Assembly (NCBI RefSeq): GCF_001724135.1 | Contig: NZ_MEDS01000007.1 | Coordinates: 1-64,000, forward strand | Direction of reading: 5' to 3' | Source of the DNA: Comamonas sp. SCN 65-56 | GTDB taxonomy: Bacteria; Pseudomonadota; Gammaproteobacteria; Burkholderiales; Burkholderiaceae_C | Length of the DNA: 64,000 bases | Shown: piece by piece, positions 1-64,000 of the stretch | Layout of the letters: every line of letters starts with the position of its first letter | Numbering within the stretch: position 1 is the first letter of the stretch | The notes under the pieces: generated by a model | What the model saw: only the letters and a program-made list of their open reading frames with translations | Database searches by the model: none | Told to the model about the DNA's origin: nothing | Program-made: the position numbers and the translations under genes

Positions 1-10
1 CGGGCTTCCA

Positions 11-123
11 TTATGTGCCCAGCCAGTGCTTGGAGACCATTGCGGTATGCCATGTTTCTAATGCCCGGCCACATAAGAAAACAGGGCACATAAGGCGCAT
101 TATGTTCCGCGCCACATAATGCG
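11..123. repeat. Cluster of CACATAA-type inverted and direct repeats at the radC break
   Basis: CGCATTATGT (96-105) and ACATAATGCG (114-123) form a perfect 10-bp inverted repeat around an 8-bp spacer (106-113). This is the layout of a tyrosine-recombinase core site. Further copies are GGGCACATAA (84-93), its exact inverse TTATGTGCCC (11-20), and GGCCACATAAG (67-77). The block begins exactly where radC homology stops, so it is probably the end of an inserted element or a recombinase-binding array. Which recombinase would act here cannot be seen in the window. Confidence 0.7.
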
Positions 124-472
124 AAACGATGACCGCCGCCGCATTGAGCCGCAGTGCCTCCTTGACCAGCTCGCGCGGGTACACCGATGCACTGTCGATG
201 ATGCCGCGGAACATCTCGGCGTATTCGATCAGGCGATGCTGCGAATCGAGGAACAGCACCGCAAAGACTTCGTGCTCGTAGCCGGCCAGCTTGGCGCACA
301 GGTACTCCTTGACCGCCGCCGGCGAACTGAACGCTTCACCGCGTTGCATCTTGTGCTCGATGGCCTGGCGCGCAGCCTCCAGAATCAGGTCAGTCGTCGC
401 CAGCAGGTAGCGGCCCTGTGCGTCACGCACCATCAGCGAGGTATCGAACGAGGAAAAGGACAGTTGCGACAT
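11..472 (-). pseudogene. radC: Truncated RadC/JAB-domain DNA repair-like protein
   Basis: The first 118 residues read as the accessory RadC family (JAB/MPN fold) found on mobile elements: a TSLMVRDAQGRYL-type start, then EVFAVLFLD, YPRELVKEAL and finally AAAVIVSH. The family continues from this point with NHPSG, the metal-binding heart of the domain, and about 45 more residues. Here the frame instead runs into 35 unrelated residues and stops at 11. The break falls at 118-119, inside an inverted repeat (96-123). The metal site is lost, so the product should be inactive. The start ATG is at 472. Insertion of a mobile element is the simplest cause. Confidence 0.8.
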
Positions 473-926
473 GATCGTGCTCCGGTTGCTCGGGCGGAAT
501 TGCCCGGAACCGTTGCCAGCACGGCGCAGCGCAAGCAGTCAGGGGGGCGTAGCCGGCCGCCAGGACGCAAGCGCGCATGGCGCGCGCTGCCCTTGACGGC
601 GAGAACGCCGTGATACGGTGAAGGGAACAGCAAGACCGCCCACACCCGCCCACAGCACACAGTCGGCTTTCGGGGCAAGCGGAGCGCGCAGGCCCGAGAG
701 GGCCGGAGGCGTCAGGGGTCAAAGCCGAATGGCCGCGATTCGGCACGAAGCGCGGGGCGCAGTTCGCGAACCCGACGGCGTATCGCGCCGGGACGCACGG
801 CCTTGGCTTTCACAGATATTGGGGCGCGGGTCGGCCAGAATGTGCGAAGCGTTTTGTTACTATTCCAAAGGCAAGTCCGGGGCGATTGGGTATCCGGAAG
901 TATCCAAATACATTTGTAGGGACGAC
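473..926. other. 454-bp gap between radC and sir2, no convincing gene
   Basis: A reading frame stays open from 618 into sir2, but its 103 extra codons have no good ribosome site and an arginine/proline-rich composition typical of GC-rich non-coding sequence. From about 840 the base composition becomes visibly more AT-rich, which may mark the left edge of the SIR2-HerA cassette. Short direct GTATCC repeats (890-905) lie just upstream of sir2. I see no RNA gene or clear terminator. Confidence 0.5.
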
Positions 927-2183
927 ATGACGACGCCACAGCCGACCACCTTCGGTCAACAACTTTTCTTCAGTCCGGAAGCCGGCACTTGGAAGGCGCT
1001 CAGGCCGGACGTGACTGGCGGGGCCGACGATGTGAAGAGGCAGCAGGTGCTATCGGAAGCTGCTGCCGCGCGCGAAGAACTGAAAGCAGTATTGCTGTCC
1101 TCGCTTCAGATGCAGCATGTGGTCGCCCTCGCAGGCAGTGGAACATCTCTGGGGGAGATCAACGGCCCTTCGATGTGGACGCTGTGGGATCACTGCGTGA
1201 ACTCGAATCCTGATACTGGAAAGGATGAGCGAAAGCCGACCGAGCAGGCTAAAGCCGTCATTGCTGAGATCGGCTATGAGACTGCCGTCGAACACGAGAA
1301 CATCGAGGCCTTGCTTTCGCGGTGCGATGCATACCTTCAGATCAAGAAAAGCGAGCAGGTCGAGAAATTCGTGTCCGCCTCAAAAGCCGTGATTCTGAAG
1401 AAGTGCTCCGCTTTTCTCGATGGCGCGGACGATTCCAAACTGGCCAGCCATCGCACGTTCTTGCACCGACTGTCTCGTCGCCGCGTCCGCGACTCGCGGA
1501 TGAAGCTGTTCACGACGAACTACGATTTGTGCTTTGAACACGCTGCTGGCAAGCAGGGGCTGGTCTTGCTCGACGGCTTCTCGTTCACGCAACCTAGGCA
1601 GTTTGATCCGCGGTTCTTCCTGTACGACATCGTCCGCCGACCTTCAACAGGCGATGAAGTCGGCAACCCGCTGGAGGGCGTGTTTCACCTCTACAAATTG
1701 CATGGCTCGGTCAACTGGGATCAATCCAGTTCGGGCGATATCGAGATCAAGACAGATCCGACGCCAGCAACGGCCTGTCTCATCTATCCCGCCAAAGGCA
1801 AATACCAGCAGTCCTACGTACAACCGCACCTGGAGCTAATTTCCCAGTACCTGGCGGCGCTGCGTGAACCGAATACCTGCCTCATCGTTTCGGGCTTCGG
1901 CTTCAATGACGATCACTTGTCTGAACCCATTGTCGCGGCGGTTCGCACCAACCCGCATTTGCGGTTGATCATCGTCAATCCATCGGCGGACGACCTGGCC
2001 TCCCGGCCCAAGGAAAACAACCGATACTGGGATGCGCTCTACGGCCTCGCCAAGCAGGGCGAGGACGTGTGGCTGATCAATGCCACGTTCAGCGAGTTCG
2101 CCGAGATGATCCCGGATCTCAAGTCGCTGACGCCCGCGCAGCGGCTTACGCGCGACATCAAGTCGCTGGTCAAACCGACATGA
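927..2183 (+). CDS. SIR2-family NADase, SIR2-HerA anti-phage system
   Basis: A 418-residue SIR2-like protein. The nucleotide-binding loop AGSGTSLG lies at residues 69-76, TTNYD at 196-200, KLHGS at 257-261 and the late SGFGFND segment at 322-328. These are the usual landmarks of defence-type SIR2 domains that destroy NAD+. The start was moved to the ATG at 927, which has an AGGGA-like ribosome site just before it; the upstream extension has none. The stop overlaps the herA start (ATGA), so the two are translationally coupled. SIR2-HerA pairs are established anti-phage systems in which SIR2 and the HerA ATPase form one complex that depletes NAD+ on infection. Function here is inferred from that family. 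Confidence 0.88.
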   Translation: MTTPQPTTFGQQLFFSPEAGTWKALRPDVTGGADDVKRQQVLSEAAAAREELKAVLLSSLQMQHVVALAGSGTSLGEINGPSMWTLWDHCVNSNPDTGKDERKPTEQAKAVIAEIGYETAVEHENIEALLSRCDAYLQIKKSEQVEKFVSASKAVILKKCSAFLDGADDSKLASHRTFLHRLSRRRVRDSRMKLFTTNYDLCFEHAAGKQGLVLLDGFSFTQPRQFDPRFFLYDIVRRPSTGDEVGNPLEGVFHLYKLHGSVNWDQSSSGDIEIKTDPTPATACLIYPAKGKYQQSYVQPHLELISQYLAALREPNTCLIVSGFGFNDDHLSEPIVAAVRTNPHLRLIIVNPSADDLASRPKENNRYWDALYGLAKQGEDVWLINATFSEFAEMIPDLKSLTPAQRLTRDIKSLVKPT

Positions 2184-3925
2184 GTACCGCGTTCGACGTT
2201 GCCGACGCCTTTCCGCGCGGCTTGCTCCGGCCAGAGTTGTATGTCGGCCAACTGTGCGCCGTCTCCGCCCAGGCGGTGAAGTTCAATCTCAACGAGGCGG
2301 GCTCGCCCAGCGGCTCCCACTTTCTCGGCGGCCGGTACGGAAAAGGTGAGGTGGGAGAGTTCGTCCTGATCGAAGGACAGATCAACTTGCTGCTTGGGCG
2401 GGTCGTCGAGATCCACTTACCGGACGCCGACCGGCGCCTGATCGACACCTCGCACGGCAGGGTGCCGGACCTGGATGGCATCGGGACGATCCAACTGCTG
2501 GGCTCCATTGCAATGGACTCGCTTCGGATCTCGGCGGGCGTTGACTCGTACCCTCGCTTGGGTGATCGCGTCTACGCGGCGCCGCACAGCTTCATCGCCA
2601 ACCTGCCGAAGTTCATGGAGGCCGCGGAGGCTGAGGCTAGCCACGTCCTTCTCAAGCTGGGGTCGATCGATGTCGCGCCTGAAAGCTATGTGTCGGTGAA
2701 GCCAGAGAAGTTGTTCGGCCGGCATTGCGCGATTCTTGGTGCCACCGGCGGTGGCAAGAGTTGGACGACCGCTCGGATCATCGAAGAATGCCTGCGCTAC
2801 AAGACCAAGATCATCTTGCTTGACGCGACGGGGGAGTATCGCGGGTTCGATGGAGAGCACGTCGCCAACTTTCATCTGGGCGCGCCGGTCAACACTGCGA
2901 AATCTTCCGCCCCTTGCACCTTGCCGCAAACGTCTTTCATTGAATCGGACTTCATCGCGCTGTTTGAGCCTGCCGGCAAGGTTCAGGGACCAAAACTGCG
3001 CGCGGCGATTCGCAGCCTTCGACTCGCCGCTCTCGCTCCCCACGTTGCGACGGGCGGGATCATCAAGAAGATTGATCAGTCCAAAGTCCCGATCATGACC
3101 GAGGAAGCCAAGGCGGGCATCGCGGAGAAGCTTGATGATCCGCAGCAAGCTTTCGACGTGTGGAAGCTCGTCTCTCAGATCGAACAGGAGTGCGTTTACC
3201 CAGATGGCTTCGGGTCAGCCAGGGGGCAGAAGGACTTCACCAAATGGGGTGGCGACTCGGGCGAGGTCTCGTTCTGCCTGTCCTTGATGTCGCGCATCAA
3301 CGGCATTCTCAGTTCATCGTCCTTCGAGTGCGTCTTCAAGTCGAAGGCTCCCGCGTTGACCGAGAAAATCTCGTCCTTCGTCTCAAACGAGGATCGGTTG
3401 CTCCGGATATGCCTCAGCGGCGTTGCCTTCGAGTTCAAGGCCCGCGAGATCGTCGCGAATGTAATCGGACGGCATCTACTCAACATGGCGCGCAATGGCG
3501 CGTTCAAGAGCCGTCCTGTGGTCGTTATCGTCGATGAAGCGCACAACTTTCTCGGGCGACAGATCGGAGCCGATGATGCAGTCGCTCGCCTAGACGCATT
3601 TGAGCTGATCGCCAAAGAGGGCCGGAAGTACGGACTCAACATTTGTCTGTCGACTCAGCGCCCACGCGACATAACGGAGGGTGTTCTGAGCCAGATGGGA
3701 ACACTCGTTGTGCATCGGCTCACGAATGATCGGGATCGCGAGGTTGTCGAACGCGCCTGCGGCGAAATCGACCGATCGGCATCGTCGTTTCTGCCCAATC
3801 TGAAGCCCGGCGAGGCTGCGATCATCGGCGCCGATTTCCCCATCCCGTTGACCATTCAAGTCTTCCCGCCGAGCGCGAAGCCTCTTTCTGACGGTCCCAA
3901 CTACCAGACCAACTGGAAGGTATAG
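2180..3925 (+). CDS. HerA-type hexameric ATPase, SIR2-HerA anti-phage system
   Basis: 581 residues. The N-terminal 170 or so look like the HAS-barrel of HerA proteins, followed by a RecA-like motor with Walker A GATGGGKS (187-194), Walker B VVIVDEAH (about 447-454) and a LSTQRPRD segment downstream. The start ATG at 2180 overlaps the sir2 stop by four bases. HerA ATPases form hexameric rings; in the defence version the ring scaffolds SIR2 subunits and its ATPase activity is needed for protection. No HerA-NurA nuclease partner is nearby, which favours the SIR2 pairing over a DNA-end-resection role. Confidence 0.88.
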   Translation: MSTAFDVADAFPRGLLRPELYVGQLCAVSAQAVKFNLNEAGSPSGSHFLGGRYGKGEVGEFVLIEGQINLLLGRVVEIHLPDADRRLIDTSHGRVPDLDGIGTIQLLGSIAMDSLRISAGVDSYPRLGDRVYAAPHSFIANLPKFMEAAEAEASHVLLKLGSIDVAPESYVSVKPEKLFGRHCAILGATGGGKSWTTARIIEECLRYKTKIILLDATGEYRGFDGEHVANFHLGAPVNTAKSSAPCTLPQTSFIESDFIALFEPAGKVQGPKLRAAIRSLRLAALAPHVATGGIIKKIDQSKVPIMTEEAKAGIAEKLDDPQQAFDVWKLVSQIEQECVYPDGFGSARGQKDFTKWGGDSGEVSFCLSLMSRINGILSSSSFECVFKSKAPALTEKISSFVSNEDRLLRICLSGVAFEFKAREIVANVIGRHLLNMARNGAFKSRPVVVIVDEAHNFLGRQIGADDAVARLDAFELIAKEGRKYGLNICLSTQRPRDITEGVLSQMGTLVVHRLTNDRDREVVERACGEIDRSASSFLPNLKPGEAAIIGADFPIPLTIQVFPPSAKPLSDGPNYQTNWKV

Positions 3926-3945
3926 GGTTCTTTTCGAAACACTAA

Positions 3946-3960
3946 TGACCGCAGCGGTCA
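3946..3960. terminator. Perfect 15-bp dyad after herA
   Basis: TGACCGC-A-GCGGTCA is a perfect palindrome 20 bases after the herA stop and just before the convergent antitoxin gene ends. It could act as a bidirectional terminator, but no run of T follows, so an operator or recombination site is also possible. Confidence 0.35.
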
Positions 3961-3977
3961 GTAGATACGAATAGGCA

Positions 3978-4280
3978 TCAGATAATGGCCTGCAAGCCCT
4001 TGTCGGCGATGACGTTGAGCAGTTTGAGTGCTGGCCCCGTGGGATGGGTGTCGCCTTGCTCCCACTTGCGTACGGTCGAGGCCGATGTGTGCAAATGAAG
4101 AGCGAACACCGGCTGGCTGAACTTCAAGGCTTCGCGCAGGCGTTTGATGTCGGCAGCGTTGAACTCCCGCACCGGCGGCGGGCAGATCGCGTCGAACTCG
4201 CGCATCGTCACCTTGCTGATCGCTCCCGCTTCGTGGAGCGCAGCCAGGTCGCCACGCAGGGATTCAATGATCTTGCTCAC
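3978..4280 (-). CDS. Xre-family antitoxin (HigA-like)
   Basis: A 100-residue protein with a C-terminal helix-turn-helix: the LREALKFSQPVFA and SASTVRKWEQG segments (about 49-76) are typical of antitoxins annotated as putative transcriptional regulators. The start is a GTG at 4280 with GAGGTG just upstream; the longer open frame above it lacks a start. It overlaps the toxin stop by 17 bases, so it is made from the same transcript. Toxin-first order is the HigBA arrangement. It probably neutralises the toxin and represses the operon through the palindrome at 4664-4678. Confidence 0.85.
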   Translation of the reverse strand: MSKIIESLRGDLAALHEAGAISKVTMREFDAICPPPVREFNAADIKRLREALKFSQPVFALHLHTSASTVRKWEQGDTHPTGPALKLLNVIADKGLQAII

Positions 4281-4647
4281 AATGCACCTCCAATAACACG
4301 CCCGACTGCAACGCCTTCGACAAGGCTTCGGCGGACAGTTCCAGGAACACCTTGCCGGCGAACTGCAGCGCCTTCTTTTCGTCCTGTGTGATGTTCGCCT
4401 TGTCGCTCTTGGGGAACCCATACAGGAACACGTAGCGGCTACCGAACCGGGCCGACAGCAGCGTGCGATAGCCGCCACTCTTGCCACCGCCGGGGCGGGC
4501 CACCCGCTTCTTGTAGAGGAAGCCGCCCAAGTCCGCGTCAATCAGACCGCTTTCCATCTCCTGAACCGCCTTGCACAAGGTGGCATCAGGCAGCTTTTCG
4601 CCCGCCTGCCACCGCGCAAAGTCCCTCCGCTTGAGGACGATAGTCAT
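4264..4647 (-). CDS. RelE/HigB-type toxin
   Basis: 127 residues of the RelE-like family that carries RPGGGKSGGYRTL (about 51-63) followed by FLYGFPKS and an ALQFAGKVFLELS tail. Members are mRNA interferases in known cases; the specific activity here is inferred. The ATG at 4647 is preferred because GGGGGT lies seven bases upstream; the frame could also start at a TTG at 4659. The antitoxin gene overlaps its end. On an island such a pair can stabilise the element or act in phage defence. Confidence 0.85.
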   Translation of the reverse strand: MTIVLKRRDFARWQAGEKLPDATLCKAVQEMESGLIDADLGGFLYKKRVARPGGGKSGGYRTLLSARFGSRYVFLYGFPKSDKANITQDEKKALQFAGKVFLELSAEALSKALQSGVLLEVHCEQDH

Positions 4648-4663
4648 CTTGACCCCCAAACTA

Positions 4664-4678
4664 TACCCGAAACGGGTA
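4664..4678 (-). promoter_or_regulatory. Toxin-antitoxin operator overlapping the promoter
   Basis: TACCCG-AAA-CGGGTA is a perfect inverted repeat 17 bases upstream of the toxin start. On the minus strand its right half merges into TATAGT, a likely -10 element, so a repressor bound here would block RNA polymerase. This is what antitoxin autoregulation requires. Confidence 0.65.
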
Positions 4679-4786
4679 CACTTTTCCAGGCCCCAGCGCG
4701 ATGTACGGGCGGGGAGGGCCGCCGAACCACTTGACTTGACGGCGACACGGCAATCAGGGCCGGTATGGCGAGTTTCTGCTCACTGA

Positions 4787-5989
4787 TCATGTGGTTACCT
4801 CTTTCGGTTCTTGGCGCGTGCTGACGACCGACTTGCGCCGGCTCGCTACCAACTCGGCCGCCTTACGCACCGGGTCGTCCTCGGTGTGGACGTAGCGCAT
4901 GAACATCGCCACGGTCTTGTGCGCGGTCAGCGCCATGCCGACCTTGACGGGGATACCGGAATTGGCAATGTCGGTCGCCGAGCGGTGGCGGATACCGTGG
5001 GTGCCGACCTTCGGCACACCAGCACGATCAAGGATGCGCCGCCATGCCTGATAGTAAGAATGGGGGCCGAGTGGCTTGTCATGGTCGAGGATAGCCGGGC
5101 AGACGTAGGGCGACTGGCCATAGCGAGGCGCGTTCGTCAGTAGCTGGCGGACTTCCTCGCTCAACGGCTTGGACATATCGCCCGTCTTGCTGTCCGGCCA
5201 GACAACCCGGCCATTGGGCAAGTCAAGCCAATCCCACTGCAACAGCAGGATCTCCGACATGCGGGCTGCGAACTCGAATTGCAGCCGGACGGCCAGCAGA
5301 TAGATCGGATGTTCCAGCCCCTCGGCCTCGGCCTTGCCCAAGTAGGCGAACAGGCTGACCATCTGTTCGTCGGTGATGAGCCGGGTCGAGCCTTTTTCCG
5401 GGTACTTGGGCACGTGGCGGCAGGGATTGGACCCGTCGGGCCGATAGCCCCAAAGTTCGGCCAGGTTGAACATCTTTCGGACGAGCGACAACACGCGGTT
5501 GGCCTGGGTGGGCGACTTCTCCATGCGCTTCATCAGCGCGGTGATGTCGTGGCGTGTGACCTCGTGAACCTTCTTGCTACCGAAGGCCGGGATGACGAAG
5601 CTGTCGATCTGGTACTGGTAGCCGGCCTGCGTGCTGGGCTTGTTGTGCGGCTTGGAGTGGTCGTCCATGAACCGGCCGCACAGTTCCTTGACCGTCGGCG
5701 CCTTGCGGGCTTCGGCCTTGTTGTGGCCAGGGTCGCCGCCGCGCCGGACTTCGGCCAGCCAGTCTTGCGCCAGCGACCGGGCTTGTTCGACCGTCAGCTC
5801 GCCGAATTGACCGAGTGCCGGCTTGCGGCGTACGCCCGAGTTCGTACGGTACTGAAGCATGAACACCTTGCGCCCAGCAGGTGTAATCTTGCACAAGAAG
5901 CCGGGAACAAGCGTATCCCGGAGTTCAACATCGCAGGTTTTGGCCTGCGCAGCGTCAATGAGGCTCTTTGTCAGTTTGATCTTTGCCAT
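4787..5989 (-). CDS. int: Tyrosine-type site-specific integrase
   Basis: 400 residues. The N-terminal domain (1-95) is the arm-binding DUF4102 type with DTLVPGFLCKI and LGQFGELTVEQAR. A core-binding SAM-like part (about 98-185) and the catalytic domain follow. Catalytic residues can be assigned as R243, K268, H331 and R334 (HGIR), H357 and Y366 (YVHTED context). All are present, so the enzyme is probably active. It is transcribed away from the tRNA-Leu fragment 180 bp to its right, which is its presumed attachment site. This family typically uses tRNA 3' ends. Confidence 0.92.
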   Translation of the reverse strand: MAKIKLTKSLIDAAQAKTCDVELRDTLVPGFLCKITPAGRKVFMLQYRTNSGVRRKPALGQFGELTVEQARSLAQDWLAEVRRGGDPGHNKAEARKAPTVKELCGRFMDDHSKPHNKPSTQAGYQYQIDSFVIPAFGSKKVHEVTRHDITALMKRMEKSPTQANRVLSLVRKMFNLAELWGYRPDGSNPCRHVPKYPEKGSTRLITDEQMVSLFAYLGKAEAEGLEHPIYLLAVRLQFEFAARMSEILLLQWDWLDLPNGRVVWPDSKTGDMSKPLSEEVRQLLTNAPRYGQSPYVCPAILDHDKPLGPHSYYQAWRRILDRAGVPKVGTHGIRHRSATDIANSGIPVKVGMALTAHKTVAMFMRYVHTEDDPVRKAAELVASRRKSVVSTRQEPKEVTT

Positions 5990-6165
5990 GAGGTGCTCCT
6001 GAAAGGCACCGATTCCAGGAGCCAGCTAGGAGCCAGGCGAAAGGGAACCGGGGCGGTTTGCATCGCGCACCGGGATATGATCGAAGCCATTAGCCTCGGG
6101 GAAAACCTGCTACAGCAAGCCTCATCCAAGCCCAGCGTTAACCCGGTGCGGATGCCATGCTCTGG

Positions 6166-6226
6166 CTTAAAATCCGCCGCTTTCCTGAAAAGGGGCGTGT
6201 CGGTTCGACCCCGGCCCGAGGCACCA
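6166..6226 (+). other. Attachment site: 3' part of tRNA-Leu(UAA)
   Basis: From CTTAAAATCCG in the anticodon loop to GAGGCACCA at the end, these 61 bases follow a bacterial tRNA-Leu(UAA): the second anticodon strand, a long variable arm (GCTTTCCTGAAAAGGGGCGT), the T arm (GTCGG-TTCGACC-CCGGC, one GU pair) and the 3' acceptor strand CCGAGGC-A-CCA. The 5' half (D arm and first anticodon strand) is missing, so it is not a gene. This is the duplicated core left by tRNA-targeted integration. Confidence 0.85.
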
Positions 6227-6227
6227 T

Positions 6228-8723
<2,496 letters not shown>

Positions 8724-8758
8724 GGTCCGTTTCCTGTATCCAAGTTCACGATGCTGCA

Positions 8759-8789
8759 AGCGTAATGATTACCATCATGTCAATGTCAA
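8759..8789 (-). promoter_or_regulatory. MerR/CueR-type promoter of copA
   Basis: On the minus strand TTGACA (8789-8784) and TACGCT (8764-8759) are separated by exactly 19 bp instead of the usual 17. This overlong spacer is the signature of promoters activated by MerR-family metal sensors, and the spacer has a partial dyad (TGACAT...ATCA). Transcription should start near 8752, about 30 bases before the copA ATG. No cueR-like gene is in the window. Confidence 0.65.
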
Positions 8790-8882
8790 GGGGCGTGCGA
8801 AAATACGACCTCTTGCGAGCGTTCAGTGCGTTCCCGGAATCGCACCCGCAGCCTCTCGGCTCAGGAGACCAAAGAAGGTTTT

Positions 8883-9512
8883 ATGTCAGATTACAACGCT
8901 CCCTTTGAAATTCATGTCCACGGCCAGGTGCAGCTGCGCGCCGACGTGGATTTCGCGCAATTGCAGGACGCACTCAAGCCGCTGTGGCAGTACGCCGGGG
9001 CGCGCTCCCTGGCGGACGGCGCCACCAGCGCCTATGAGGAAGAGCCGGGCATTCAGTTTGATCCCAAGGAGCACCTGTTGCAGATGTGCTGGACGGTGCG
9101 CGGTGACGACGACTTCCGCCAGTCGCTGGACGAGATGTGCATGAGCCTCAATGAGCTGGCCGACCAGGGCGCCGCGATCGAGGTGACGTTCTACGACACC
9201 GAGTTCGACGAGGAAGAAATCGACGATGAGGCCGACGATGAGGCCGAGTCGCGTGACGATTTCGTGATGCTTTTCGTCGGCCCGACGCCGGCGGCCATCA
9301 TGCAGGTGCAGCGCGACATGCTGGTGCAGGATGTGGTGAACGTGATGGAACGCCACTTCGATGCGGCCGAACTCGGCGGTGTCGTGGCCGAGATCGACAA
9401 ACTGTTCACCCAGCGCTTTGACGCGCTGGTGAGTTCGCTGGATCTGGGTCGCCGGCCGCGCGGCGCCGGCGGACGCAGCGGCGGCAACCGCCGGCCGCGC
9501 CATCTGCACTGA
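8883..9512 (+). CDS. Conserved acidic protein of unknown function
   Basis: 209 residues; I do not recognise a functional family. AGAAGG upstream of the ATG at 8883 supports the start. The sequence is soluble, with a very acidic stretch near residues 100-120 (EFDEEEIDDEADDEAE) and a basic glycine/arginine-rich tail (RRPRGAGGRSGGNRRPR). The opposite charges of these two parts suggest an intramolecular or nucleic-acid-binding switch, but this is speculation. It ends seven bases from the convergent murI stop. Confidence 0.7.
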   Translation: MSDYNAPFEIHVHGQVQLRADVDFAQLQDALKPLWQYAGARSLADGATSAYEEEPGIQFDPKEHLLQMCWTVRGDDDFRQSLDEMCMSLNELADQGAAIEVTFYDTEFDEEEIDDEADDEAESRDDFVMLFVGPTPAAIMQVQRDMLVQDVVNVMERHFDAAELGGVVAEIDKLFTQRFDALVSSLDLGRRPRGAGGRSGGNRRPRHLH

Positions 9513-9519
9513 TCCGGTT

Positions 9520-10392
9520 TCAGGAAAATCCGGGTACTGAAATGCTGGCGCACTGCCCGGGGGGCAGTGCCAGCCAGCGCTGCGCCGCGGCCTGCAGCGC
9601 GGGGAGTTGACCGGTGGTGTACAGAGCGATGGCTGCTGGCTCGGCGCCGGGTGCGGCTTCCGGCAGTAGCAGCCCGGCCTGATCCAGAATGCGCCGGGTT
9701 TGCCGCGCCACCGCGGCTCCGGTTTCGATGATGCGGACTTGCGGCCCCACGAGCGCGCGCAGAGTGTCCAGGGTGAACACATAGTGGGTGCAGCCCAGGA
9801 CCAGCGTATCCATCATCCCGGTTTGTGTGCCAAATACCCCCAAAGCGCTTGTGTAGCGTGCGCAAAGCGCTCTTGTTTTGGATAGCGCTTCGGTGTCGTC
9901 GACGCCTGTTTCGGTGCTTCTCTCAATCGCGTGGGCCAGTCCGTCGCAGGCCTGCACCGCAAATCGCGTGCGATCGCCATGCTGGGCCAGCAGATGCGCA
10001 AACCGCGCGCTCTGCGCCGTTCCGCGCGTAGCCAGCACGCCGACGTGGTGGGTGCTGCTGGCGAGTGCGGCGGGTTTGAGTGCAGGCTCCACACCCACCA
10101 TGGGCAGTTCGGGCAGCGCCGCGCGCAAAGTCGGAATCGCCGCGGCGGTGGCGGTGTTGCAGGCGACGACCAGAGCCTTGATGGCATGGCGCTGGTGCAG
10201 ATGCCGCGCGATGGCCAGGCTGCGCCGGCAGACAAAACCATCGCCCTTTTCGCCATAGGGCGCATGGCCGCTGTCGGCGAGATAAATGAAGTGTTCGTGC
10301 GGCAGTTCGGCGCGCAGCGCCTGGAGCACGCTCAGGCCGCCGATGCCGCTGTCGAAAACGCCTATCGGTGCGCTGCTGGGAAGGGGAGGCAT
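9520..10392 (-). CDS. murI: Glutamate racemase
   Basis: 290 residues. GVFDSGIGGLSVL near the N-terminus, the first catalytic cysteine in VVACNTATA and the second in LVLGCTHY are all present. The enzyme interconverts L- and D-glutamate for peptidoglycan. The start was set at the ATG 10392 (MPPLPSSAPIG), which puts the FDSG motif at the usual distance; the 47 upstream codons are arginine-rich and unsupported. Between the two cysteine motifs there is an extra segment (near IERSTETGVDDTEALSK) whose DNA contains GAAGCGCTATC, resembling a dispersed repeat of this genome. Confidence 0.93.
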   Translation of the reverse strand: MPPLPSSAPIGVFDSGIGGLSVLQALRAELPHEHFIYLADSGHAPYGEKGDGFVCRRSLAIARHLHQRHAIKALVVACNTATAAAIPTLRAALPELPMVGVEPALKPAALASSTHHVGVLATRGTAQSARFAHLLAQHGDRTRFAVQACDGLAHAIERSTETGVDDTEALSKTRALCARYTSALGVFGTQTGMMDTLVLGCTHYVFTLDTLRALVGPQVRIIETGAAVARQTRRILDQAGLLLPEAAPGAEPAAIALYTTGQLPALQAAAQRWLALPPGQCASISVPGFS

Positions 10393-10522
10393 GAAAGAGG
10401 GGGATGAGAGGCGGGCAAGCATACCGCGTTCACACAGGCGACAACGGCGGCGCGGCAGCCGCGCCACAATGAGCCATCCGGGCAGCATGGCCCGGCAACC
10501 ACCCCTCAGGAGACGCTGCGCC

Positions 10523-11314
10523 ATGGCACGCACGATTCAGCAATTGTTTGATCTTTCCGGCAAGACGGCGCTGGTCACGGGCGGCTCGCGCGGGTTGGGC
10601 CTGCAGATGGCGCACGCGCTGGGCGAGGCGGGTGCGCGCATCATGCTGGCAAGCCGCAAGGCCGCGGAGCTGGAACAGGCCGCCGCAGAGTTGCAGGCGG
10701 CCGGCATAGCTGCGCGCTGGATCGCCGCCGATTGCGCCCAGGAGGCAGACATCCACCGGCTGGCGAGCGAGACGCTGCAGCGCCTGGGCGACGTCGACAT
10801 CCTCGTGAACAACGCCGGCGCGAGCTGGGGCGCTCCGGCCGAGGAGCACCCGACGAGTGCCTGGGACAAGGTGATGAATCTCAACGTGCGTGGCTACTTC
10901 CTGCTCTCGCAGGCCATCGCCAAGGCCAGCATGATCCCGCGTGGCAGGGGCGCCATCATCAACGTGGCCTCGATTGCCGCGCTGGGTGGCAACCCGGTCG
11001 GCATGAAGACCATTGCCTACAACACTTCCAAGGGCGCGGTGCTCAATTTCACGCGGGCGCTGGCGGGGGAATGGGGGCCTTACGGCATTCGCGTCAATGC
11101 CGTTTGCCCGGGTTTTTTCAAGACCAGGATGGCCGAGGTGCTGATAGAGCGCCTGGGCGAGGAGCAGATGAAGGCGCATGCGCCGCTGCAGCGCCTGGGC
11201 GATGATGAAGACCTCAAGGGCCTGGTGCTGCTGTACGCCAGCGATGCGGGCAAGCACATCACCGGCCAGTGGATGGCGGTGGATGGCGGGGTCAGTGCCA
11301 TCGTCGCAGGGTGA
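10523..11314 (+). CDS. Short-chain dehydrogenase/reductase
   Basis: 263 residues, classical SDR: cofactor loop TGGSRGLG (19-26), NNAG, a catalytic serine in NVASIAAL and YNTSK as the active-site tyrosine/lysine. The arginine in the loop favours NADP(H). The ATG at 10523 has CAGGAG upstream. The thioesterase gene starts five bases after its stop. The substrate cannot be read from sequence; 3-oxoacyl or alcohol/ketone conversions are typical. A role with the ketone carboxylase genes 7 kb away is possible but unsupported. Confidence 0.85.
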   Translation: MARTIQQLFDLSGKTALVTGGSRGLGLQMAHALGEAGARIMLASRKAAELEQAAAELQAAGIAARWIAADCAQEADIHRLASETLQRLGDVDILVNNAGASWGAPAEEHPTSAWDKVMNLNVRGYFLLSQAIAKASMIPRGRGAIINVASIAALGGNPVGMKTIAYNTSKGAVLNFTRALAGEWGPYGIRVNAVCPGFFKTRMAEVLIERLGEEQMKAHAPLQRLGDDEDLKGLVLLYASDAGKHITGQWMAVDGGVSAIVAG

Positions 11315-11319
11315 GGGCG

Positions 11320-11751
11320 ATGGATCGCCTGGGGTTTGACATTGACATCCCTTTTGTTCAGGCGCTGGGCATCACGCTGGCGGGCATGGGCGAAGGCAGC
11401 TCCGAACTGCATTACGAGGCCCGGCCCGAGCACCTGAACTCCTGGCGCATCACGCATGGCGGTGCCTTGATGACGCTGCTGGACGTGACGCTGGCGATGG
11501 CTGCGCGCAGCAGCACGCTGGTCAGCGGCATGGGCATGGTCACGGTGGAGATGAAAACCAGCTTTCTGCGTCCGGCCCAGGGCAAGCTGGTGGCGCGCGG
11601 CACGCTGCTGCACCGCACGCGCAGCCTGGCATTCACCGAAGGTACGGTGTTCGATGCCGAGGGCCGTGCCTGCTGCCATGCCACAGGGACGTTCAAGTAC
11701 GTCTCGCGTATGGGAGACTCCACGGGTGGCGTGGCATCCACCGAAATTTGA
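11320..11751 (+). CDS. PaaI-type hotdog thioesterase
   Basis: 143 residues with the hotdog motif HGGALMTLLDVTLA and a VTVEMKTSFLRPAQG strand typical of PaaI/YdiI acyl-CoA thioesterases. It starts five bases after the SDR stop, which suggests one transcript. It likely hydrolyses acyl-CoA esters, for example to recycle CoA from dead-end intermediates. Confidence 0.82.
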   Translation: MDRLGFDIDIPFVQALGITLAGMGEGSSELHYEARPEHLNSWRITHGGALMTLLDVTLAMAARSSTLVSGMGMVTVEMKTSFLRPAQGKLVARGTLLHRTRSLAFTEGTVFDAEGRACCHATGTFKYVSRMGDSTGGVASTEI

Positions 11752-11823
11752 TAAAACACGGCGGTAGCACTTGTGCAGCAATCGCTAAACGCTCTTCTAA
11801 AGATAGTAAAAGGAGTCTAAAAC

Positions 11824-12840
11824 ATGCCCAGCAACCCGCAGATTCTGCTCGCCAGCCGCCCCCGGGGCGCGGCCACGGTGGAGAACTTCCGCCTCGTTGT
11901 CGGTGATACGCCGCCGCTGGAGGACGGCCAGGTGCTGGTGCGTCACCACTACCTGAGCCTGGACCCCTACATGCGCGGACGCATGAACGAGGGCAAGAGC
12001 TACGCTGCGAGCCAGCCGCTCGGTGAAGTGATGATGGGCGGCACCGTGGGTGAGGTGCTCGAGAGTCGCAACCCGCGCTATGCCCCGGGCGACAAGGTCG
12101 TCGGCATGGGCGGCTGGCAGGAGTACGCGGTGGTGGATGCCAACGCCCCGGGCGCGCTGCGCAAGGTGGATGGCAGCCAGGTGCCGCTCTCGTATTACCT
12201 GGGCGCCGTCGGCATGCCGGGCGTCACGGCCTGGTATGGCCTGACGCAGATCATTGCACCCAGGGCGGGCGAGACCGTCACCGTGAGCGCCGCCACCGGC
12301 GCTGTGGGCAGTGCCTTCGTGGCGCTGGCCAAGGCGCGCGGCTGCCGCGTGGTGGGTATTGCCGGCGGCCCCGAGAAGTGCCGCTACGCGACCGAGGCGC
12401 TGGGTTTTGATGCCTGCATCGACCACCGCCAGCACGGCGATGTGAAAAGCATGTCGCGGGCGCTGAAGGAAGCTTGCCCGGACGGCATCGACGGGCATTT
12501 CGAGAACGTCGGCGGCACGATTCTGGATGCCGTGCTGCTTCGTGCCAACGCATTCTCGCGGGTGGCGCTGTGCGGAATGATCGCGGGCTACGACGGCGCG
12601 CCGCTGCCGCTGCAGAACCCGGCGCTGATGCTGATCAATCGCATGCGCGTGCAAGGCTTCATCGTCAGCGAACACATGCAGCTTTGGCCCCAGGCCTTGC
12701 AGGAGCTCGCTGGTCTGGTGGTGGCAGGCCAGCTGCATCCGCGCGAGAGCATTGCGCAAGGTCTGGCGAGTGCGCCGGCGGCCTTCATCGGGCTGTTGCA
12801 CGGCCAGAATTTCGGCAAGCAGCTGGTCAAGCTGATCTGA
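11824..12840 (+). CDS. NADP-dependent zinc-free MDR oxidoreductase (CurA/YncB-like)
   Basis: 338 residues of the medium-chain reductase family without structural or catalytic zinc: LDPYMRGRM near residue 43, the AVGMPGVTAWYGL segment and a Rossmann motif (SAATGAVGSAF). Relatives reduce double bonds of enones or prostaglandin-like substrates with NADPH. AAAGGAG upstream supports the start. The next SDR gene begins nine bases after its stop. Substrate unknown. Confidence 0.85.
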   Translation: MPSNPQILLASRPRGAATVENFRLVVGDTPPLEDGQVLVRHHYLSLDPYMRGRMNEGKSYAASQPLGEVMMGGTVGEVLESRNPRYAPGDKVVGMGGWQEYAVVDANAPGALRKVDGSQVPLSYYLGAVGMPGVTAWYGLTQIIAPRAGETVTVSAATGAVGSAFVALAKARGCRVVGIAGGPEKCRYATEALGFDACIDHRQHGDVKSMSRALKEACPDGIDGHFENVGGTILDAVLLRANAFSRVALCGMIAGYDGAPLPLQNPALMLINRMRVQGFIVSEHMQLWPQALQELAGLVVAGQLHPRESIAQGLASAPAAFIGLLHGQNFGKQLVKLI

Positions 12841-12849
12841 GGAAACGGG

Positions 12850-13752
12850 ATGATCGAGGAATTTGCAGGCAGGACGGCGGTGCTCACGGGCGCCGGTTCC
12901 GGCTTCGGGCTGGAGTGCGCGCGCATTGCCGCACGGCGTGGCATGCGTCTGGTGCTGGTGGATGTGCAGCAGGATGCGCTGGACAAGGTGGCGGCGGAAT
13001 TGAGCGATGCAGGCGCGGAGGTGCTGGCACGCCGCGTCGATGTGGCAGATGCCGCCCAGATGCAGGCGCTGGCCGATGCGGTGGCCGAGCGCTTTGGCGC
13101 GCCGCACCTGGTCTTCAACAACGCCGGCGTGGGCTCGGGCGGTCTGGTCTGGGAGAACACGCTGGCCGACTGGCAGTGGGTACTGGGCGTCAACCTCTGG
13201 GGCGTGGTGCACGGCGTGCGCCTGTTCACGCCGATGATGCTGGCGGCCGCCAGGGCCGATCCGGCCTGGCGCGGTCATATCGTCAACACCGCCAGCATGG
13301 CAGGACTGCTGACGCCGCCCAACATGGGTATCTACAACGTCAGCAAGCATGCGGTGGTGGCGCTGACGGAGACGCTTTACCAGGACTTGAGCCTGGTGAC
13401 CGAACAGGTCGGCGCCAGCGTGCTGTGCCCCTACTTCGTACCGACCGGGATCACGCAAAGCGATCGCAACCGGCCGCAAAGCCTGCGCGATGCCGCGCTG
13501 ACGCCCAGCCAGCGCATCGGCCAGGCCATGATCGACAAGGCCGTGGCCAGCGGCAAGGTCTCCGCTGCCGAGGTGGCGGCCAAGGTCTTTGATGCAGTGG
13601 CGAGCGGCACTTTTTACATCTACAGCCACCCGCGGGCACTGGGCAATGTAGAAAGTCGCATGCAAGCCATCGTCGAAGGACGCAATCCGCCAGACCCCTT
13701 CGCCGAGCGGCCCGAGGTGGGAGAGCAGCTCAAGGCAGCGCTGCGACGCTGA
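12850..13752 (+). CDS. Short-chain dehydrogenase
   Basis: 300 residues. TGAGSGFG (13-20), an aspartate at the end of the second strand (LVDVQQ, favouring NAD(H)), NNAGVGSGG, NTASMAG and YNVSK mark an active SDR. A C-terminal extension of about 50 residues (FYIYSHPRAL...) is common in a subgroup of uncharacterised SDRs. It lies nine bases after the MDR gene, probably in the same operon. Confidence 0.85.
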   Translation: MIEEFAGRTAVLTGAGSGFGLECARIAARRGMRLVLVDVQQDALDKVAAELSDAGAEVLARRVDVADAAQMQALADAVAERFGAPHLVFNNAGVGSGGLVWENTLADWQWVLGVNLWGVVHGVRLFTPMMLAAARADPAWRGHIVNTASMAGLLTPPNMGIYNVSKHAVVALTETLYQDLSLVTEQVGASVLCPYFVPTGITQSDRNRPQSLRDAALTPSQRIGQAMIDKAVASGKVSAAEVAAKVFDAVASGTFYIYSHPRALGNVESRMQAIVEGRNPPDPFAERPEVGEQLKAALRR

Positions 13753-13802
13753 GCGCCGGAGGACGCCATGGTGATGGTGCCCGACACTACACTAACGCGA
13801 CC

Positions 13803-14690
13803 ATGGGTCCATTGATCGATTCCTTCTGGCGCGCGGTGGGCTATTGCCTGATGCCGCGCATCATCGCGCTGTCGCTGCTGCCGCTGGTGCTGATTGGCGC
13901 GGTGGCCGGACTGGGTTGGTACCTGTTCTGGACACCTGCCGTCGCATGGACGCAGTCGCTGCTCGATGGCATGGCTTGGTTGGGCACGGTCTGGGGCTGG
14001 CTCGCGCACTTGGGGGTGAGCGACGTTCCCTCCATGTTGGCGCCGCTGTTGCTGGTGATGGTCACCACGCCCGTCGTTGTCTTTGCGTGCGTGCTGGCGG
14101 TCGCTGTGCTGATGGTGCCGGCCATCGTCGATCTGGTGGCCAAGCGGCGCTTTCCCGAGTTGCAACGCGTCAAGGGCGCGGGCTTCGTCGGCAGCCTTTG
14201 GTGGTCGCTTTCCTCGACCGTGCTGGCGCTGGTAGCGTTGGTGCTGTCCATGCCCTTGTGGCTGATCCCTCCGCTGGTATTGATTTTGCCGCCGCTGATC
14301 TGGGGTTGGCTGACTTATCGCGTGATGGCGTTTGATGCGCTGTCCGAGCATGCCAGCAAGCAGGAGCGCAAAGCCCTCTTTCAGCAGCATCGTGGCAGCC
14401 TGTTGGTGATCGGCGTGTTTTGCGGTTTTCTGGGTGCTGCGCCGGGCATTGTCTGGGCCTCCGGCGTGGTGTTCGCTGCCGCCTTCTTCATTTTGATTCC
14501 GATCGCGATCTGGATTTACACCCTGGTGTTTGCGTTCTCGTCGCTGTGGTTTGCGCATTTTTGCCTCGCCGCGTTGCAGCAGATGCGCGGCCAGCAGGCA
14601 CCGGTGCCAGTCGCGCAGCCGCCCGTCAGGGCTCCCGATGTGATCGACGTGCAGGCCAAGCCGCTGCTGCCCGGGGGCGATGCATCGTGA
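13803..14690 (+). CDS. EI24/CysZ-like membrane protein
   Basis: 295 residues with about six membrane segments (around 20-42, 72-105, 135-175 and 200-245) and a short proline-rich cytoplasmic tail. The overall pattern and the FDALSEHAS loop fit the EI24 domain family, whose best-known bacterial member CysZ imports sulfate. Transport substrate not assignable. The next gene overlaps its stop by one base. Confidence 0.72.
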   Translation: MGPLIDSFWRAVGYCLMPRIIALSLLPLVLIGAVAGLGWYLFWTPAVAWTQSLLDGMAWLGTVWGWLAHLGVSDVPSMLAPLLLVMVTTPVVVFACVLAVAVLMVPAIVDLVAKRRFPELQRVKGAGFVGSLWWSLSSTVLALVALVLSMPLWLIPPLVLILPPLIWGWLTYRVMAFDALSEHASKQERKALFQQHRGSLLVIGVFCGFLGAAPGIVWASGVVFAAAFFILIPIAIWIYTLVFAFSSLWFAHFCLAALQQMRGQQAPVPVAQPPVRAPDVIDVQAKPLLPGGDAS

Positions 14691-15508
14691 TGCCGGCGTT
14701 CGGTCTCATCATCGTTGGCGACGAAATCCTCTCGGGCAAGCGCGTGGACAAACATCTGCCCACGGTCATTCGTCTGCTGGGCGAGCGCGGGCTGTCTCTT
14801 TCGTGGATGGAGTTGGTGGGTGACGACCGTGAGCGCATCACCGCTGCGCTGCAGCGAGCCTGTGCAGGCAGTGACGTGGTCTTCAGCTGCGGCGGCATTG
14901 GCGCCACGCCCGACGACCACACGCGCCAGTGCGCGGCGGCGGCGCTGGGCGTGCCACTGCAGCCGCACGCCGAGGCGCAGGCCCTGATCACCGAGCGCAT
15001 GCAGGATGTGGCACGCGAGAAGGGCGAGGCGTTCGAGGCGCAGCGGCCAGACAACCGGCAGCGCCTGCAGATGGGGGTGCTGCCCGAGGGCGCGCGCATC
15101 ATCCCCAATCCGTACAACAAAATTGCGGGTTTTTCCTGCGCCGGGCGGGGTGGCAGTCAGGTGCATTTCGTGCCTGGTTTCCCCGTCATGGCCTGGCCGA
15201 TGATCGAGTGGGTGCTGGAGAATACCTGCCGGCCGTGGTTTCACCGCGCGCCGCAACTGGAGCAATCGGTGGTGCTGTACGGCGCAATGGAGTCGGCCTT
15301 GACGCCGCTGATGGAGCGCATCGAGGCCGAGCACCCGGACATCAAGGTCTTCAGCCTGCCCAGTGTCGATCACCCGGTGCATGGCGCGCACATCGAGCTT
15401 GGTGTGAAAGGCGCGGCGGCGCGCGTGCCGGCGGCCTGGCAGGCGCTGCTTGCGGCGCTGCACGAGATGCGGGTGAGCATGGGGCCGGAGATCGAGCGAC
15501 GGCATTGA
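14690..15508 (+). CDS. Molybdopterin-binding (MoaB/Mog) domain protein, CinA-like
   Basis: 272 residues. GLIIVGDEILSGKRVDKH at the start and FSCGGIGATPDDHT are the MoaB/Mog fold motifs seen in competence/damage-inducible protein A and in nicotinamide-nucleotide recycling proteins. The C-terminal amidase half of full CinA is absent, which is usual for this shorter betaproteobacterial type. The ATG at 14690 overlaps the upstream stop (TGATG). Function not established. Confidence 0.82.
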   Translation: MPAFGLIIVGDEILSGKRVDKHLPTVIRLLGERGLSLSWMELVGDDRERITAALQRACAGSDVVFSCGGIGATPDDHTRQCAAAALGVPLQPHAEAQALITERMQDVAREKGEAFEAQRPDNRQRLQMGVLPEGARIIPNPYNKIAGFSCAGRGGSQVHFVPGFPVMAWPMIEWVLENTCRPWFHRAPQLEQSVVLYGAMESALTPLMERIEAEHPDIKVFSLPSVDHPVHGAHIELGVKGAAARVPAAWQALLAALHEMRVSMGPEIERRH

Positions 15509-15547
15509 GGCCGCATCCGCGTTGACACATCCGATAGCCTTGCCCCG

Positions 15548-17167
15548 ATGTCACAAGCGCCGCCACCGTCTTTTGCCGACAAGCCGTCACGGCACATGCT
15601 TTGGCGGATCGTCCTTGAAAACACCATCGTCGGGATCTCGTACATGCGCGACCGCAAGCTGGTGTGGTCCAACCCGCGGATGGCGCAGATCTATGGGTAC
15701 GAACCCGGCGAGCTCGATGGACAACCGGTGCGCATCCTGTATGCCAGCGATCACGATTACGCTGAAGTCGGGCAAATGATCGCGGCGAAATTCAACAACC
15801 ACGAGTTCTATACCCACGAGCGTTCGCAGATTCGCAAGGACGGCGAGGTTATCTGGTGCCGTATTTCCGGCAGATTGCTGGAGCCCTTGGGGAAGGCATC
15901 GGCATCGGTCTGGGTTATCCAGGAGATCACCGACAAAAAACGTGCGGAAGACCAGATTCGCCGCATCAATCAGCGCCTGGAGCAAACTGTCGCGCGCCGC
16001 ACGCTCAACCTCTCGCGCAAGAATGCCGCGTTGCGTGAAGAGATCGAGCGACGACGGGCCGCGCAGGCGGCTTCGGTGGAGAGTCGGGAAAAGTACCAGA
16101 CCCTGTTTCGCCACGTGCCTTTGGGTTTACTGGTTTTGGATGCCGGCGGCGAGGTGGTCGAGGTCAATCGTACGCTGCAGCAGTACCTTGGCGTTTCCAC
16201 GCGTTCCGCTCTGGCCAAGGCATTGAGCGATTCCTCTTATGTGCAATTACCCGATGGAGGAACGACATCATTGGCATCCTTGGTTCGGGAGCATCGTTAT
16301 GTCCCTACATCCGCAGATCCGTTGATCTTCGTTTGGGAGCGATCCAGTCGCAGGAGAAGGGTCATCACCATGGTGGCCACCGCCTTGGCGCACGGACTCG
16401 GCCATGCGTTCGTGTTCACTGATGTGACGGAACAGCGTCGGCGCAGCGAGCGTGAGCGGGTGCAAGAAGCCGCGCTGGCCCATGCGGGTCGGCTCTCGTT
16501 GATGGGACAGATGACCTCGGCGCTGGCGCACGAGTTGGGCCAGCCACTGAATGTGGCCCAGAGCTATCTGGCTGGGGTAATGCGGCGCTTGGACGCGGAT
16601 GCGTCGCCCGAGATCGTGCAGGCGATGGCCAAGGCTGCCGCACATCTGGAGCAGGCCGGTGCGATCATTCGCAATGTCCGGGGGTTTGTTTCGCGCCAGC
16701 ACTACCGACCTGCGCAGGCAGTGGATTTGCCGGAGTTGCTCAATCAGACGCTGACACTTTTGGAACATCCCTTGCGCTCGGCGTCGACCCGCGTGAAGAC
16801 ATCGATTGATGATGGGCTAGTACCCATCAATGGCAATGCCGTCGAGGTACAGCAGGTTCTGGTCAATCTGGTGATGAACGCGATCGAGGCCATGCACGGC
16901 ACCCCGGCGGCCGAGCGCTGGGTCGAGATCAGGCTGGCACAGGAGGCGGATGCGTTCGCGTCCGTCACGATTGCGGACCATGGCCCGGGCGTACCCGCCG
17001 AACTTGCGCCGCGATTGTTTGATCCCTATGTCACCACCAAGGCCGATGGCCTGGGGATGGGGCTCATGATCTGCCGGACCATCATCGAATCGCACGGTGG
17101 TGCATTGCGGCTGCTCAATGCCCGCCGTGGCGCGGTCTTCCGTTTTACCCTGCGCCAAACCAAGTGA
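15548..17167 (+). CDS. PAS-domain sensor histidine kinase
   Basis: 539 residues with no membrane segment, so a cytoplasmic sensor. One PAS domain spans about 20-130, a basic coiled coil 135-180 and a second PAS domain about 185-300. The phosphoacceptor box ALAHELGQPL puts the histidine at about 327. The ATPase domain has NLVMNAIEA, DHGPGVP and GLGMGL. Soluble double-PAS kinases with FixJ-type partners commonly sense aromatic compounds or redox state. Its stop overlaps the response-regulator gene. The ketone carboxylase operon begins 325 bp after the pair. Confidence 0.9.
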   Translation: MSQAPPPSFADKPSRHMLWRIVLENTIVGISYMRDRKLVWSNPRMAQIYGYEPGELDGQPVRILYASDHDYAEVGQMIAAKFNNHEFYTHERSQIRKDGEVIWCRISGRLLEPLGKASASVWVIQEITDKKRAEDQIRRINQRLEQTVARRTLNLSRKNAALREEIERRRAAQAASVESREKYQTLFRHVPLGLLVLDAGGEVVEVNRTLQQYLGVSTRSALAKALSDSSYVQLPDGGTTSLASLVREHRYVPTSADPLIFVWERSSRRRRVITMVATALAHGLGHAFVFTDVTEQRRRSERERVQEAALAHAGRLSLMGQMTSALAHELGQPLNVAQSYLAGVMRRLDADASPEIVQAMAKAAAHLEQAGAIIRNVRGFVSRQHYRPAQAVDLPELLNQTLTLLEHPLRSASTRVKTSIDDGLVPINGNAVEVQQVLVNLVMNAIEAMHGTPAAERWVEIRLAQEADAFASVTIADHGPGVPAELAPRLFDPYVTTKADGLGMGLMICRTIIESHGGALRLLNARRGAVFRFTLRQTK

Positions 17168-17787
17168 TGGAACCGAGATCTGTTCTCGTTTTGCTGGTTG
17201 ATGACGAGCCAGACGTGACGAATGCGTTGAGCTGGCTGCTCGATTCCGTCAAGCTGCGTTCGCGTGCATTCAATTCTCCGCGCGCGTTTCTTGACGCTTT
17301 GTGCGATGTTCCGCAACCGGCTTGCGCGGTGCTCGATTTGCGCATGCCCGAGATGAGTGGCCTGGAATTGCAGGTCAAGATGGCGGAAATGGGTTTGGAT
17401 TTTCCCCATCTTTTCCTCAGCGCCCACGGCGATGTGCCTGCGGCGGTTCGGGCGATGCAGGGAGGGGCCGTCAATTTTTTGCAAAAGCCCTTCAATCCCG
17501 AGGAATTCCTCAATGCGGTTCAAAAAATCGTCCGGATTGCCCGCGAGCGTTACGAGTCGCAAACCCGTGAACGGGATTTGAAAGATTTGCTGGAACGCCT
17601 GTCCGGCCGCGAGGCCGATGTCCTGGGCGAATTGGTGCGAGGGCGCACTAGCAAGGAAATTGCCAGGGCATTGGCCATCAGCCCCAAAACCGTCGATGCC
17701 CATCGTGCCAACATCATCCGAAAGCTTGACGTGCGCAATGTCGTCGATCTAGTTCGCATGGTCCAAAAGCTGCACAGCCAGCCGTAG
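17167..17787 (+). CDS. FixJ/NarL-type response regulator
   Basis: 206 residues. Receiver domain with acidic pocket D12-D13, phosphoacceptor D57 (LDLRMPEM) and lysine near 106 (LQKPFNP); LuxR-type helix-turn-helix at about 140-200 (LSGREADVLGELVRG, KTVDAHRANI). The ATG at 17167 overlaps the kinase stop; a GTG one codon earlier is an alternative. The operon position makes it the cognate partner of the kinase. The palindromes at 17866-17889 are candidate binding sites controlling the genes from 18112 on. Confidence 0.9.
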   Translation: MEPRSVLVLLVDDEPDVTNALSWLLDSVKLRSRAFNSPRAFLDALCDVPQPACAVLDLRMPEMSGLELQVKMAEMGLDFPHLFLSAHGDVPAAVRAMQGGAVNFLQKPFNPEEFLNAVQKIVRIARERYESQTRERDLKDLLERLSGREADVLGELVRGRTSKEIARALAISPKTVDAHRANIIRKLDVRNVVDLVRMVQKLHSQP

Positions 17788-18111
17788 CCACTCTTCCCTT
17801 TGCGTGTATCAATGAGGCATCTGCACGCCTGCCAAATAGTTGCAGGAAGGCAGAGCCTCAGGGTTTTTGCCTAAGGCAAATCCCTTAGGAAAATGGCTTG
17901 TGCGCATGGTAGTCGATCCGGATGCCAAGCTTGGCGCGCGCTCGTAAAGTGACGCCAGTCCTGCAGAGGCGCACTTGGATCAAAGGCGATGGTGGCAGCC
18001 GGCGGCACTTCCAAAGGGAGTGCTGCAACCTTGGCTGAGGCACTGTCTGCTGGCTTGACTGGCGCGAAGCTCCCGGGCTCCCCCTCGATTGGATCAACAA
18101 AGGAGACATTC
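17788..18111. other. 324-bp regulatory gap before the carboxylase operon
   Basis: It holds a possible stem-loop soon after the regulator gene (GAGGC...GCCTC flanking CTGCC...GGCAG, 17812-17858), the nested palindromes at 17866-17889, and a purine-rich AGGAG ribosome site at 18101-18105. A frame in phase with apcA is open from 17989, but I treat it as leader because only the ATG at 18112 has a ribosome site and matches the family N-terminus. Confidence 0.55.
17866..17889. promoter_or_regulatory. Nested palindrome, candidate response-regulator operator
   Basis: TTTGCCT-A-AGGCAAA (17866-17880) is a perfect 15-bp palindrome. Its centre CCTAAGG (17870-17876) also pairs with CCTTAGG (17883-17889) across six bases. 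Two CCTNAGG cores about 13 bp apart, upstream of the carboxylase operon and downstream of a LuxR-type regulator, would suit dimeric binding. Alternative hairpins in RNA are also possible. Confidence 0.5.
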
Positions 18112-20094
18112 ATGATCACCGTGGACATTGACACGGGCGGCACGATGACCGACGCACTGGTGTCGGATGGTGTGGCGCGCCATGCCTTCAAGGTAGACAC
18201 CACGCCGCACGACTACACGCAATCCTTTCTGGGATGCCTGCAAGAGGCGGCGCGCGTGCTCGACTACCCGAGTGTCGAACAGTTTCTGGACAAGGTGGGG
18301 TTGATCCGGTGGTCCTCGACCATCACCACCAATACCCTGGCCGAGCGCCGGGGCTCCAAGGTCGGCCTGTTGGTGGGCGAGGGCCAGGAGGAGCGCCTGT
18401 ACGGTCCGGTGCGCTCTCCCGTCGTCGGCGAGTTGGTGGACGAAGAATCCATCATCGGCCTGCCCGACAACCCCACGGCCACCGATATCCTGGTCGGCGT
18501 CAAGCAACTGCTGGAGACCGGCGTGCGTCGCATTTGCGTGTGCATGCCCAACTCGTTTCCCGACAATGCGCAGGAGCGCGCCATAAAGACAGTCATCGAA
18601 GGGCAATATCCGGATCACATCATCGGGGCCATTCCCGTCATGCTTGGCAGCGAGATGGCACCGCTGCGGCACGACCAGACACGCGTGCATTACTCGTTGA
18701 TGAACGCCTACACGCACACGCAGCTTGCGTCGTCGTTGTTCAAGGCCGAGGACATGTTGCGTGACGACTACCAGTTCCGCGGGACCCTGCTGATCGGCAA
18801 TACCAGTGGCGGCGTCGCGCGCATCAGCAAGACCAAGGCGGTGGACACGATGGAGTCCGGCCCGGTGTTTGGCACCTTTGGTGGCGCGCACATGGCGGGG
18901 CTTTACGGGCTCAAGGACGTGCTGTGCTTCGATGTCGGCGGCACCACGACCAAGGCTTCGGTCGTGCGCGATGGACACCCGGTCTACCAGCGCGGCGGTG
19001 AGCTCATGGAAGTGCCGGTGCAGACCTCCTTTGCCATGCTGCGTTCGGCGGCTATAGGCGGCGGCTCAATCGCCAGCGTCCGCGACGGGGCGTTGGCGCT
19101 GGGCCCCAAAAGCATGGGCGCAGCCCCCGGCCCAGCCTGCTACCAATTAGGCGGCAAGCAGGCCACCTTGACGGACGCCCTGCTGGTGCTGGGCTACATC
19201 GATCCGGCAAATTTCCTGGGAGGACACCGTCAGCTCAGCGTGGACGCGGCTCGCTCCGCGATCGAGCAGAACGTGGCCAAGCCGATGGGGCTTTCGGTGG
19301 ATGCGGCGGCACTCGCGATTCGCGAGGAAGCCGTGGAAATGATGGCCGACCTGGTGCGCAATCTTCTGGACGAGGCCAAGCTCGAGGCCAAGTCCACGAC
19401 GCTATTCGGTTTTGGCGGCAACGGCCCGATGTTCATTGCCTTTCTTGCGGAAAAGCTGGGCATGCCATCGGCCTATGCGTTTGACCTGGGGCCGGTGTTT
19501 GGCGCGTTCGGTTCATCCATCTCCGACGTGGTGCACGGCTATGAGCGCGGATTGTCCATGCGCTGGGGCGGCGATGACGCGCAAGCCCGTTTGCCCGGCA
19601 TCGTGCAGCAGATGAACGATCAGGCGCACCGCGACCTGCGTGGCGAAGGGTTTGATCCGAATGGAGCGGCGTACGACTGGGAGCTTGATCTGGGCGCTGG
19701 CGCGGACGAGGTTGCCACGGTCCGGGCCAGGACTGAGCCATCGGCGACGTCCGATGCGGTTGTCGCTGCCCTGGGCACCAGCGTGGTGTCGCAGGGGTTG
19801 GGCAAACCGCTAGTGTTGGCGATCCGCTTGGCCAGCCGCTTTTCAGTCGGTTCACACGCTGTGGCCGAAAAAAAATCAGCGGGCGTGAAGGCCAAGGCGG
19901 CATCGCGCGCGCTGCTGTTCGGCATTACGCCCGTGGCCGATGCGCGGGTGTTGGGCTGGGAGGCCATGAACCCCGGTGATGCCGTGCAGGGTCCTGCCGT
20001 GATCAATGGCGCCACCTTCACCTGCCCGGTGCCCCCGCACTGGACGCTGCGCATGGACAAGTTCGGCAACGCCCAACTCAGTCCGACGAAATAA
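18112..20094 (+). CDS. apcA: Acetophenone carboxylase-like subunit ApcA (HyuA-type)
   Basis: 660 residues (about 70 kDa), a hydantoinase A/oxoprolinase-type ATPase with two ASKHA phosphate loops: [10 protein letters not shown] (5-14) and FDVGGTTTK (about 272-280). Five consecutive genes here match apcABCDE of Aromatoleum in order and size (about 70, 15, 80, 75 and 32 kDa). In that enzyme the two HyuA-like subunits are reported to activate bicarbonate and the ketone enol with ATP, giving benzoylacetate from acetophenone. AGGAG precedes the ATG at 18112. The exact ketone used here is unknown; an acetone carboxylase is less likely because that has three subunits in another order. Confidence 0.82.
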
Positions 20095-20109
20095 ACACGG
20101 AGACACATC

Positions 20110-20505
20110 ATGGCCTACGAACGAATCCGCTTTACCGAATATCTTGATCTCGACATGAACGATGAGCACTGGCTTTGTCACGACTGCGGGACAAAGCTCA
20201 TATCGGCACGGGAAAACTACAAGAAAGGTTGCATGGTCGCCGAGCGCATGCCCGAAGAAATCCACAACCCGGTGATAGAGGGTGAGTATTCCTTCGCACC
20301 CGACAAGGACTGGGTCCGCATCGTGGAGTTTTATTGCCCGGGGTGTGCCCGGCAAATCGAAACCGAATATTTGCCCCCGGGACATCCGATCACGCACGAC
20401 ATCGAGCTTGACATCGACAGTCTCAAGCAGCGCCTTGCCAGCGGCGACTTGGTCGTGCGCGAGGGCAAATTGGTCAAAGGCAAAAAGCAAGGAGAGCACG
20501 CATGA
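20110..20505 (+). CDS. apcB: Acetophenone carboxylase-like small zinc subunit ApcB
   Basis: 131 residues (about 15 kDa). Two CxxC pairs, C23/C26 (CHDC) and C76/C79 (CPGC), form a likely zinc ribbon, as in the small subunits of acetophenone and acetone carboxylases. It sits 15 bases after apcA and overlaps apcC by ATGA, so subunits are made in step. The small subunit is structural in the known core complex. The zinc site may be what the CobW protein at 28290 serves. Confidence 0.82.
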   Translation: MAYERIRFTEYLDLDMNDEHWLCHDCGTKLISARENYKKGCMVAERMPEEIHNPVIEGEYSFAPDKDWVRIVEFYCPGCARQIETEYLPPGHPITHDIELDIDSLKQRLASGDLVVREGKLVKGKKQGEHA

Positions 20506-22694
20506 CTTCGCTGACGATACGTGACGCAGTCGATTCGATCGACATCGACATCGGCGGTACGTTCACCGACCTGGTGCTGACTTTCAACGGCGAACGCCAT
20601 ATCGCCAAATGCCCGACCACGCCACACGACCTGTCGGTCGGCTTTCTAAATGCGATCGAGGCGGCCGGAGAAAAGGTCGGCTTGACCACCGAGGAACTGC
20701 TGCCCAAGATCGACATCATGCGCTACAGCACCACCGTGGCCTTGAATCGCTTGCTGCAGCGCAAGGGCCCGCGCATCGGCCTGCTGACTACGGAAGGCCA
20801 TGAGGACGTGATCCTCATCGGTCGCGGTGCCCAATGGACCGATGGCAAGCGCGTGACGGAACGGCGCAACATCGCCATCCAGACCAAGCCGCTGCCGCTG
20901 GTCGATCGGTCACTAACCCTGGGCGTGCGCGAGCGCATCGACTCGGCGGGCCAGATCGTGCGCCCGCTGGACGAGGAAGATGTGCGCCAGAAGCTGCGTA
21001 CGCTCATGGAGCGTGGTGCGCGCGCCATCGTGGTCTCTTTGCTGTGGAGCTTTGCCAACCCGATTCATGAACAGCGGGTGCGCGAGATTATTCGCGAGGA
21101 ATACAAGGAGTACCACATCGGCTTTCTGCCGGTGGTGCTGTCGTCGGCTGTGGTGTCCAAGAGCGGCGAGTACGAGCGCACGATGACGGCGGTGCTCGAT
21201 GCCTACCTGCAGCGTTCCATGCAGAACGACATCGGGGCCACTTGGGACAAGTTGCGCGAAAGCGGCTATCGCGGTGCTTTCCTGATGATCCACAACTCGG
21301 GTGGCAGCGCCGACATCTTCAAGACGCCCGCTTCACGCACGTTCAACGGCGGCCCAGTCGCAGGCCTCATGGGCGCTGCCTATTTCGCCGAGCGGCTTGG
21401 CTACCGCAATGTGGTTGCCGCCGACGTGGGCGGCACCAGCTTCGATGTCGCGCTGGTGGTCGAGTCAAGTGTGCGCAACTACAACTTCCGCCCGGTAATC
21501 GATACCTGGATGGTCAACGTCACGATGATGGAGACCATCTCGATCGGGGCGGGTGGTGGCTCCATCGCCAAGGTGGACGGCAGCCGCCTGTCCGTCGGGC
21601 CAGAAAGTGCAGGCTCCATGCCGGGGCCGGTTTGCTACGACCTTGGCGGCACCGAACCCACGGTGACGGATGCCGACGTTGTGCTCGGCTATATCAATCC
21701 GGATGGCTATTTTGGTGGCCGCATGCCGCTGAGCCGCGCCAAGGCTGAAAAGGCGATTCGCGAGAAGGTTGCCGCGCCCCTGGGCGTCGAGGTGGTGGAG
21801 GCTGCGGCCCTGATCCGCCACGTGGTCGATGAGAACATGACCAGCGCCATCAAGCGCCAGGTGCAGATGCGCGGGTATCACCCGGAGGACTTCGTCGTTT
21901 TCGCGTTCGGCGGCGCAGGCCCGACGCACATGACTGGGTTTCGCGGCGATGTACCCAAGGCTGTGGTCTTCCCGGCGGCACCGGTTTTCTGTGCGATGGG
22001 CTCGTCCATCATGGATATCGTGCACATGTACGAACAGTCCCAGCGCATGGTGTTCATGCAGCCGATGAGCGAAAAGCTGGTGATCGCCCCTGCGCAATTC
22101 AATGCCGTGGTCGATGTCCTCATCGACAAGGCCCAGCGCGAGCTGCAAAGCGAGGGCCTGGCGGTAGAAGATGCGCAATACACCCTGGAGTTGGACATGC
22201 TCTACGGCGGGCAGGTGAACGTCAAGCGTGCAGCGTCTCCGCTCTTGCACATTCGCAGTGACGCGGATGCGCAAGCCATCTATGACGCTTTTGAAAAGGA
22301 ATTTTCCGAAGCCTTTTCTCCGCTGGTGGTGAATAAGCCGGGAGGCGTCTTTTTGGACAACTTCGTGCTGCGCGTCACCGTGCCGACCTGGAACCCGGAA
22401 CTGCCGGTACATCAACTGCAAGGCGTGGACGCTTCTGCGGCGCGCATTGGCGAGCGCAAGGCCTACTGGCCTCAGACCAAGCAATGGGTCCAGACACCTG
22501 TGTACCAGTGGGAGCAGTTGCAGCCGGGCAACGAGATCATGGGCCCGGCAATTATCGAAGCCGAGTTCACGACCATCGTTGTGCCACCGACCGACAAATT
22601 CGGGATCGAAAAACACGGGCTGGGCGTGTTGGAGCCCATCACGCCGCCGACCCGCCGCAAGCGCGTCATGTCGCGCATCGCAGTCGCTGCTTGA
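20502..22694 (+). CDS. apcC: Acetophenone carboxylase-like subunit ApcC (HyuA-type)
   Basis: 730 residues (about 80 kDa), the second HyuA-like ATPase of the set. SIDIDIGGTFTD (12-23) and ADVGGTSFD (about 306-314) are its phosphate loops. It is longer than ApcA, as in the known enzyme where the two related chains divide the two ATP-dependent steps. The ATG overlaps the apcB stop. HyuA pairs are also found in 5-oxoprolinases and N-methylhydantoinases, but those lack an ApcB homologue. Confidence 0.82.
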   Translation: MTSLTIRDAVDSIDIDIGGTFTDLVLTFNGERHIAKCPTTPHDLSVGFLNAIEAAGEKVGLTTEELLPKIDIMRYSTTVALNRLLQRKGPRIGLLTTEGHEDVILIGRGAQWTDGKRVTERRNIAIQTKPLPLVDRSLTLGVRERIDSAGQIVRPLDEEDVRQKLRTLMERGARAIVVSLLWSFANPIHEQRVREIIREEYKEYHIGFLPVVLSSAVVSKSGEYERTMTAVLDAYLQRSMQNDIGATWDKLRESGYRGAFLMIHNSGGSADIFKTPASRTFNGGPVAGLMGAAYFAERLGYRNVVAADVGGTSFDVALVVESSVRNYNFRPVIDTWMVNVTMMETISIGAGGGSIAKVDGSRLSVGPESAGSMPGPVCYDLGGTEPTVTDADVVLGYINPDGYFGGRMPLSRAKAEKAIREKVAAPLGVEVVEAAALIRHVVDENMTSAIKRQVQMRGYHPEDFVVFAFGGAGPTHMTGFRGDVPKAVVFPAAPVFCAMGSSIMDIVHMYEQSQRMVFMQPMSEKLVIAPAQFNAVVDVLIDKAQRELQSEGLAVEDAQYTLELDMLYGGQVNVKRAASPLLHIRSDADAQAIYDAFEKEFSEAFSPLVVNKPGGVFLDNFVLRVTVPTWNPELPVHQLQGVDASAARIGERKAYWPQTKQWVQTPVYQWEQLQPGNEIMGPAIIEAEFTTIVVPPTDKFGIEKHGLGVLEPITPPTRRKRVMSRIAVAA

Positions 22695-22718
22695 CCCCGT
22701 TTATCCAAGGAGAATCAC

Positions 22719-24773
22719 ATGCCTATTCCCAGCCTTGAACAAAAGCTCGAATGGCTCAAGCCCTCACCCGCGACGGAACGAGAGCTGGACCTTGCCGCGC
22801 AAATCGACCCGGCCACGTTCGAGATCGGATTCCAGCGCACCAACGACATTCTTGATGAGGCGATGGACGTTTTTGTGCGCTCGTGCCGCTGCGCCATGGG
22901 CGTCGCTGGCGATTCGCTGGTGGCCATCATGACCGCAGAGGGCGACATCATCAACGGCTCATGCGGTACTTATCTGCACGCAGTAATACCGCCGCTGTTC
23001 ATCAAGTACATCCTCACCCACCACAAGGACACCATCCGCGATGGCGACCTCTGGTTCATGAATGACGCCGTCTATGGCGGCGTGCACAACCCCGACCAAG
23101 CCGTCGCGATGCCGGTGTACTACGAAGGTAAGCTCGTGGCGTGGACCTGCGCGCTCGTGCACACGACGGAAACCGGAGCAACTGAACCAGGGGGCATGCC
23201 GGTTTCTGCGACCTCGCGCTTCGAAGAAGGCATGAATCTGCCGCCGCTGCGCATCGGCACCAACTTCAAGTTGGCCGATGACGTGGTGGACATGTTCGTT
23301 GCCTTTGGCATTCGCGCGCCTTCGATGATTGCGGTCGACTTGAAGGCGCGCTGCACCACGGCCGACCGGGTTCGCACGCGCTTGATCGAGCTGTGCGACC
23401 GCGAGGGCCCTGACTATCTCGTGGGACTGTTTCGCAAGATGCTCCAGGTGGCCGAGGCTGGCGCCAAGGAACTGATCGACCAGTGGCCCGACGGCACCTA
23501 CCGCTGCGTGACCTTCAGTGACGCGGTGGGGTTGAAGCAGGGTCTGATCAAAAACTGCGCCATGACGGTCGTGAAGAAGGGTGATCGTTTGCTGGTTGAC
23601 CTGAGCGGATCGGGGCCGGAAACCCCGTCGCCCTACAACGCGCACCCGCAAGCAGCGATCGCGCATTTTTCCAACTACATCTACGAATATCTCTTCTACG
23701 ATCTGCCCATCTCCAACGGCACGTTCGCACCGATCGACTTCAAGTTCGGCCAGAACACCTGCTTGTCGCCGGATGCGCGCGCGGCAACATCGTGCTCGGT
23801 GATGATTTCGACGGGCGTCATGAGCGCGGTGCACAACTGCGCCGCCAAGGCCATGTTCTCTACTGCCTTGTGGAAACAGGCAGGCGCCCCGCTGGGCTAC
23901 GGTGGCAATGCGCTGGTGCTGGCGGGCCTGAATCAATGGGGCGTACCGTTCGCGGACATGCTGGCGTATTCCATCAATACCGAAGGGCAGGGCGCGCGCC
24001 CAGAGCAGGACGGGATCGATGCGTTTGGTTTCCCGTGGTGCGTGTTTGGTCGAGCGCCCAATACTGAAGTCGTTGAAAACGAATTCCCGCTTTTGATCCC
24101 CTTGTCCAACCACTGGGCCGACTCCTGCGGCCACGGCAAATACCGGGGCGGCGTGGGTACGGCGCAGATGTGGGTTGCGCACCACGTGCCTGCTGTCTAC
24201 ATGATGGCCATTGCCGACAACTCCAAACTGCAGACACCGCAGCCCCTGTTCGGCGGCTATGCGCCCTGTACTGTGCCGGGGTTTGGCATTCGCCGGGCCA
24301 ACGTCAAGGAGCTCATGGCTAAGGGCGATCCCAAACTGACCATGGATCTGCAGAAAGTACTGCAGGACAAGCCTATCGATGGCGACTACGAGGTGGAGTT
24401 CCAAGGTCGGTCAGTGCGCCCGTACAACAACGGGGACATTGCTACCTTCGCTTTCTCCGCCGGTGGGACGGGCTATGGCGACGTGCTGGACCGCGATCCG
24501 CAGGCGGTGGGCGTGGACATTGCCAAGGGCATCGTGACGGCAGATACCGCGCGCAGCGTCTACAAGGTGGTCTGGGACGAAGGCAACCAACGTGTGGATG
24601 CCGATGCGACGGAGCAATCGCGCAACAAGGAGCTGCAGGCGCGCAAGCAGCGCGGGCGGCCCTATGCAGAGTTCGAGGCTGACTGGCTCAAGCAGAAGCC
24701 GCGCGACGAAATCCTGATGTACTACGGTAGCTGGCCTGACGCGCGTGTGACCACGCCGCTGATGCGTGCCTGA
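22719..24773 (+). CDS. apcD: Acetophenone carboxylase-like subunit ApcD (HyuB-type)
   Basis: 684 residues (about 75 kDa) of the hydantoinase B/oxoprolinase family: DPATFEIGFQRTNDILDEAM near the start, TSRFEEGMNLPP, and the SGSGPETPSPYN and FGQNTCLSPDARA segments. In carboxylases this subunit bridges the two HyuA chains. AAGGAG (22707-22712) precedes the ATG, 24 bases after apcC. Confidence 0.84.
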   Translation: MPIPSLEQKLEWLKPSPATERELDLAAQIDPATFEIGFQRTNDILDEAMDVFVRSCRCAMGVAGDSLVAIMTAEGDIINGSCGTYLHAVIPPLFIKYILTHHKDTIRDGDLWFMNDAVYGGVHNPDQAVAMPVYYEGKLVAWTCALVHTTETGATEPGGMPVSATSRFEEGMNLPPLRIGTNFKLADDVVDMFVAFGIRAPSMIAVDLKARCTTADRVRTRLIELCDREGPDYLVGLFRKMLQVAEAGAKELIDQWPDGTYRCVTFSDAVGLKQGLIKNCAMTVVKKGDRLLVDLSGSGPETPSPYNAHPQAAIAHFSNYIYEYLFYDLPISNGTFAPIDFKFGQNTCLSPDARAATSCSVMISTGVMSAVHNCAAKAMFSTALWKQAGAPLGYGGNALVLAGLNQWGVPFADMLAYSINTEGQGARPEQDGIDAFGFPWCVFGRAPNTEVVENEFPLLIPLSNHWADSCGHGKYRGGVGTAQMWVAHHVPAVYMMAIADNSKLQTPQPLFGGYAPCTVPGFGIRRANVKELMAKGDPKLTMDLQKVLQDKPIDGDYEVEFQGRSVRPYNNGDIATFAFSAGGTGYGDVLDRDPQAVGVDIAKGIVTADTARSVYKVVWDEGNQRVDADATEQSRNKELQARKQRGRPYAEFEADWLKQKPRDEILMYYGSWPDARVTTPLMRA

Positions 24774-24794
24774 TGGAGAGGGCTGGAGAAGGCC

Positions 24795-25691
24795 ATGAGC
24801 AGTTCAGTCTGGTTCAAGCGCATGCAGGATTTGGCGCGAGGCGCGGGTTTTGCCCATGCACCCTTGTTTGCCCCCTTGTTGTTCGGCGCCGCGGCACAAA
24901 TCGAGGCGATTGCGCCCGAGGCAATGGCGCAGGACGGGACTCGATTGCGCAAAAATATGACGGAGCTGCGCCGGGCGCTCGGACTGGAGACCGTGGCGTG
25001 CGCCGTGCCTAGCGCCATGGAGGCGCAGGCGCTGGGCGTGCCTGTAGCTGAAAACCAGTGGCCACCTCGGCCTTCAGGCGAACTCTCTGCCCTGAACATG
25101 GAAATCTCCAGCGAACAGTTGCTGGCCGTCCCGCGGATCGCGGCCGCGCTTGAGGCGATTCAGCAGTGGAGGGCCACCCCTGATGAGCAGGTGATCGTCG
25201 CCGCGCTCACCGGACCGGCCACGCTGCTGGCGCAATTGCGCGCAGCAGGTGCCGCGTTGACCGATGAGGAGGGCTATGACCTGGTGGGGCGCACGCTGGC
25301 CACTCTGGCCAGGATGTACGCCGAGGCACAGGTGCAGGTGCTGCAGTTGCACGAAACGGAACTGCCCGGCGACGAGGGGGCCATCGACGGCTGGAAGGGC
25401 GCGTTGGGCACGATCGGCAATGTCTCGCGGTTTCATCGCGTGCCCCCGCTGCTTGTGGTCGAGGGGGCAGCGCCGGCGAGTTGGCCGGTGCAAGTGGTGG
25501 CGTGCCCGGGGAGTACTCAGACGCCCGTCCCTCCTCGCCCGCATGGACAGGCGTGGGCGAGCGATCCTGTCGCTTGGCCGAGCCTGCCCACGCAGAGCGG
25601 CAACCTGCGCTTGATCACGACCGTGGCCGAGGTGCCTGCCTCGACACAGGTTTCGGATCTGGTTGCAGCTATGGGTCGGATTCGCTCATGA
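24795..25691 (+). CDS. apcE: Acetophenone carboxylase-like subunit ApcE, UroD/MetE-like fold
   Basis: 298 residues (about 32 kDa), matching the fifth, separately purified subunit of acetophenone carboxylase by position and size. The segment VIVAALTGPATLLAQL (about 134-149) followed by a long helix and VQVLQLHETELP resembles the barrel of uroporphyrinogen decarboxylase and cobalamin-independent methionine synthase relatives. Its catalytic contribution is not known to me. It starts 21 bases after apcD and overlaps the ligase gene (ATGA). Confidence 0.72.
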   Translation: MSSSVWFKRMQDLARGAGFAHAPLFAPLLFGAAAQIEAIAPEAMAQDGTRLRKNMTELRRALGLETVACAVPSAMEAQALGVPVAENQWPPRPSGELSALNMEISSEQLLAVPRIAAALEAIQQWRATPDEQVIVAALTGPATLLAQLRAAGAALTDEEGYDLVGRTLATLARMYAEAQVQVLQLHETELPGDEGAIDGWKGALGTIGNVSRFHRVPPLLVVEGAAPASWPVQVVACPGSTQTPVPPRPHGQAWASDPVAWPSLPTQSGNLRLITTVAEVPASTQVSDLVAAMGRIRS

Positions 25692-27037
25692 AGTACTGGA
25701 ATGAAGAGCTCGAAACCAAACCCTGGGCAGAGGTCGAACAGTGGCAGGCTGGGCAGATCGCTGCCATGCTGAAAGACCTGCGTCGACGCTCACTGCTTTA
25801 TGCAGAGTTGCATGCAGGTGTGGCGCGAGATCTGCCGTTGCGCGGTTTTGCGGATTTGCAGGCGCTGCCCTTCACGCTCAAGGACCATGTGCGTGCCGCG
25901 CAGGAGGCGGCCTCGGACGAAAGGCCCTTTGGCCGCAATCAGGCGATGGCCAAGAGTGAGATCGTTCAGGCGATCGCTTCGTCTGGCACCACCGGCAAGC
26001 CTTTGTACTACGCGCTGACGCAACGCGACACCGAGATGTTTACCGATGCCATCGCCAACACCTGGTTCACCGGAGGCGTGCGCAAAGGAGATACGGTGGC
26101 CCATTTGGTCGGGCTCCCGATGGTCGCGGGCGGTATGCCATATGCCGAGGGCTTTCGGCGCATCGGAGCCACCTTGTGCTGGCTGGGGGGGTTCCCGACC
26201 GACAGAATCCTGCGGGAGTTGCGCAACCTGCGTTGCACAACCTTGCTGGCGACCACGTCGTTTGGCCTCTATCTGGCAGACCAATGGGAGCAATTGGGGC
26301 GTGAACCCGGTGCCGTGCCTTCTCATTTGCATACGGTGCTTTGTGGCGGCGAACCCGGCTTGAATCAGCCGGAAATCCGTGAGCGCATCACGCACGGTCT
26401 GGGTATCAAGGCCTTGCGGGAATGCATGGGCCTTGGCGACGTGGTTTCCGCGATGTGGTGCGAATGCGAGCACGGTGGCGGCATGCATTTCAACGCCCAG
26501 AAATACGTGGCAATCGAATTGATCGATCCGGCCACGGGAGAGGTACGCCCTTGGGAAGATGGGGCTACGGGCGAGATCGTCTACACCACGTTTGCGCGGG
26601 ATGCCACGCCGGTCGTGCGTTATCGCTCGCGCGATCACGCCTTGATCACCGGTGTGGGTGCTTGCAAATGTGGTCGTACCAGTCCGAGGATTCGATGCAT
26701 TGGCCGCACGGACGATATGCTCATCTACAAGGGGATGAATGTCTTTCCGACGGCGATTCGCGATCTGATTACCACCCATTTTTCGGGGCGCGTCGAGCCC
26801 TTGCTGCGTATCTGGAAGGAGAGCAGGGACCAGGTTCGATTCGATGCGCCGATTCCGGTGGACGTGGAGGTCGCGGAGGCCTTTTCGATCGAACATGGCC
26901 AGGCACTGGCCCGGCAGATTGAGGAGCAGGTGCGAGGCCAGTTGCAGGTGCGTGTGGCCGTCAATGTCCTGGCGCATGGCGAGTTGCCACGTGGGGTCTA
27001 CAAAAATTCCCTACTTGCGGTACGTGAGCCCGCCTGA
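25688..27037 (+). CDS. PaaK-type AMP-forming CoA ligase (probable 3-oxoacid-CoA ligase)
   Basis: 449 residues of the phenylacetate-CoA ligase family: ATP loop SSGTTGKP (about 98-105), YRSRDHALI and the hinge GRTDDMLIYKGMNVFP. The ATG at 25688 overlaps apcE; the longer frame above is inside apcE. In the anaerobic acetophenone route the carboxylase product, benzoylacetate, must be converted to its CoA ester, and the gene after apcE does this (Bal). By position this enzyme is the counterpart, but it is of the short PaaK type. Substrate is inferred. Confidence 0.8.
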   Translation: MKYWNEELETKPWAEVEQWQAGQIAAMLKDLRRRSLLYAELHAGVARDLPLRGFADLQALPFTLKDHVRAAQEAASDERPFGRNQAMAKSEIVQAIASSGTTGKPLYYALTQRDTEMFTDAIANTWFTGGVRKGDTVAHLVGLPMVAGGMPYAEGFRRIGATLCWLGGFPTDRILRELRNLRCTTLLATTSFGLYLADQWEQLGREPGAVPSHLHTVLCGGEPGLNQPEIRERITHGLGIKALRECMGLGDVVSAMWCECEHGGGMHFNAQKYVAIELIDPATGEVRPWEDGATGEIVYTTFARDATPVVRYRSRDHALITGVGACKCGRTSPRIRCIGRTDDMLIYKGMNVFPTAIRDLITTHFSGRVEPLLRIWKESRDQVRFDAPIPVDVEVAEAFSIEHGQALARQIEEQVRGQLQVRVAVNVLAHGELPRGVYKNSLLAVREPA

Positions 27038-27099
27038 CGGGTGACCGCGTAGGCTCAACATCGCTCTGTGGAGCACATTTTTGTTTTGCAGGGTCAACA

Positions 27100-28290
27100 A
27101 TGAAGTTCGAACGTGCAGCCCTTCCAGTAGGCCATCTATGGTCTTCCCCCTTCGTACGCTGGCAAGGCGCACTGCAGGACGTGTCCAGCATCGACCTGGC
27201 GGCCGCCGTAACCAACGACGCGCTGGATGCACGCGGGATTGAACGTGCAAACATTGATACGCTGGTGTTGGGTACTACCGTGCCGCAAGCCTCGTCGTTT
27301 TACGCAGCCCCCTGGCTTGCGGCGCGATTGAAGCTGCCGAGCATCAGTGGGCCGCACTTGTCCCAGGCCTGTGCCACGTCAGTGGCTTGTCTCGTCGATG
27401 CCGCGATGCGGGCAGAGGTTGCGCCTGATGCCATGTCGCTGGTTGTAACCAGCGATCGCACAAGCAACGGCCCCTTGCTTGTCTATCCGCGAAATCAGGG
27501 GATGGGTGGCAGCCCGGCGGTGGAAAACTGGGTGCTGGACAATTTTGCGGCTGACCCGAATACTGGCCAGCCCATGATCGCGACGGCCGAAAACGTTGCA
27601 CGCGATGGCGGCATGTCGCGTGAGCGGTTGGACGAGCTGACGTTGCTGCGTTGGCAGCAATACCGAACGGCGCTGGCTGATGACAGGCGTGTGCAGCGCG
27701 CGTGGATGCAACCGGTTCGACTGGCCCGCGGGAAGGCGAAGCTGCTTGTGGTCGAAGAGGATCAAGGCGTTCACCCGTACACGACCGAAGGGCTGGCGCG
27801 GTTGGCGCCGGTGCAGCCTGGCGGTGTGGTCACATATGGCATGCAAACGCACCCGGCCGATGGCTGTGCGGGTGCGGTGGTCACTTCCAGTGAGCGTGCC
27901 AAAGCGCTTGATCGGGAGAAAGGGACAGTACGCTTGCTTGCGGCAGGATTTGCACGGGCTGGGCTGGCCGAAATGCCCAAAGCTGCCACGCTAGCTGCTG
28001 AGCGGGCTTTGGCTGACGCCGGTTTGACGGTGAATGACCTGGCATTGGCTCAGACCCACAACCCGTTTGTCGTCAATGACCTTTGGTTCCATCAGCGCAC
28101 CGGGTTTGATCTGGAGCGCATGAATGTATGGGGCTCGAGTCTGATTTACGGGCACCCTCAGGGGCCGACGGGTTTGCGCGGGATCGTGGAGCTTGTGCAT
28201 GCCCTGCGCGAGCGAGGCGGCGGTATCGGACTGTTTACCGGTTGCGCGGCCGGCGACACGGGTGCTGCCCTGGTACTGAGAGTGGACTGA
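27100..28290 (+). CDS. Thiolase (acetyl-CoA acyltransferase)
   Basis: 396 residues. The nucleophilic cysteine is C91 (SQACATS), the histidine lies in YGHPQGPTG (about 350-358) and the second cysteine in TGCAAGDTG (about 381-389). The last motif departs from the usual CIGGGQG, which may reflect a bulky 3-oxoacyl substrate. After the ligase it would cleave a 3-oxoacyl-CoA with CoA to acyl-CoA and acetyl-CoA, for instance benzoylacetyl-CoA to benzoyl-CoA. It overlaps the CobW gene by one base. Confidence 0.85.
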
Positions 28291-29330
28291 TGGCAGTCCG
28301 GCTGACCATACCGGTCACGATTGTCACGGGCTTCCTTGGCGCCGGCAAAACCACGCTGATCAATCGCCTGCTGCGCGAACCGCATGGTGAGCGCATCGCC
28401 GTCATTGAAAATGAATTCGGAGCGGTGGGAGTCGACGCCGAGTTCCTTGCCAAGGGCGGCGAAGAAATCATCGTGCAGCTGGACAATGGCTGCCTGTGTT
28501 GCACGGTGCGGGGCGACCTTGCGCGCGCGCTGCAGCAGTTGCTGGAGCAGGCCAAGGCGGGAAATTTTGAGTTTGACAGGGTATTGATCGAGACCAGCGG
28601 CATGGCCGACCCCGGCCCGGTCATCCAAACCTTTATGGCCGAGACGGCGATCGAAGCGCGGTTTCACCTCGATGGAGTCGTGACGCTGGTTGACGCGCTC
28701 AACGTCCAGGCTGAAATCGAGCGTATTGAGCATCGCTCCCAGATTGGGCACGCAGACCGGTTGCTGCTCACCAAGACCGATCTTGTTGGCCCTGAGCGCG
28801 TGGCAGAGGTGCGTGATTTGCTCGCTAGCGTCAACCCGCGCGCACCAGTCGTGGAGGGTAGTTTGCCGACCGTTGCCATCGACCAGTTGATGTCGCACCT
28901 GTTCGAGATTCGGGGGTTTATGACCGATTACATCCCGCGTGACGAAATAGCACGTTCGCTGCACGGTCTGGCGTTGCTGGAAGCGGGGCAGCAACGCATG
29001 CGCCCAGTGGGACTGGCGCGCCACACCAGAGACGTGGTGACCACCGTCTTTCTCGCAGACAAGCCGCTGGATTTGGACCTGCTGAACGGATTTCTGGATG
29101 CTGCGATTGCGCGTTATGGCGCGCGGTTGTGGCGCTGCAAAGGCATTGTCCATGCACTGGGCCAGCGTCAGCGCCTGATTGTGCAAGGGGTGCAAGGTGC
29201 CATTCAGATTGGTAGCGGCACCACATGGCGCCCTTACGAGCCTAAGCAGACTGTGCTGGTTTTCATCGGCGAATCGATAGAGGCGAGCCATATTCAGGCG
29301 GGCTTGGGTGCGTGCATCGCACCGGGCTGA
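28290..29330 (+). CDS. CobW/COG0523-family metal GTPase
   Basis: 346 residues. Walker A GFLGAGKT (14-21), metal site CLCC (C68, C70, C71), ETSGMADP and the guanine-binding TKTD (about 158-161) define a COG0523 metallochaperone GTPase; a CobW C-terminal domain follows. These proteins insert Zn, Fe, Co or Mn into target enzymes. It overlaps the thiolase stop (TGATG) as the last gene of the operon. Its most likely client is the carboxylase, whose small subunit has a Cys4 site. This is inference from position. Confidence 0.85.
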
Positions 29331-29399
29331 GCGTCTTAGAATCGCACTCTTTTGCCTGCGGCCTGCCGGGCCGCACGGCCCACTTACTGGAGCAGCCTG

Positions 29400-30815
29400 A
29401 TGGCCAAGACCGTCGCCGACGTGATGCGCATGGTGAAAGAGAGCGAGGTGCGCTTCGTCGACCTGCGCTTTACCGACACGCGCGGCAAGGAGCACCACGT
29501 CACCGTCCCCGTCTCGCATTTCGACGAGGAAAAATTTGCCAGCGGCCACGCGTTCGACGGTTCGTCGATGCCGGGCTGGAAGGGCATCGAGGCCTCGGAC
29601 ATGCAGCTTATGCCCGATCCGGCGACGGCCAACATCGACCCGTTTTTCGAGGAAACCACCCTCATCCTGCAGTGCGACGTGGTCGAGCCGGGCGATGGCA
29701 AGGCCTACGACCGCGATCCGCGCTCGATTGCCAAACGGGCAGAGGCGTACCTCAAGGCGTCGGGCCTGGGTGATACCGCGTACTTCGGGCCTGAACCGGA
29801 ATTTTTCATCTTTGACGGCATCCGCTGGGGCACCGAGCCGGGCCGCGTGTTTTTCGAGATCGAGGAGTACGAGGCGCCGTGGAATAGCGGCACCAAGTTC
29901 GATGGCGGCAACCGCGGCCATCGCCCCGGCACCAAGGGCGGCTACATGCCGGTGCCACCGGTGGACAGCAGCCAGGATTTGCGCGCCGAAATGGCTGGGG
30001 TGCTGGAATCGCTGGGTATTCCGGTCGAGGTGTTCCACCACGAGGTGGGCGGCGCGGGGCAGAACGAGATTGGTACCAGGTTTTCCACGCTGGTGCAGCG
30101 CGCGGACTGGACCCAGTTGATGAAGTATGTGATCTGGAATGTCGCCAATTCCTACGGCAAAACCGTCACCTTCATGCCCAAGCCCTATGCGGGCGACAAC
30201 GGCAGCGGCATGCATGTGCACCAGTCGATCTGGAAGGATGGCAAGAACCTGTTCGCGGGGGATGGCTATGCCGGGTTGTCGGATTTTGCGCTGTATTACA
30301 TCGGCGGGTTGATCAAGCATGCCAAGGCGCTCAACGCCATCACCAACCCGGGCACCAATAGCTACAGGCGCCTGGTGCCGGGCTTCGAGGCGCCGGTGAA
30401 GCTCGCCTACAGCGCACGCAACCGCTCGGCGTCGATCCGCATTCCCTACGTCGCCAACCCCAAGGGGCGGCGGGTGGAGGCACGCTTCCCTGATCCGCTG
30501 ATGAATCCTTACCTGGGTTTTGCCGCACTGATGATGGCGGGGCTCGATGGGGTCGAAAACAAGATCCACCCCGGCGAGGCTGCGACCAAGGACCTCTACC
30601 ACCTGCCGCCCGAGGAAGACCGGCTGGTGCCCACGGTCTGCGCCAGCCTGGAAGAGGCGGTGGCGGCGCTGGATGCCGATCGCGGCTTTCTCACGCGCGG
30701 CGGCGTTTTCTCCGATGGCATGCTCGATGCTTACCTGGAGCTCAAGCAGGCCGAAATCCAGCGCGTGCGCATGACACCGCATCCGGTCGAGTACGACCTG
30801 TATTACGCTTTGTGA
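29400..30815 (+). CDS. glnA: Glutamine synthetase type I
   Basis: 471 residues, full length for GSI-beta. [38 protein letters not shown] and the adenylylation loop with tyrosine in DLYHLPPEE are all present. It makes glutamine from glutamate and ammonia. The ATG at 29400 was chosen by homology; a 16-codon extension is open above it. ntrBC do not follow it in this window. Confidence 0.96.
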
Positions 30816-30895
30816 CGTCAGCCGCAGGCATGCGCGTGCGTTTGGGTAATACTTGTCCGCACGATCGCATCTGTGGCTGCTCTTCAAGGGATTGC

Positions 30896-31369
30896 ATGAA
30901 GATTTTTTTGTTCGCCCTGACCGCTCTTGCCGGCACGCTGGTGCTGCAACCCGCCAGTGCCCAAGACAAAATTTACCGCTGCGGCAACGAATACACCAAC
31001 AACGTGAGCGATGCCAAGGCCCGCGGCTGCAAACTGGTGGAAGGCGGCAATGTCACCGTGCTGCAGGCCACCAAGCCCGCGGCAGCGCCGGCAGCAACGT
31101 CGCCGGCCAATGCGCCCAAGGTGAGCGATGCCGACCAGAAGGCGCGCGACTCGGATCGGCGCGCCATCTTGCAGGATGAATTGCGCAAGGCCGAGGGCAA
31201 GCTGGCAGAACTGCGCAAGGAATACAACGGCGGCGCGCCGCAGAAAAGCGCGCTGGAGCTGCGCAACACGCAGGTTTACCAGGATCGCGTGACCGAGCTC
31301 AAGGCCAACATGGACCGCGCGCAGGCCGACGTGGACGGCATCCGCCGCGAGCTCGACCGCACTAAATAA
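30896..31369 (+). CDS. Periplasmic protein of unknown function
   Basis: 157 residues. A clear signal peptide (MKIFLFALTALAGTL, cleavage after PASA near residue 22) is followed by IYRCGNEYTN, a short cysteine-containing segment like DUF4124 N-termini, an alanine/proline linker and a C-terminal coiled coil (about 85-155). It lies 80 bases after glnA, with its 3' end overlapping the convergent phosphatase gene by eight bases. Function unknown. Confidence 0.78.
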   Translation: MKIFLFALTALAGTLVLQPASAQDKIYRCGNEYTNNVSDAKARGCKLVEGGNVTVLQATKPAAAPAATSPANAPKVSDADQKARDSDRRAILQDELRKAEGKLAELRKEYNGGAPQKSALELRNTQVYQDRVTELKANMDRAQADVDGIRRELDRTK

Positions 31370-31880
31370 GCCGCAGCGCGGTGAGCAGGCCCTGGCAGGC
31401 GTCTTCGACCAGGTCCAGCACTTCTTCAAAGCCGCGCTCACCACCGTAGTAGGGATCGGGCACCTCGCTGGTCCGATGCCGGGTGCAGAACTCGGTCAGC
31501 CGCATCAGTTGCGCTCGCGGCTGCGCGGGAGCCAGGCGCCGTGCCAAGGTTTCATTGGCCGCATCCATGCTCAGAATCAGATCGAAACGCTCGAAGTCTT
31601 CCCGCAGGAGCTGGCGCGCGCGCTGCGTCGACAGGTCGTAGCCGCGGCGCAGCGCATGCTGCTGCGCGCGGGCGTCGGGCGGGTTGCCGATATGGTAGTC
31701 ATGAGTACCAGCCGAATCGACCTCCAGCGCTTGCTGGGCATGCGCAAGGAGCACCTTTTTTTGTAGTACGCCATGGGCGGTGGGGCTGCGGCAGATATTG
31801 CCCATGCAGACCATCAGCACGCGCACGGGGCGGTGCTCGGCTTGCGCGGCCAGCGCGGTGAGATCGGGCAGCGCAGGCAT
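31362..31880 (-). CDS. Low-molecular-weight protein tyrosine phosphatase
   Basis: 172 residues. The phosphate loop CMGNICRS (C-x5-R) lies at about 25-32 and the general acid in VPDPYYGG near the C-terminus. The ATG at 31880 overlaps the xth stop (TGATG). Members act on phosphotyrosine, arsenate or regulatory kinases; without neighbouring polysaccharide genes the target is unknown. Confidence 0.9.
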   Translation of the reverse strand: MPALPDLTALAAQAEHRPVRVLMVCMGNICRSPTAHGVLQKKVLLAHAQQALEVDSAGTHDYHIGNPPDARAQQHALRRGYDLSTQRARQLLREDFERFDLILSMDAANETLARRLAPAQPRAQLMRLTEFCTRHRTSEVPDPYYGGERGFEEVLDLVEDACQGLLTALRLI

Positions 31881-32659
31881 CAGAGGGCGAGAGTGGCAAT
31901 CACCGGCGCATGGTCGCTGGGTTGCTTGTTCTTGCGTGGCGCGCGGTCGATGGCGCAGGCGGTGACGGCGCTGTGCAGCGCGTCGCTCACCAGGATATGG
32001 TCGATGCGCATGCCGCGGTTCTTCTGGAAACCCAGCATGCGGTAGTCCCACCACGAAAACGTCTTCTCGGGCTGCTCGAATAGGCGGAAGCTGTCGGACA
32101 GACCGAGTGAGAGCAGCTCCCGGAAATGCGCACGTTCTTCGGGCGTGTGGTGGATGGTGCCGCGCAAGCCATCGGGGTCCCAGGTGTCGCGGTCATCGGG
32201 CGTGACGTTGAAATCCCCCAGCAGCACGAGGCGTGGGTGCGCGGCCAGCTCCGCACGCACAAACGCTGTCAATGCCGCCAGCCAGCGCAGCTTGTAGGCG
32301 AATTTCTCGCTGCCAGGCTCTTGTCCGTTGACGAAATAGCCGTCGATGACACGCAGTTCCCCGGCCGGTGTCAGCACGGTGGCGGCGATCACGCGCGCCT
32401 GTTCATCTTCAAATCCAGGAATGTTGCGCACCACGTCTTGCATCGGATGGCGGCTGATCAGTGCCACGCCGTTGTAGGTCTTCTGGCCCAGGCACACGCT
32501 TTGGTAACCCGCCAGCTCGAAAGCGTCGTGCGGAAACTTGTCATCGGTGAGCTTGAGCTCCTGCAGGCCGAGGACATCGACGGGGTTGGCCTGCAGCCAG
32601 GCGAGCACCTGCGGCAGGCGCACGGCAAGCGAATTCACGTTCCAGGTGGCGATTTGCAT
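31880..32659 (-). CDS. xth: Exodeoxyribonuclease III
   Basis: 259 residues. MQIATWNVNSL, the metal-binding glutamate in GLQELKL, GDFNVTPDD and the terminal SDHAPV are those of AP endonuclease/exonuclease III, which cuts at abasic sites in base-excision repair. The frame is open far upstream into the opposite strand of the next gene, but only the ATG at 32659 gives the family N-terminus. Confidence 0.94.
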   Translation of the reverse strand: MQIATWNVNSLAVRLPQVLAWLQANPVDVLGLQELKLTDDKFPHDAFELAGYQSVCLGQKTYNGVALISRHPMQDVVRNIPGFEDEQARVIAATVLTPAGELRVIDGYFVNGQEPGSEKFAYKLRWLAALTAFVRAELAAHPRLVLLGDFNVTPDDRDTWDPDGLRGTIHHTPEERAHFRELLSLGLSDSFRLFEQPEKTFSWWDYRMLGFQKNRGMRIDHILVSDALHSAVTACAIDRAPRKNKQPSDHAPVIATLAL

Positions 32660-32697
32660 GGCGCCGATTGTGACTGGTACGACAGTCCGCGTCAGGG

Positions 32698-33378
32698 CTA
32701 CGTCGGCATGACGCACCAGGGCGCCTGGTCGTGCACCAGGCCCATCCACAAGGCCCAGAGCGCCGAGGCCAGCAGTGCCAGCCCGGCCAGGCGCATGCCC
32801 CAGCCGTCGCGCCCCCGGCGGCCCAGGCGCAGCAGCAGCCACGGCCCGAGCCAGAGCATGACGCCGGAACCCAGCGCGAACAAGGCCATGACCACGGCGC
32901 CACCGGCAATCCCATCGGCCAGCGCTGCGACCATCACGGCCGAATACAACAGGCCGCAGGGCAGCAATGCCCAGGCCGTGCCCACGCCCAGCGGGGCGGC
33001 TCGCCCCATGGAGCCGGTGGCGCTTCGCACCCGTGCCCAGACGCGGCGCGCCCCCAGCTCCAGCCACAGCGGCTGCCGCCCCTGGATCAGCAGCACCAGC
33101 CCGACAACGGCGGCGGCCACATGCAGCAGGCTCCAGACCGGTCTGAGCGCTGCCGAATACACCGTGAGCCAGCCCAGACCCTGCATCGATGCAGCCGCCA
33201 GAGCCCCCAGCAGCATGTAGCCCATGAGGCGCCCGAATTGAAACAGCGCGATGGCGCGCCCGCTGTGGGGCGCGGCGCTCTGGCCTATGCCTGCGCAGGC
33301 CGCGCCGCACATGGCGATGCAGTGCGGGCTGCCGACCAGACCCATGAGCAGGCCCGTGGCCGCCAGTGAAAGTTGCAT
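32698..33378 (-). CDS. TauE/SafE-like membrane protein linked to cbb3 assembly
   Basis: 226 residues with about six membrane segments. GSPHCIAMCG (about 16-25) with its cysteine pair is typical of the DsbD/UreH-like family often found next to cco genes (sometimes called CcoX-like or sulfite exporter TauE). Copper or thiol handling during oxidase maturation is the usual suggestion. It is divergent from ccoI with an FNR-type box between them. Confidence 0.75.
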   Translation of the reverse strand: MQLSLAATGLLMGLVGSPHCIAMCGAACAGIGQSAAPHSGRAIALFQFGRLMGYMLLGALAAASMQGLGWLTVYSAALRPVWSLLHVAAAVVGLVLLIQGRQPLWLELGARRVWARVRSATGSMGRAAPLGVGTAWALLPCGLLYSAVMVAALADGIAGGAVVMALFALGSGVMLWLGPWLLLRLGRRGRDGWGMRLAGLALLASALWALWMGLVHDQAPWCVMPT

Positions 33379-33426
33379 GACGGGATTCTATGAATACCCG
33401 AATTTCGAGCCATGGCAGGCCGGGAT

Positions 33427-33440
33427 TTGACTTGCCTCAA
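33427..33440. promoter_or_regulatory. FNR/ANR-type box between the TauE-like gene and ccoI
   Basis: TTGA-CTTGCC-TCAA matches the FNR consensus half-sites with correct 6-bp spacing. It lies about 93 bp before the ccoI ATG and 49 bp before the divergent gene, so it could serve either or both. Low-oxygen induction of cbb3 assembly genes is well known. Confidence 0.65.
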
Positions 33441-33532
33441 GGGTGCGACATTCCCCTGTCTGAAATCAGGGTTTTCCATTAGACTGCGCCTGCCTTTTAG
33501 CTTTGCCACCCATCCGTGGCACCCCACCCACC

Positions 33533-35866
33533 ATGCAGGGAGCCGACGCTCTGCCCCCCACCCCATGGCCGCTTCCCGCACCGGGCGAGGCAGCCGCGCC
33601 GCCCGAACTCACGCTGCTCGATGAGCGCGATGAGTGGCTGGCGTTCAGCCACGCCTGGGCGCACCCCGGCGCGGTGGATGCGCCCGGCATGTGGGAGTCG
33701 ATGGTGGCTTTCCAGGGCATGCACTGCGCCGCCTGCGCCGTGACGCTTGAACAATTGATAGCGCGCGTGCCAGGCGTGGTGCGCGTGGATGTCAGCGCGG
33801 CGGCGCAGCGCGGCCGCATCGTCTGGGACGAGGCGCGCACCCGCCCCTCGCGCTGGATGCAGGCGCTGGCAGGCAGCGGTTACCGTGCGCTGCCGGTGCA
33901 TGACGTCGGCGCCGGCGCACGCCGTCAGGAGGACAGCCGCCGCATGCTCTGGCGTCTGGGTGTGGCGGCGGTCTGCATGATGCAGGTGATGATGTATGCG
34001 GTGCCCGGCTACATCGCCGGTCCCGAGGTGATTGGCGCCAACACCGAACAGTTGCTGCGCTGGGCGCAATGGGTGCTGTCGCTGCCGGTGATGCTGTTCT
34101 CCTGCCGCCCGTTCTTCGCATCGGCCTGGCGCGATCTGCGCGGCCGGCGCATCTGCATGGATCTGCCGGTGGCGCTGGGCATGCTGATCACCTTCGTGGT
34201 CAGCAGCCTGGGGACGTTCGAACCTGCGGGGCCGTTCGGTCATCAGGTGTACTTTGATTCGCTCACGATGTTCGTCTTCTTCCTGCTGGCCGGGCGCTGG
34301 CTGGAACTGCGGCTGCGCGATCGTTCGGCGGGCGCGCTGGAGGCCTTGATGCATCGCCTGCCCGATGGCGTGGAGCGCCGTGAGGCGGATGGGCGCTGGC
34401 AGCATGTCGCGGTGCGGCGCCTGCATGTCGGCGATGTGGTGCGGGTGCTGCCGGGCGCGGCATTCCCGGCCGATGGCATGGTGTTGGCGGGCAGCACCAC
34501 GGTTGACGAGGCCTTGCTGACGGGAGAGTCGCGCCCGCTGGCGCGTGGCCCGGGGGATGCGGTGATTGCCGGCAGCCACAACCTGAGCGCGTTGGTGCAG
34601 ATGCGCGTGCAGGCCGTGGGTGGTGAGACACGTTACGCGCGCATCGTCGGCCTGATGGAACAGGCGGCCAGCAGCAAGCCCGATCTGGCGCGCCTGGCGG
34701 ACCGCCTGGCCAAGCCATTTTTGATCGCCGTGTTGCTGGTGGCCGGGCTGGCGGCGCTGTGGTGGTGGCCGCAAGACCCGGCGCGCGCGCTGATGGTGGC
34801 GGTGGCGGTGCTGGTGGTCACCTGCCCCTGCGCGCTCTCGCTGGCCACGCCGGCGGCCATGCTCGCGAGCGCCGGGGCACTCGCCAAGCGCGGTGTGCTG
34901 GTGCGCCAGTTGCAGGCGATAGAGGCGCTGGCGGGCGTGGACAGCGTGGTGTTCGACAAGACCGGCACATTGACCAGCGATGCCTTCGTGCTCGCCGGTG
35001 TGCGGCTGCGTGACGGTATTGAGCGGGCAGAGGCCTTCGCCTTGGCCGCCAGTCTGGCACGCCACAGCCTGCATCCGGTCTCGCGTGCGATCGTGGCAGC
35101 CACGGTTGGGCAGGGGCCTGCGCTGCAGGCGCAGGGCGTCAGCGAGGTGGCGGGCCAGGGCGTGGCGGGATGGGTTGAACTGGAGGGAGCGTCAAGGCAT
35201 TGCCGACTGGGCTCCGCGGCGTTTTGCGCGGCGCCGCAAGGCGAGCAGGCCGATGCGACGCAGGGCCCGGTCAGTCATCTGGCCGACGACGCTGGCTGGC
35301 TGGCGAGCTTTCAGTTCGAGGAAGACCTGCGCCCGGACGCCGCACGCGCCGTGGCGGCGTTGCAGGCACAGGGCCTGGGCGTGCAACTGCTCTCGGGTGA
35401 TCGGGCGGCGTCAGCCTTGCGCGTCGGCGCCCTCGCCGGGGTAGACCAGGCGGTGGGCGATTGCTCGCCCGACGACAAGCTGGCGCAGGTGCGCGTTCTG
35501 CAGCGCCAGGGACGGCATGTCGCGATGGTGGGTGATGGCCTCAACGATGGGCCGGTGCTGGCGGCCGCGCAGGTCTCGTTCGCCTTTGGCAAGGCAGTGC
35601 CGCTGGCGCAGGCACGGTCGGATTTCGTCGTGCTGGGCGCGCGCCTGATGGCGATCCCCGCGGCACGTGCGCAAGCGCGGCGCACGATGGTTGTCGTGCG
35701 CCAGAACCTCGCCTGGGCGCTCGCCTACAACCTTGCCGCACTGCCGCTGGCGCTATTGGGCTACATGCCGGCCTGGGCGGCAGGGCTGGGCATGGCCGCC
35801 AGCTCGCTGCTGGTGGTGGCCAATGCGCTCAGGCTCAACCGCGGCGAAGCATTGGAGAACGCCTGA
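33533..35866 (+). CDS. ccoI: Cation-transporting P-type ATPase CcoI/FixI
   Basis: 777 residues. One heavy-metal domain with GMHCAAC (about 62-68), CPC in the membrane (near 430), DKTGTLT (near 475), SLHPVSRAI and GDGLNDGPV. Compared with CopA at 6228 it has one instead of two metal domains and an N-terminal acidic/proline extension, as CcoI proteins do. CcoI delivers copper for the binuclear centre of cbb3 oxidase. The ATG at 33533 is preferred over a TTG ten codons earlier. Its stop overlaps ccoS. Confidence 0.93.
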   Translation: MQGADALPPTPWPLPAPGEAAAPPELTLLDERDEWLAFSHAWAHPGAVDAPGMWESMVAFQGMHCAACAVTLEQLIARVPGVVRVDVSAAAQRGRIVWDEARTRPSRWMQALAGSGYRALPVHDVGAGARRQEDSRRMLWRLGVAAVCMMQVMMYAVPGYIAGPEVIGANTEQLLRWAQWVLSLPVMLFSCRPFFASAWRDLRGRRICMDLPVALGMLITFVVSSLGTFEPAGPFGHQVYFDSLTMFVFFLLAGRWLELRLRDRSAGALEALMHRLPDGVERREADGRWQHVAVRRLHVGDVVRVLPGAAFPADGMVLAGSTTVDEALLTGESRPLARGPGDAVIAGSHNLSALVQMRVQAVGGETRYARIVGLMEQAASSKPDLARLADRLAKPFLIAVLLVAGLAALWWWPQDPARALMVAVAVLVVTCPCALSLATPAAMLASAGALAKRGVLVRQLQAIEALAGVDSVVFDKTGTLTSDAFVLAGVRLRDGIERAEAFALAASLARHSLHPVSRAIVAATVGQGPALQAQGVSEVAGQGVAGWVELEGASRHCRLGSAAFCAAPQGEQADATQGPVSHLADDAGWLASFQFEEDLRPDAARAVAALQAQGLGVQLLSGDRAASALRVGALAGVDQAVGDCSPDDKLAQVRVLQRQGRHVAMVGDGLNDGPVLAAAQVSFAFGKAVPLAQARSDFVVLGARLMAIPAARAQARRTMVVVRQNLAWALAYNLAALPLALLGYMPAWAAGLGMAASSLLVVANALRLNRGEALENA

Positions 35867-36003
35867 TGGACATCCTCTACCTGCTGATTCCGCTGTCGGT
35901 GGTGCTGGCGCTCTTGATCGTCGGGGCGCTGGGCTGGGCGATCTTTCGCGGCCAGTTTGAAGACCTGGAACGCGAAGGCGAGCGCATTTTTGAACAAGAT
36001 TGA
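35866..36003 (+). CDS. ccoS: Cytochrome oxidase maturation protein CcoS
   Basis: 45 residues: MDILYLLIPLSVVLALLIVG, one membrane helix, then WAIFRGQFEDLEREGERI, the usual CcoS pattern. The ATG shares its A with the ccoI stop. CcoS is needed for cofactor insertion into cbb3 oxidase. The stop TGA (36001-36003) lies inside the FNR box of the ccoN promoter. Confidence 0.92.
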   Translation: MDILYLLIPLSVVLALLIVGALGWAIFRGQFEDLEREGERIFEQD

Positions 36004-36040
36004 TCCAGGTCAAATTGGCCACTCTGGTGCCATGGATAAT
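36000..36040 (+). promoter_or_regulatory. FNR-dependent promoter of ccoNOQP
   Basis: TTGA-TCCAGG-TCAA (36000-36013) is a near-consensus FNR box. GATAAT (36035-36040) is a good -10, which puts the start near 36047-36048 and the box centre at about -41.5, the class II FNR position. The ccoN ATG is at 36069. Confidence 0.78.
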
Positions 36041-36068
36041 CCGCGTCTGTATTAGAGGAAACCCTTAG

Positions 36069-37508
36069 ATGTCTACAACGAGTCACTCGATGCCGACCTA
36101 TAACGACAAGGTAGTGCGCCAGTTTGCGGTCATGACCGTGGTCTGGGGCGTGATCGGCATGCTGGTCGGCGTGATCGCCGCCGCACAACTCACCTGGCCC
36201 GAGCTCAACCTGGGCATTTCCTGGCTCAGTTACGGCCGCCTGCGGCCGCTGCACACCAATGGCGTGATCTTCGCCTTTGCGTGCTCTGGCCTCATCGGCA
36301 CCTCGCTCTATGTGGTGCAGCGCACCTCGCAGGCGCGGCTGTTCGGTGGCGACGGCCTTTCGGGTTTCGTGTTCTGGGGCTGGCAACTGGCGCTGGTGGG
36401 CGCCGTGATCACGCTGCCGATGGGCCTGACTTCGTCCAAGGAATACGCCGAGCTGGAGTGGCCGATCGACCTGCTCATCACCGCGGTCTGGGTGGCCTAC
36501 GCCGTCGTGTTCTTCGGCACGATCTCCAAGCGCAAGATGAGCCACATCTATGTGGCCAACTGGTTCTACGGGGCTTTCATCATCGCCATTGCGCTGCTGC
36601 ACATCGGCAACAACATCGAGCTGCCGGTGGGTGCGTTCAAGTCCTACTCGGCCTACGCCGGCGTGCAGGACGCGATGGTGCAGTGGTGGTATGGCCACAA
36701 CGCGGTGGGCTTTCTGCTCACCACCGGGTTCCTGGGGATGATGTACTACTTCATCCCCAAGGCGGCCGAGCGGCCCATTTACAGCTACCGCCTGTCCATC
36801 GTGCACTTCTGGGCGCTGATCTTCACCTACATGTGGGCGGGGCCGCACCATCTGCATTACACCGCGCTGCCGGACTGGACGCAGTCGGTGGGCATGGTGT
36901 TTTCCATCATCCTGCTGGCCCCGAGTTGGGGCGGCATGATCAACGGCATCATGACGCTCTCGGGCGCCTGGCACAAGCTGCGCACCGATCCGGTGATCCG
37001 CTTCCTGATCGTTTCGCTGTCGTTTTACGGCATGTCCACTTTCGAGGGCTCGCTGCTCTCGATCAAGACCATGAACGCGCTCAGCCACTACACCGACTGG
37101 ACCGTGGGCCACGTGCATTCCGGCGCGCTGGGCTGGGTCGGCTTCATCACCATGGGCTCGCTCTACTGGCTGATTCCGCGCCTGTACGGCCGCACCAGCA
37201 TGTATTCCACGCGCGCCATCGATCTGCATTTCTGGATTTCCACGCTGGGCATCGTGCTGTATGTGGCCTCGATGTGGATCGCAGGCGTGATGCAGGGCCT
37301 GATGTGGCGCGCGGTCAACGAGGACGGCACGCTCACCTACGCCTTTGTCGAGAGCGTGAAGGCCACTTATCCGTTCTACGCGGTGCGCTTCCTCGGTGGC
37401 CTGCTGTATCTGAGCGGCATGGTGGTGATGCTCTGGAACACGCTCAAGACCATGAATGCCGGGCGCGCCCCGGTGGTTGCCGTGCCGCCGCTGGTGGCTG
37501 CCGCCTGA
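36069..37508 (+). CDS. ccoN: cbb3-type cytochrome c oxidase subunit I
   Basis: 479 residues with about twelve membrane helices. [21 protein letters not shown] and HVHSGALGW supply histidines for the hemes and CuB. It is the catalytic subunit of the high-affinity oxidase used at low oxygen. AGAGGAAA precedes the ATG. ccoO follows after 29 bases. Confidence 0.97.
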
Positions 37509-37537
37509 AGCCTGCCTGACGAAAGAGAACCCAAGAC

Positions 37538-38155
37538 ATGGCGCAAGAAGACATCCGCGGCCACGGCCGCATCGAAACCAACAACTTCCTGATGATCGTG
37601 CTGGTGCTGCTGGTCATCGCGATCGGCGGGTTGGTGGAAATCGTTCCGCTGTTTTTCCAGAAATCGACCACCCAGCCGATCGAAGGCCTCAAGCCCTACA
37701 CCGCAATGCAGGTGGTGGGGCGCGACATCTACATCCGCGAGGGCTGCAACAACTGCCACTCGCAGATGATCCGCTCGCTGCAGCATGAGTCGCTGCGCTA
37801 CGGGCCGGTCTCGGTGGCGGGCGAATTCGTCTACGACTACCCGCATCTGTGGGGCAGCAAGCGCACCGGCCCCGATCTGGCGCGCGTCGGTGGCCGCTAC
37901 AGCGACGACTGGCATGCGGTGCACCTGAACAACCCGCGCGCGGTGGTGCCCGAATCCAACATGCCGGCCTATCCCTGGCTGGCCAAGACATCGGCCGACA
38001 GCACGACCATCCAGGCGCACATGCGCGGCCTGCGCACGCTGGGCGTGCCCTACACGGATGAAGAGATAGCCAAGGCGCCCGCCGAGGTTGAGGGCAAGAC
38101 CGAGCTGGAGGCCTTGATCGCCTACCTGCAGGTGCTCGGCATCCATCGCAAATAA
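37538..38155 (+). CDS. ccoO: cbb3 oxidase monoheme subunit II
   Basis: 205 residues. One N-terminal membrane helix (about 17-41) anchors a periplasmic domain with heme c motif CNNCH (C70, C73, H74) and a distal methionine in [10 protein letters not shown]. It passes electrons from CcoP to CcoN. Confidence 0.96.
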
Positions 38156-38175
38156 CCGGTTGCAGGAGATACCGC

Positions 38176-38358
38176 ATGAATGTGGAATGGCTGCACAGCC
38201 TGTATACGGTGCTCGCGTTCGTGACCTTTGTCGCGATCGCGTTCTGGGCCTGGTCGGGGCGCAACCGACCGGGCTTTGACGAGGCGGCGCGCTTGCCGCT
38301 GCTGGACGATGAGAGCGCCGCGCGCAAGGTGGTGGCTGCGGGGGAAGGCAAGTCATGA
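38176..38358 (+). CDS. ccoQ: cbb3 oxidase small subunit CcoQ
   Basis: 60 residues, one membrane helix (about 8-28) ending in WAWSGRNRPGFDEAARLPL, a typical CcoQ tail. It overlaps ccoP by four bases. CcoQ stabilises the complex. Confidence 0.92.
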   Translation: MNVEWLHSLYTVLAFVTFVAIAFWAWSGRNRPGFDEAARLPLLDDESAARKVVAAGEGKS

Positions 38359-39275
38359 GCGACTTCACGAGCAATTTCTGGTCTCTGTACGTGGCGGGCA
38401 TCACGCTGCTGGGTGTGCTGGCCTGCGCCGCGCTGTTGTGGTGGACGTTTCGGATGAATGCCGAGGTCAATCCCGACCAGTCCACCGGCCATGTCTGGGA
38501 TGGCGACCTGACCGAGCGCAACAACCCGCTGCCGCGCTGGTGGGTGATGATGTTCGGCATCAGCTGCATCTTCTCGTTGCTGTATCTGCTGCTGTACCCG
38601 GGGCTGGGCACCTTCAAGGGGGTACTGGACTGGTCGCAGGACGGTCAACATGCGCAGGAGCAGCAGCAATATGAAGCGCGGATCGCACCGATCTACGCGG
38701 CATTTGCCAACCAGAGCATCGAGCAGCTGGCCAAGGACGCCAATGCCCGCGCCATCGGCGATCGGTTGTTCATGAACAACTGCGCGCAGTGCCACGGCAG
38801 CGATGCGCGCGGCAGCAAGGGCTTTCCCAATCTGGTGGACGCCCATTGGAACTGGGGCGGCAGTCCGGACGCCGTTCTGCAGACCATCGCCGACGGCCGC
38901 ATGGGTGTGATGCCGCCCATGGCTGCGGCGGTGGGCACGCCCGACGAGGTGCGTGCGCTGGCCAACTACGTGATCGCGCTCTCGGGTGGCAAGCACGACG
39001 CGGCCTTGGCCGCCAAGGGCAAGGAAAAATTCGTCGTCTGCGCGGCCTGCCATGGCGAGGCGGGCAAGGGCAATCCCGCGCTTGGCGCCCCCGACCTGAC
39101 CGATGGCATCTTTGCCCACGGTCCGGACAACGTGGACCATGTGGTCGAGATGATCGATCACGGCAAGATGGCGCAGATGCCGGCCTGGAAGGACAAGTTC
39201 TCGCCCGAGCAGTTGCGCGTGCTCACCGCCTATGTCTGGGGGCTGGGCGGCGGCCAGCCAGCGGCCGCGCAGTGA
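38355..39275 (+). CDS. ccoP: cbb3 oxidase diheme subunit III
   Basis: 306 residues. Two membrane helices (about 8-30 and 63-82, the long-N-terminus form) precede two cytochrome c domains with CAQCH (143-147) and CAACH (229-233). It receives electrons from soluble or bound cytochromes c. Confidence 0.96.
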   Translation: MSDFTSNFWSLYVAGITLLGVLACAALLWWTFRMNAEVNPDQSTGHVWDGDLTERNNPLPRWWVMMFGISCIFSLLYLLLYPGLGTFKGVLDWSQDGQHAQEQQQYEARIAPIYAAFANQSIEQLAKDANARAIGDRLFMNNCAQCHGSDARGSKGFPNLVDAHWNWGGSPDAVLQTIADGRMGVMPPMAAAVGTPDEVRALANYVIALSGGKHDAALAAKGKEKFVVCAACHGEAGKGNPALGAPDLTDGIFAHGPDNVDHVVEMIDHGKMAQMPAWKDKFSPEQLRVLTAYVWGLGGGQPAAAQ

Positions 39276-39339
39276 CGCGTCTGCCATCGCCTCTTTCTGA
39301 ACGCTGGTGCGGGTCGCATCGGCGTTGCGCGTGATTCGC

Positions 39340-40728
39340 ATGGCCACCGTTGGCAGCACCGGGCCGGCGCGCGGGTACTCCAAGATCTACCCGCGCAGCG
39401 CCAAGGGCTTCTATACCCGCTGGCGCTGGTTCTTCGTCTTTGCGACGCAGCTCTTCTTCTACGGCATGCCGTGGCTGCAGTGGGGCGGGCGCCAGGCGAT
39501 GCTGTTCGACATCGAGGCGCGGCGCTTCTACATCTTCGGCCTGGTGCTCTACCCGCAGGATGTGTTCTACCTCGCGGCGCTGCTCATCATTTCGGCGTTA
39601 CTGCTGTTTCTGTTCACGGCGGTGGCGGGGCGCCAGTGGTGTGGCTATGCCTGCCCGCAGACGGTCTATACCGAGATCTTCCTGTGGGTGGAGGAAAAGT
39701 TCGAAGGCAACCGCGCGCAGCGCATGCGCCTGGATGGCGCGCCGCTGTCGTGGGCCAAGTTCTGGCGCAAGGGCGGCAAGCACCTGGTCTGGCTGGCGAT
39801 CGGCCTGTGGACGGGCTTTACCTTCGTGGGCTACTTCACGCCGATCCGTGAACTGGCGCTCCAGGTACTGGCGTTCTCGGTGGGGTCGTGGGCGCTGTTC
39901 TGGATTCTGTTCTACGGCTTTGCCACCTGGGGCAATGCCGGTTTCATGCGCGAGCAGGTCTGCAAATACATGTGCCCGTATGCGCGCTTTCAGGGCGCGA
40001 TGTTCGACCGCGACACGCTCATCGTCACCTACGTCGCCAAGCGCGGCGAGCCGCGCGGCAAGCGCTCCAAGAAGGCCGATTACAAGGCTGAAGGTCTGGG
40101 CGACTGCATAGACTGCACCATGTGCGTGCAGGTTTGTCCCACCGGCATCGACATCCGCGATGGCTTGCAGTACGAGTGCATCAGCTGCGCCGCCTGCATT
40201 GACGCCTGTGACGATGTGATGGACATGATGGGCTATCCGCGTGGCCTGATCCGCTATTCGACCGAGACCGCGATCGAGAAGGACTGGGGCAAGCGCGAGA
40301 TCGTGCAGCGCGTGAAACGGCCACGCGTGCTCGTCTATGCGCTGGTGCTGGCGCTTGCCAGCGTGGCGCTGGCTGCGAGCCTGTGGCTGCGCACGCCGTT
40401 CAAGGTGGACATCATCCGCGACCGTGCAACCATGGCGCGACTGGTCAAGGGCGGCGAGATCGAGAACGTCTACCGCGTCCACGTCATGAATGCGACCGAG
40501 CAGGAGCAGACCTTTGTGCTGGCGGTCGAGGGCTTGCCGCACCTGGCATTGGCCGAGGGTACGCGCACGGCCGTGACGATAGGGCCGGAGCAATCGGCTT
40601 CGGTGCCGGTGCAACTGCGCCTGCCCCATGGCGAGGCGTCGCCTGGCTCGCATCGGATTGCGTTCGTGGTGAGCTCCGAGGGCGTGGGCACGGTGCGGGA
40701 AAAATCCGCGTTCATCGTGCCGCGGTGA
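39340..40728 (+). CDS. ccoG: CcoG, membrane ferredoxin-like Cu reductase
   Basis: 462 residues. About five membrane helices flank a dicluster ferredoxin domain with CIDCTMCVQVC (from residue 256) and CISCAACIDAC; an IgG-like C-terminal domain follows. CcoG reduces Cu(II) for cbb3 assembly. The ATG at 39340 (MATVG) is chosen; a GTG at 39307 would add 11 residues and neither has a strong ribosome site. Confidence 0.92.
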   Translation: MATVGSTGPARGYSKIYPRSAKGFYTRWRWFFVFATQLFFYGMPWLQWGGRQAMLFDIEARRFYIFGLVLYPQDVFYLAALLIISALLLFLFTAVAGRQWCGYACPQTVYTEIFLWVEEKFEGNRAQRMRLDGAPLSWAKFWRKGGKHLVWLAIGLWTGFTFVGYFTPIRELALQVLAFSVGSWALFWILFYGFATWGNAGFMREQVCKYMCPYARFQGAMFDRDTLIVTYVAKRGEPRGKRSKKADYKAEGLGDCIDCTMCVQVCPTGIDIRDGLQYECISCAACIDACDDVMDMMGYPRGLIRYSTETAIEKDWGKREIVQRVKRPRVLVYALVLALASVALAASLWLRTPFKVDIIRDRATMARLVKGGEIENVYRVHVMNATEQEQTFVLAVEGLPHLALAEGTRTAVTIGPEQSASVPVQLRLPHGEASPGSHRIAFVVSSEGVGTVREKSAFIVPR

Positions 40729-40732
40729 GGCC

Positions 40733-40996
40733 ATGAGCAAGCACCCGGGTCCATCGCTTGCGCAGCACCCCATGCCGTGGTGGCGTTCGGGCTATCTGTG
40801 GCTCATCATCGGGTTGACGCTGGCAATGCTTGCAGGGGGCGTGGTGACGGTATGGCTCGCATCGCAGCAGCCCCATGCGCCCGTGGCTGCGCCGCCATCG
40901 CAGGCAGAGCAGGGCGGCTCGCTGGAGCCCGCGATGCAGGCACGCAACCGGACATCGAGCCGCAACGCCAAGGCGCTGGGTACGGGAGGGGACTGA
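40733..40996 (+). CDS. ccoH: Short FixH/CcoH-like membrane protein
   Basis: 87 residues. PWWRSGYLWLIIGLTLAML and VVTVWLASQQP match the N-terminal anchor of CcoH/FixH, and it occupies the ccoH position four bases after ccoG. The periplasmic domain of full CcoH (about 150 residues) is missing; only a short hydrophilic tail follows. Some betaproteobacteria have such short forms, so it may be functional. Confidence 0.65.
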   Translation: MSKHPGPSLAQHPMPWWRSGYLWLIIGLTLAMLAGGVVTVWLASQQPHAPVAAPPSQAEQGGSLEPAMQARNRTSSRNAKALGTGGD

Positions 40997-41032
40997 ATCC
41001 CCCTCTCGCCATCACAAAAAACAGGAGGCAGG

Positions 41033-41290
41033 ATGGCAGGCAAGAAATGGATGCTGATCGTGTGGCCCGCCTTCATGGTGGCCGCGGCGCTGGAGATGAT
41101 GGTTTTCGCGGTGCTCGACCCTGAGTCACTGGCGCTGCTGGGCGAGCAGGTGGATTGGTCGCGCAATACCGTCTATTCGGTCACCTTTCTGATCTTCTGG
41201 TGCATGTTCATGCTCTGCAGCGCGATCACGCTGCAACTGGCCAGCCCGGGTACGGAGGTGAACCGGCAGCTGACCCACGAGCAGCCCTGA
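41033..41290 (+). CDS. Small membrane protein after the cco cluster
   Basis: 85 residues, two membrane helices (about 7-27 and 47-69) with a C-terminal hydrophilic tail. AGGAGG lies directly upstream. It is last in the cco gene run; proteins of this pattern are common at this site in Burkholderiales. Function unknown. Confidence 0.72.
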   Translation: MAGKKWMLIVWPAFMVAAALEMMVFAVLDPESLALLGEQVDWSRNTVYSVTFLIFWCMFMLCSAITLQLASPGTEVNRQLTHEQP

Positions 41291-41397
41291 GCTGCGGCGC
41301 GGCGTTTCGGCACTACCGTGCAGGGGGTTGAAGGGGCGCCGGTAAAATCGCAGGTCCCTTCAGCCAGCAGGCTGCGCCTGCCCATCAGGTTTTGTCC

Positions 41398-42432
41398 ATG
41401 CAAGCACCCGCCGCACGCCCGGCTTCCGGCACCAAGTTCACCAGCCGCCAGGGCACGCGTGCCGTCAAGGACGGCGTCAAGCCCAGCGGCCTGACGACCA
41501 TCCCCAATGCCGAGCGCAAGCCCGACTGGCTGCGCATCAAGCTGCCCAACGGGGCCAAGTACCAGCAGATCAAGGAGATTGTCGATTCGCACAAGCTCTC
41601 CACGGTCTGTGCCGAATCCAAGTGCCCCAATATTGCCGAATGCTGGGGGCGTGGCACGGCCACACTGATGCTCATGGGTTCGGTGTGCACGCGCGCCTGC
41701 AAGTTCTGCTCGGTGAGCACCGGCAACCCCAACGGCTGGCTCGATCCGCTGGAGCCGGTTAACGTGGCCGACGCCGTGGCGCTGATGGGGTTGAAATACG
41801 TGGTGCTCACCTCGGTGGACCGCGACGACCTCAAGGACCTGGGCGCAGGGCACTATGCCGCCTGCATCCGAGAAATTCACCAACGCATGCCGGAGACGGC
41901 GGTGGAAGCACTGACACCCGATTTTCAAGGCCGGCACGCGCTGGTGGCCAAGGTGCTCGATGCGGGCCTGGCGACCTATGCGCAGAACCTGGAAACCGTG
42001 CGGCGCCTGACGCACCCGGTGCGCGATCCGCGGGCCGGCTACGAGCAGACGCTGGATGTGCTCAAGTTTGCCAAGGGCTATGCGCCGCAGACCATCTCCA
42101 AGACCAGCCTGATGCTGGGGCTGGGCGAGACGGATGCGGAGATCGATGAAGCGCTGGACGATATCCGCGCTGCCGATGTCGATGTGGTCACCATGGGCCA
42201 GTACATGCGGCCCACGCAGCACCATCTGCCGGTGCAGCGCTATGTTTCCCCCGATCAATTCGCCGAGTACCGCGAGATGGCGCTGGCCAAGGGCTTTGTC
42301 GAGGTGGTGGCGGGGCCGTTCGTGCGCTCCAGTTACCGCGCCGAACGCGTGCTGGAGCACAACAACGTCGGGCTCGATGAGAGCGTGCTCGAGAGCATTC
42401 GCAATTCCGCCGCCAACGCGATGCGCTGCTGA
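41398..42432 (+). CDS. lipA: Lipoyl synthase
   Basis: 344 residues. The auxiliary cluster cysteines ([12 protein letters not shown]) and the radical SAM motif CTRACKFC (C97, C101, C104) are both present, followed by [11 protein letters not shown] and [11 protein letters not shown]. It inserts sulfur into octanoyl groups of 2-oxoacid dehydrogenases and the glycine cleavage system. lipB is not adjacent. The ATG at 41398 is preferred over a TTG two codons earlier. Confidence 0.97.
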
Positions 42433-42884
42433 TGCCGGGGATGCCTGCCAGGGTAAGTCCTTTTTCCGTCGCGGGCATGGCGGCCGTTGTCGGCGGCGGT
42501 GTCTTGGCGGCAGCCATTGCGCACCGGCCCACGCAAGGCCTGGTGTGGCTGGTGGCCTATCTGGTGCTGGTGGTGGGCGTTGCCCAATACCTGCTGGGCG
42601 CGGGGCAAACGCTGCTGGCACCCGGGGCGCCGTCCACCGGCGGACCCTGGGGCCCGTGGGTGTTGCTCAACCTGGGGCATCTGGGAGTGATCCAAGGGCG
42701 GCTGGGTGAGCAGCCTGGACTGGTGTTTGCCGCAACGCTGGCCTATGCGGCGGCCTTGCTCTGGCTGGTGTACTCGGTACGCGGCGCGCTTCGTGGCAGG
42801 CGCCTGTGGCTGTACCGGGGGTTTGCGCTGTTTCTGTTGCTCAGTTCACTGGCCGGCGTAGTGCTGACGGTGCTGCGGCGCTAG
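42432..42884 (+). CDS. Four-helix membrane protein of unknown function
   Basis: 150 residues with four hydrophobic segments (about 12-30, 37-57, 92-112, 125-147). The ATG overlaps the lipA stop (TGATG), so translation is coupled. The 3' end overlaps the convergent small gene by four bases. No family recognised. Confidence 0.68.
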   Translation: MPGMPARVSPFSVAGMAAVVGGGVLAAAIAHRPTQGLVWLVAYLVLVVGVAQYLLGAGQTLLAPGAPSTGGPWGPWVLLNLGHLGVIQGRLGEQPGLVFAATLAYAAALLWLVYSVRGALRGRRLWLYRGFALFLLLSSLAGVVLTVLRR

Positions 42885-43117
42885 AATTTTTTCGCGTCGT
42901 AGTCCCAAGGCTGGGCTTGCTGCAGCAAGGTGCGCAGCGCGCCATCGTCCAGTTGCGCAAGCTCGTCTTCCGCTTGCGCCAGCGTGTCGGCAGCCATTGG
43001 CTGATGCAGGATGGCGCCCCCTTCCATTGCGCTGAAGACCAGCAGCATCTGCCCATAGGAGGCGTACAGCGGCGCGGCCTGCCAGCGCCGTCCGTCGGGA
43101 TCGAGAAAATCGCGCAT
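42881..43117 (-). CDS. Small conserved hypothetical protein
   Basis: 78 residues, soluble: MRDFLDPDGRRWQAAPLYASYG, then an acidic helical C-terminus. It ends four bases inside the neighbour and begins 28 bases downstream of folA, so it is probably the second gene of the folA transcript. Function unknown. Confidence 0.65.
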   Translation of the reverse strand: MRDFLDPDGRRWQAAPLYASYGQMLLVFSAMEGGAILHQPMAADTLAQAEDELAQLDDGALRTLLQQAQPWDYDAKKF

Positions 43118-43145
43118 GCCATCGAGTCCTTGAAGTAAACAGACC

Positions 43146-43640
43146 TTACGCCAGCCGCTCGTAGCGTGCAAAGCGCAGGCCCAAGCCTTGGGCGCTGACA
43201 TGGTCGCTGTGCGCGGTGAGCCGCCATTCGCTGCCAAGCGCGGGCGCCCAGGTGTCACCCTCGAATTCCTGCGCGATCTCCGTCACCTCGGCGCGTGTGG
43301 CCAGTGGCAGGGCCTCGGCAAAGATCTGCGCCCCGCCGATGACCCAGGCGGTGGAGGCGCCCGATTGCTCTGCCGTTGATAGCGCTTCGCGCAGACTGGT
43401 AGCGCGTTGAGTGCCGTTTTCGCTCCAATTTTCCTGGCGCGTGATGACGATGTTCAGGCGCCCGGGCAGCGGGCGAAAGCGCGACGGCAGCGAATCCCAG
43501 GTCTTGCGCCCCATGATGACCGGCTGGCCTTGTGTCAGTGCCTTGAAATGCGCCAGATCCTCGGGCAGATGCCAGGGCATGCTGCCCCCCTGGCCGATGA
43601 CGCCGTTGGCGGCGCGTGCGTAGATCAGTGCGATTTCCAT
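43146..43640 (-). CDS. folA: Dihydrofolate reductase
   Basis: 164 residues. IYARAANGVIGQGGSMPWHLPEDL, MGRKTWDSLP and AWVIGGAQIFAEAL are the DHFR motifs, including the substrate aspartate/glutamate position (PEDL). It regenerates tetrahydrofolate. It is divergent from nudB, another folate gene, across 61 bases. The segment SLREALSTAEQSG is encoded by DNA carrying TTGATAGCGCTT (43376-43387, reverse strand of coding). Confidence 0.95.
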   Translation of the reverse strand: MEIALIYARAANGVIGQGGSMPWHLPEDLAHFKALTQGQPVIMGRKTWDSLPSRFRPLPGRLNIVITRQENWSENGTQRATSLREALSTAEQSGASTAWVIGGAQIFAEALPLATRAEVTEIAQEFEGDTWAPALGSEWRLTAHSDHVSAQGLGLRFARYERLA

Positions 43641-43701
43641 GAGGGTTTGTGCGGTGCTTGCTGGCACCCAATATAACGGCACCCTACGATAGCGCCTGTT
43701 C

Positions 43702-44157
43702 ATGGCTAAGATTCCGCTTTCCGTCCTCGTCGTCATCCATACGCTGGATTTGCAGGTGCTGCTGATCCGCCGTGCCGATGCGCGCGAGGAGTTCTGGCAA
43801 TCGGTCACCGGCAGCAAGGACAGCGTGCAGGAGAGCTGGCGCGAGACGGCGCTGCGCGAAGTGCGGGAGGAGACCGGCATCGATGGCGCGGCACCGGGCT
43901 GCTGCCTTGTCGATTGGGGCCTGGAGAACGTCTACAGCATCTATCCCCAATGGCGTCATCGTTACGCACCGGGCGTGATGATGAACACTGAGCATGTGCT
44001 GGGCCTGCGCGTCCCCGTGGCGACGCCGGTGACCTTGAATCCGCGCGAACACACGGCATATGCGTGGCTGCCGTGGCGCGAGGCGGCCGACCGCTGCTTC
44101 TCCCCTTCCAACGCCGAAGCCATCCTCTGGCTGCCGCGTTTTGAATCGCTTGCATGA
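43702..44157 (+). CDS. nudB: Dihydroneopterin triphosphate pyrophosphatase
   Basis: 151 residues, Nudix family. The Nudix box runs from GSKDSVQESW to REVREETG (about 37-60). Position between folA and folE and the overall length fit NudB, which removes pyrophosphate from dihydroneopterin triphosphate in folate synthesis. Its stop overlaps the next gene by ATGA. Confidence 0.88.
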   Translation: MAKIPLSVLVVIHTLDLQVLLIRRADAREEFWQSVTGSKDSVQESWRETALREVREETGIDGAAPGCCLVDWGLENVYSIYPQWRHRYAPGVMMNTEHVLGLRVPVATPVTLNPREHTAYAWLPWREAADRCFSPSNAEAILWLPRFESLA

Positions 44158-44945
44158 CCGCTGAACGCTTGGCTGAAATCGAATTTGCGCCGTCAGAGTT
44201 GCCCGCTCTGCCGGGTGGCATCCTGCGCGTGGCGACCTACAACATTCACAAGGGCGTGCAAGGTCTGGGCCCGGCGCGGCGCCTGGAGATCCACAACCTC
44301 GGGCTGGCGATAGAGCAGCTCGATGCCGACATCGTCTGCCTGCAGGAGGTGCGGGCCAGCAATCGGCGCGAGGCAGCCTACTTTGATCGCTGGCCGCAAC
44401 TGCCGCAGGCGCAGTACCTTGCGCCGGAAGGCTATGAAGCCGTCTACCGCACCAATGCCTACACGCGCGATGGCGAGCATGGCAATGCGCTGCTCACGCG
44501 CTGGCCGGTGCTGGCCAGCAGCCATGAGGACATGTCCGACCACCGTTTCGAGCAGCGCGGCCTGCTGCATGTGCAGCTCAAGGTGGCGGGCCGCCTGGTG
44601 CACGCCATTGTGGTCCACCTGGGGCTGGTGCCAGGCAGCCGCATCCGCCAGGTGGCGCAATTGCAGGCCTACATCCGGCGCAAGGTGCCGGACGATGCGC
44701 CGCTGGTGGTGGCGGGCGATTTCAACGACTGGGGCAACCAGCTGGCGCAGATGCTTGCGGGCTTCGGACTGCTGGAGTTTGCCGATGCGACGAATCTGCA
44801 CACCTACCCGTCGCGCCTGCCGATTGCGCGGCTGGACCATGTGTATGCGCGCGGGCTGCTGCCGCTCTCGCTGACGGTGCCGCGCGGGCGCATCTGGTGG
44901 CGCATGTCCGACCATCTGCCGCTGATCGCGGAGTTCCGCCTCTGA
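44154..44945 (+). CDS. Endonuclease/exonuclease/phosphatase family protein
   Basis: 263 residues. ATYNIHKGV, VCLQEVRA, GLVPGSR, VAGDFNDW and MSDHLPLIAEF are the metal-dependent EEP hydrolase motifs. It is coupled to nudB and followed 16 bases later by clsB, a pairing common in betaproteobacteria. A lipid headgroup or phosphodiester substrate is possible; unproven. Confidence 0.85.
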   Translation: MTAERLAEIEFAPSELPALPGGILRVATYNIHKGVQGLGPARRLEIHNLGLAIEQLDADIVCLQEVRASNRREAAYFDRWPQLPQAQYLAPEGYEAVYRTNAYTRDGEHGNALLTRWPVLASSHEDMSDHRFEQRGLLHVQLKVAGRLVHAIVVHLGLVPGSRIRQVAQLQAYIRRKVPDDAPLVVAGDFNDWGNQLAQMLAGFGLLEFADATNLHTYPSRLPIARLDHVYARGLLPLSLTVPRGRIWWRMSDHLPLIAEFRL

Positions 44946-44961
44946 GCGGAGGATGGCGCGC

Positions 44962-46182
44962 ATGGCCTTGCCACCCTATGCCGGTTCGGACCACCAGATA
45001 CGGCTGCTGCAGGGCGCGCAAGAGCTGTTTCCGGCACTGATTGCCGAGATCGACGGCGCGCGCTCGGACGTGCAGTTCGAAACCTACATCTTTGACGTGA
45101 CAGGCGACGGTGCCGAGGTGGCGCGGGCCCTGGAGCGCGCGGCGCAACGCGGCGTGCACGTGCATCTGGTGGTCGATGGCGTAGGCACCGGGCAGGTGGC
45201 CGAGCCCTGGGCTTCGCGCCTGGCCGATGCCGGCGCGCAGCTGCAGGTGTATTCGCCGCTGGGGCGCCTGGGGCTGCTCTTGCCGCAGCGCTGGCGGCGA
45301 CTGCACCGCAAGCTCTGCGTGGTCGATGGCGGCGTGCTGTTTTGCGGTGGCATCAACGTGCTGGGCGACCATGAAGATCCGAACTGGGGGCGGCTGGCCG
45401 CGCCGCGGCTGGATTTCGCGGTACGGGTGGAGGGCACGCTGGTGGATTTCGGCAGCGTCATCATGGAGCGGCTGTGGCTGCGCATGCTGGCAGTGCACGA
45501 CGTGCGCCATCGCCATCTGACCCAGGCGCTGGCCGATTGGCGCGCCGCGCAGGCGCTGCACCATCGCCCGCGCCGCGGCGCAAACGGTGGGCGCGGCATG
45601 CGTGCGGCGCTGCTGCTGCGCGACAACCTGCGCTTTCGCACGCGCATCGAGCGCTCCTACCGCCGCGCAATCGCCCAGGCGCGCGAGGAGATCATCATTG
45701 CCAATGCCTACTTCATCCCCGGCGGCAAGCTGCGCCGCGCACTGATCCTGGCGGCGCAGCGCGGTGTGCGCGTACAGCTGCTGGTGCAGGGTCGCTATGA
45801 GTATTTCATGCAATACCACGCCGCACGTCCTGTCTATGGCGCACTGCTGGCGGCCGGGGTGCAGATCCATGAATACGCCTCGAGCTTTCTGCATGCCAAG
45901 GTGGCGGTCATCGATGCGCATGGCGCCCGCCCCTGGGCGACGGTGGGTTCGAGCAACCTCGATCCGCTGAGCCTGCTGCTGGCGCGCGAGGCCAACGTGA
46001 TGGTGCGCGATGCCGGTTTTGCGCAGCAGCTGCGCACGCGCCTGGTGGCTGCCATCGCGCAGGGCAGCGGGGCGCTGGACCCGTGTACCTACGCCAGCCG
46101 CCCCTGGCGCGAACGGCTGCTCGATCGCGTGGCCTGGGCGGTGATGCGGGCGGCGCTCTGGGTGACGGGGAAAAACTACTGA
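44962..46182 (+). CDS. clsB: Cardiolipin synthase B
   Basis: 406 residues. Two phospholipase D motifs, HRKLCVVD...GGIN (about 113-130) and LHAKVAVID...GSSNLD (about 310-334), make the ClsB type, which lacks the N-terminal membrane helices of ClsA. The ATG at 44962 was chosen because GGAGG (44948-44952) is nine bases away; the ATG at 44953 abuts the ribosome site. Confidence 0.92.
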   Translation: MALPPYAGSDHQIRLLQGAQELFPALIAEIDGARSDVQFETYIFDVTGDGAEVARALERAAQRGVHVHLVVDGVGTGQVAEPWASRLADAGAQLQVYSPLGRLGLLLPQRWRRLHRKLCVVDGGVLFCGGINVLGDHEDPNWGRLAAPRLDFAVRVEGTLVDFGSVIMERLWLRMLAVHDVRHRHLTQALADWRAAQALHHRPRRGANGGRGMRAALLLRDNLRFRTRIERSYRRAIAQAREEIIIANAYFIPGGKLRRALILAAQRGVRVQLLVQGRYEYFMQYHAARPVYGALLAAGVQIHEYASSFLHAKVAVIDAHGARPWATVGSSNLDPLSLLLAREANVMVRDAGFAQQLRTRLVAAIAQGSGALDPCTYASRPWRERLLDRVAWAVMRAALWVTGKNY

Positions 46183-46185
46183 AAC

Positions 46186-46229
46186 AATAGCTTTTGACGC
46201 TTTCTGAGCAAGCGCTAGAGCCTGATTTC
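46186..46229. repeat. Degenerate Comamonadaceae-type palindromic repeat
   Basis: AATAGCTTTTGACGCTTT followed by CAAGCGCTAGAGCC has a small CGCTT/AAGCG dyad. The pattern is like an abundant intergenic repeat I associate with Comamonadaceae. It lies between clsB and folE. Related pieces occur at 9876-9890, 43376-43387, 50680-50690 and 63022-63042. Confidence 0.5.
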
Positions 46230-46271
46230 ATTCAAATTTCTGGTCTCTGAATTCACTGGTACGATCGACGC

Positions 46272-46982
46272 ATGAGCGAACCATCCAGCCCCGTGCCCTT
46301 CGAAGGTGTGCCCGTTTCGGTCAAGATCCGCGAGCGCCTCAAGGCCGCCGGTCAGCCCTTCCTGGCCAACGACAACATCGCCGGGTTTCTTCAGCCCGGA
46401 GAGGTCGACGGCCTGCTCGACGAGGTCGAGGCCAGGATGCAAACGGTGCTCGACAGCCTGGTCATCGATACCGCCAACGACCACAACACCCGCAACACCG
46501 CGCGCCGCATCGCCAAGATGTATGTGAATGAGGTGTTTCGCGGCCGCTATGTGGCGCAGCCGCCGGTGACCGAATTCCCCAATGCAGCGCGGCTGAACGA
46601 GCTGATGATCGTCGGCCCGATCACGGTGCGCAGCGCCTGCAGCCACCATTTTTGTCCGGTCATCGGCAAGATCTGGGTCGGCGTGATGCCCAACGAGCAC
46701 ACCAACGTGATCGGCCTGTCCAAATACGCGCGCTTGGTGGACTGGGTGATGGGGCGACCCCAGATCCAGGAAGAAGCCATCGTGCAGCTGGCCGACCTCA
46801 TCATGGAAAAAACCCGGCCCGACGGCCTGGCGGTGGTGATGGAAGCCAGCCACTTCTGCATGTCCTGGCGCGGCGTGCGCGAGATGGACAGCAAGATGGT
46901 CAACTCCATTATGCGCGGCGCCTTCCTGACCGATGCCACGCTGCGCCGCGAATTTCTGTCACTGATCCCCGGCAGGCAGTAG
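46272..46982 (+). CDS. folE: GTP cyclohydrolase I
   Basis: 236 residues. NTRNTARRIAKMYVNEVF, the zinc site in SACSHHFCPVIG and MEASHFCMSWRGV are conserved FolE motifs. It makes 7,8-dihydroneopterin triphosphate, the substrate of NudB encoded 2 kb upstream. An N-terminal 30-residue extension is present, as in many proteobacterial FolE proteins. Confidence 0.95.
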   Translation: MSEPSSPVPFEGVPVSVKIRERLKAAGQPFLANDNIAGFLQPGEVDGLLDEVEARMQTVLDSLVIDTANDHNTRNTARRIAKMYVNEVFRGRYVAQPPVTEFPNAARLNELMIVGPITVRSACSHHFCPVIGKIWVGVMPNEHTNVIGLSKYARLVDWVMGRPQIQEEAIVQLADLIMEKTRPDGLAVVMEASHFCMSWRGVREMDSKMVNSIMRGAFLTDATLRREFLSLIPGRQ

Positions 46983-47001
46983 ATCGTCGGCAGGCACGCC
47001 C

Positions 47002-47835
47002 GTGCTTGTCGGCGTGGATTTCACCAGCCGCCCCGCGCGGCGCAAACCCATCGTGATGGCCTGCGGTGAGCGTGATGGCGACCAGGTGCGGCTGCAGGGT
47101 CTGCGCCGCCTGGAAAGCCTGGATGCGTTTGCCCGGTGGCTTGCCGAGCCCGGCGACTGGGTCGCCGGGCTGGATCTGCCGTTCGGCTTGCCGCGCGAGC
47201 TGGTCCAAGCCCTGGGCTGGCCCACGGACTGGCGGGCCTGCATGCGGCATTACGCCAGCCTCTCCCGCGCGGAAATACGCGCGTGCTTTGCCGCGTTCTG
47301 CGCCGCTCGTCCCACGGGTGGCAAGTTCGCGCACCGCGCCACCGATGGCCCCGCGGGCTCCAGCCCCTCGATGAAATGGGTCAACCCACCGGTGGCGTTC
47401 ATGCTGCATGCCGGGGTGGCACCCCTGATCGCCGCGGGCGTGCATCTGCCGGGGCTGCACGACGGTGACCGCCGCCGCGTGGCGCTGGAGGCTTATCCGG
47501 GCCTGCTGGCGCGCGCATGCATTGGCCGCACGACCTACAAGAGCGATGAGCCGCGGCGCCAGACCCCCGAGCGCGCGGCGGCACGGCGGCAGATGCTGGA
47601 GGTGCTGCAGCAGGGCGCGCCTGGTCTGGGCCTGCGCCTGGTGCTCGATGCGGATCAGCGCGAGGTGCTGGTGCAGGATGCCAGTGGCGACTGCCTCGAC
47701 GCCGCGCTGTGCCTGCTGCAGGCCGCCTGGGCCGAGCGCGCGCATGCCCGGGGCGATCTGCGTTACGGCCTGCCCGGGCGCTTCGATCCGCTGGAAGGCT
47801 GGATCGTCACCGCGCCGGAGCGCTCTGCCCGTTGA
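47002..47835 (+). CDS. DUF429 family protein
   Basis: 277 residues. The GTG start gives MLVGVDFTSRP, the N-terminal RNase H-like strand with an aspartate; GLDLPFGLPREL and ALEAYPGLLAR follow, as in DUF429 proteins. An RNase H-like nuclease fold is predicted for the family but the function is unknown. The 3' end overlaps the convergent gene by 29 bases. Confidence 0.8.
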   Translation: MLVGVDFTSRPARRKPIVMACGERDGDQVRLQGLRRLESLDAFARWLAEPGDWVAGLDLPFGLPRELVQALGWPTDWRACMRHYASLSRAEIRACFAAFCAARPTGGKFAHRATDGPAGSSPSMKWVNPPVAFMLHAGVAPLIAAGVHLPGLHDGDRRRVALEAYPGLLARACIGRTTYKSDEPRRQTPERAAARRQMLEVLQQGAPGLGLRLVLDADQREVLVQDASGDCLDAALCLLQAAWAERAHARGDLRYGLPGRFDPLEGWIVTAPERSAR

Positions 47836-48433
47836 TCAGCGCAAGGTAAGCACTGCGTGTTGGCGGGGTCACCGATGCGATGACCTGCGCCCACGGCGTG
47901 TGCTGGCGCGCCATCAGCCGCGCGGAGGCCACGCTGCGCGATTTGCAGAACCAATGGCAGCTGTGTTGAAACAGCAGCAGCTCGGCGGTCACGGTGAAGG
48001 CTCGGTCGCGCGGGCTGACGGTGACATCGGCCAGGGCGCGGGCGATGCCTTCTGCATGGATGGTGAACGCGCGGCGCAAATCAAAGCTGGAGGACGCCAG
48101 CCATTGCGTGGCCCAGGGCAGCGAAATGGGCAGGCGGCTGGTGCGTGCGAGCGCCGCCGGTGTTTTCTGGAACTCGGTCGCCAGGCGCTGCATCTGCGCG
48201 CCCAGCTGTTCCTCGCTGCCGTGCAGCGTGCCAAGCACCTGCATGCGCCGCTCGTCCCCAGCCTCGCCCATGGCCCGCAGATAGCCCTGGATCAGCGTCT
48301 GCATCAGGCGCTCGATCTGGTAGGGCTGCAGCGCCCGGGCCAGCAGTGCGATGCGCTGGCGCTGCTGGCGGTAGTTGACGAAGTACAGCAGCCCTGCGGC
48401 GAAGAACAGCTCGAGCAAAGTGTTGGGTGACAT
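47807..48433 (-). CDS. Conserved protein with one membrane anchor, unknown function
   Basis: 208 residues from the ATG at 48433. A hydrophobic N-terminus (LLELFFAAGLLYFV) could anchor it; the rest is helical, with a HSCHWFCKSRSVASARL segment near the C-terminus containing two cysteines and two histidines. Not recognised. It is 23 bases downstream of the iclR-type gene on the same strand. Confidence 0.68.
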   Translation of the reverse strand: MSPNTLLELFFAAGLLYFVNYRQQRQRIALLARALQPYQIERLMQTLIQGYLRAMGEAGDERRMQVLGTLHGSEEQLGAQMQRLATEFQKTPAALARTSRLPISLPWATQWLASSSFDLRRAFTIHAEGIARALADVTVSPRDRAFTVTAELLLFQHSCHWFCKSRSVASARLMARQHTPWAQVIASVTPPTRSAYLALINGQSAPAR

Positions 48434-48456
48434 GGGCTGGTGATTGTGCCTTGCCG

Positions 48457-49236
48457 TCACGCCGTTGGCGGCTGCCAGCCCATCGCCGCCGAGATGCGTC
48501 CGCAGGCGTCCCGCAAGGCGCGCGCCGCCTCGCCCTGCGCATCGGCTTGCAGCGAAGCCTGCGGACCCACGATGGTCAGAGCCAGCAGCAGATGGCCGTG
48601 CACGTCGAACACCGGCGCTGCGATGGCGTTGATGCCAGGCGCGTGCTCGCCCTCGACCACGGCGACGCCGTGCTCACGGATGCTGGCGCGAAGTGGCGCG
48701 GGGATGGCTGTCGAGGGTGGGTCGGACCAGGTGGCGAACACCCTGCCGGTGGCCGAGGTGTACAGGTCAAACACCGCACCCTGCGCCACGCCCACCGATA
48801 CCCCTTGCCCCGGTTGGCACACGCGTATCGCGGTCACCCCGGCCTCGGCTTGCACGGCCACCAGGCAGGTATTGCCCAGCGATTGTGCCAGGGCGCGTGC
48901 CTCGGCGGCTGCCAGTTCCAGCCAATCCTGATGGCTCATCCAGGCCAGCGCCAGCTTGCGCATCGCAGGCCCCAGCTCGTAGAGGCCGCTGCGCGTGCTC
49001 TGTTGCACCCAGCCGGTGCGCACCAGGCTGACGAGGTAACGGTAGGCCTTGGCCCGATGCATGTCGGCCTGGCGCGCAAGCTCGGACAAACCGCAGCCCC
49101 GAGGCTGCCGGGCGAGCAGCTCAAACAACGCGAGGCCGACTTCCAGGGACTGTATGCCTGTGGGGCCAGCGGCGGTTGCTGGCGGGCTTTCGGCGGCGGA
49201 GGTGGCCCGCTTGCGGGTGCGGTCAACGCTTGACAT
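48457..49236 (-). CDS. IclR-family transcriptional regulator
   Basis: 259 residues. N-terminal winged helix (about 27-90: LEVGLALFELLAR, LSELARQADMHRAKAYRYL) and C-terminal ligand domain with GHLLLALTIVG, the usual IclR end. It is divergent from the dioxygenase gene at 49316 across 79 bases, so it very likely controls that gene, binding the dyad at 49280-49292. Confidence 0.92.
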   Translation of the reverse strand: MSSVDRTRKRATSAAESPPATAAGPTGIQSLEVGLALFELLARQPRGCGLSELARQADMHRAKAYRYLVSLVRTGWVQQSTRSGLYELGPAMRKLALAWMSHQDWLELAAAEARALAQSLGNTCLVAVQAEAGVTAIRVCQPGQGVSVGVAQGAVFDLYTSATGRVFATWSDPPSTAIPAPLRASIREHGVAVVEGEHAPGINAIAAPVFDVHGHLLLALTIVGPQASLQADAQGEAARALRDACGRISAAMGWQPPTA

Positions 49237-49279
49237 GTCAAGAAGTATGCCTTAAATTTCGCCTGTCTCTTTAATCATA

Positions 49280-49292
49280 ACGTTGTTAACGT
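49280..49292. promoter_or_regulatory. Candidate IclR operator
   Basis: ACGTT-GTT-AACGT is a perfect dyad in the divergent gap, 24 bases before the dioxygenase ATG. It sits close enough to the probable promoter to allow repression. Ligand unknown. Confidence 0.5.
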
Positions 49293-49315
49293 AAAAGTAA
49301 CATTGGAGCAAATGC

Positions 49316-50446
49316 ATGAAGAAGTACCTCAGTTTTCCCCTGCGTGAGGGCGTGCACAGTCGTCAGGCGCACTGCGACATTCCCGACGGCTTGTATGAGC
49401 GCGAGCATGGCCGCAATGGCTTCTTCGGTCCCGCCAGCCACATCCTGCACAAGCACAAACCGACCGGTTGGAGCAAGTGGGAAGGGCCGCTGGAGCTCAC
49501 GCTGCTGGACTTGAACAAGCTCGAAGACAGCGCGCCGTGCCCGTGGAAGGCGCGCCGCTTCATGCACAACGCGCAGACGCAGGTGCATTTCTGGAAGTTC
49601 GGCGCCTCCATGCCGGATCTGGCGCGCAACGGCGACGGCGACATGGTCCTGTTCTTCCACAAGGGCGAAGGCGATTTCTATTGCGACTACGGCCACATGA
49701 GCTACCGCGAGGGCGACTACATCAACATCCCGCGCGGCACGAGCTGGCGGCTGGAAACCAAGGTGCGCAACGAGGTGCTCACCATCGAGGCGACCGAGGA
49801 TTTCTTCATGCTGCCCGAGCGCGGCATCCTCGGCCACCACGCGCAGTTCGATCTGGCGGCGCTGGATACGCCCAAGATCGACGACGCCTTCAAGGCCCAG
49901 TACAGCGACACGCAGGAAACCCGGGTGCGCGCCAAGCGCAGCGGCCAGGTGACCACGGTCACCTTTCCCTACAACTTCCTCGACGCGGTGGGCTGGCACG
50001 GCGACTGCGTGCCGGTCAAGCTCAACTGGCGCGACATCCGCGAGCTGCTCTCGGACCGCTATCACCTGCCGCCGACGGTGCACGCCACCTTTTTGTCGAA
50101 CACCATCATCGTCTGCACCTTCGCCCCGCGCCCGATCGAGAGCGACCCCGGTGCGCTCAAGGTGCCGTTCTTTCACAACAACGACGAGTTCGACGAGTCC
50201 ATCTTCTACCACCAGGGCAACTTCTTCTCGCGCGACAACATCAAGCCCGGCATGTTCACGCTGCACCCCTCGGGCTTTCACCATGGCCCGCACCCCAAGG
50301 CGTTTGCTGCGGCAGCGGCCAACAACAAGGGTGAGCGCAAGTACACCGACGAGGTGGCGGTGATGATCGACTCGCGCTATCCGCTGATCCTGGACGACGT
50401 CGCCGCCGTCAAGGTGCCGAACTACATCGACTCCTGGAAAGAGTAA
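49316..50446 (+). CDS. Homogentisate 1,2-dioxygenase family protein
   Basis: 376 residues. FPLREGVHSRQAH at the start, FHKGEGDFYCDYGHMSYREGDYINIPRGT, and the metal-site region HNNDEFDESIFYHQGNF...LHPSGFHHGPHP follow the homogentisate dioxygenase double-cupin fold; histidines and a glutamate for iron are present. It is about 50 residues shorter than typical HmgA and has no hpd, maiA or fahA gene beside it, so the true ring-cleavage substrate may differ. GGAGCAAATGC precedes the start. Confidence 0.8.
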   Translation: MKKYLSFPLREGVHSRQAHCDIPDGLYEREHGRNGFFGPASHILHKHKPTGWSKWEGPLELTLLDLNKLEDSAPCPWKARRFMHNAQTQVHFWKFGASMPDLARNGDGDMVLFFHKGEGDFYCDYGHMSYREGDYINIPRGTSWRLETKVRNEVLTIEATEDFFMLPERGILGHHAQFDLAALDTPKIDDAFKAQYSDTQETRVRAKRSGQVTTVTFPYNFLDAVGWHGDCVPVKLNWRDIRELLSDRYHLPPTVHATFLSNTIIVCTFAPRPIESDPGALKVPFFHNNDEFDESIFYHQGNFFSRDNIKPGMFTLHPSGFHHGPHPKAFAAAAANNKGERKYTDEVAVMIDSRYPLILDDVAAVKVPNYIDSWKE

Positions 50447-50456
50447 GCACCAGGGC

Positions 50457-50639
50457 TTGAACCTGGAAACGGCAGTTGGCCGCTTGGGTGAAAGCGCTAT
50501 GCACTCGCCAGCACCACTGTTGCCGCGCCATGCGGCGTTGCTTCTCCTTGCAGGCAGTAGCCTGCGTCGTCGTCGCGTCTTGCCTGGCACGCCATCAGCG
50601 GCACTGGCGGGCGCATCCAACGGCCGTTTCCAGGTTGAA
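50457..50639. repeat. MITE-like element, copy A (183 bp)
   Basis: Terminal inverted repeats of about 23 bp (50457-50479 and 50617-50639) share AACCTGGAAACGGC[A/C]GTTGG with few mismatches. A roughly 115-base interior segment from 50507 matches copy B (58573-58806, opposite orientation) with about five differences. It has no transposase, so it would be mobilised in trans. Copy A lacks about 55 interior bases found in copy B. Confidence 0.8.
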
Positions 50640-50646
50640 TGAAAAA

Positions 50647-50682
50647 GCGCTGCAGGGCTTGTGCCTTGCAACGCCTTTTTTT
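50647..50682 (+). terminator. Rho-independent terminator
   Basis: Stem GCAGGGC/GCCTTGC with loop TTGT, extended by GCG/CGC, followed by seven T. It would stop transcription from the dioxygenase gene after the MITE-like element. Confidence 0.65.
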
Positions 50683-50692
50683 GATAGCTTGA

Positions 50693-50711
50693 CCCGCATG
50701 ATTCATGCGGG
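50693..50711. terminator. Dyad between convergent transcription units
   Basis: CCCGCATG-ATT-CATGCGGG, an eight-pair stem 12 bases beyond the dctP stop. There is no T tract on the minus strand, so termination of the TRAP operon here is plausible but unproven. Confidence 0.45.
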
Positions 50712-50722
50712 CTGGAGCCAAG

Positions 50723-51706
50723 TTATTTCTTGATTTCTGCCTCTACTTCCTTGACCAGATCGGCCCCCACGTCGGGTGTGAACATGTCCCACACCGGCTG
50801 CACCGCGGCGCGCATGCGTGCGCGTTCCTGCGCGCTGACCTCGTTCACCTGTATGCCTTTGTCAGCCATCATTTTTTGCGCTCCTGCCGCCTGGGTGCGG
50901 GCCACCTCGCGCTGGTAGCTGCGCGCCTCGATGGCGGCATCCTTCACGATCTTTTGCTGCGCCGGGCTGAGCTTGTCCCAAAACTTCTTGGACGCAAGCG
51001 GGATGAAGGCACCATAGGTGTGCTGGGTGATGGAAAGATATTTCTGCACCTCGTAGAGCTTGAGCGCGGCAATCACCGCGTTGGGCGTTCCCTGGCCGTC
51101 TATGGTCTTGGTCTCCAGCGCGGTGTAGAGCTCGGGCACTGCCAGCGGCACCGGGTTGGCACCCAGCGCCTTGATCGTCTCCTGCGTGATCCTGGCCTGG
51201 ATGGAGCGGAATTTCAGGCCCTTGAAGTCTTCCACCTTGGCAATCGGATGCTTGCTGTTGGTGGCGTTGAAGAAACCGTTTTCCCAGTAGGCCAGGCCCA
51301 CCAGGCCCTGCGCGGGCAGCAGGTCCATGAGCTTTTGACCGATGGGGCCATCAAGCACCTTTTCAGCCTCCTGCGTGTTGGCGAACAGGAAGGGGAAATC
51401 CAGGATTTCGTAGGGCTTGACCATGCCGGTCAGCGTGGAGGTCTGCGGGACGGTGAACTCGATCGTGCCGCCCTGCAGCGCCGAGGTGACCTTCACGTCG
51501 TCGCCCAGCGCGCCGCCGTAGTAGGGCTTGATGTCGATCTCGCCGCTGCTCTTGGCCTTGACCAGTTCGACGAACTTGGCCACGCCCTGGCCCTGGTGCG
51601 ATTTCTCGGGCAGCGTGACGGCGAACTTGGCCGTGATGGCGGCGAGCGTGGTGCCCGAAAGCCCTGCGGCCAGCAGGCCGATCAGCATGGTGGTCTTGAA
51701 TTTCAT
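50723..51706 (-). CDS. dctP: TRAP transporter substrate-binding protein
   Basis: 327 residues with signal peptide (MKFKTTMLIGLLAAGLSG, cleavage after TTLA near 22-23). FAVTLPEKSHQGQGV and GLKFRSIQARI are DctP-family features, the second containing the conserved carboxylate-binding arginine. The ATG at 51706 has GAGGAG upstream. Ligand probably an organic acid. Confidence 0.92.
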   Translation of the reverse strand: MKFKTTMLIGLLAAGLSGTTLAAITAKFAVTLPEKSHQGQGVAKFVELVKAKSSGEIDIKPYYGGALGDDVKVTSALQGGTIEFTVPQTSTLTGMVKPYEILDFPFLFANTQEAEKVLDGPIGQKLMDLLPAQGLVGLAYWENGFFNATNSKHPIAKVEDFKGLKFRSIQARITQETIKALGANPVPLAVPELYTALETKTIDGQGTPNAVIAALKLYEVQKYLSITQHTYGAFIPLASKKFWDKLSPAQQKIVKDAAIEARSYQREVARTQAAGAQKMMADKGIQVNEVSAQERARMRAAVQPVWDMFTPDVGADLVKEVEAEIKK

Positions 51707-51768
51707 GGAGATCTCCTCTGAGGTGGTGTCAAAAAAGGATGAAGTGGGGTGGTGCCGCGCAAGACGCT

Positions 51769-53046
51769 TCAGGCCCACCAGCGGGCAGGCACCGTCACCA
51801 GTGCCGGGAACACGATCACCAGCACCAGCAGGATGGCCAGCGCCAGCAGGAAAGGCAGGATGCCGCGCACGGCGTCGTCCATCGTCACCTTGCCTATGGA
51901 GCTCACGACATTGAGCACCACGCCCACGGGCGGCGTGATCATGCCGATCGAGCAATTCATGATGAAGACGACACCAAAGTACACCGGATCAATGTCCGCC
52001 GCCTTGATGATGGGCAGAAACACCGGGGTGAAGATCAGCACGATGGGGATGAAATCGAGCACCATGCCGGCGAAGAAGATGACCAGCATCATCGCGGCCA
52101 TGAGCAGCATGGGTGAGTCGATCAAGCCCTGCAGCCAGCCACCCACCTGGCCTGAAATGTCGGTGATGGTGATCATGTAGGAGGCCACCATGGCCAGCGC
52201 CGCCAGCAGCAGCACCACCGAGGTGGTGCGCGCGGTGGAGAGCAGGCTTTCGTAGATGTTGTGCCACTTGAGCTCGCGATACACCACCGCCCCGACGAAG
52301 AGCGCATAGGCCGCGGCGACCACGGCGGATTCGGTGGGCGTGAAGATGCCGAAGCGCAGGCCGCCGATGATGATGACCGGCATCATCAAGGCCCAGCCGC
52401 CCTGGCCCAGCAGGCGCAGGCGCCGCCCCCAGCCCACGCGCGGCGTGACGGCCGCCTTTTGGTTGCGCGCGACAAACCACCAGGCGACCACCAGCACTGC
52501 GCCCATCAGCACGCCGGGCACGATGCCGGCCAGAAACAGCCGGGTGATCGAGACGTTGGCCGTGACACCGAAGATCAGGAAGCCGATCGAGGGCGGAATT
52601 ACCGGCGCGATGATGCCGCTGGCTGCCATCAGCCCGCAGGCGCGTGCCGGGTCGTATCCGGCGCGCCGCATCATCGGCACCAGGATGGCCGCAAGCGCGG
52701 CGGTATCGGCCACCGCCGAGCCTGACAGGCTGGCGAGCATGATGCCGGCGCCGATGGCCACGTAACCGAGGCCGCCGCGCAGGTGGCCGACAAAGGCGCT
52801 GGCCATGTCGACGATGCGCTTGGACAGCCCGCCCGCGTTCATCAGCTCGCCCGCGAGGATGAAGAAGGGCACCGCCATCAGCACGAAGTTGTCGGCCCCG
52901 GCGATCGCGTTTTGCACCACAATCTGCGAATCGAACTGCCCGGTGAGCAGCATCAGCGCGATGCCCGAGAACATCAGCGCGAAGGCGATCGGTACGCCCA
53001 GCGCGATCAGCCCCAGCAGGCTGATGAGAAAGACGGCGGCGCTCAT
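51769..53046 (-). CDS. dctM: TRAP transporter large permease
   Basis: 425 residues, about twelve membrane helices. AVPFFILAGELMNAGG, MMRRAGYDPARACG and GMITPPVGVVLNVV are DctM signatures. It overlaps dctQ (ATGA) and precedes dctP, so all three TRAP parts are present. Confidence 0.95.
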   Translation of the reverse strand: MSAAVFLISLLGLIALGVPIAFALMFSGIALMLLTGQFDSQIVVQNAIAGADNFVLMAVPFFILAGELMNAGGLSKRIVDMASAFVGHLRGGLGYVAIGAGIMLASLSGSAVADTAALAAILVPMMRRAGYDPARACGLMAASGIIAPVIPPSIGFLIFGVTANVSITRLFLAGIVPGVLMGAVLVVAWWFVARNQKAAVTPRVGWGRRLRLLGQGGWALMMPVIIIGGLRFGIFTPTESAVVAAAYALFVGAVVYRELKWHNIYESLLSTARTTSVVLLLAALAMVASYMITITDISGQVGGWLQGLIDSPMLLMAAMMLVIFFAGMVLDFIPIVLIFTPVFLPIIKAADIDPVYFGVVFIMNCSIGMITPPVGVVLNVVSSIGKVTMDDAVRGILPFLLALAILLVLVIVFPALVTVPARWWA

Positions 53047-53609
53047 GGCTTGTCCAGTCCTTGTGGGTTGTCAGACTGCGTGCCGCCCATGCGCTCGGAC
53101 AGGGTTTCGATGCGATCGCCCAGGTCTTGCGTCACATCCCGCTCGCTGCCGCGCAGCGCTTGCAGGATGTTGTGCGTGACAGGAAAGATCAGCGCGATTC
53201 CGAACACCAGCCCCACGCCGTACAGCCAGGCGTAGGAGATGCCAAGCACCGGATAGGTGTTGCCCAGGTTGATGACCGTCTGGTGCCAGCCGCCGATGAT
53301 GAAGATCACGCAGCCGATCAATATCAGCACGCCCGAGAACACCACCAGCGCGCGGCGCGTGCGCGGGCCGACGTGGCGCTGCAGCGTGTCGAAGCCGATG
53401 TGGATGCGCTGTGCCGAGGCCAGCACCGCGCCTAGAAAGATCAGCCAGACGAAGAGCAGGCGCGAAAGCTCTTCCGATATGGCGATGCCGGAATTGAAGG
53501 CGTAGCGCAACACCACGTTGCCGAACACCAGAATGCCCATGATGGCAAGGCACGCGACGATGAGGATTTCGAAACTGCGCGTGATGCCGCGTGACAGCCG
53601 CTCAAGCAT
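53043..53609 (-). CDS. dctQ: TRAP transporter small permease
   Basis: 188 residues, four membrane helices. FNSGIAISEELSRLLFVWLIFLGAV is the conserved DctQ loop. First gene of the TRAP operon; 108 bases separate it from the amidase gene. Confidence 0.93.
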   Translation of the reverse strand: MLERLSRGITRSFEILIVACLAIMGILVFGNVVLRYAFNSGIAISEELSRLLFVWLIFLGAVLASAQRIHIGFDTLQRHVGPRTRRALVVFSGVLILIGCVIFIIGGWHQTVINLGNTYPVLGISYAWLYGVGLVFGIALIFPVTHNILQALRGSERDVTQDLGDRIETLSERMGGTQSDNPQGLDKP

Positions 53610-53658
53610 GGCAGCGGCCTGTGTTTGGTTCTTTTCGCATGGGCTTCCTTGAAAGCTT

Positions 53659-53671
53659 GCGATTGAATCGC
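53659..53671. promoter_or_regulatory. Palindrome upstream of the TRAP operon
   Basis: GCGATT-G-AATCGC, a perfect 13-bp palindrome 50 bases upstream of dctQ. Possible operator for the transporter genes; no regulator is assigned. Confidence 0.4.
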
Positions 53672-53717
53672 GTTTCTGTCCGTTTGAAAAGCCAAACCCT
53701 TGCTTGTTTGTGGTTGG

Positions 53718-55127
53718 TCAACTTTCATGCGCGGGCAACGATGGCCATTGCGGGAGCGGAGCGCGCAGTTGCTCGAAGGCGCGTGCCACCTGCAGAACGC
53801 CCAGATCGTCAAACCGCTGGCCGGCAATCTGCAGGCCGATCGGCAGGCCATCGCCCGTCATGCTGCAGTGGATGGAGGCGGCTGGCTGCTCGGACATGTT
53901 GAAGGGCACGGTGAAAGCGATGTGTTCCAGCGGGCGCAGCGGGTCGTTGGTGGGCGATGGCAACCCGGCATCGAAGGAGGTGATCGGCGCGGTGGGTGAG
54001 AGCACGTAGTCCACCAGTGAGCAGGCGAGCACCGTCGCCACGCGGGTGACGTGAAACTGTTGGCTCGCCTCGAAGACATGTTCGGCGCTGAAATCGGCGG
54101 CGCTTTCGGCCCAGGCGCGGATGAAGGGCAGGATCTTGTCTTGCTGTGCCGGTTGCAGCTGGCGCAGATCCATGAGCGAGCGCATGCGCCAGAAGTGGTC
54201 CATGCCGTCGAGCATCGCGCGGGTGAGAAACGGCTGCATCGGCACGATGATGGCGCCGGCCTGCTCCAACACGGTGGCGGCGCGTTCGATGGCGGTGCAC
54301 ACCTCGGGCGCGGTGGCGAGGCCACAACCCGCGTCCAGCAGCAAGCCCAGCCGCAGGCCGCGCAGCGATTCGGGCGTGGCGGCGTGCTGCTTCCATGCGA
54401 TGTTCTGCGGCGGCAGCGCCATGCTGTCGCGCACGTCGGGTTGCGCGAGAACCTGCATCATCAGCGCCGCGTCCTGCACGCTGCGCGTGATCGGCCCGGC
54501 GGCGCGGCCAGTGTAGGGCGGGTCTATGGGCACACGTCCGAGACTCGGCTTGAAACCGAACACGCCGCACCACGCAGCCGGCAGGCGGATCGAGCCGCCG
54601 ATGTCGGTGCCCAGATGCAGTGGTCCGTAACCTGCGGCAGCTGCCGCGCCGGCGCCGGCACTGGAGCCGCCCGGGCCCTTGGCCAAGTTCCAGGGGTTGC
54701 GCGCGAGCGCGTGAAAGCTCGAAAGCCCCGAAGACAGCATGCCGTAGTCGGGCATCGTGGTCTTGCACAGCAAGACGGCGCCCGCTTCGCGCAGGCGCTG
54801 CGCCGGGGGTGCGTTGACCTGTGAGGGCGTGAGGTCCGTGGCTGCCGTGCCCAGTGGCGTGGGATCGCCCAGGGTGGCGATGTTGTCCTTGATGGTAACG
54901 GGAACGCCGTCCAGCGGCCCGCAGGGCGCGCCGCGCATCCAGCGCGACTCGCTTGCCCGGGCCTGCTCCAGCGTGCGCTCGGGAAGCAGCCGCCAGGTGG
55001 CGTGCAGCAGTGGCTCCCAGTGCTCGATGTGCGCCAGCAGCGCACGCGCCACTTCCACGGGCGACAGGCTGCGGCTGCGGTAGGCGGTCAGCAGTTCTGC
55101 TGCGCCGAGTGCATGCACGGCGGTCAT
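53718..55127 (-). CDS. Amidase signature family protein
   Basis: 469 residues. The Ser-cisSer-Lys triad is visible as K80 (TIKDN), S155 (GPGGSSAG) and S179 ([11 protein letters not shown]). The ATG overlaps the pth stop, yet the gene lies next to a TRAP operon on the same strand, so it may process an imported amide. Not GatA: no gatB/gatC nearby. Substrate unknown. Confidence 0.9.
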
Positions 55128-55699
55128 CGGGGCGGCGTGTTGATGCGCTGGACGGCCTTGTCCATCGCGCCTTCCAGAAGCTCGGGCAGGGCAGTGAGTG
55201 CGTGGTCCATCGCCATGTGAATCAATTTCCTGTCATCGGGCGCTGGACGGCCGAGCACCCAGTGAATCACCTCGGCCTTGGCGCCGGGATGGCCGATACC
55301 TATGCGCAGCCGCCAGTAGTCGCTGGCGCCCAGCTGCGCATGGATGTCGCGCAGGCCATTGTGTCCGCCGTGACTGCCACCGTGTTTGAGCCGGATCTGG
55401 CCGGGGGAAAAATCAAGTTCGTCGTGCACCACCAGAATTTCTTGTGGCGCGATCTTGTAGAAGCGGGCCAGCGCAGCCACCGATTTGCCCGAAGCGTTCA
55501 TGAAGGTTTGCGGCTCCAGCAGCCAGACGGGCTTGCCCTGCACGCTGGCGCGGGCCATGAGGCTGAAATAGCCGCGTTCGGGCGCCAGATGCAGCTTGAG
55601 CTGGTCGGCCAGCTGATCCACCCACCAGAAGCCGACGTTGTGGCGCGTGGCTTCGTATTCGGGCCCGGGGTTGCCCAGGCCGACAAACAACTTGATCAT
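55124..55699 (-). CDS. pth: Peptidyl-tRNA hydrolase
   Basis: 191 residues. [18 protein letters not shown] holds N10 and the catalytic H20; FMNASGKSV and [22 protein letters not shown] are conserved. It recycles peptidyl-tRNA. It follows rplY, the common arrangement, but a terminator separates them. Confidence 0.96.
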
Positions 55700-55753
55700 G
55701 GCGTGTGATTATCCCGATGCCGCTCGCACTGCGCAGGGGTCGCGTGCAGGCAC

Positions 55754-55777
55754 AAAAAAACCCACCGCAGGGGTGGG
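55754..55777 (-). terminator. Terminator after rplY
   Basis: On the minus strand CCCACC-CCTGC-GGTGGG followed by TTTTTTT. It would end the prs-rplY transcript 43 bases after rplY and leave pth to read-through or its own promoter. Confidence 0.8.
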
Positions 55778-55819
55778 CCATGCAGGAGCGCGCGGCCGCG
55801 GCCGCGCTGCATCACCACA

Positions 55820-56461
55820 TCACTTTTTCTTGCCGGCGGGCTTGGCGGGCGCGGCCGCGGGGGTCTCGGCACCTTCGGCCGATGCCTCATCAGGAATGAC
55901 TTCCGGCAGCTTGATCGAGACCAGAGACGGGTTCTTGTTGGAGCCGTGGATCACCGCCTTGATGCCCACGGGCAGCTTGACGGCCTGCAGCGTGAGCACC
56001 GACTTGGATGTCAGGCCGCTGAGGTCGACGCTGATGTGTTCCGGCAGTTGCGAAGGCATGCAGACCACGTCCAGTTCGTGCAGCAGCGGCGTGACGGTGC
56101 AGCCTTCGGTGACCACGGCAGGCGATGTTTCCAGGCCTTCGAAGTGCAGCGGCACCTTCATGTGGATGCGGGTCTTGTCGTCGACGCGTTGAAAATCGAC
56201 ATGCAGGATCTGCTGCTTGTAGGGGTGGTACTGCACATCGCGCAGCAGCACTTTGCTGGTCTGGCCCGCAACTTCCATCTCCAGGATGGAGGAGTGAAAG
56301 GTTTCCTTCTGCATGGCGTGCCACAGCGCGTTGTGATCGAGCTCGATCATCTGCGGTTGACCGCCCGCACCGTAGACGATGCCGGGCGCACGGCCGGTAA
56401 CGCGCAGACGGCGGCTCGCACCCGTGCCTTGCATGTTGCGCTCAAAAGCGACGAATTTCAT
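55820..56461 (-). CDS. rplY: 50S ribosomal protein L25/general stress protein Ctc
   Basis: 213 residues, the two-domain Ctc form: N-terminal 5S-rRNA-binding L25 domain (about 1-95) and C-terminal beta domain, ending in an alanine/lysine tail (AAAPAKPAGKKK). RRLRVTGRAPGIVYG and DVQYHPYKQQILHVDF are typical. Confidence 0.95.
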   Translation of the reverse strand: MKFVAFERNMQGTGASRRLRVTGRAPGIVYGAGGQPQMIELDHNALWHAMQKETFHSSILEMEVAGQTSKVLLRDVQYHPYKQQILHVDFQRVDDKTRIHMKVPLHFEGLETSPAVVTEGCTVTPLLHELDVVCMPSQLPEHISVDLSGLTSKSVLTLQAVKLPVGIKAVIHGSNKNPSLVSIKLPEVIPDEASAEGAETPAAAPAKPAGKKK

Positions 56462-56562
56462 GGGATGACTCCAGTAGTTGGGCGGCCGCGACCAGCCTGC
56501 CCGCCTGTTTCAAAAAAGGATGGCGTGCACCGTGCGCGCAATCCGTGCTGCCTCGAGAGCGA

Positions 56563-57528
56563 TTAGCTGAGCTCCGAGAACAGACTCATCACCGACGCTC
56601 CACTGGCGATGCGCTGTATGGTTTCGGCAAACAGCGGCGCAACGGAGAGTTGGCGAATCTTGGTGCAACCGCGGGCGGCTTCGCTCAGCGGAATGGTGTT
56701 GGTGACGACGACTTCGTCGAGTACGTCGCCCTGGGCAATGCGCTCGATCGCCGGGCCGGAAAAAATCGGGTGCGTGCAGTAGGCATAGACCTGCTTGGCG
56801 CCACGCTCCTTGAGCGCGCTGGCGGCTTTGACCAGCGTGCCGGCGGTGTCGATCATGTCATCCATGATCACGCAGTTGCGTCCGTCGATGTCGCCGATCA
56901 CGTTCATCACCTCGGAGACATTGGCCTTGGGGCGGCGCTTGTCGATGATGGCCAGATCACAGCCGAGCTGCTTGGCGAGCGCCCGCGCGCGCACCACGCC
57001 GCCCACGTCGGGGCTGACGACGATCAGGTTGTCGTGCTTCTTCTCGTTCAGGTCGCGCAGCAGCACCGGCGAGGCGTAGATGTTGTCCACCGGAATATCG
57101 AAGAAGCCCTGGATCTGGTCGGCGTGCAGGTCCATCGTGAGCAGGCGGTTCACGCCCACGGCCTGCAGCATGTTGGCAACCACCTTGGCCGAGATCGGGA
57201 CGCGCGTGGAACGCGGACGGCGGTCCTGGCGGGCGTAGCCGAAATAGGGGATGACGGCGCTGATGCGCTCGGCCGAGGCGCGCTTGAGCGCGTCGACCAT
57301 GATGAGCAGCTCCATCAGATTGTCGTTGGTGGGCGCGCAGGTGGACTGCACGACGAAGATGTCGCGCGCGCGCACGTTTTGCTTGATCTCGACGGTGACT
57401 TCGCCGTCGGAGAAACGCCCAACCTGCATGGCACCGAGGTTGATGCCGAGGTTTTTCGCGATCTCGGTCGCAAGGCCCGGGTTTGCATTGCCCGTGAAAA
57501 CCATGAAATCGGTGTGAGAAGCTTGCAC
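56563..57528 (-). CDS. prs: Ribose-phosphate pyrophosphokinase
   Basis: 321 residues. [21 protein letters not shown], the PRPP loop [10 protein letters not shown] and ISAVIPYF are conserved. It makes PRPP for nucleotides, histidine and NAD. The start is the GTG at 57528, giving [11 protein letters not shown] as in relatives; the frame above runs into the tRNA. It starts 48 bases after tRNA-Gln, so both are probably on one transcript. Confidence 0.95.
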
Positions 57529-57575
57529 GGTCGTCTCGAATGTCTGGCGGCGGGCAGTGCAACGGGCTTGGTGGT

Positions 57576-57652
57576 TGGCAGGGGAGGAAGGATTCGAACC
57601 CTCGCATGCCGGAATCAAAATCCGGTGCCTTGACCAGCTTGGCTACTCCCCT
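57576..57652 (-). tRNA. tRNA-Gln(UUG)
   Basis: 77 bases with encoded CCA. Acceptor AGGGGAG/CTCCCCT, discriminator G, anticodon arm CCGGATTTTGATTCCGG with anticodon TTG, and T arm GAGGGTTCGAATCCTTC. It lies between ispE and prs. Confidence 0.95.
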
Positions 57653-57688
57653 ACACAGGCCGCGCGCATGCTGCGCCCGGCCTTGCAA

Positions 57689-58555
57689 TCATTCATCCCT
57701 AACCCAGCCGACCAGCGGATGAAGCCCGAGATTCTTACACACTTTGATGCTCCAGTTTGCCGGTGCATCCGCAACATCGATCGTGTGTGTCATTGGCGCA
57801 AACACTGCGCTGCCAGAGCCGGTCATGCGCCCTGCCAAACCCTTGACTGCAAGCCATTGCACGGCTTTTGCAATATCGGGGCACAGCAGCTGCGCTACCG
57901 GCTGCAAGTCGTTTCTGCCAAAACCAAACGGCTTGCGTGCCTGCTCTCCAACGAAGCCAGCGATTGTAGCAGCTTGTGTTTCACGCTGAAGCGCCGGGTG
58001 GCAAAAAATCGCTGCGGTTTCCAATCCCGCTTCCGGCTTGACGATGATGAATGGCGAGGGCACGGCCAGCGTCTCGGGCGCCAGCGCCTGCAGCTCATCG
58101 CCTATGCCCTGGACCCAGGCGTTGCGCCCGCCGATGAAAAACGGCACATCGGCGCCCAGCGACACCGCCAGCCGGTGCAAATCGGCCCGGGACAGGCGCA
58201 GATCCCACAGCCAGTTGAGCGCCAGCAGCGTGCTGGCTGCATCGGAAGAGCCACCGCCCAGGCCGGCCTGGGCGGGCAGGCGCTTTTCAATGGCGATATG
58301 CGCGCCCAGCGCGCAGCCGGTGGCGGATTGCAGCGCGCGGGCGGCGCGCAGGCACAAATCGTCTTCAGGCAACGGGGTGCCGAGGTCTTCGCGGCTGAGC
58401 TGTCCATCGCCACGGCGCTCGAAATGCAGGGTGTCGCACCAGTCAAGCAGCATGAAGACGGATTGCAGCAGGTGGTAGCCGTCAGGACGCCGTCCGGTGA
58501 CATGCAGGAACAGATTGAGCTTGGCTGGTGCCGGCACATCGTGCAGGGAGATCAT
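57689..58555 (-). CDS. ispE: 4-diphosphocytidyl-2-C-methyl-D-erythritol kinase
   Basis: 288 residues, GHMP kinase. PAPAKLNLFLHVTGRRPDGYH, the phosphate loop PAQAGLGGGSSDAA and a late GRMTGSGSAVFA motif are present. It phosphorylates CDP-methylerythritol in isoprenoid synthesis. The MITE-like copy B separates it from lolB upstream. Confidence 0.95.
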   Translation of the reverse strand: MISLHDVPAPAKLNLFLHVTGRRPDGYHLLQSVFMLLDWCDTLHFERRGDGQLSREDLGTPLPEDDLCLRAARALQSATGCALGAHIAIEKRLPAQAGLGGGSSDAASTLLALNWLWDLRLSRADLHRLAVSLGADVPFFIGGRNAWVQGIGDELQALAPETLAVPSPFIIVKPEAGLETAAIFCHPALQRETQAATIAGFVGEQARKPFGFGRNDLQPVAQLLCPDIAKAVQWLAVKGLAGRMTGSGSAVFAPMTHTIDVADAPANWSIKVCKNLGLHPLVGWVRDE

Positions 58556-58572
58556 GGCGCGACGCTTGTCAG

Positions 58573-58806
58573 CCTAGAAATGGCAGTTGGATGCGCCCGC
58601 CAGTGCCGTTGGTGGCGTGCCAGGCAAGGCGCGACGACGACGCAGGCTATTGCCTGCAAGGAGAAGCAACGCCGCATGGCGCGGCAACAGTGGTGCTGAC
58701 GGGTGCGTAGCGCTTTCACTCAGGCGGTGAACGCGATCGAAGCCAAAAAATTCAGCATTCATGCGGGTTGTCCAATGATGACAAGCGGTCAACTGCCGTT
58801 TCTAGG
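58573..58806. repeat. MITE-like element, copy B (234 bp)
   Basis: Terminal inverted repeats CCTAGAAATGGCAGTTG (58573-58589) and CAACTGCCGTTTCTAGG (58790-58806), one mismatch. Interior matches copy A at 50457 in inverse orientation. Its outer end supplies the lolB stop codon (TAG, 58804-58802). Confidence 0.8.
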
Positions 58807-59305
58807 GTGAGGGTTCGAGCACGATGCGCAGCACGGCCCGGGGCAGCGGCTGCAAGCGGATGGCAACGATCCGCCCCGAGGCCAGAGCGCTCAGGTCTAC
58901 GTGCCAGCCGGTGGTTTGCGTTTCGCGGCCGTGCAACCATTCAAACCATGCCGCGACCGGCAATTCGCTGCCGGTGAGCTCGCGGGTGAGCGCGGCGAGT
59001 GAAGCCGACCGGTGCTCCGCCTTGCCGTCGTTCAGGATGGCAAGCCCGGGCTGCCAGGTCAGGCGCGCCAGCACGTTGCCCAGCGGATTGAACAAGGTCA
59101 GCGCGCCGCGGCTGGCATCGCCCTGGAGCTCGAATGCGGCGGAGAACGATTGCGCGGAGCTGTCCTCCACCTGCAACGCCAGCCGCCCGCGCCAGGTGTC
59201 GTCGCCTTGGGGCAGTGTGCGCGCAGGCTGTGCGCAGGCCGCCAGCAGCAGACTGGCGCCAAGGAGCAGCCAGCGGCGCCGCTGCGCTGGTGCAGGAGCC
59301 GTCAA
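58802..59305 (-). CDS. lolB: Outer-membrane lipoprotein LolB
   Basis: 167 residues. A lipobox LLLAACAQP follows a short basic leader; WRGRLALQVED and LFNPLGNVLARLTW fit LolB, which receives lipoproteins from LolA. The start is taken as the TTG at 59305, overlapping the TPR gene stop (TTGA), because no ATG/GTG gives a normal signal peptide. Position before ispE is the usual one. The stop codon lies in the MITE terminal repeat. Confidence 0.85.
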   Translation of the reverse strand: MTAPAPAQRRRWLLLGASLLLAACAQPARTLPQGDDTWRGRLALQVEDSSAQSFSAAFELQGDASRGALTLFNPLGNVLARLTWQPGLAILNDGKAEHRSASLAALTRELTGSELPVAAWFEWLHGRETQTTGWHVDLSALASGRIVAIRLQPLPRAVLRIVLEPSP

Positions 59306-61086
59306 AGACGGACCCCGAAGCGCTTGAGGGTGCTGTTGAGCGTGGCGTTGTCGCGCTTCAGACGCAGCCCGGCGCGCCAGGCATCGCGCGCACTCGCGTG
59401 CTCGCCCAGCTTCCACAGGACCTCGCCCAAGTGGGCGGCAATTTCCGGATCGGGCTGCTTGCGCATGGCTTCACGCAGCAGTTCCAGCGCGCGCTTCGGA
59501 TGGCCCAGGCGATATTCGACCCAGCCCAGGCTGTCGGTGATGAATGGATCACCCGGCGCGAGCGCGAGCGCCTGTTCGATCAGCGATTTGGCTTCCTCCA
59601 GGCGCAGGTTGTGGTCGGCCAGTGAAAACCCCAGGGCGTTGAGTGCCTGCGGGTTCTTCGGGTTGCGCGCGAGGATGGAGCGCAATTCGCGCTCCATTTC
59701 GTCCAGCCGGCCAAGCCGCTCGGCCAGCATGGCTTTGTCGTACAGATAGTCGTCATTGTCTGGCTGCAATTTCACCGCACCGGATTGCGCCTCATAGGCG
59801 CGATCGATCTGCCCAGCCTCGCGCAGCACGATGGCTTCGCTCTGCAGCTTGTCGGCGGCCTGCTTGTCGTCTGCGGCCGGCATGTTGCGCACCAGTGCCA
59901 GTGCTTCACCCAGGCGCCCCTGACGCACGAGGAGGAGGGCGCGTCGTGTCTGCACATTCAGGCGCGTACCGTCTTCGTCCGTGAGACTGAGCCAGTGCTC
60001 GGCCTGTTTCAGATCGCCACGCGACTGGGCGATCTCCGAGCGCAGCAGGTACATCTGCCGGGTTTGCGCCTGCACCTGCTCGGATGCCGGCAATTGCTGG
60101 TAGAGCTCGGCAAAATGGTTGAGCGTCGTCTCGGCGGCATCCACCTTGCCCGCCTGCAGCTCCAGCGTGCTTTGCAGCAGCCACGCCTGGGCGTTGTCGG
60201 GTTGCTCGGACGTCACCGTGCGCATCTGTACCAGCGCCTTGTCGTACTGGCTGGTCTCGGAGAGATAGCGGGCATAGCCCAGGCGGACCTCCGCCAGCGG
60301 GTGTTCGTCGAGATAGGGCTTGAGCAGTGGCTCGGCCTCGGTCACTTTTTCATCGAGCAGCTGCAACACGAATGCCGCCATGGCGTCGTTTGCGGGGTCC
60401 ATCTTGTGTGCAAGCCGGGCCGCCACGAGCGCGCCCGGCTTGTCGCCCGCCGCCAGCCGCATGCGGCCGGTCGTGGTCCAGGCGTTGGCACTTGTCGCGG
60501 GCTGGTCCTGCAGTTCGGTCAGGGCAGCTTCCACCACGCGCGCAGCCAACTCCTTGTCGCTGGCGTGCGCGTAGAGCAGGGGTATGGCGTTGATGACGGC
60601 AATCTTGCTGCCTTCGGGGGCATTGGCCAGCTCGCGTGCCAGTGGCTCGCTGCTGTCCTGGATGCGATTGAGTGCCACCAGTATGCGCAGCACGAAGCGG
60701 TTGGCATCGCGTGATTCGGGATCGGCCTGATGCCAGGCTTGCGCGGCCGTCAGCGCCGATTGGGCAGAGCGCGACTGCAACGCGATCTCCGTCGCGCGGC
60801 GGTAGAGCTCGCTGCTGTGGCTGCGCCGTGCGGCGTCCAGCATGAGGGCGTAGCCCTGGCCGGGGTCACCGCCGCCCACGGCGAGCTCGCCGACCAGCAC
60901 TTCGTAGAAGAGTTCGGCGGTGGCGGCGGCAGAGACGGCTTCGGCCTTCTCGGCTGCCTGCAGCGTCTTGCTGGCGTCGGGGCCTGCATCGGCGGGAACG
61001 GTCGCCCAGGCAGGTGCGGTGAACATCGCGAGCGCGGCCGCTGCGACAAGCAAGAGGGGGGATGCGAGGCGAGATGTGCGCAGCAT
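59302..61086 (-). CDS. TPR-repeat protein, exported
   Basis: 594 residues. A signal peptide (MLRTSRLASPLLLVAAAAL, cleavage near 28) is followed by many tetratricopeptide-like helices through the C-terminus, clearest at NPQALNALGFSLAD and PFITDSLGWVEYRLG. A periplasmic or outer-membrane scaffold is likely. It is divergent from mutM and coupled to lolB. Confidence 0.88.
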   Translation of the reverse strand: MLRTSRLASPLLLVAAAALAMFTAPAWATVPADAGPDASKTLQAAEKAEAVSAAATAELFYEVLVGELAVGGGDPGQGYALMLDAARRSHSSELYRRATEIALQSRSAQSALTAAQAWHQADPESRDANRFVLRILVALNRIQDSSEPLARELANAPEGSKIAVINAIPLLYAHASDKELAARVVEAALTELQDQPATSANAWTTTGRMRLAAGDKPGALVAARLAHKMDPANDAMAAFVLQLLDEKVTEAEPLLKPYLDEHPLAEVRLGYARYLSETSQYDKALVQMRTVTSEQPDNAQAWLLQSTLELQAGKVDAAETTLNHFAELYQQLPASEQVQAQTRQMYLLRSEIAQSRGDLKQAEHWLSLTDEDGTRLNVQTRRALLLVRQGRLGEALALVRNMPAADDKQAADKLQSEAIVLREAGQIDRAYEAQSGAVKLQPDNDDYLYDKAMLAERLGRLDEMERELRSILARNPKNPQALNALGFSLADHNLRLEEAKSLIEQALALAPGDPFITDSLGWVEYRLGHPKRALELLREAMRKQPDPEIAAHLGEVLWKLGEHASARDAWRAGLRLKRDNATLNSTLKRFGVRL

Positions 61087-61177
61087 CGGCCCATAATAAT
61101 CGAAGGTTTGCACCGCTTGCGCCTGCGCCAACGCCGTGTAACGCGTTCTTTCCACTCTTGCCCTGCGGCGCTCTGCC

Positions 61178-61993
61178 ATGCCTGAACTCCCGGAAGTTGA
61201 AGTCACCCGCCGCGGGTTTGCCGATGCGATTGCGGGCGCACGCATCGGCGCCCTGACGATGGGTAAACCCCTGCGCTGGCCGCTGGGGGTAGAGTCGGCC
61301 GTGCTGGTGGGTGAACGGGTGCTGCGGGTCAGGCGGCGCGGCAAATACCTGCTGGTGGATCTGAGTACTGGCATGTTGCTGATCCATTTGGGGATGTCCG
61401 GCAGCCTGCGCTTTGCGCCAGCATTGCCAGCGCCGGGGGTGCACGACCACTTTGAGCTGCAAACCGATCGCGGCGTGCTGCGACTGCACGATCCGCGCCG
61501 TTTTGGCGCGGTGATCTGGGTGCAGGGTGAGGACGCACCGCTGGCGCGCAAGTTGCTGGGGCATCTGGGCGTTGAGCCCTTGTCCGGCGATTTTGATGTC
61601 GTCGGCTTTGCGGCGGGTCTCAAGACCAGCCGCCAGGCGATCAAACAGGTCTTGCTCGCAGGCCATCTGGTGGTGGGCGTGGGCAATATCTACGCCAGCG
61701 AGGCGCTGTTTCGGGCGCGCATTCGCCCCACGGCGATGGCGGCGCGCTTGGGGCCGGCGCGGGTGCGCCGCCTGCATGCAGCCATCCGCGAGGTGCTGGG
61801 GGAGGCGGTGGAGCTGGGCGGCAGCACCTTGCGCGATTTTTCTGGCGTGCAAGGGCAGGCGGGGCATTTTCAGCTGGCTGCCCAAGTGTATGGCCGTGCT
61901 GGCCAGCCCTGCGGCGTATGCGGCGCGACGATTCGCCTGCTGCGACAGGGCCAGCGCAGCACGTTTTTCTGCCCGCGTTGCCAGCACCCATGA
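61178..61993 (+). CDS. mutM: Formamidopyrimidine-DNA glycosylase
   Basis: 271 residues. [13 protein letters not shown] with catalytic P2/E3 after Met removal, the helix-two-turn-helix near [12 protein letters not shown], and zinc finger CGVC...CPRC at the end. Removes 8-oxoguanine. The gene overlaps mutY (ATGA), pairing the two 8-oxoG repair enzymes in one operon. Confidence 0.97.
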
Positions 61994-63021
61994 ACCTGCC
62001 GCCCGGTTTTGCCCAGCGCGTGACGCGTTGGCAGCAGGCGCATGGGCGTCGGCATCTGCCGTGGCAGGGCACGCATGATCCCTATCGCGTCTGGCTCTCG
62101 GAGATCATGCTGCAGCAGACGCAGGTGGTGACGGTGCTCGGCTACTACGCGCGATTTCTCGCCCGCTTTCCCGATGTGCAGGCGTTGGCGGCGGCCACGC
62201 TTGCGGATGTGCTGGCGCTGTGGAGTGGCTTGGGCTATTACAGCCGGGCGCGCAATCTGCACCGCTGCGCCCGGGAGGTGGTGTCGCGGCACGCGGGCCG
62301 GTTTCCGGCAAGTGCCCTGGCGCTGGCGGGCTTGCCGGGCATAGGACGCTCCACCGCCGGCGCCATCGCTGCCTTCTGCTTTGGCGAGCGCACGCCCATT
62401 CTGGATGCCAATGTGCGGCGCGTGCTCACGCGGGTACTGGGGTTTGATGCCGACCTGGCGAAGGCGGCCAACGAGCGCCAGCTGTGGGAGTGGGCTGAGC
62501 AACTGTTGCCGCCCGCGGGGCGTGAGCGGGATATGCCCGCCTACACCCAGGGGCTGATGGATTTGGGTGCGACGGTATGCCTTGCGCGCAACCCCGCGTG
62601 CGAGCGCTGCCCTCTGATGGACATTTGCGCTGCACGCCTGGCGGGCAACCCGGAGCGCTACCCGGTGCGCACGCGCAAGGTGGCGCGGCGCGGCGAAGAC
62701 TGGTGGCTGCTGTTGCAGATCGATGCCGGCGGACGCTGCTGGCTGGCACCACGTCCATCGCGCGGCATCTGGGCGGGCCTGCATTGCCCGCCTGTCTACA
62801 CGCAGCGCGAGGCGCTGGATATGGCGTTGCAGGGAGCGCATGCCGAAACCTGGCCCAGCTTTACGCATGTGCTGACGCATCGCGAACTGCGCCTGCATCC
62901 GTTGCTGCTGCGCACCGAAACGCCAAAGGGCGAAGGCGCCTGGTTTGGCTCCGACCAGTGGCAGGCACTCGGGCTGCCGGCACCTCTGCGTAAGCTGCTG
63001 CAGCAACTGAGAATTAACTGA
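61990..63021 (+). CDS. mutY: Adenine DNA glycosylase
   Basis: 343 residues. [12 protein letters not shown], helix-hairpin-helix [12 protein letters not shown] with the catalytic aspartate in [10 protein letters not shown], the C-x6-C-x2-C-x5-C iron-sulfur loop ([17 protein letters not shown]) and a Nudix-like C-terminal domain. Removes A opposite 8-oxoG. Confidence 0.97.
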
Positions 63022-63042
63022 ATTGATAGCTGAATACGCTTG
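63022..63042. repeat. Remnant of the GATAGC-type repeat
   Basis: ATTGATAGCTGAATACGCTTG in the 44-bp convergent gap after mutY; see the related copy at 46186-46229. Confidence 0.4.
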
Positions 63043-63065
63043 CCGATATTGCGCTGCGGCACAAT

Positions 63066-63923
63066 TCAATCCAATTCCCGGTGGCGTTTGAGTGTCGACC
63101 ATTCGGCTGAAAAATACTCCGCCAATTGCTCGACCAGATAGACCGAACGGTGCTGTCCGCCGGTGCAGCCTATGGCCACGTTGACATAACTGCGGTGGTT
63201 GTGCGCCAGGGGCGCGAGCCAGCGTGCGATGAACTGCTGGATGTCCGCCTGCATCAAGCCGACCTCGGGCTGGCGCAGCAGAAAACCCATGACGGGTGCA
63301 TCGCGCCCGGTGAGCGGGCGCAGCTGCGGGTCGTAGTGCGGGTTGGGCAGCATGCGGACATCAAAGACGTAGTCGGCATCCAGTGGCACGCCGCGTTTGA
63401 ATGCGAACGACTGGAACACCAGCGTCAGCCGCCCCGGCGGCACGGCCATGATTTTTTTGACATAGGCCAGCAGATCCGCATTGCGCAGCGTGCTGGTGTC
63501 TATCACCAGCGATTGCTCGCGCAGGTCGGCCAGCAGTTCGCGTTCCAGCCGGATGCTTTGCACCAGGGCTTGGCGCCCGTCCTGCAGCTCTTCCTTGGAG
63601 AGTGGATGGCGTCGGCGTGTCTCGGAAAAACGGCGCACCAGGGTGTCGGTGCTGGCTTCAAGGAACAGCGACTGAATCTTCACGCCGCTCTTGCGCAGCT
63701 GCTCCAGTTGCGCGGGCACCAGCGGCAGCGCGGTGGCGCTGCGCACGTCCATCGCAAGGGCCACGCGATTGGCATGCTGCTGGTGTTCAAGCTGGGCAAA
63801 TGGCAGCAGCAGTTCGGGCGGAAGGTTGTCGACGCAGTAGTAGCCGGCATCCTCCAGCGCGTGCAGTGCCAGCGATTTGCCTGAGCCGGACATGCCGGTG
63901 ATAAGTACGATTTCCAGCGCCAT
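63066..63923 (-). CDS. rapZ: RNase adapter protein RapZ
   Basis: 285 residues. Walker A GMSGSGKS (10-17), [12 protein letters not shown] and the C-terminal [13 protein letters not shown] motif define RapZ. It links amino-sugar metabolism with RNase E in enterics; in betaproteobacteria it also lies near PTS-related genes. Another coding frame ends four bases upstream. Confidence 0.95.
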
Positions 63924-63927
63924 GGCG

Positions 63928-64000
63928 TCAGGGCTCCACGGTGGTGCCCAGCATCTCCGTGGCGTGGGCGAGGGTGGCGGGTGAGAGCTGCTCTCCCCCC
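63928..64000 (-). CDS. C-terminal end of an unidentified gene (partial)
   Basis: A frame open to the window edge ends at 63928 with [19 protein letters not shown], four bases before the rapZ start. The tight spacing suggests it is the upstream gene of the rapZ operon. Too short to identify. Confidence 0.4.

Follow-up and report, generated by a model that had tools for sequence, protein, structure and literature searches.

An island in a Comamonas genome predicted to encode an inducible acetophenone-carboxylase pathway with its own thiolase and CobW-family GTPase

The genome of Comamonas sp. SCN 65-56 carries an island that, very probably, was acquired horizontally and encodes an inducible acetophenone-carboxylase (Apc) pathway. 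The window – the whole 64,000-nucleotide stretch analysed, with genes annotated up to about 43 kb – contains eight intact genes, apcA to cobW, all on the plus strand between 18112 and 29330. A sequence-only reading had given these positions as the unit; the unit is larger, and takes in the two-component system (15548–17787) that lies directly upstream of apcA on the same strand. The genes, their order, orthology and conserved residues, the insertion site and the linkage between genes are matters of observation, and are as follows.

15548–17167, plus strand: PAS-domain histidine kinase, likely the ketone sensor (Pfam PAS, HisKA, HATPase_c)
17164–17787, plus strand: LuxR-type response regulator (Pfam Response_reg and GerE)
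17788–18111, plus strand: apcA upstream region, with a putative conserved promoter/operator half at about 17889–17924 (motif matrix)
18112–20094, plus strand: apcA, subunit alpha', putative bicarbonate kinase (Hydantoinase_A; 69% identity to EbN1/5L9W)
20110–20505, plus strand: apcB, the small subunit with a zinc finger, called gamma in 5L9W (Acetone_carb_G; 83% to EbN1)
20502–22694, plus strand: apcC, subunit alpha, putative ketone kinase (Hydantoinase_A; 79% to EbN1)
22719–24773, plus strand: apcD, subunit beta, HyuB type (Hydantoinase_B; 80% to EbN1)
24795–25691, plus strand: apcE, subunit epsilon, URO-D/MtaA-like fold (55% to EbN1 ApcE)
25688–27037, plus strand: PaaK-type CoA ligase, putative benzoylacetate-CoA ligase (Bal) orthologue (AMP-binding; 70% to EbN1)
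27100–28290, plus strand: predicted benzoylacetyl-CoA thiolase from a separate thiolase branch (catalytic residues, apc linkage)
28290–29330, plus strand: GTPase of the CobW family, predicted to accompany Apc and deliver its metal (cobW and CobW_C)

The close packing noted in the earlier reading is real: apcB/apcC and apcE/ligase share 4-base overlaps, the thiolase and GTPase genes share 1 base, and the remaining intergenic gaps between 18112 and 29330 are 15–62 bases. For apcA the likely start is 18112 (the mechanical open reading frame begins at 17989). That reading had also recognised ApcABCDE in five consecutive genes, followed by a CoA ligase, a thiolase and a metal GTPase, and had proposed a self-contained route from a methyl ketone to acyl-CoA plus acetyl-CoA. 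The five-gene match (18112–25691) stands in order, size and sequence; the three genes behind it belong to the AMP-binding, thiolase and cobW families, and the gene content for the route, from ketone via 3-oxoacid and CoA ester to acyl-CoA plus acetyl-CoA, is complete.

Identification of the carboxylase is based on comparison with Aromatoleum aromaticum EbN1, whose reference locus (L150) encodes proteins 100% identical to the chains of crystal structure 5L9W. ApcA, ApcB, ApcC, ApcD and ApcE of the window are 69, 83, 79, 80 and 55% identical to their EbN1 counterparts; their lengths (660/131/730/684/298 residues, against 658/129/732/684/303 in EbN1) are those of Apc rather than Acx or Hyd, and the gene order alpha', gamma, alpha, beta, epsilon is the apcABCD(E) order of PMC5214803. 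Both ApcA and ApcC contain the ASKHA ATP motifs; E248, D274 and K281 are conserved in ApcA along with its ATP motifs, ApcB retains four zinc cysteines (Cys23/26/76/79), and the fingerprint R/KERiDsxG is present as RERIDSAG at position 143 of ApcC and absent from ApcA. NCBIfam Apc models are the top match for all five subunits. ApcB passes its cut-off (NF042974, 257.4 against 250 bits), and ApcA (NF042960, 1113.7 against 1250), ApcC (1403.5 against 1500), ApcD (NF042976, 1354.5 against 1500) and ApcE (370.6 against 450) fall short of the equivalog cut-offs, a point against the identification. EbN1's own four proteins, however, clear their thresholds by margins of just 2.8–80.5 bits, so the cut-offs are set near that single sequence; an equivalog cut-off is in any case a naming threshold and not a biochemical trait.

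The epsilon subunit matches no Pfam family at E 0.001, scores 319 bits against the solved ApcE structure 9FOU, and is predicted with a pLDDT of 94.2. The predicted model aligns with 4AY7, 4AY8 and URO-D entries at TM-scores of 0.61–0.71 (query length), with rmsd 4.6–6.5 and 9–16% identity; the profile matches 4AY7 at E 0.0059, and 14 of 20 ApcE members hit Pfam URO-D with an E-value of at most 0.1 (best 8.8e-6), the window's own value being E 0.029, below the cut-off. A new fold is ruled out, because 9FOU exists (released 2025-12-24) and the fold is URO-D/MtaA-like; a literature search found no paper on 9FOU. The ligase is 70% identical to the EbN1 ligase that follows apcE and is probably the orthologue of benzoylacetate-CoA ligase.

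By analogy with the EbN1 enzyme (PMC5214803) the reaction steps would run as follows, the identities of substrate and inducer and the parts assigned to thiolase and CobW being our inference. The kinase/regulator pair would detect the ketone and switch on apcABCDE-bal-thl-cobW. ApcC would spend one ATP on phosphorylating an aryl methyl ketone in its enol form, and ApcA one on phosphorylating bicarbonate; the complex with docked ApcE would couple the two into a 3-oxoacid, which for acetophenone would be benzoylacetate. Bal would convert the 3-oxoacid to its CoA thioester, the thiolase would cleave this to an acyl-CoA (benzoyl-CoA) and acetyl-CoA, and the CobW GTPase would load or guard a metal that the complex needs, the zinc in ApcB being the simplest candidate. 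BoxB is encoded in the genome (908.7 bits), which provides an outlet for benzoyl-CoA; its aerobic degradation would fall to the host Box pathway.

That the complex is instead an ATP-dependent hydrolase of the hydantoinase, oxoprolinase or caprolactamase kind is exceedingly improbable. The HyuA and HyuB domains are common to both, but two-gene hydAB hydrolases are without the second HyuA, zinc-finger and epsilon subunits (PMC5214803), caprolactamase models reach at most 467 bits, and hydantoinase-type PDB entries score far under 5L9W. The sequence-only reading had named grouping with N-methylhydantoinases or oxoprolinases as the outcome that would speak against Apc. Sequence comparison shows no such grouping, the best solved relatives being the corresponding 5L9W subunits: ApcA, ApcC and ApcD score 995–1330 bits against 5L9W (ApcB 242 bits), and oxoprolinase, acetone carboxylase and N-methylhydantoinase structures score 91–376 bits. 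The phylogenetic check that it proposed was run for ApcA as a quick tree of 80 rows, in which the window and EbN1 fall within an 11-row group (99% SH-aLRT); characterised hydantoinase and acetone carboxylase rows lie outside the scope of this tree, and it is the scores that exclude Hyd and Acx. Within the Apc type, it is possible, if rather doubtful, that the enzyme naturally acts on a relative of acetophenone instead, be it propiophenone, an acetophenone with a substituted ring or some other aryl alkyl ketone. The predicted ApcC pocket departs from EbN1 at one of seven positions (Q344 is Glu), and among 15 ApcC rows at least 71% identical to EbN1 this Glu is peculiar to the window; the terminal branch of the window ApcA is long (0.52 in the 80-row tree); and no ethylbenzene route was found in the genome, where the single match to ethylbenzene dehydrogenase is 30% identical over 354 of 981 residues with an internal stop, and the top match to EbN1 phenylethanol dehydrogenase is 36% identical (C16). 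A short-chain dehydrogenase at 10286–11314, considered for the latter role, is a weak candidate at 34%, below C16. Against a different substrate stand the six other pocket residues (L81, F281, N282, P285, I333, T345), which match EbN1, and the linked ligase with its 70% identity to EbN1 Bal. More distant groups often have Glu at position 344, and this position says little for or against either substrate, since an attempt at a consensus for substrate sites failed (PMC5214803).

We predict that the thiolase at 27100–28290 is a benzoylacetyl-CoA thiolase. Its residues C91, H352 and C382 are the nucleophile cysteine, the histidine of GHP and the C-terminal cysteine, and the usual NEAF loop reads HNPF. 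All three residues align with 4N44 and are invariant in all 14 aligned members. In 2016 the benzoylacetyl-CoA thiolase of EbN1 was called 'so far unknown' (PMC4729919), and a distinct thiolase branch beside Apc genes fits this missing enzyme. It is unlikely, in our judgement, that the linked thiolase uses another 3-oxoacyl-CoA while general thiolases split benzoylacetyl-CoA. Such a division of labour would accord with the sparse linkage (4 of 14 close apc loci) and with EbN1, which grows on acetophenone (PMC4729919) with no linked thiolase in the 55 kb read around its apc genes; yet 11 of 80 loci, from two phyla, have the thiolase beside Apc genes (four of the 11 are Pseudonocardia, and L059 and L070 are near-identical), and EbN1 and three kin each carry a single relative, 47–48% identical, at E 1e-40 or better. 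In L173 and L174, the two read widely, this relative lies near HyuA/HyuB genes; those of G842 and G962 have no HyuA match within about 1.5 kb either side. If the L173/L174 neighbourhood is an indoleacetate cluster, 2-aminobenzoylacetyl-CoA would be cleaved there. The GTPase is a putative companion of Apc, predicted to deliver metal: it contains Pfam cobW and CobW_C with the motifs GFLGAGKT (P-loop) and GCLCCT (CxCC metal motif). Its being a passenger or general metal-stress factor that does not serve Apc strikes us as somewhat improbable. Partner and metal are predictions, the available sequence of L040 and L041, which extends about 4 kb past apcE and 10 kb ahead of apcA, shows no CobW gene, and the EbN1 copy lies 22 kb from bal, beside ethylbenzene genes. 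Against the passenger reading, the gene lies within 25 kb of apc in 12 of 14 close loci, that of EbN1 among them, and within 5 kb in nine (L031, L042 and L044, whose contigs end before apcE, are set apart from the 14); and the 12 linked copies plus that of the window form one group (support 97/98) apart from four paralogues of three genomes, these being four of the eight paralogues found.

The enzyme kind is already known, a single Apc-branch enzyme having been characterised by 2017 (PMC5214803); what goes beyond the literature found is the CobW companionship, the Apc-linked thiolase branch and Glu344. We propose, as a view that could equally prove right or wrong, that proteobacterial Apc has a dedicated CobW GTPase needed for maturation and a dedicated aroylacetyl-CoA thiolase branch – the missing last enzyme – both of which sit here in one transferable operon, and that EbN1 has its CobW gene within the ethylbenzene cluster, while its thiolase may be lent by the indoleacetate pathway. 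As an independent, self-contained version of Apc with its own thiolase and GTPase, the island allows the ketone-to-acyl-CoA route to be studied as one block, and makes two questions experimentally approachable: which thiolase ends the pathway, and how metal enters Apc.

The island (about 15548–29330) lies between two genes that are adjacent in all ten family relatives examined, and was thus most likely acquired horizontally. GC3 is lower in the island (0.744) than in 18 hand-chosen flanking genes (0.841; 0.809 upstream, 0.852 downstream). Glutamine synthetase (29352–30815) is backbone and not a pathway gene, being found beside MoCF-like and EI24 genes in 10/10 relatives. No plasmid relative at 60% or above was present among 26 plasmid records. 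A Variovorax without Apc is reported in PMC8421498.

Of the 14 close loci, 11 have a kinase and regulator in the vicinity of apc, the regulators being 52–61% identical to that of the window; the AdiRS/EdiSR systems of EbN1 offer a comparison. Twelve of the 14 upstream regions compared share a strong motif (L041, L042 and L044 stand outside this set), which scores 246 against 90–100 for five letter-shuffled sets, with 40 starts for the real set and 15 for each shuffled one. With a matrix from the 12 relatives, window excluded, position 17889 on the plus strand is the top of both window strands (17.0 bits, the runner-up having 9.6); it is first with two of four matrices (17.0 against 9.6; 13.4 against 10.1) and not with the other two, and when each of the 12 relatives is left out in turn, two (L034, L038) do not rise above chance places in the window. 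The apcA upstream region of the window lacks the first (upstream) half of the motif seen in the relatives, and 17889–17924 is a putative promoter/operator half.

Compared with Apc and Bal of EbN1 (5L9W, 9FOU; PMC5214803, PMC4729919), the window shares the five-subunit order, the ligase adjoining apcE, the mapped motifs and a nearby two-component system, with core identity of 69–83%; it differs in having thiolase and CobW inside the operon, the kinase/regulator immediately 5' on the same strand, no adjacent ethylbenzene genes, and Glu344 in ApcC. Acetone carboxylase AcxABC (5SVB, 5M45) likewise combines HyuA/HyuB with a small zinc subunit, but has a single HyuA-type subunit and no epsilon (PMC5214803), whereas the window has two HyuA-type genes; its small subunit has 168 residues (chain C) against 131, and its scores are at most 376 bits against 1320–1330 for ApcC/ApcD with 5L9W. 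On fosmid p90H6 a CobW-like gene, a thiolase and a CoA ligase are tabulated beside acetophenone-carboxylase-like genes, the top matches listed including Azotobacter and Rhodoferax genes; the portion of that source available to us (PMC3676327) does not discuss a CobW–Apc link. The same full set of kinase, regulator, apcABCDE, bal, thiolase and cobW is found in an uncultured Burkholderiales (L037) and in Roseiarcus (L032, its cobW truncated by the contig end). In both, unlike the window, kinase and regulator are divergent from apcA, and both share the 36-base upstream motif of which the window keeps only part; in Roseiarcus a short-chain dehydrogenase gene lies between bal and the thiolase.

The sequence-only reading had proposed a complete ketone carboxylation pathway of the acetophenone carboxylase (Apc) type, and the pathway is real and complete: all eight genes are intact, tightly packed and on a single strand, a domain search of the eight returned the domains that had been claimed, and acetophenone-carboxylase models are the top NCBIfam match for each of the five subunits assigned as ApcABCDE. 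The pathway is of an already known kind, and two of its companion genes are testable. The genes, with the pair directly upstream (identified by domain search), are arranged as follows.

15548-17167: PAS histidine kinase gene, directly upstream of the apc genes
17164-17787: LuxR-type regulator gene, directly upstream of apcA
18112-25691, +: apcABCDE, with apcA starting at 18112, as already proposed
25688-27037, +: CoA ligase gene, overlapping apcE by 4 bases
27100-28290, +: thiolase gene
28290-29330, +: CobW GTPase gene, overlapping the thiolase gene by 1 base

For comparison, locus L150 was taken as Aromatoleum aromaticum EbN1 because it is 100% identical to all four chains of the Apc crystal structure 5L9W. 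Identity between window and EbN1 is 69% for ApcA, 83% for B, 79% for C, 80% for D, 55% for E and 70% for the ligase; sequence matches in the PDB are the 5L9W subunits for ApcA, B, C and D, and the solved ApcE, 9FOU, for ApcE. The features that characterize Apc in the available part of PMC5214803 are present in the window: gene order and subunit lengths, the fingerprint RERIDSAG in ApcC and in no other subunit, ATP motifs in both HyuA-type subunits, and the four zinc cysteines. Against Apc identity stands the fact that, of the five subunits, ApcB alone reaches its NCBIfam equivalog cut-off and the other four fall short; EbN1's own ApcA, C, D and E clear the same cut-offs by just 2.8 to 80.5 bits. 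Predicted ketone-pocket residues agree with the reference at six of seven places. In the ApcC pocket comparison (71 rows plus the reference) position 344 is Glu in the window, and in no other of the 15 rows of at least 71% identity.

An AlphaFold model of ApcE (built from 20 members; pLDDT 94.2) matches 9FOU with a TM of 0.88-0.95, followed by MtaA and uroporphyrinogen decarboxylases (0.61-0.71 by query length). Because of these latter matches the modeled epsilon subunit looks like a URO-D-superfamily protein – a likeness probably already known to the depositors of 9FOU, given that they deposited the ApcE structure.

ApcA of this kind looks rare within the samples searched. Among 399 genomes of the order, one match (380 bits) besides the window's ApcA was obtained at E 1e-100; a 369-genome sample of the class gave nine matches with an E of 1e-60 or lower, counting the window's, and apart from it two lie near 1100 bits; and 249 genomes of the EbN1 family gave four at E 1e-150. 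From a genome-collection scan 80 of 148 confirmed places were kept, and a quick tree of 80 ApcA rows places the window, on a rather long end branch, inside an 11-row group with EbN1 (99% SH-aLRT). Apc-like genes also occur in two metagenome bins titled Klebsiella pneumoniae (L049, L062); L049 is almost identical to L047, an uncultured gammaproteobacterium, and the bins are therefore probably mislabelled. In an Archaeoglobi bin (L048), apcABC are present together with the beginning of apcD (identities 43, 60, 61 and 53%), a sign either of an archaeon that carboxylates ketones or of a binning error.

Companion genes were counted in 14 close loci, all of which include apcE: L032-L041 and L043 (11 loci, L036 being counted together with L153 and L175 of genome G842, which has the same match scores), EbN1 (L150, L171), and genomes G941 (L152) and G962 (L154, L155, L172). 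Kinase and regulator are near apc in 11 of the 14, a ligase of the 58-72% group in eight, and a linked thiolase in four, with seven more among the remainder of the 80 loci. The CobW GTPase lies within 5 kb in nine loci and within 25 kb in 12 (the 10 kb for G962 presupposes a closed circle). The EbN1 orthologue (53% identity) is 22 kb from bal; the gene immediately before it encodes a short-chain dehydrogenase and itself follows putative ethylbenzene dehydrogenase genes. In a CobW tree drawn without outside reference, 13 Apc-linked copies including the window's form one group (97/98), apart from the four paralogues included out of eight. The simplest reading of the GTPase is a putative role in zinc delivery, because bound zinc is reported for Apc in PMC5214803. 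A literature search on CobW with acetophenone yielded, in the texts as available, nothing relevant besides PMC3676327, whose accessible part tabulates a CobW-like gene, a thiolase and a ligase beside Apc-like genes and passes no comment on them.

As of 2016 the benzoylacetyl-CoA thiolase of EbN1 was "so far unknown", two candidate genes being named in PMC4729919. The window thiolase falls under the NCBIfam cut-offs of the families among the matches listed (25 of 39), and its best PDB match reaches 114 bits, no higher; C91, H352, C382 and the HNPF loop are kept in all 14 members aligned. A single relative (47-48% identity; E 1e-40 or better) occurs in each of the genomes EbN1, G941, G842 and G962. 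By eye, those of G941 and EbN1 lie near HyuA/HyuB genes, with mutase-like subunits too in G941, and on this account fit an indoleacetate cluster. The final step of the indoleacetate pathway is cleavage of 2-aminobenzoylacetyl-CoA. In G962, a stretch of 34 residues encoded between cobW and a dehydrogenase gene (L172 19694-19795) shares 65% identity with the window thiolase, suggesting that this genome may once have had a linked copy, now lost. An ORF near this stretch resembles, by eye, a transposase.

A 36-base motif, TG.TGCGC.GCACTACG.GTTT..TTTA, is common to 12 of 14 upstream regions analysed (L031-L039, L150, L152 and L154), starting 113-182 bases before apcA; the linked LuxR-type regulator is likely to bind there. 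The window retains the second half alone, at 17889, the top place in 64 kb with two of the four matrices tried; a leave-one-out check was failed by two of the 12 relatives.

BoxB, which would give benzoyl-CoA an outlet, is present in the host genome (908.7 bits) and in four of five other genomes checked, the fifth having a 31-residue end match. Neither ethylbenzene dehydrogenase nor a close phenylethanol dehydrogenase was found in the host assembly (51 contigs, 95% complete). Given the cbb3 oxidase genes close by, the ketone is likely taken from outside and used aerobically or microaerobically.

GlnA searches matched 57 of 60 family genomes, including the host's own, and ten of the others were compared at the locus. 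In all ten an EI24 gene, a MoCF-like gene and glnA are neighbors; in the window a block (~15548-29330) stands between the MoCF-like gene (14690-15508; traced through an antisense ORF over it, named by eye) and glnA. GC3 is 0.744 in this island vs. 0.841 in 18 hand-picked flanking genes, and whole GC 0.615 vs. 0.649. Because the block splits conserved neighbors and its GC3 and GC are lower, the operon was most likely acquired. From 29352-31369 and on downstream the window carries glnA and a small gene, then low-molecular-weight phosphatase, metal P-type ATPase and cbb3 oxidase genes; in all ten relatives glnA and the small gene behind it precede kinase/regulator genes (ntrBC-like matches, 22-39%). 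A second GlnA above cut-off is encoded on another contig of the host assembly (C18). At 618-3925, adjoining a phage-type integrase gene (4787-5989), overlapping SIR2-like and HerA-like genes form a probable SIR2-HerA anti-phage pair, as their top PADLOC matches are SIR2 (310.7 bits) and HerA (521.7 bits).
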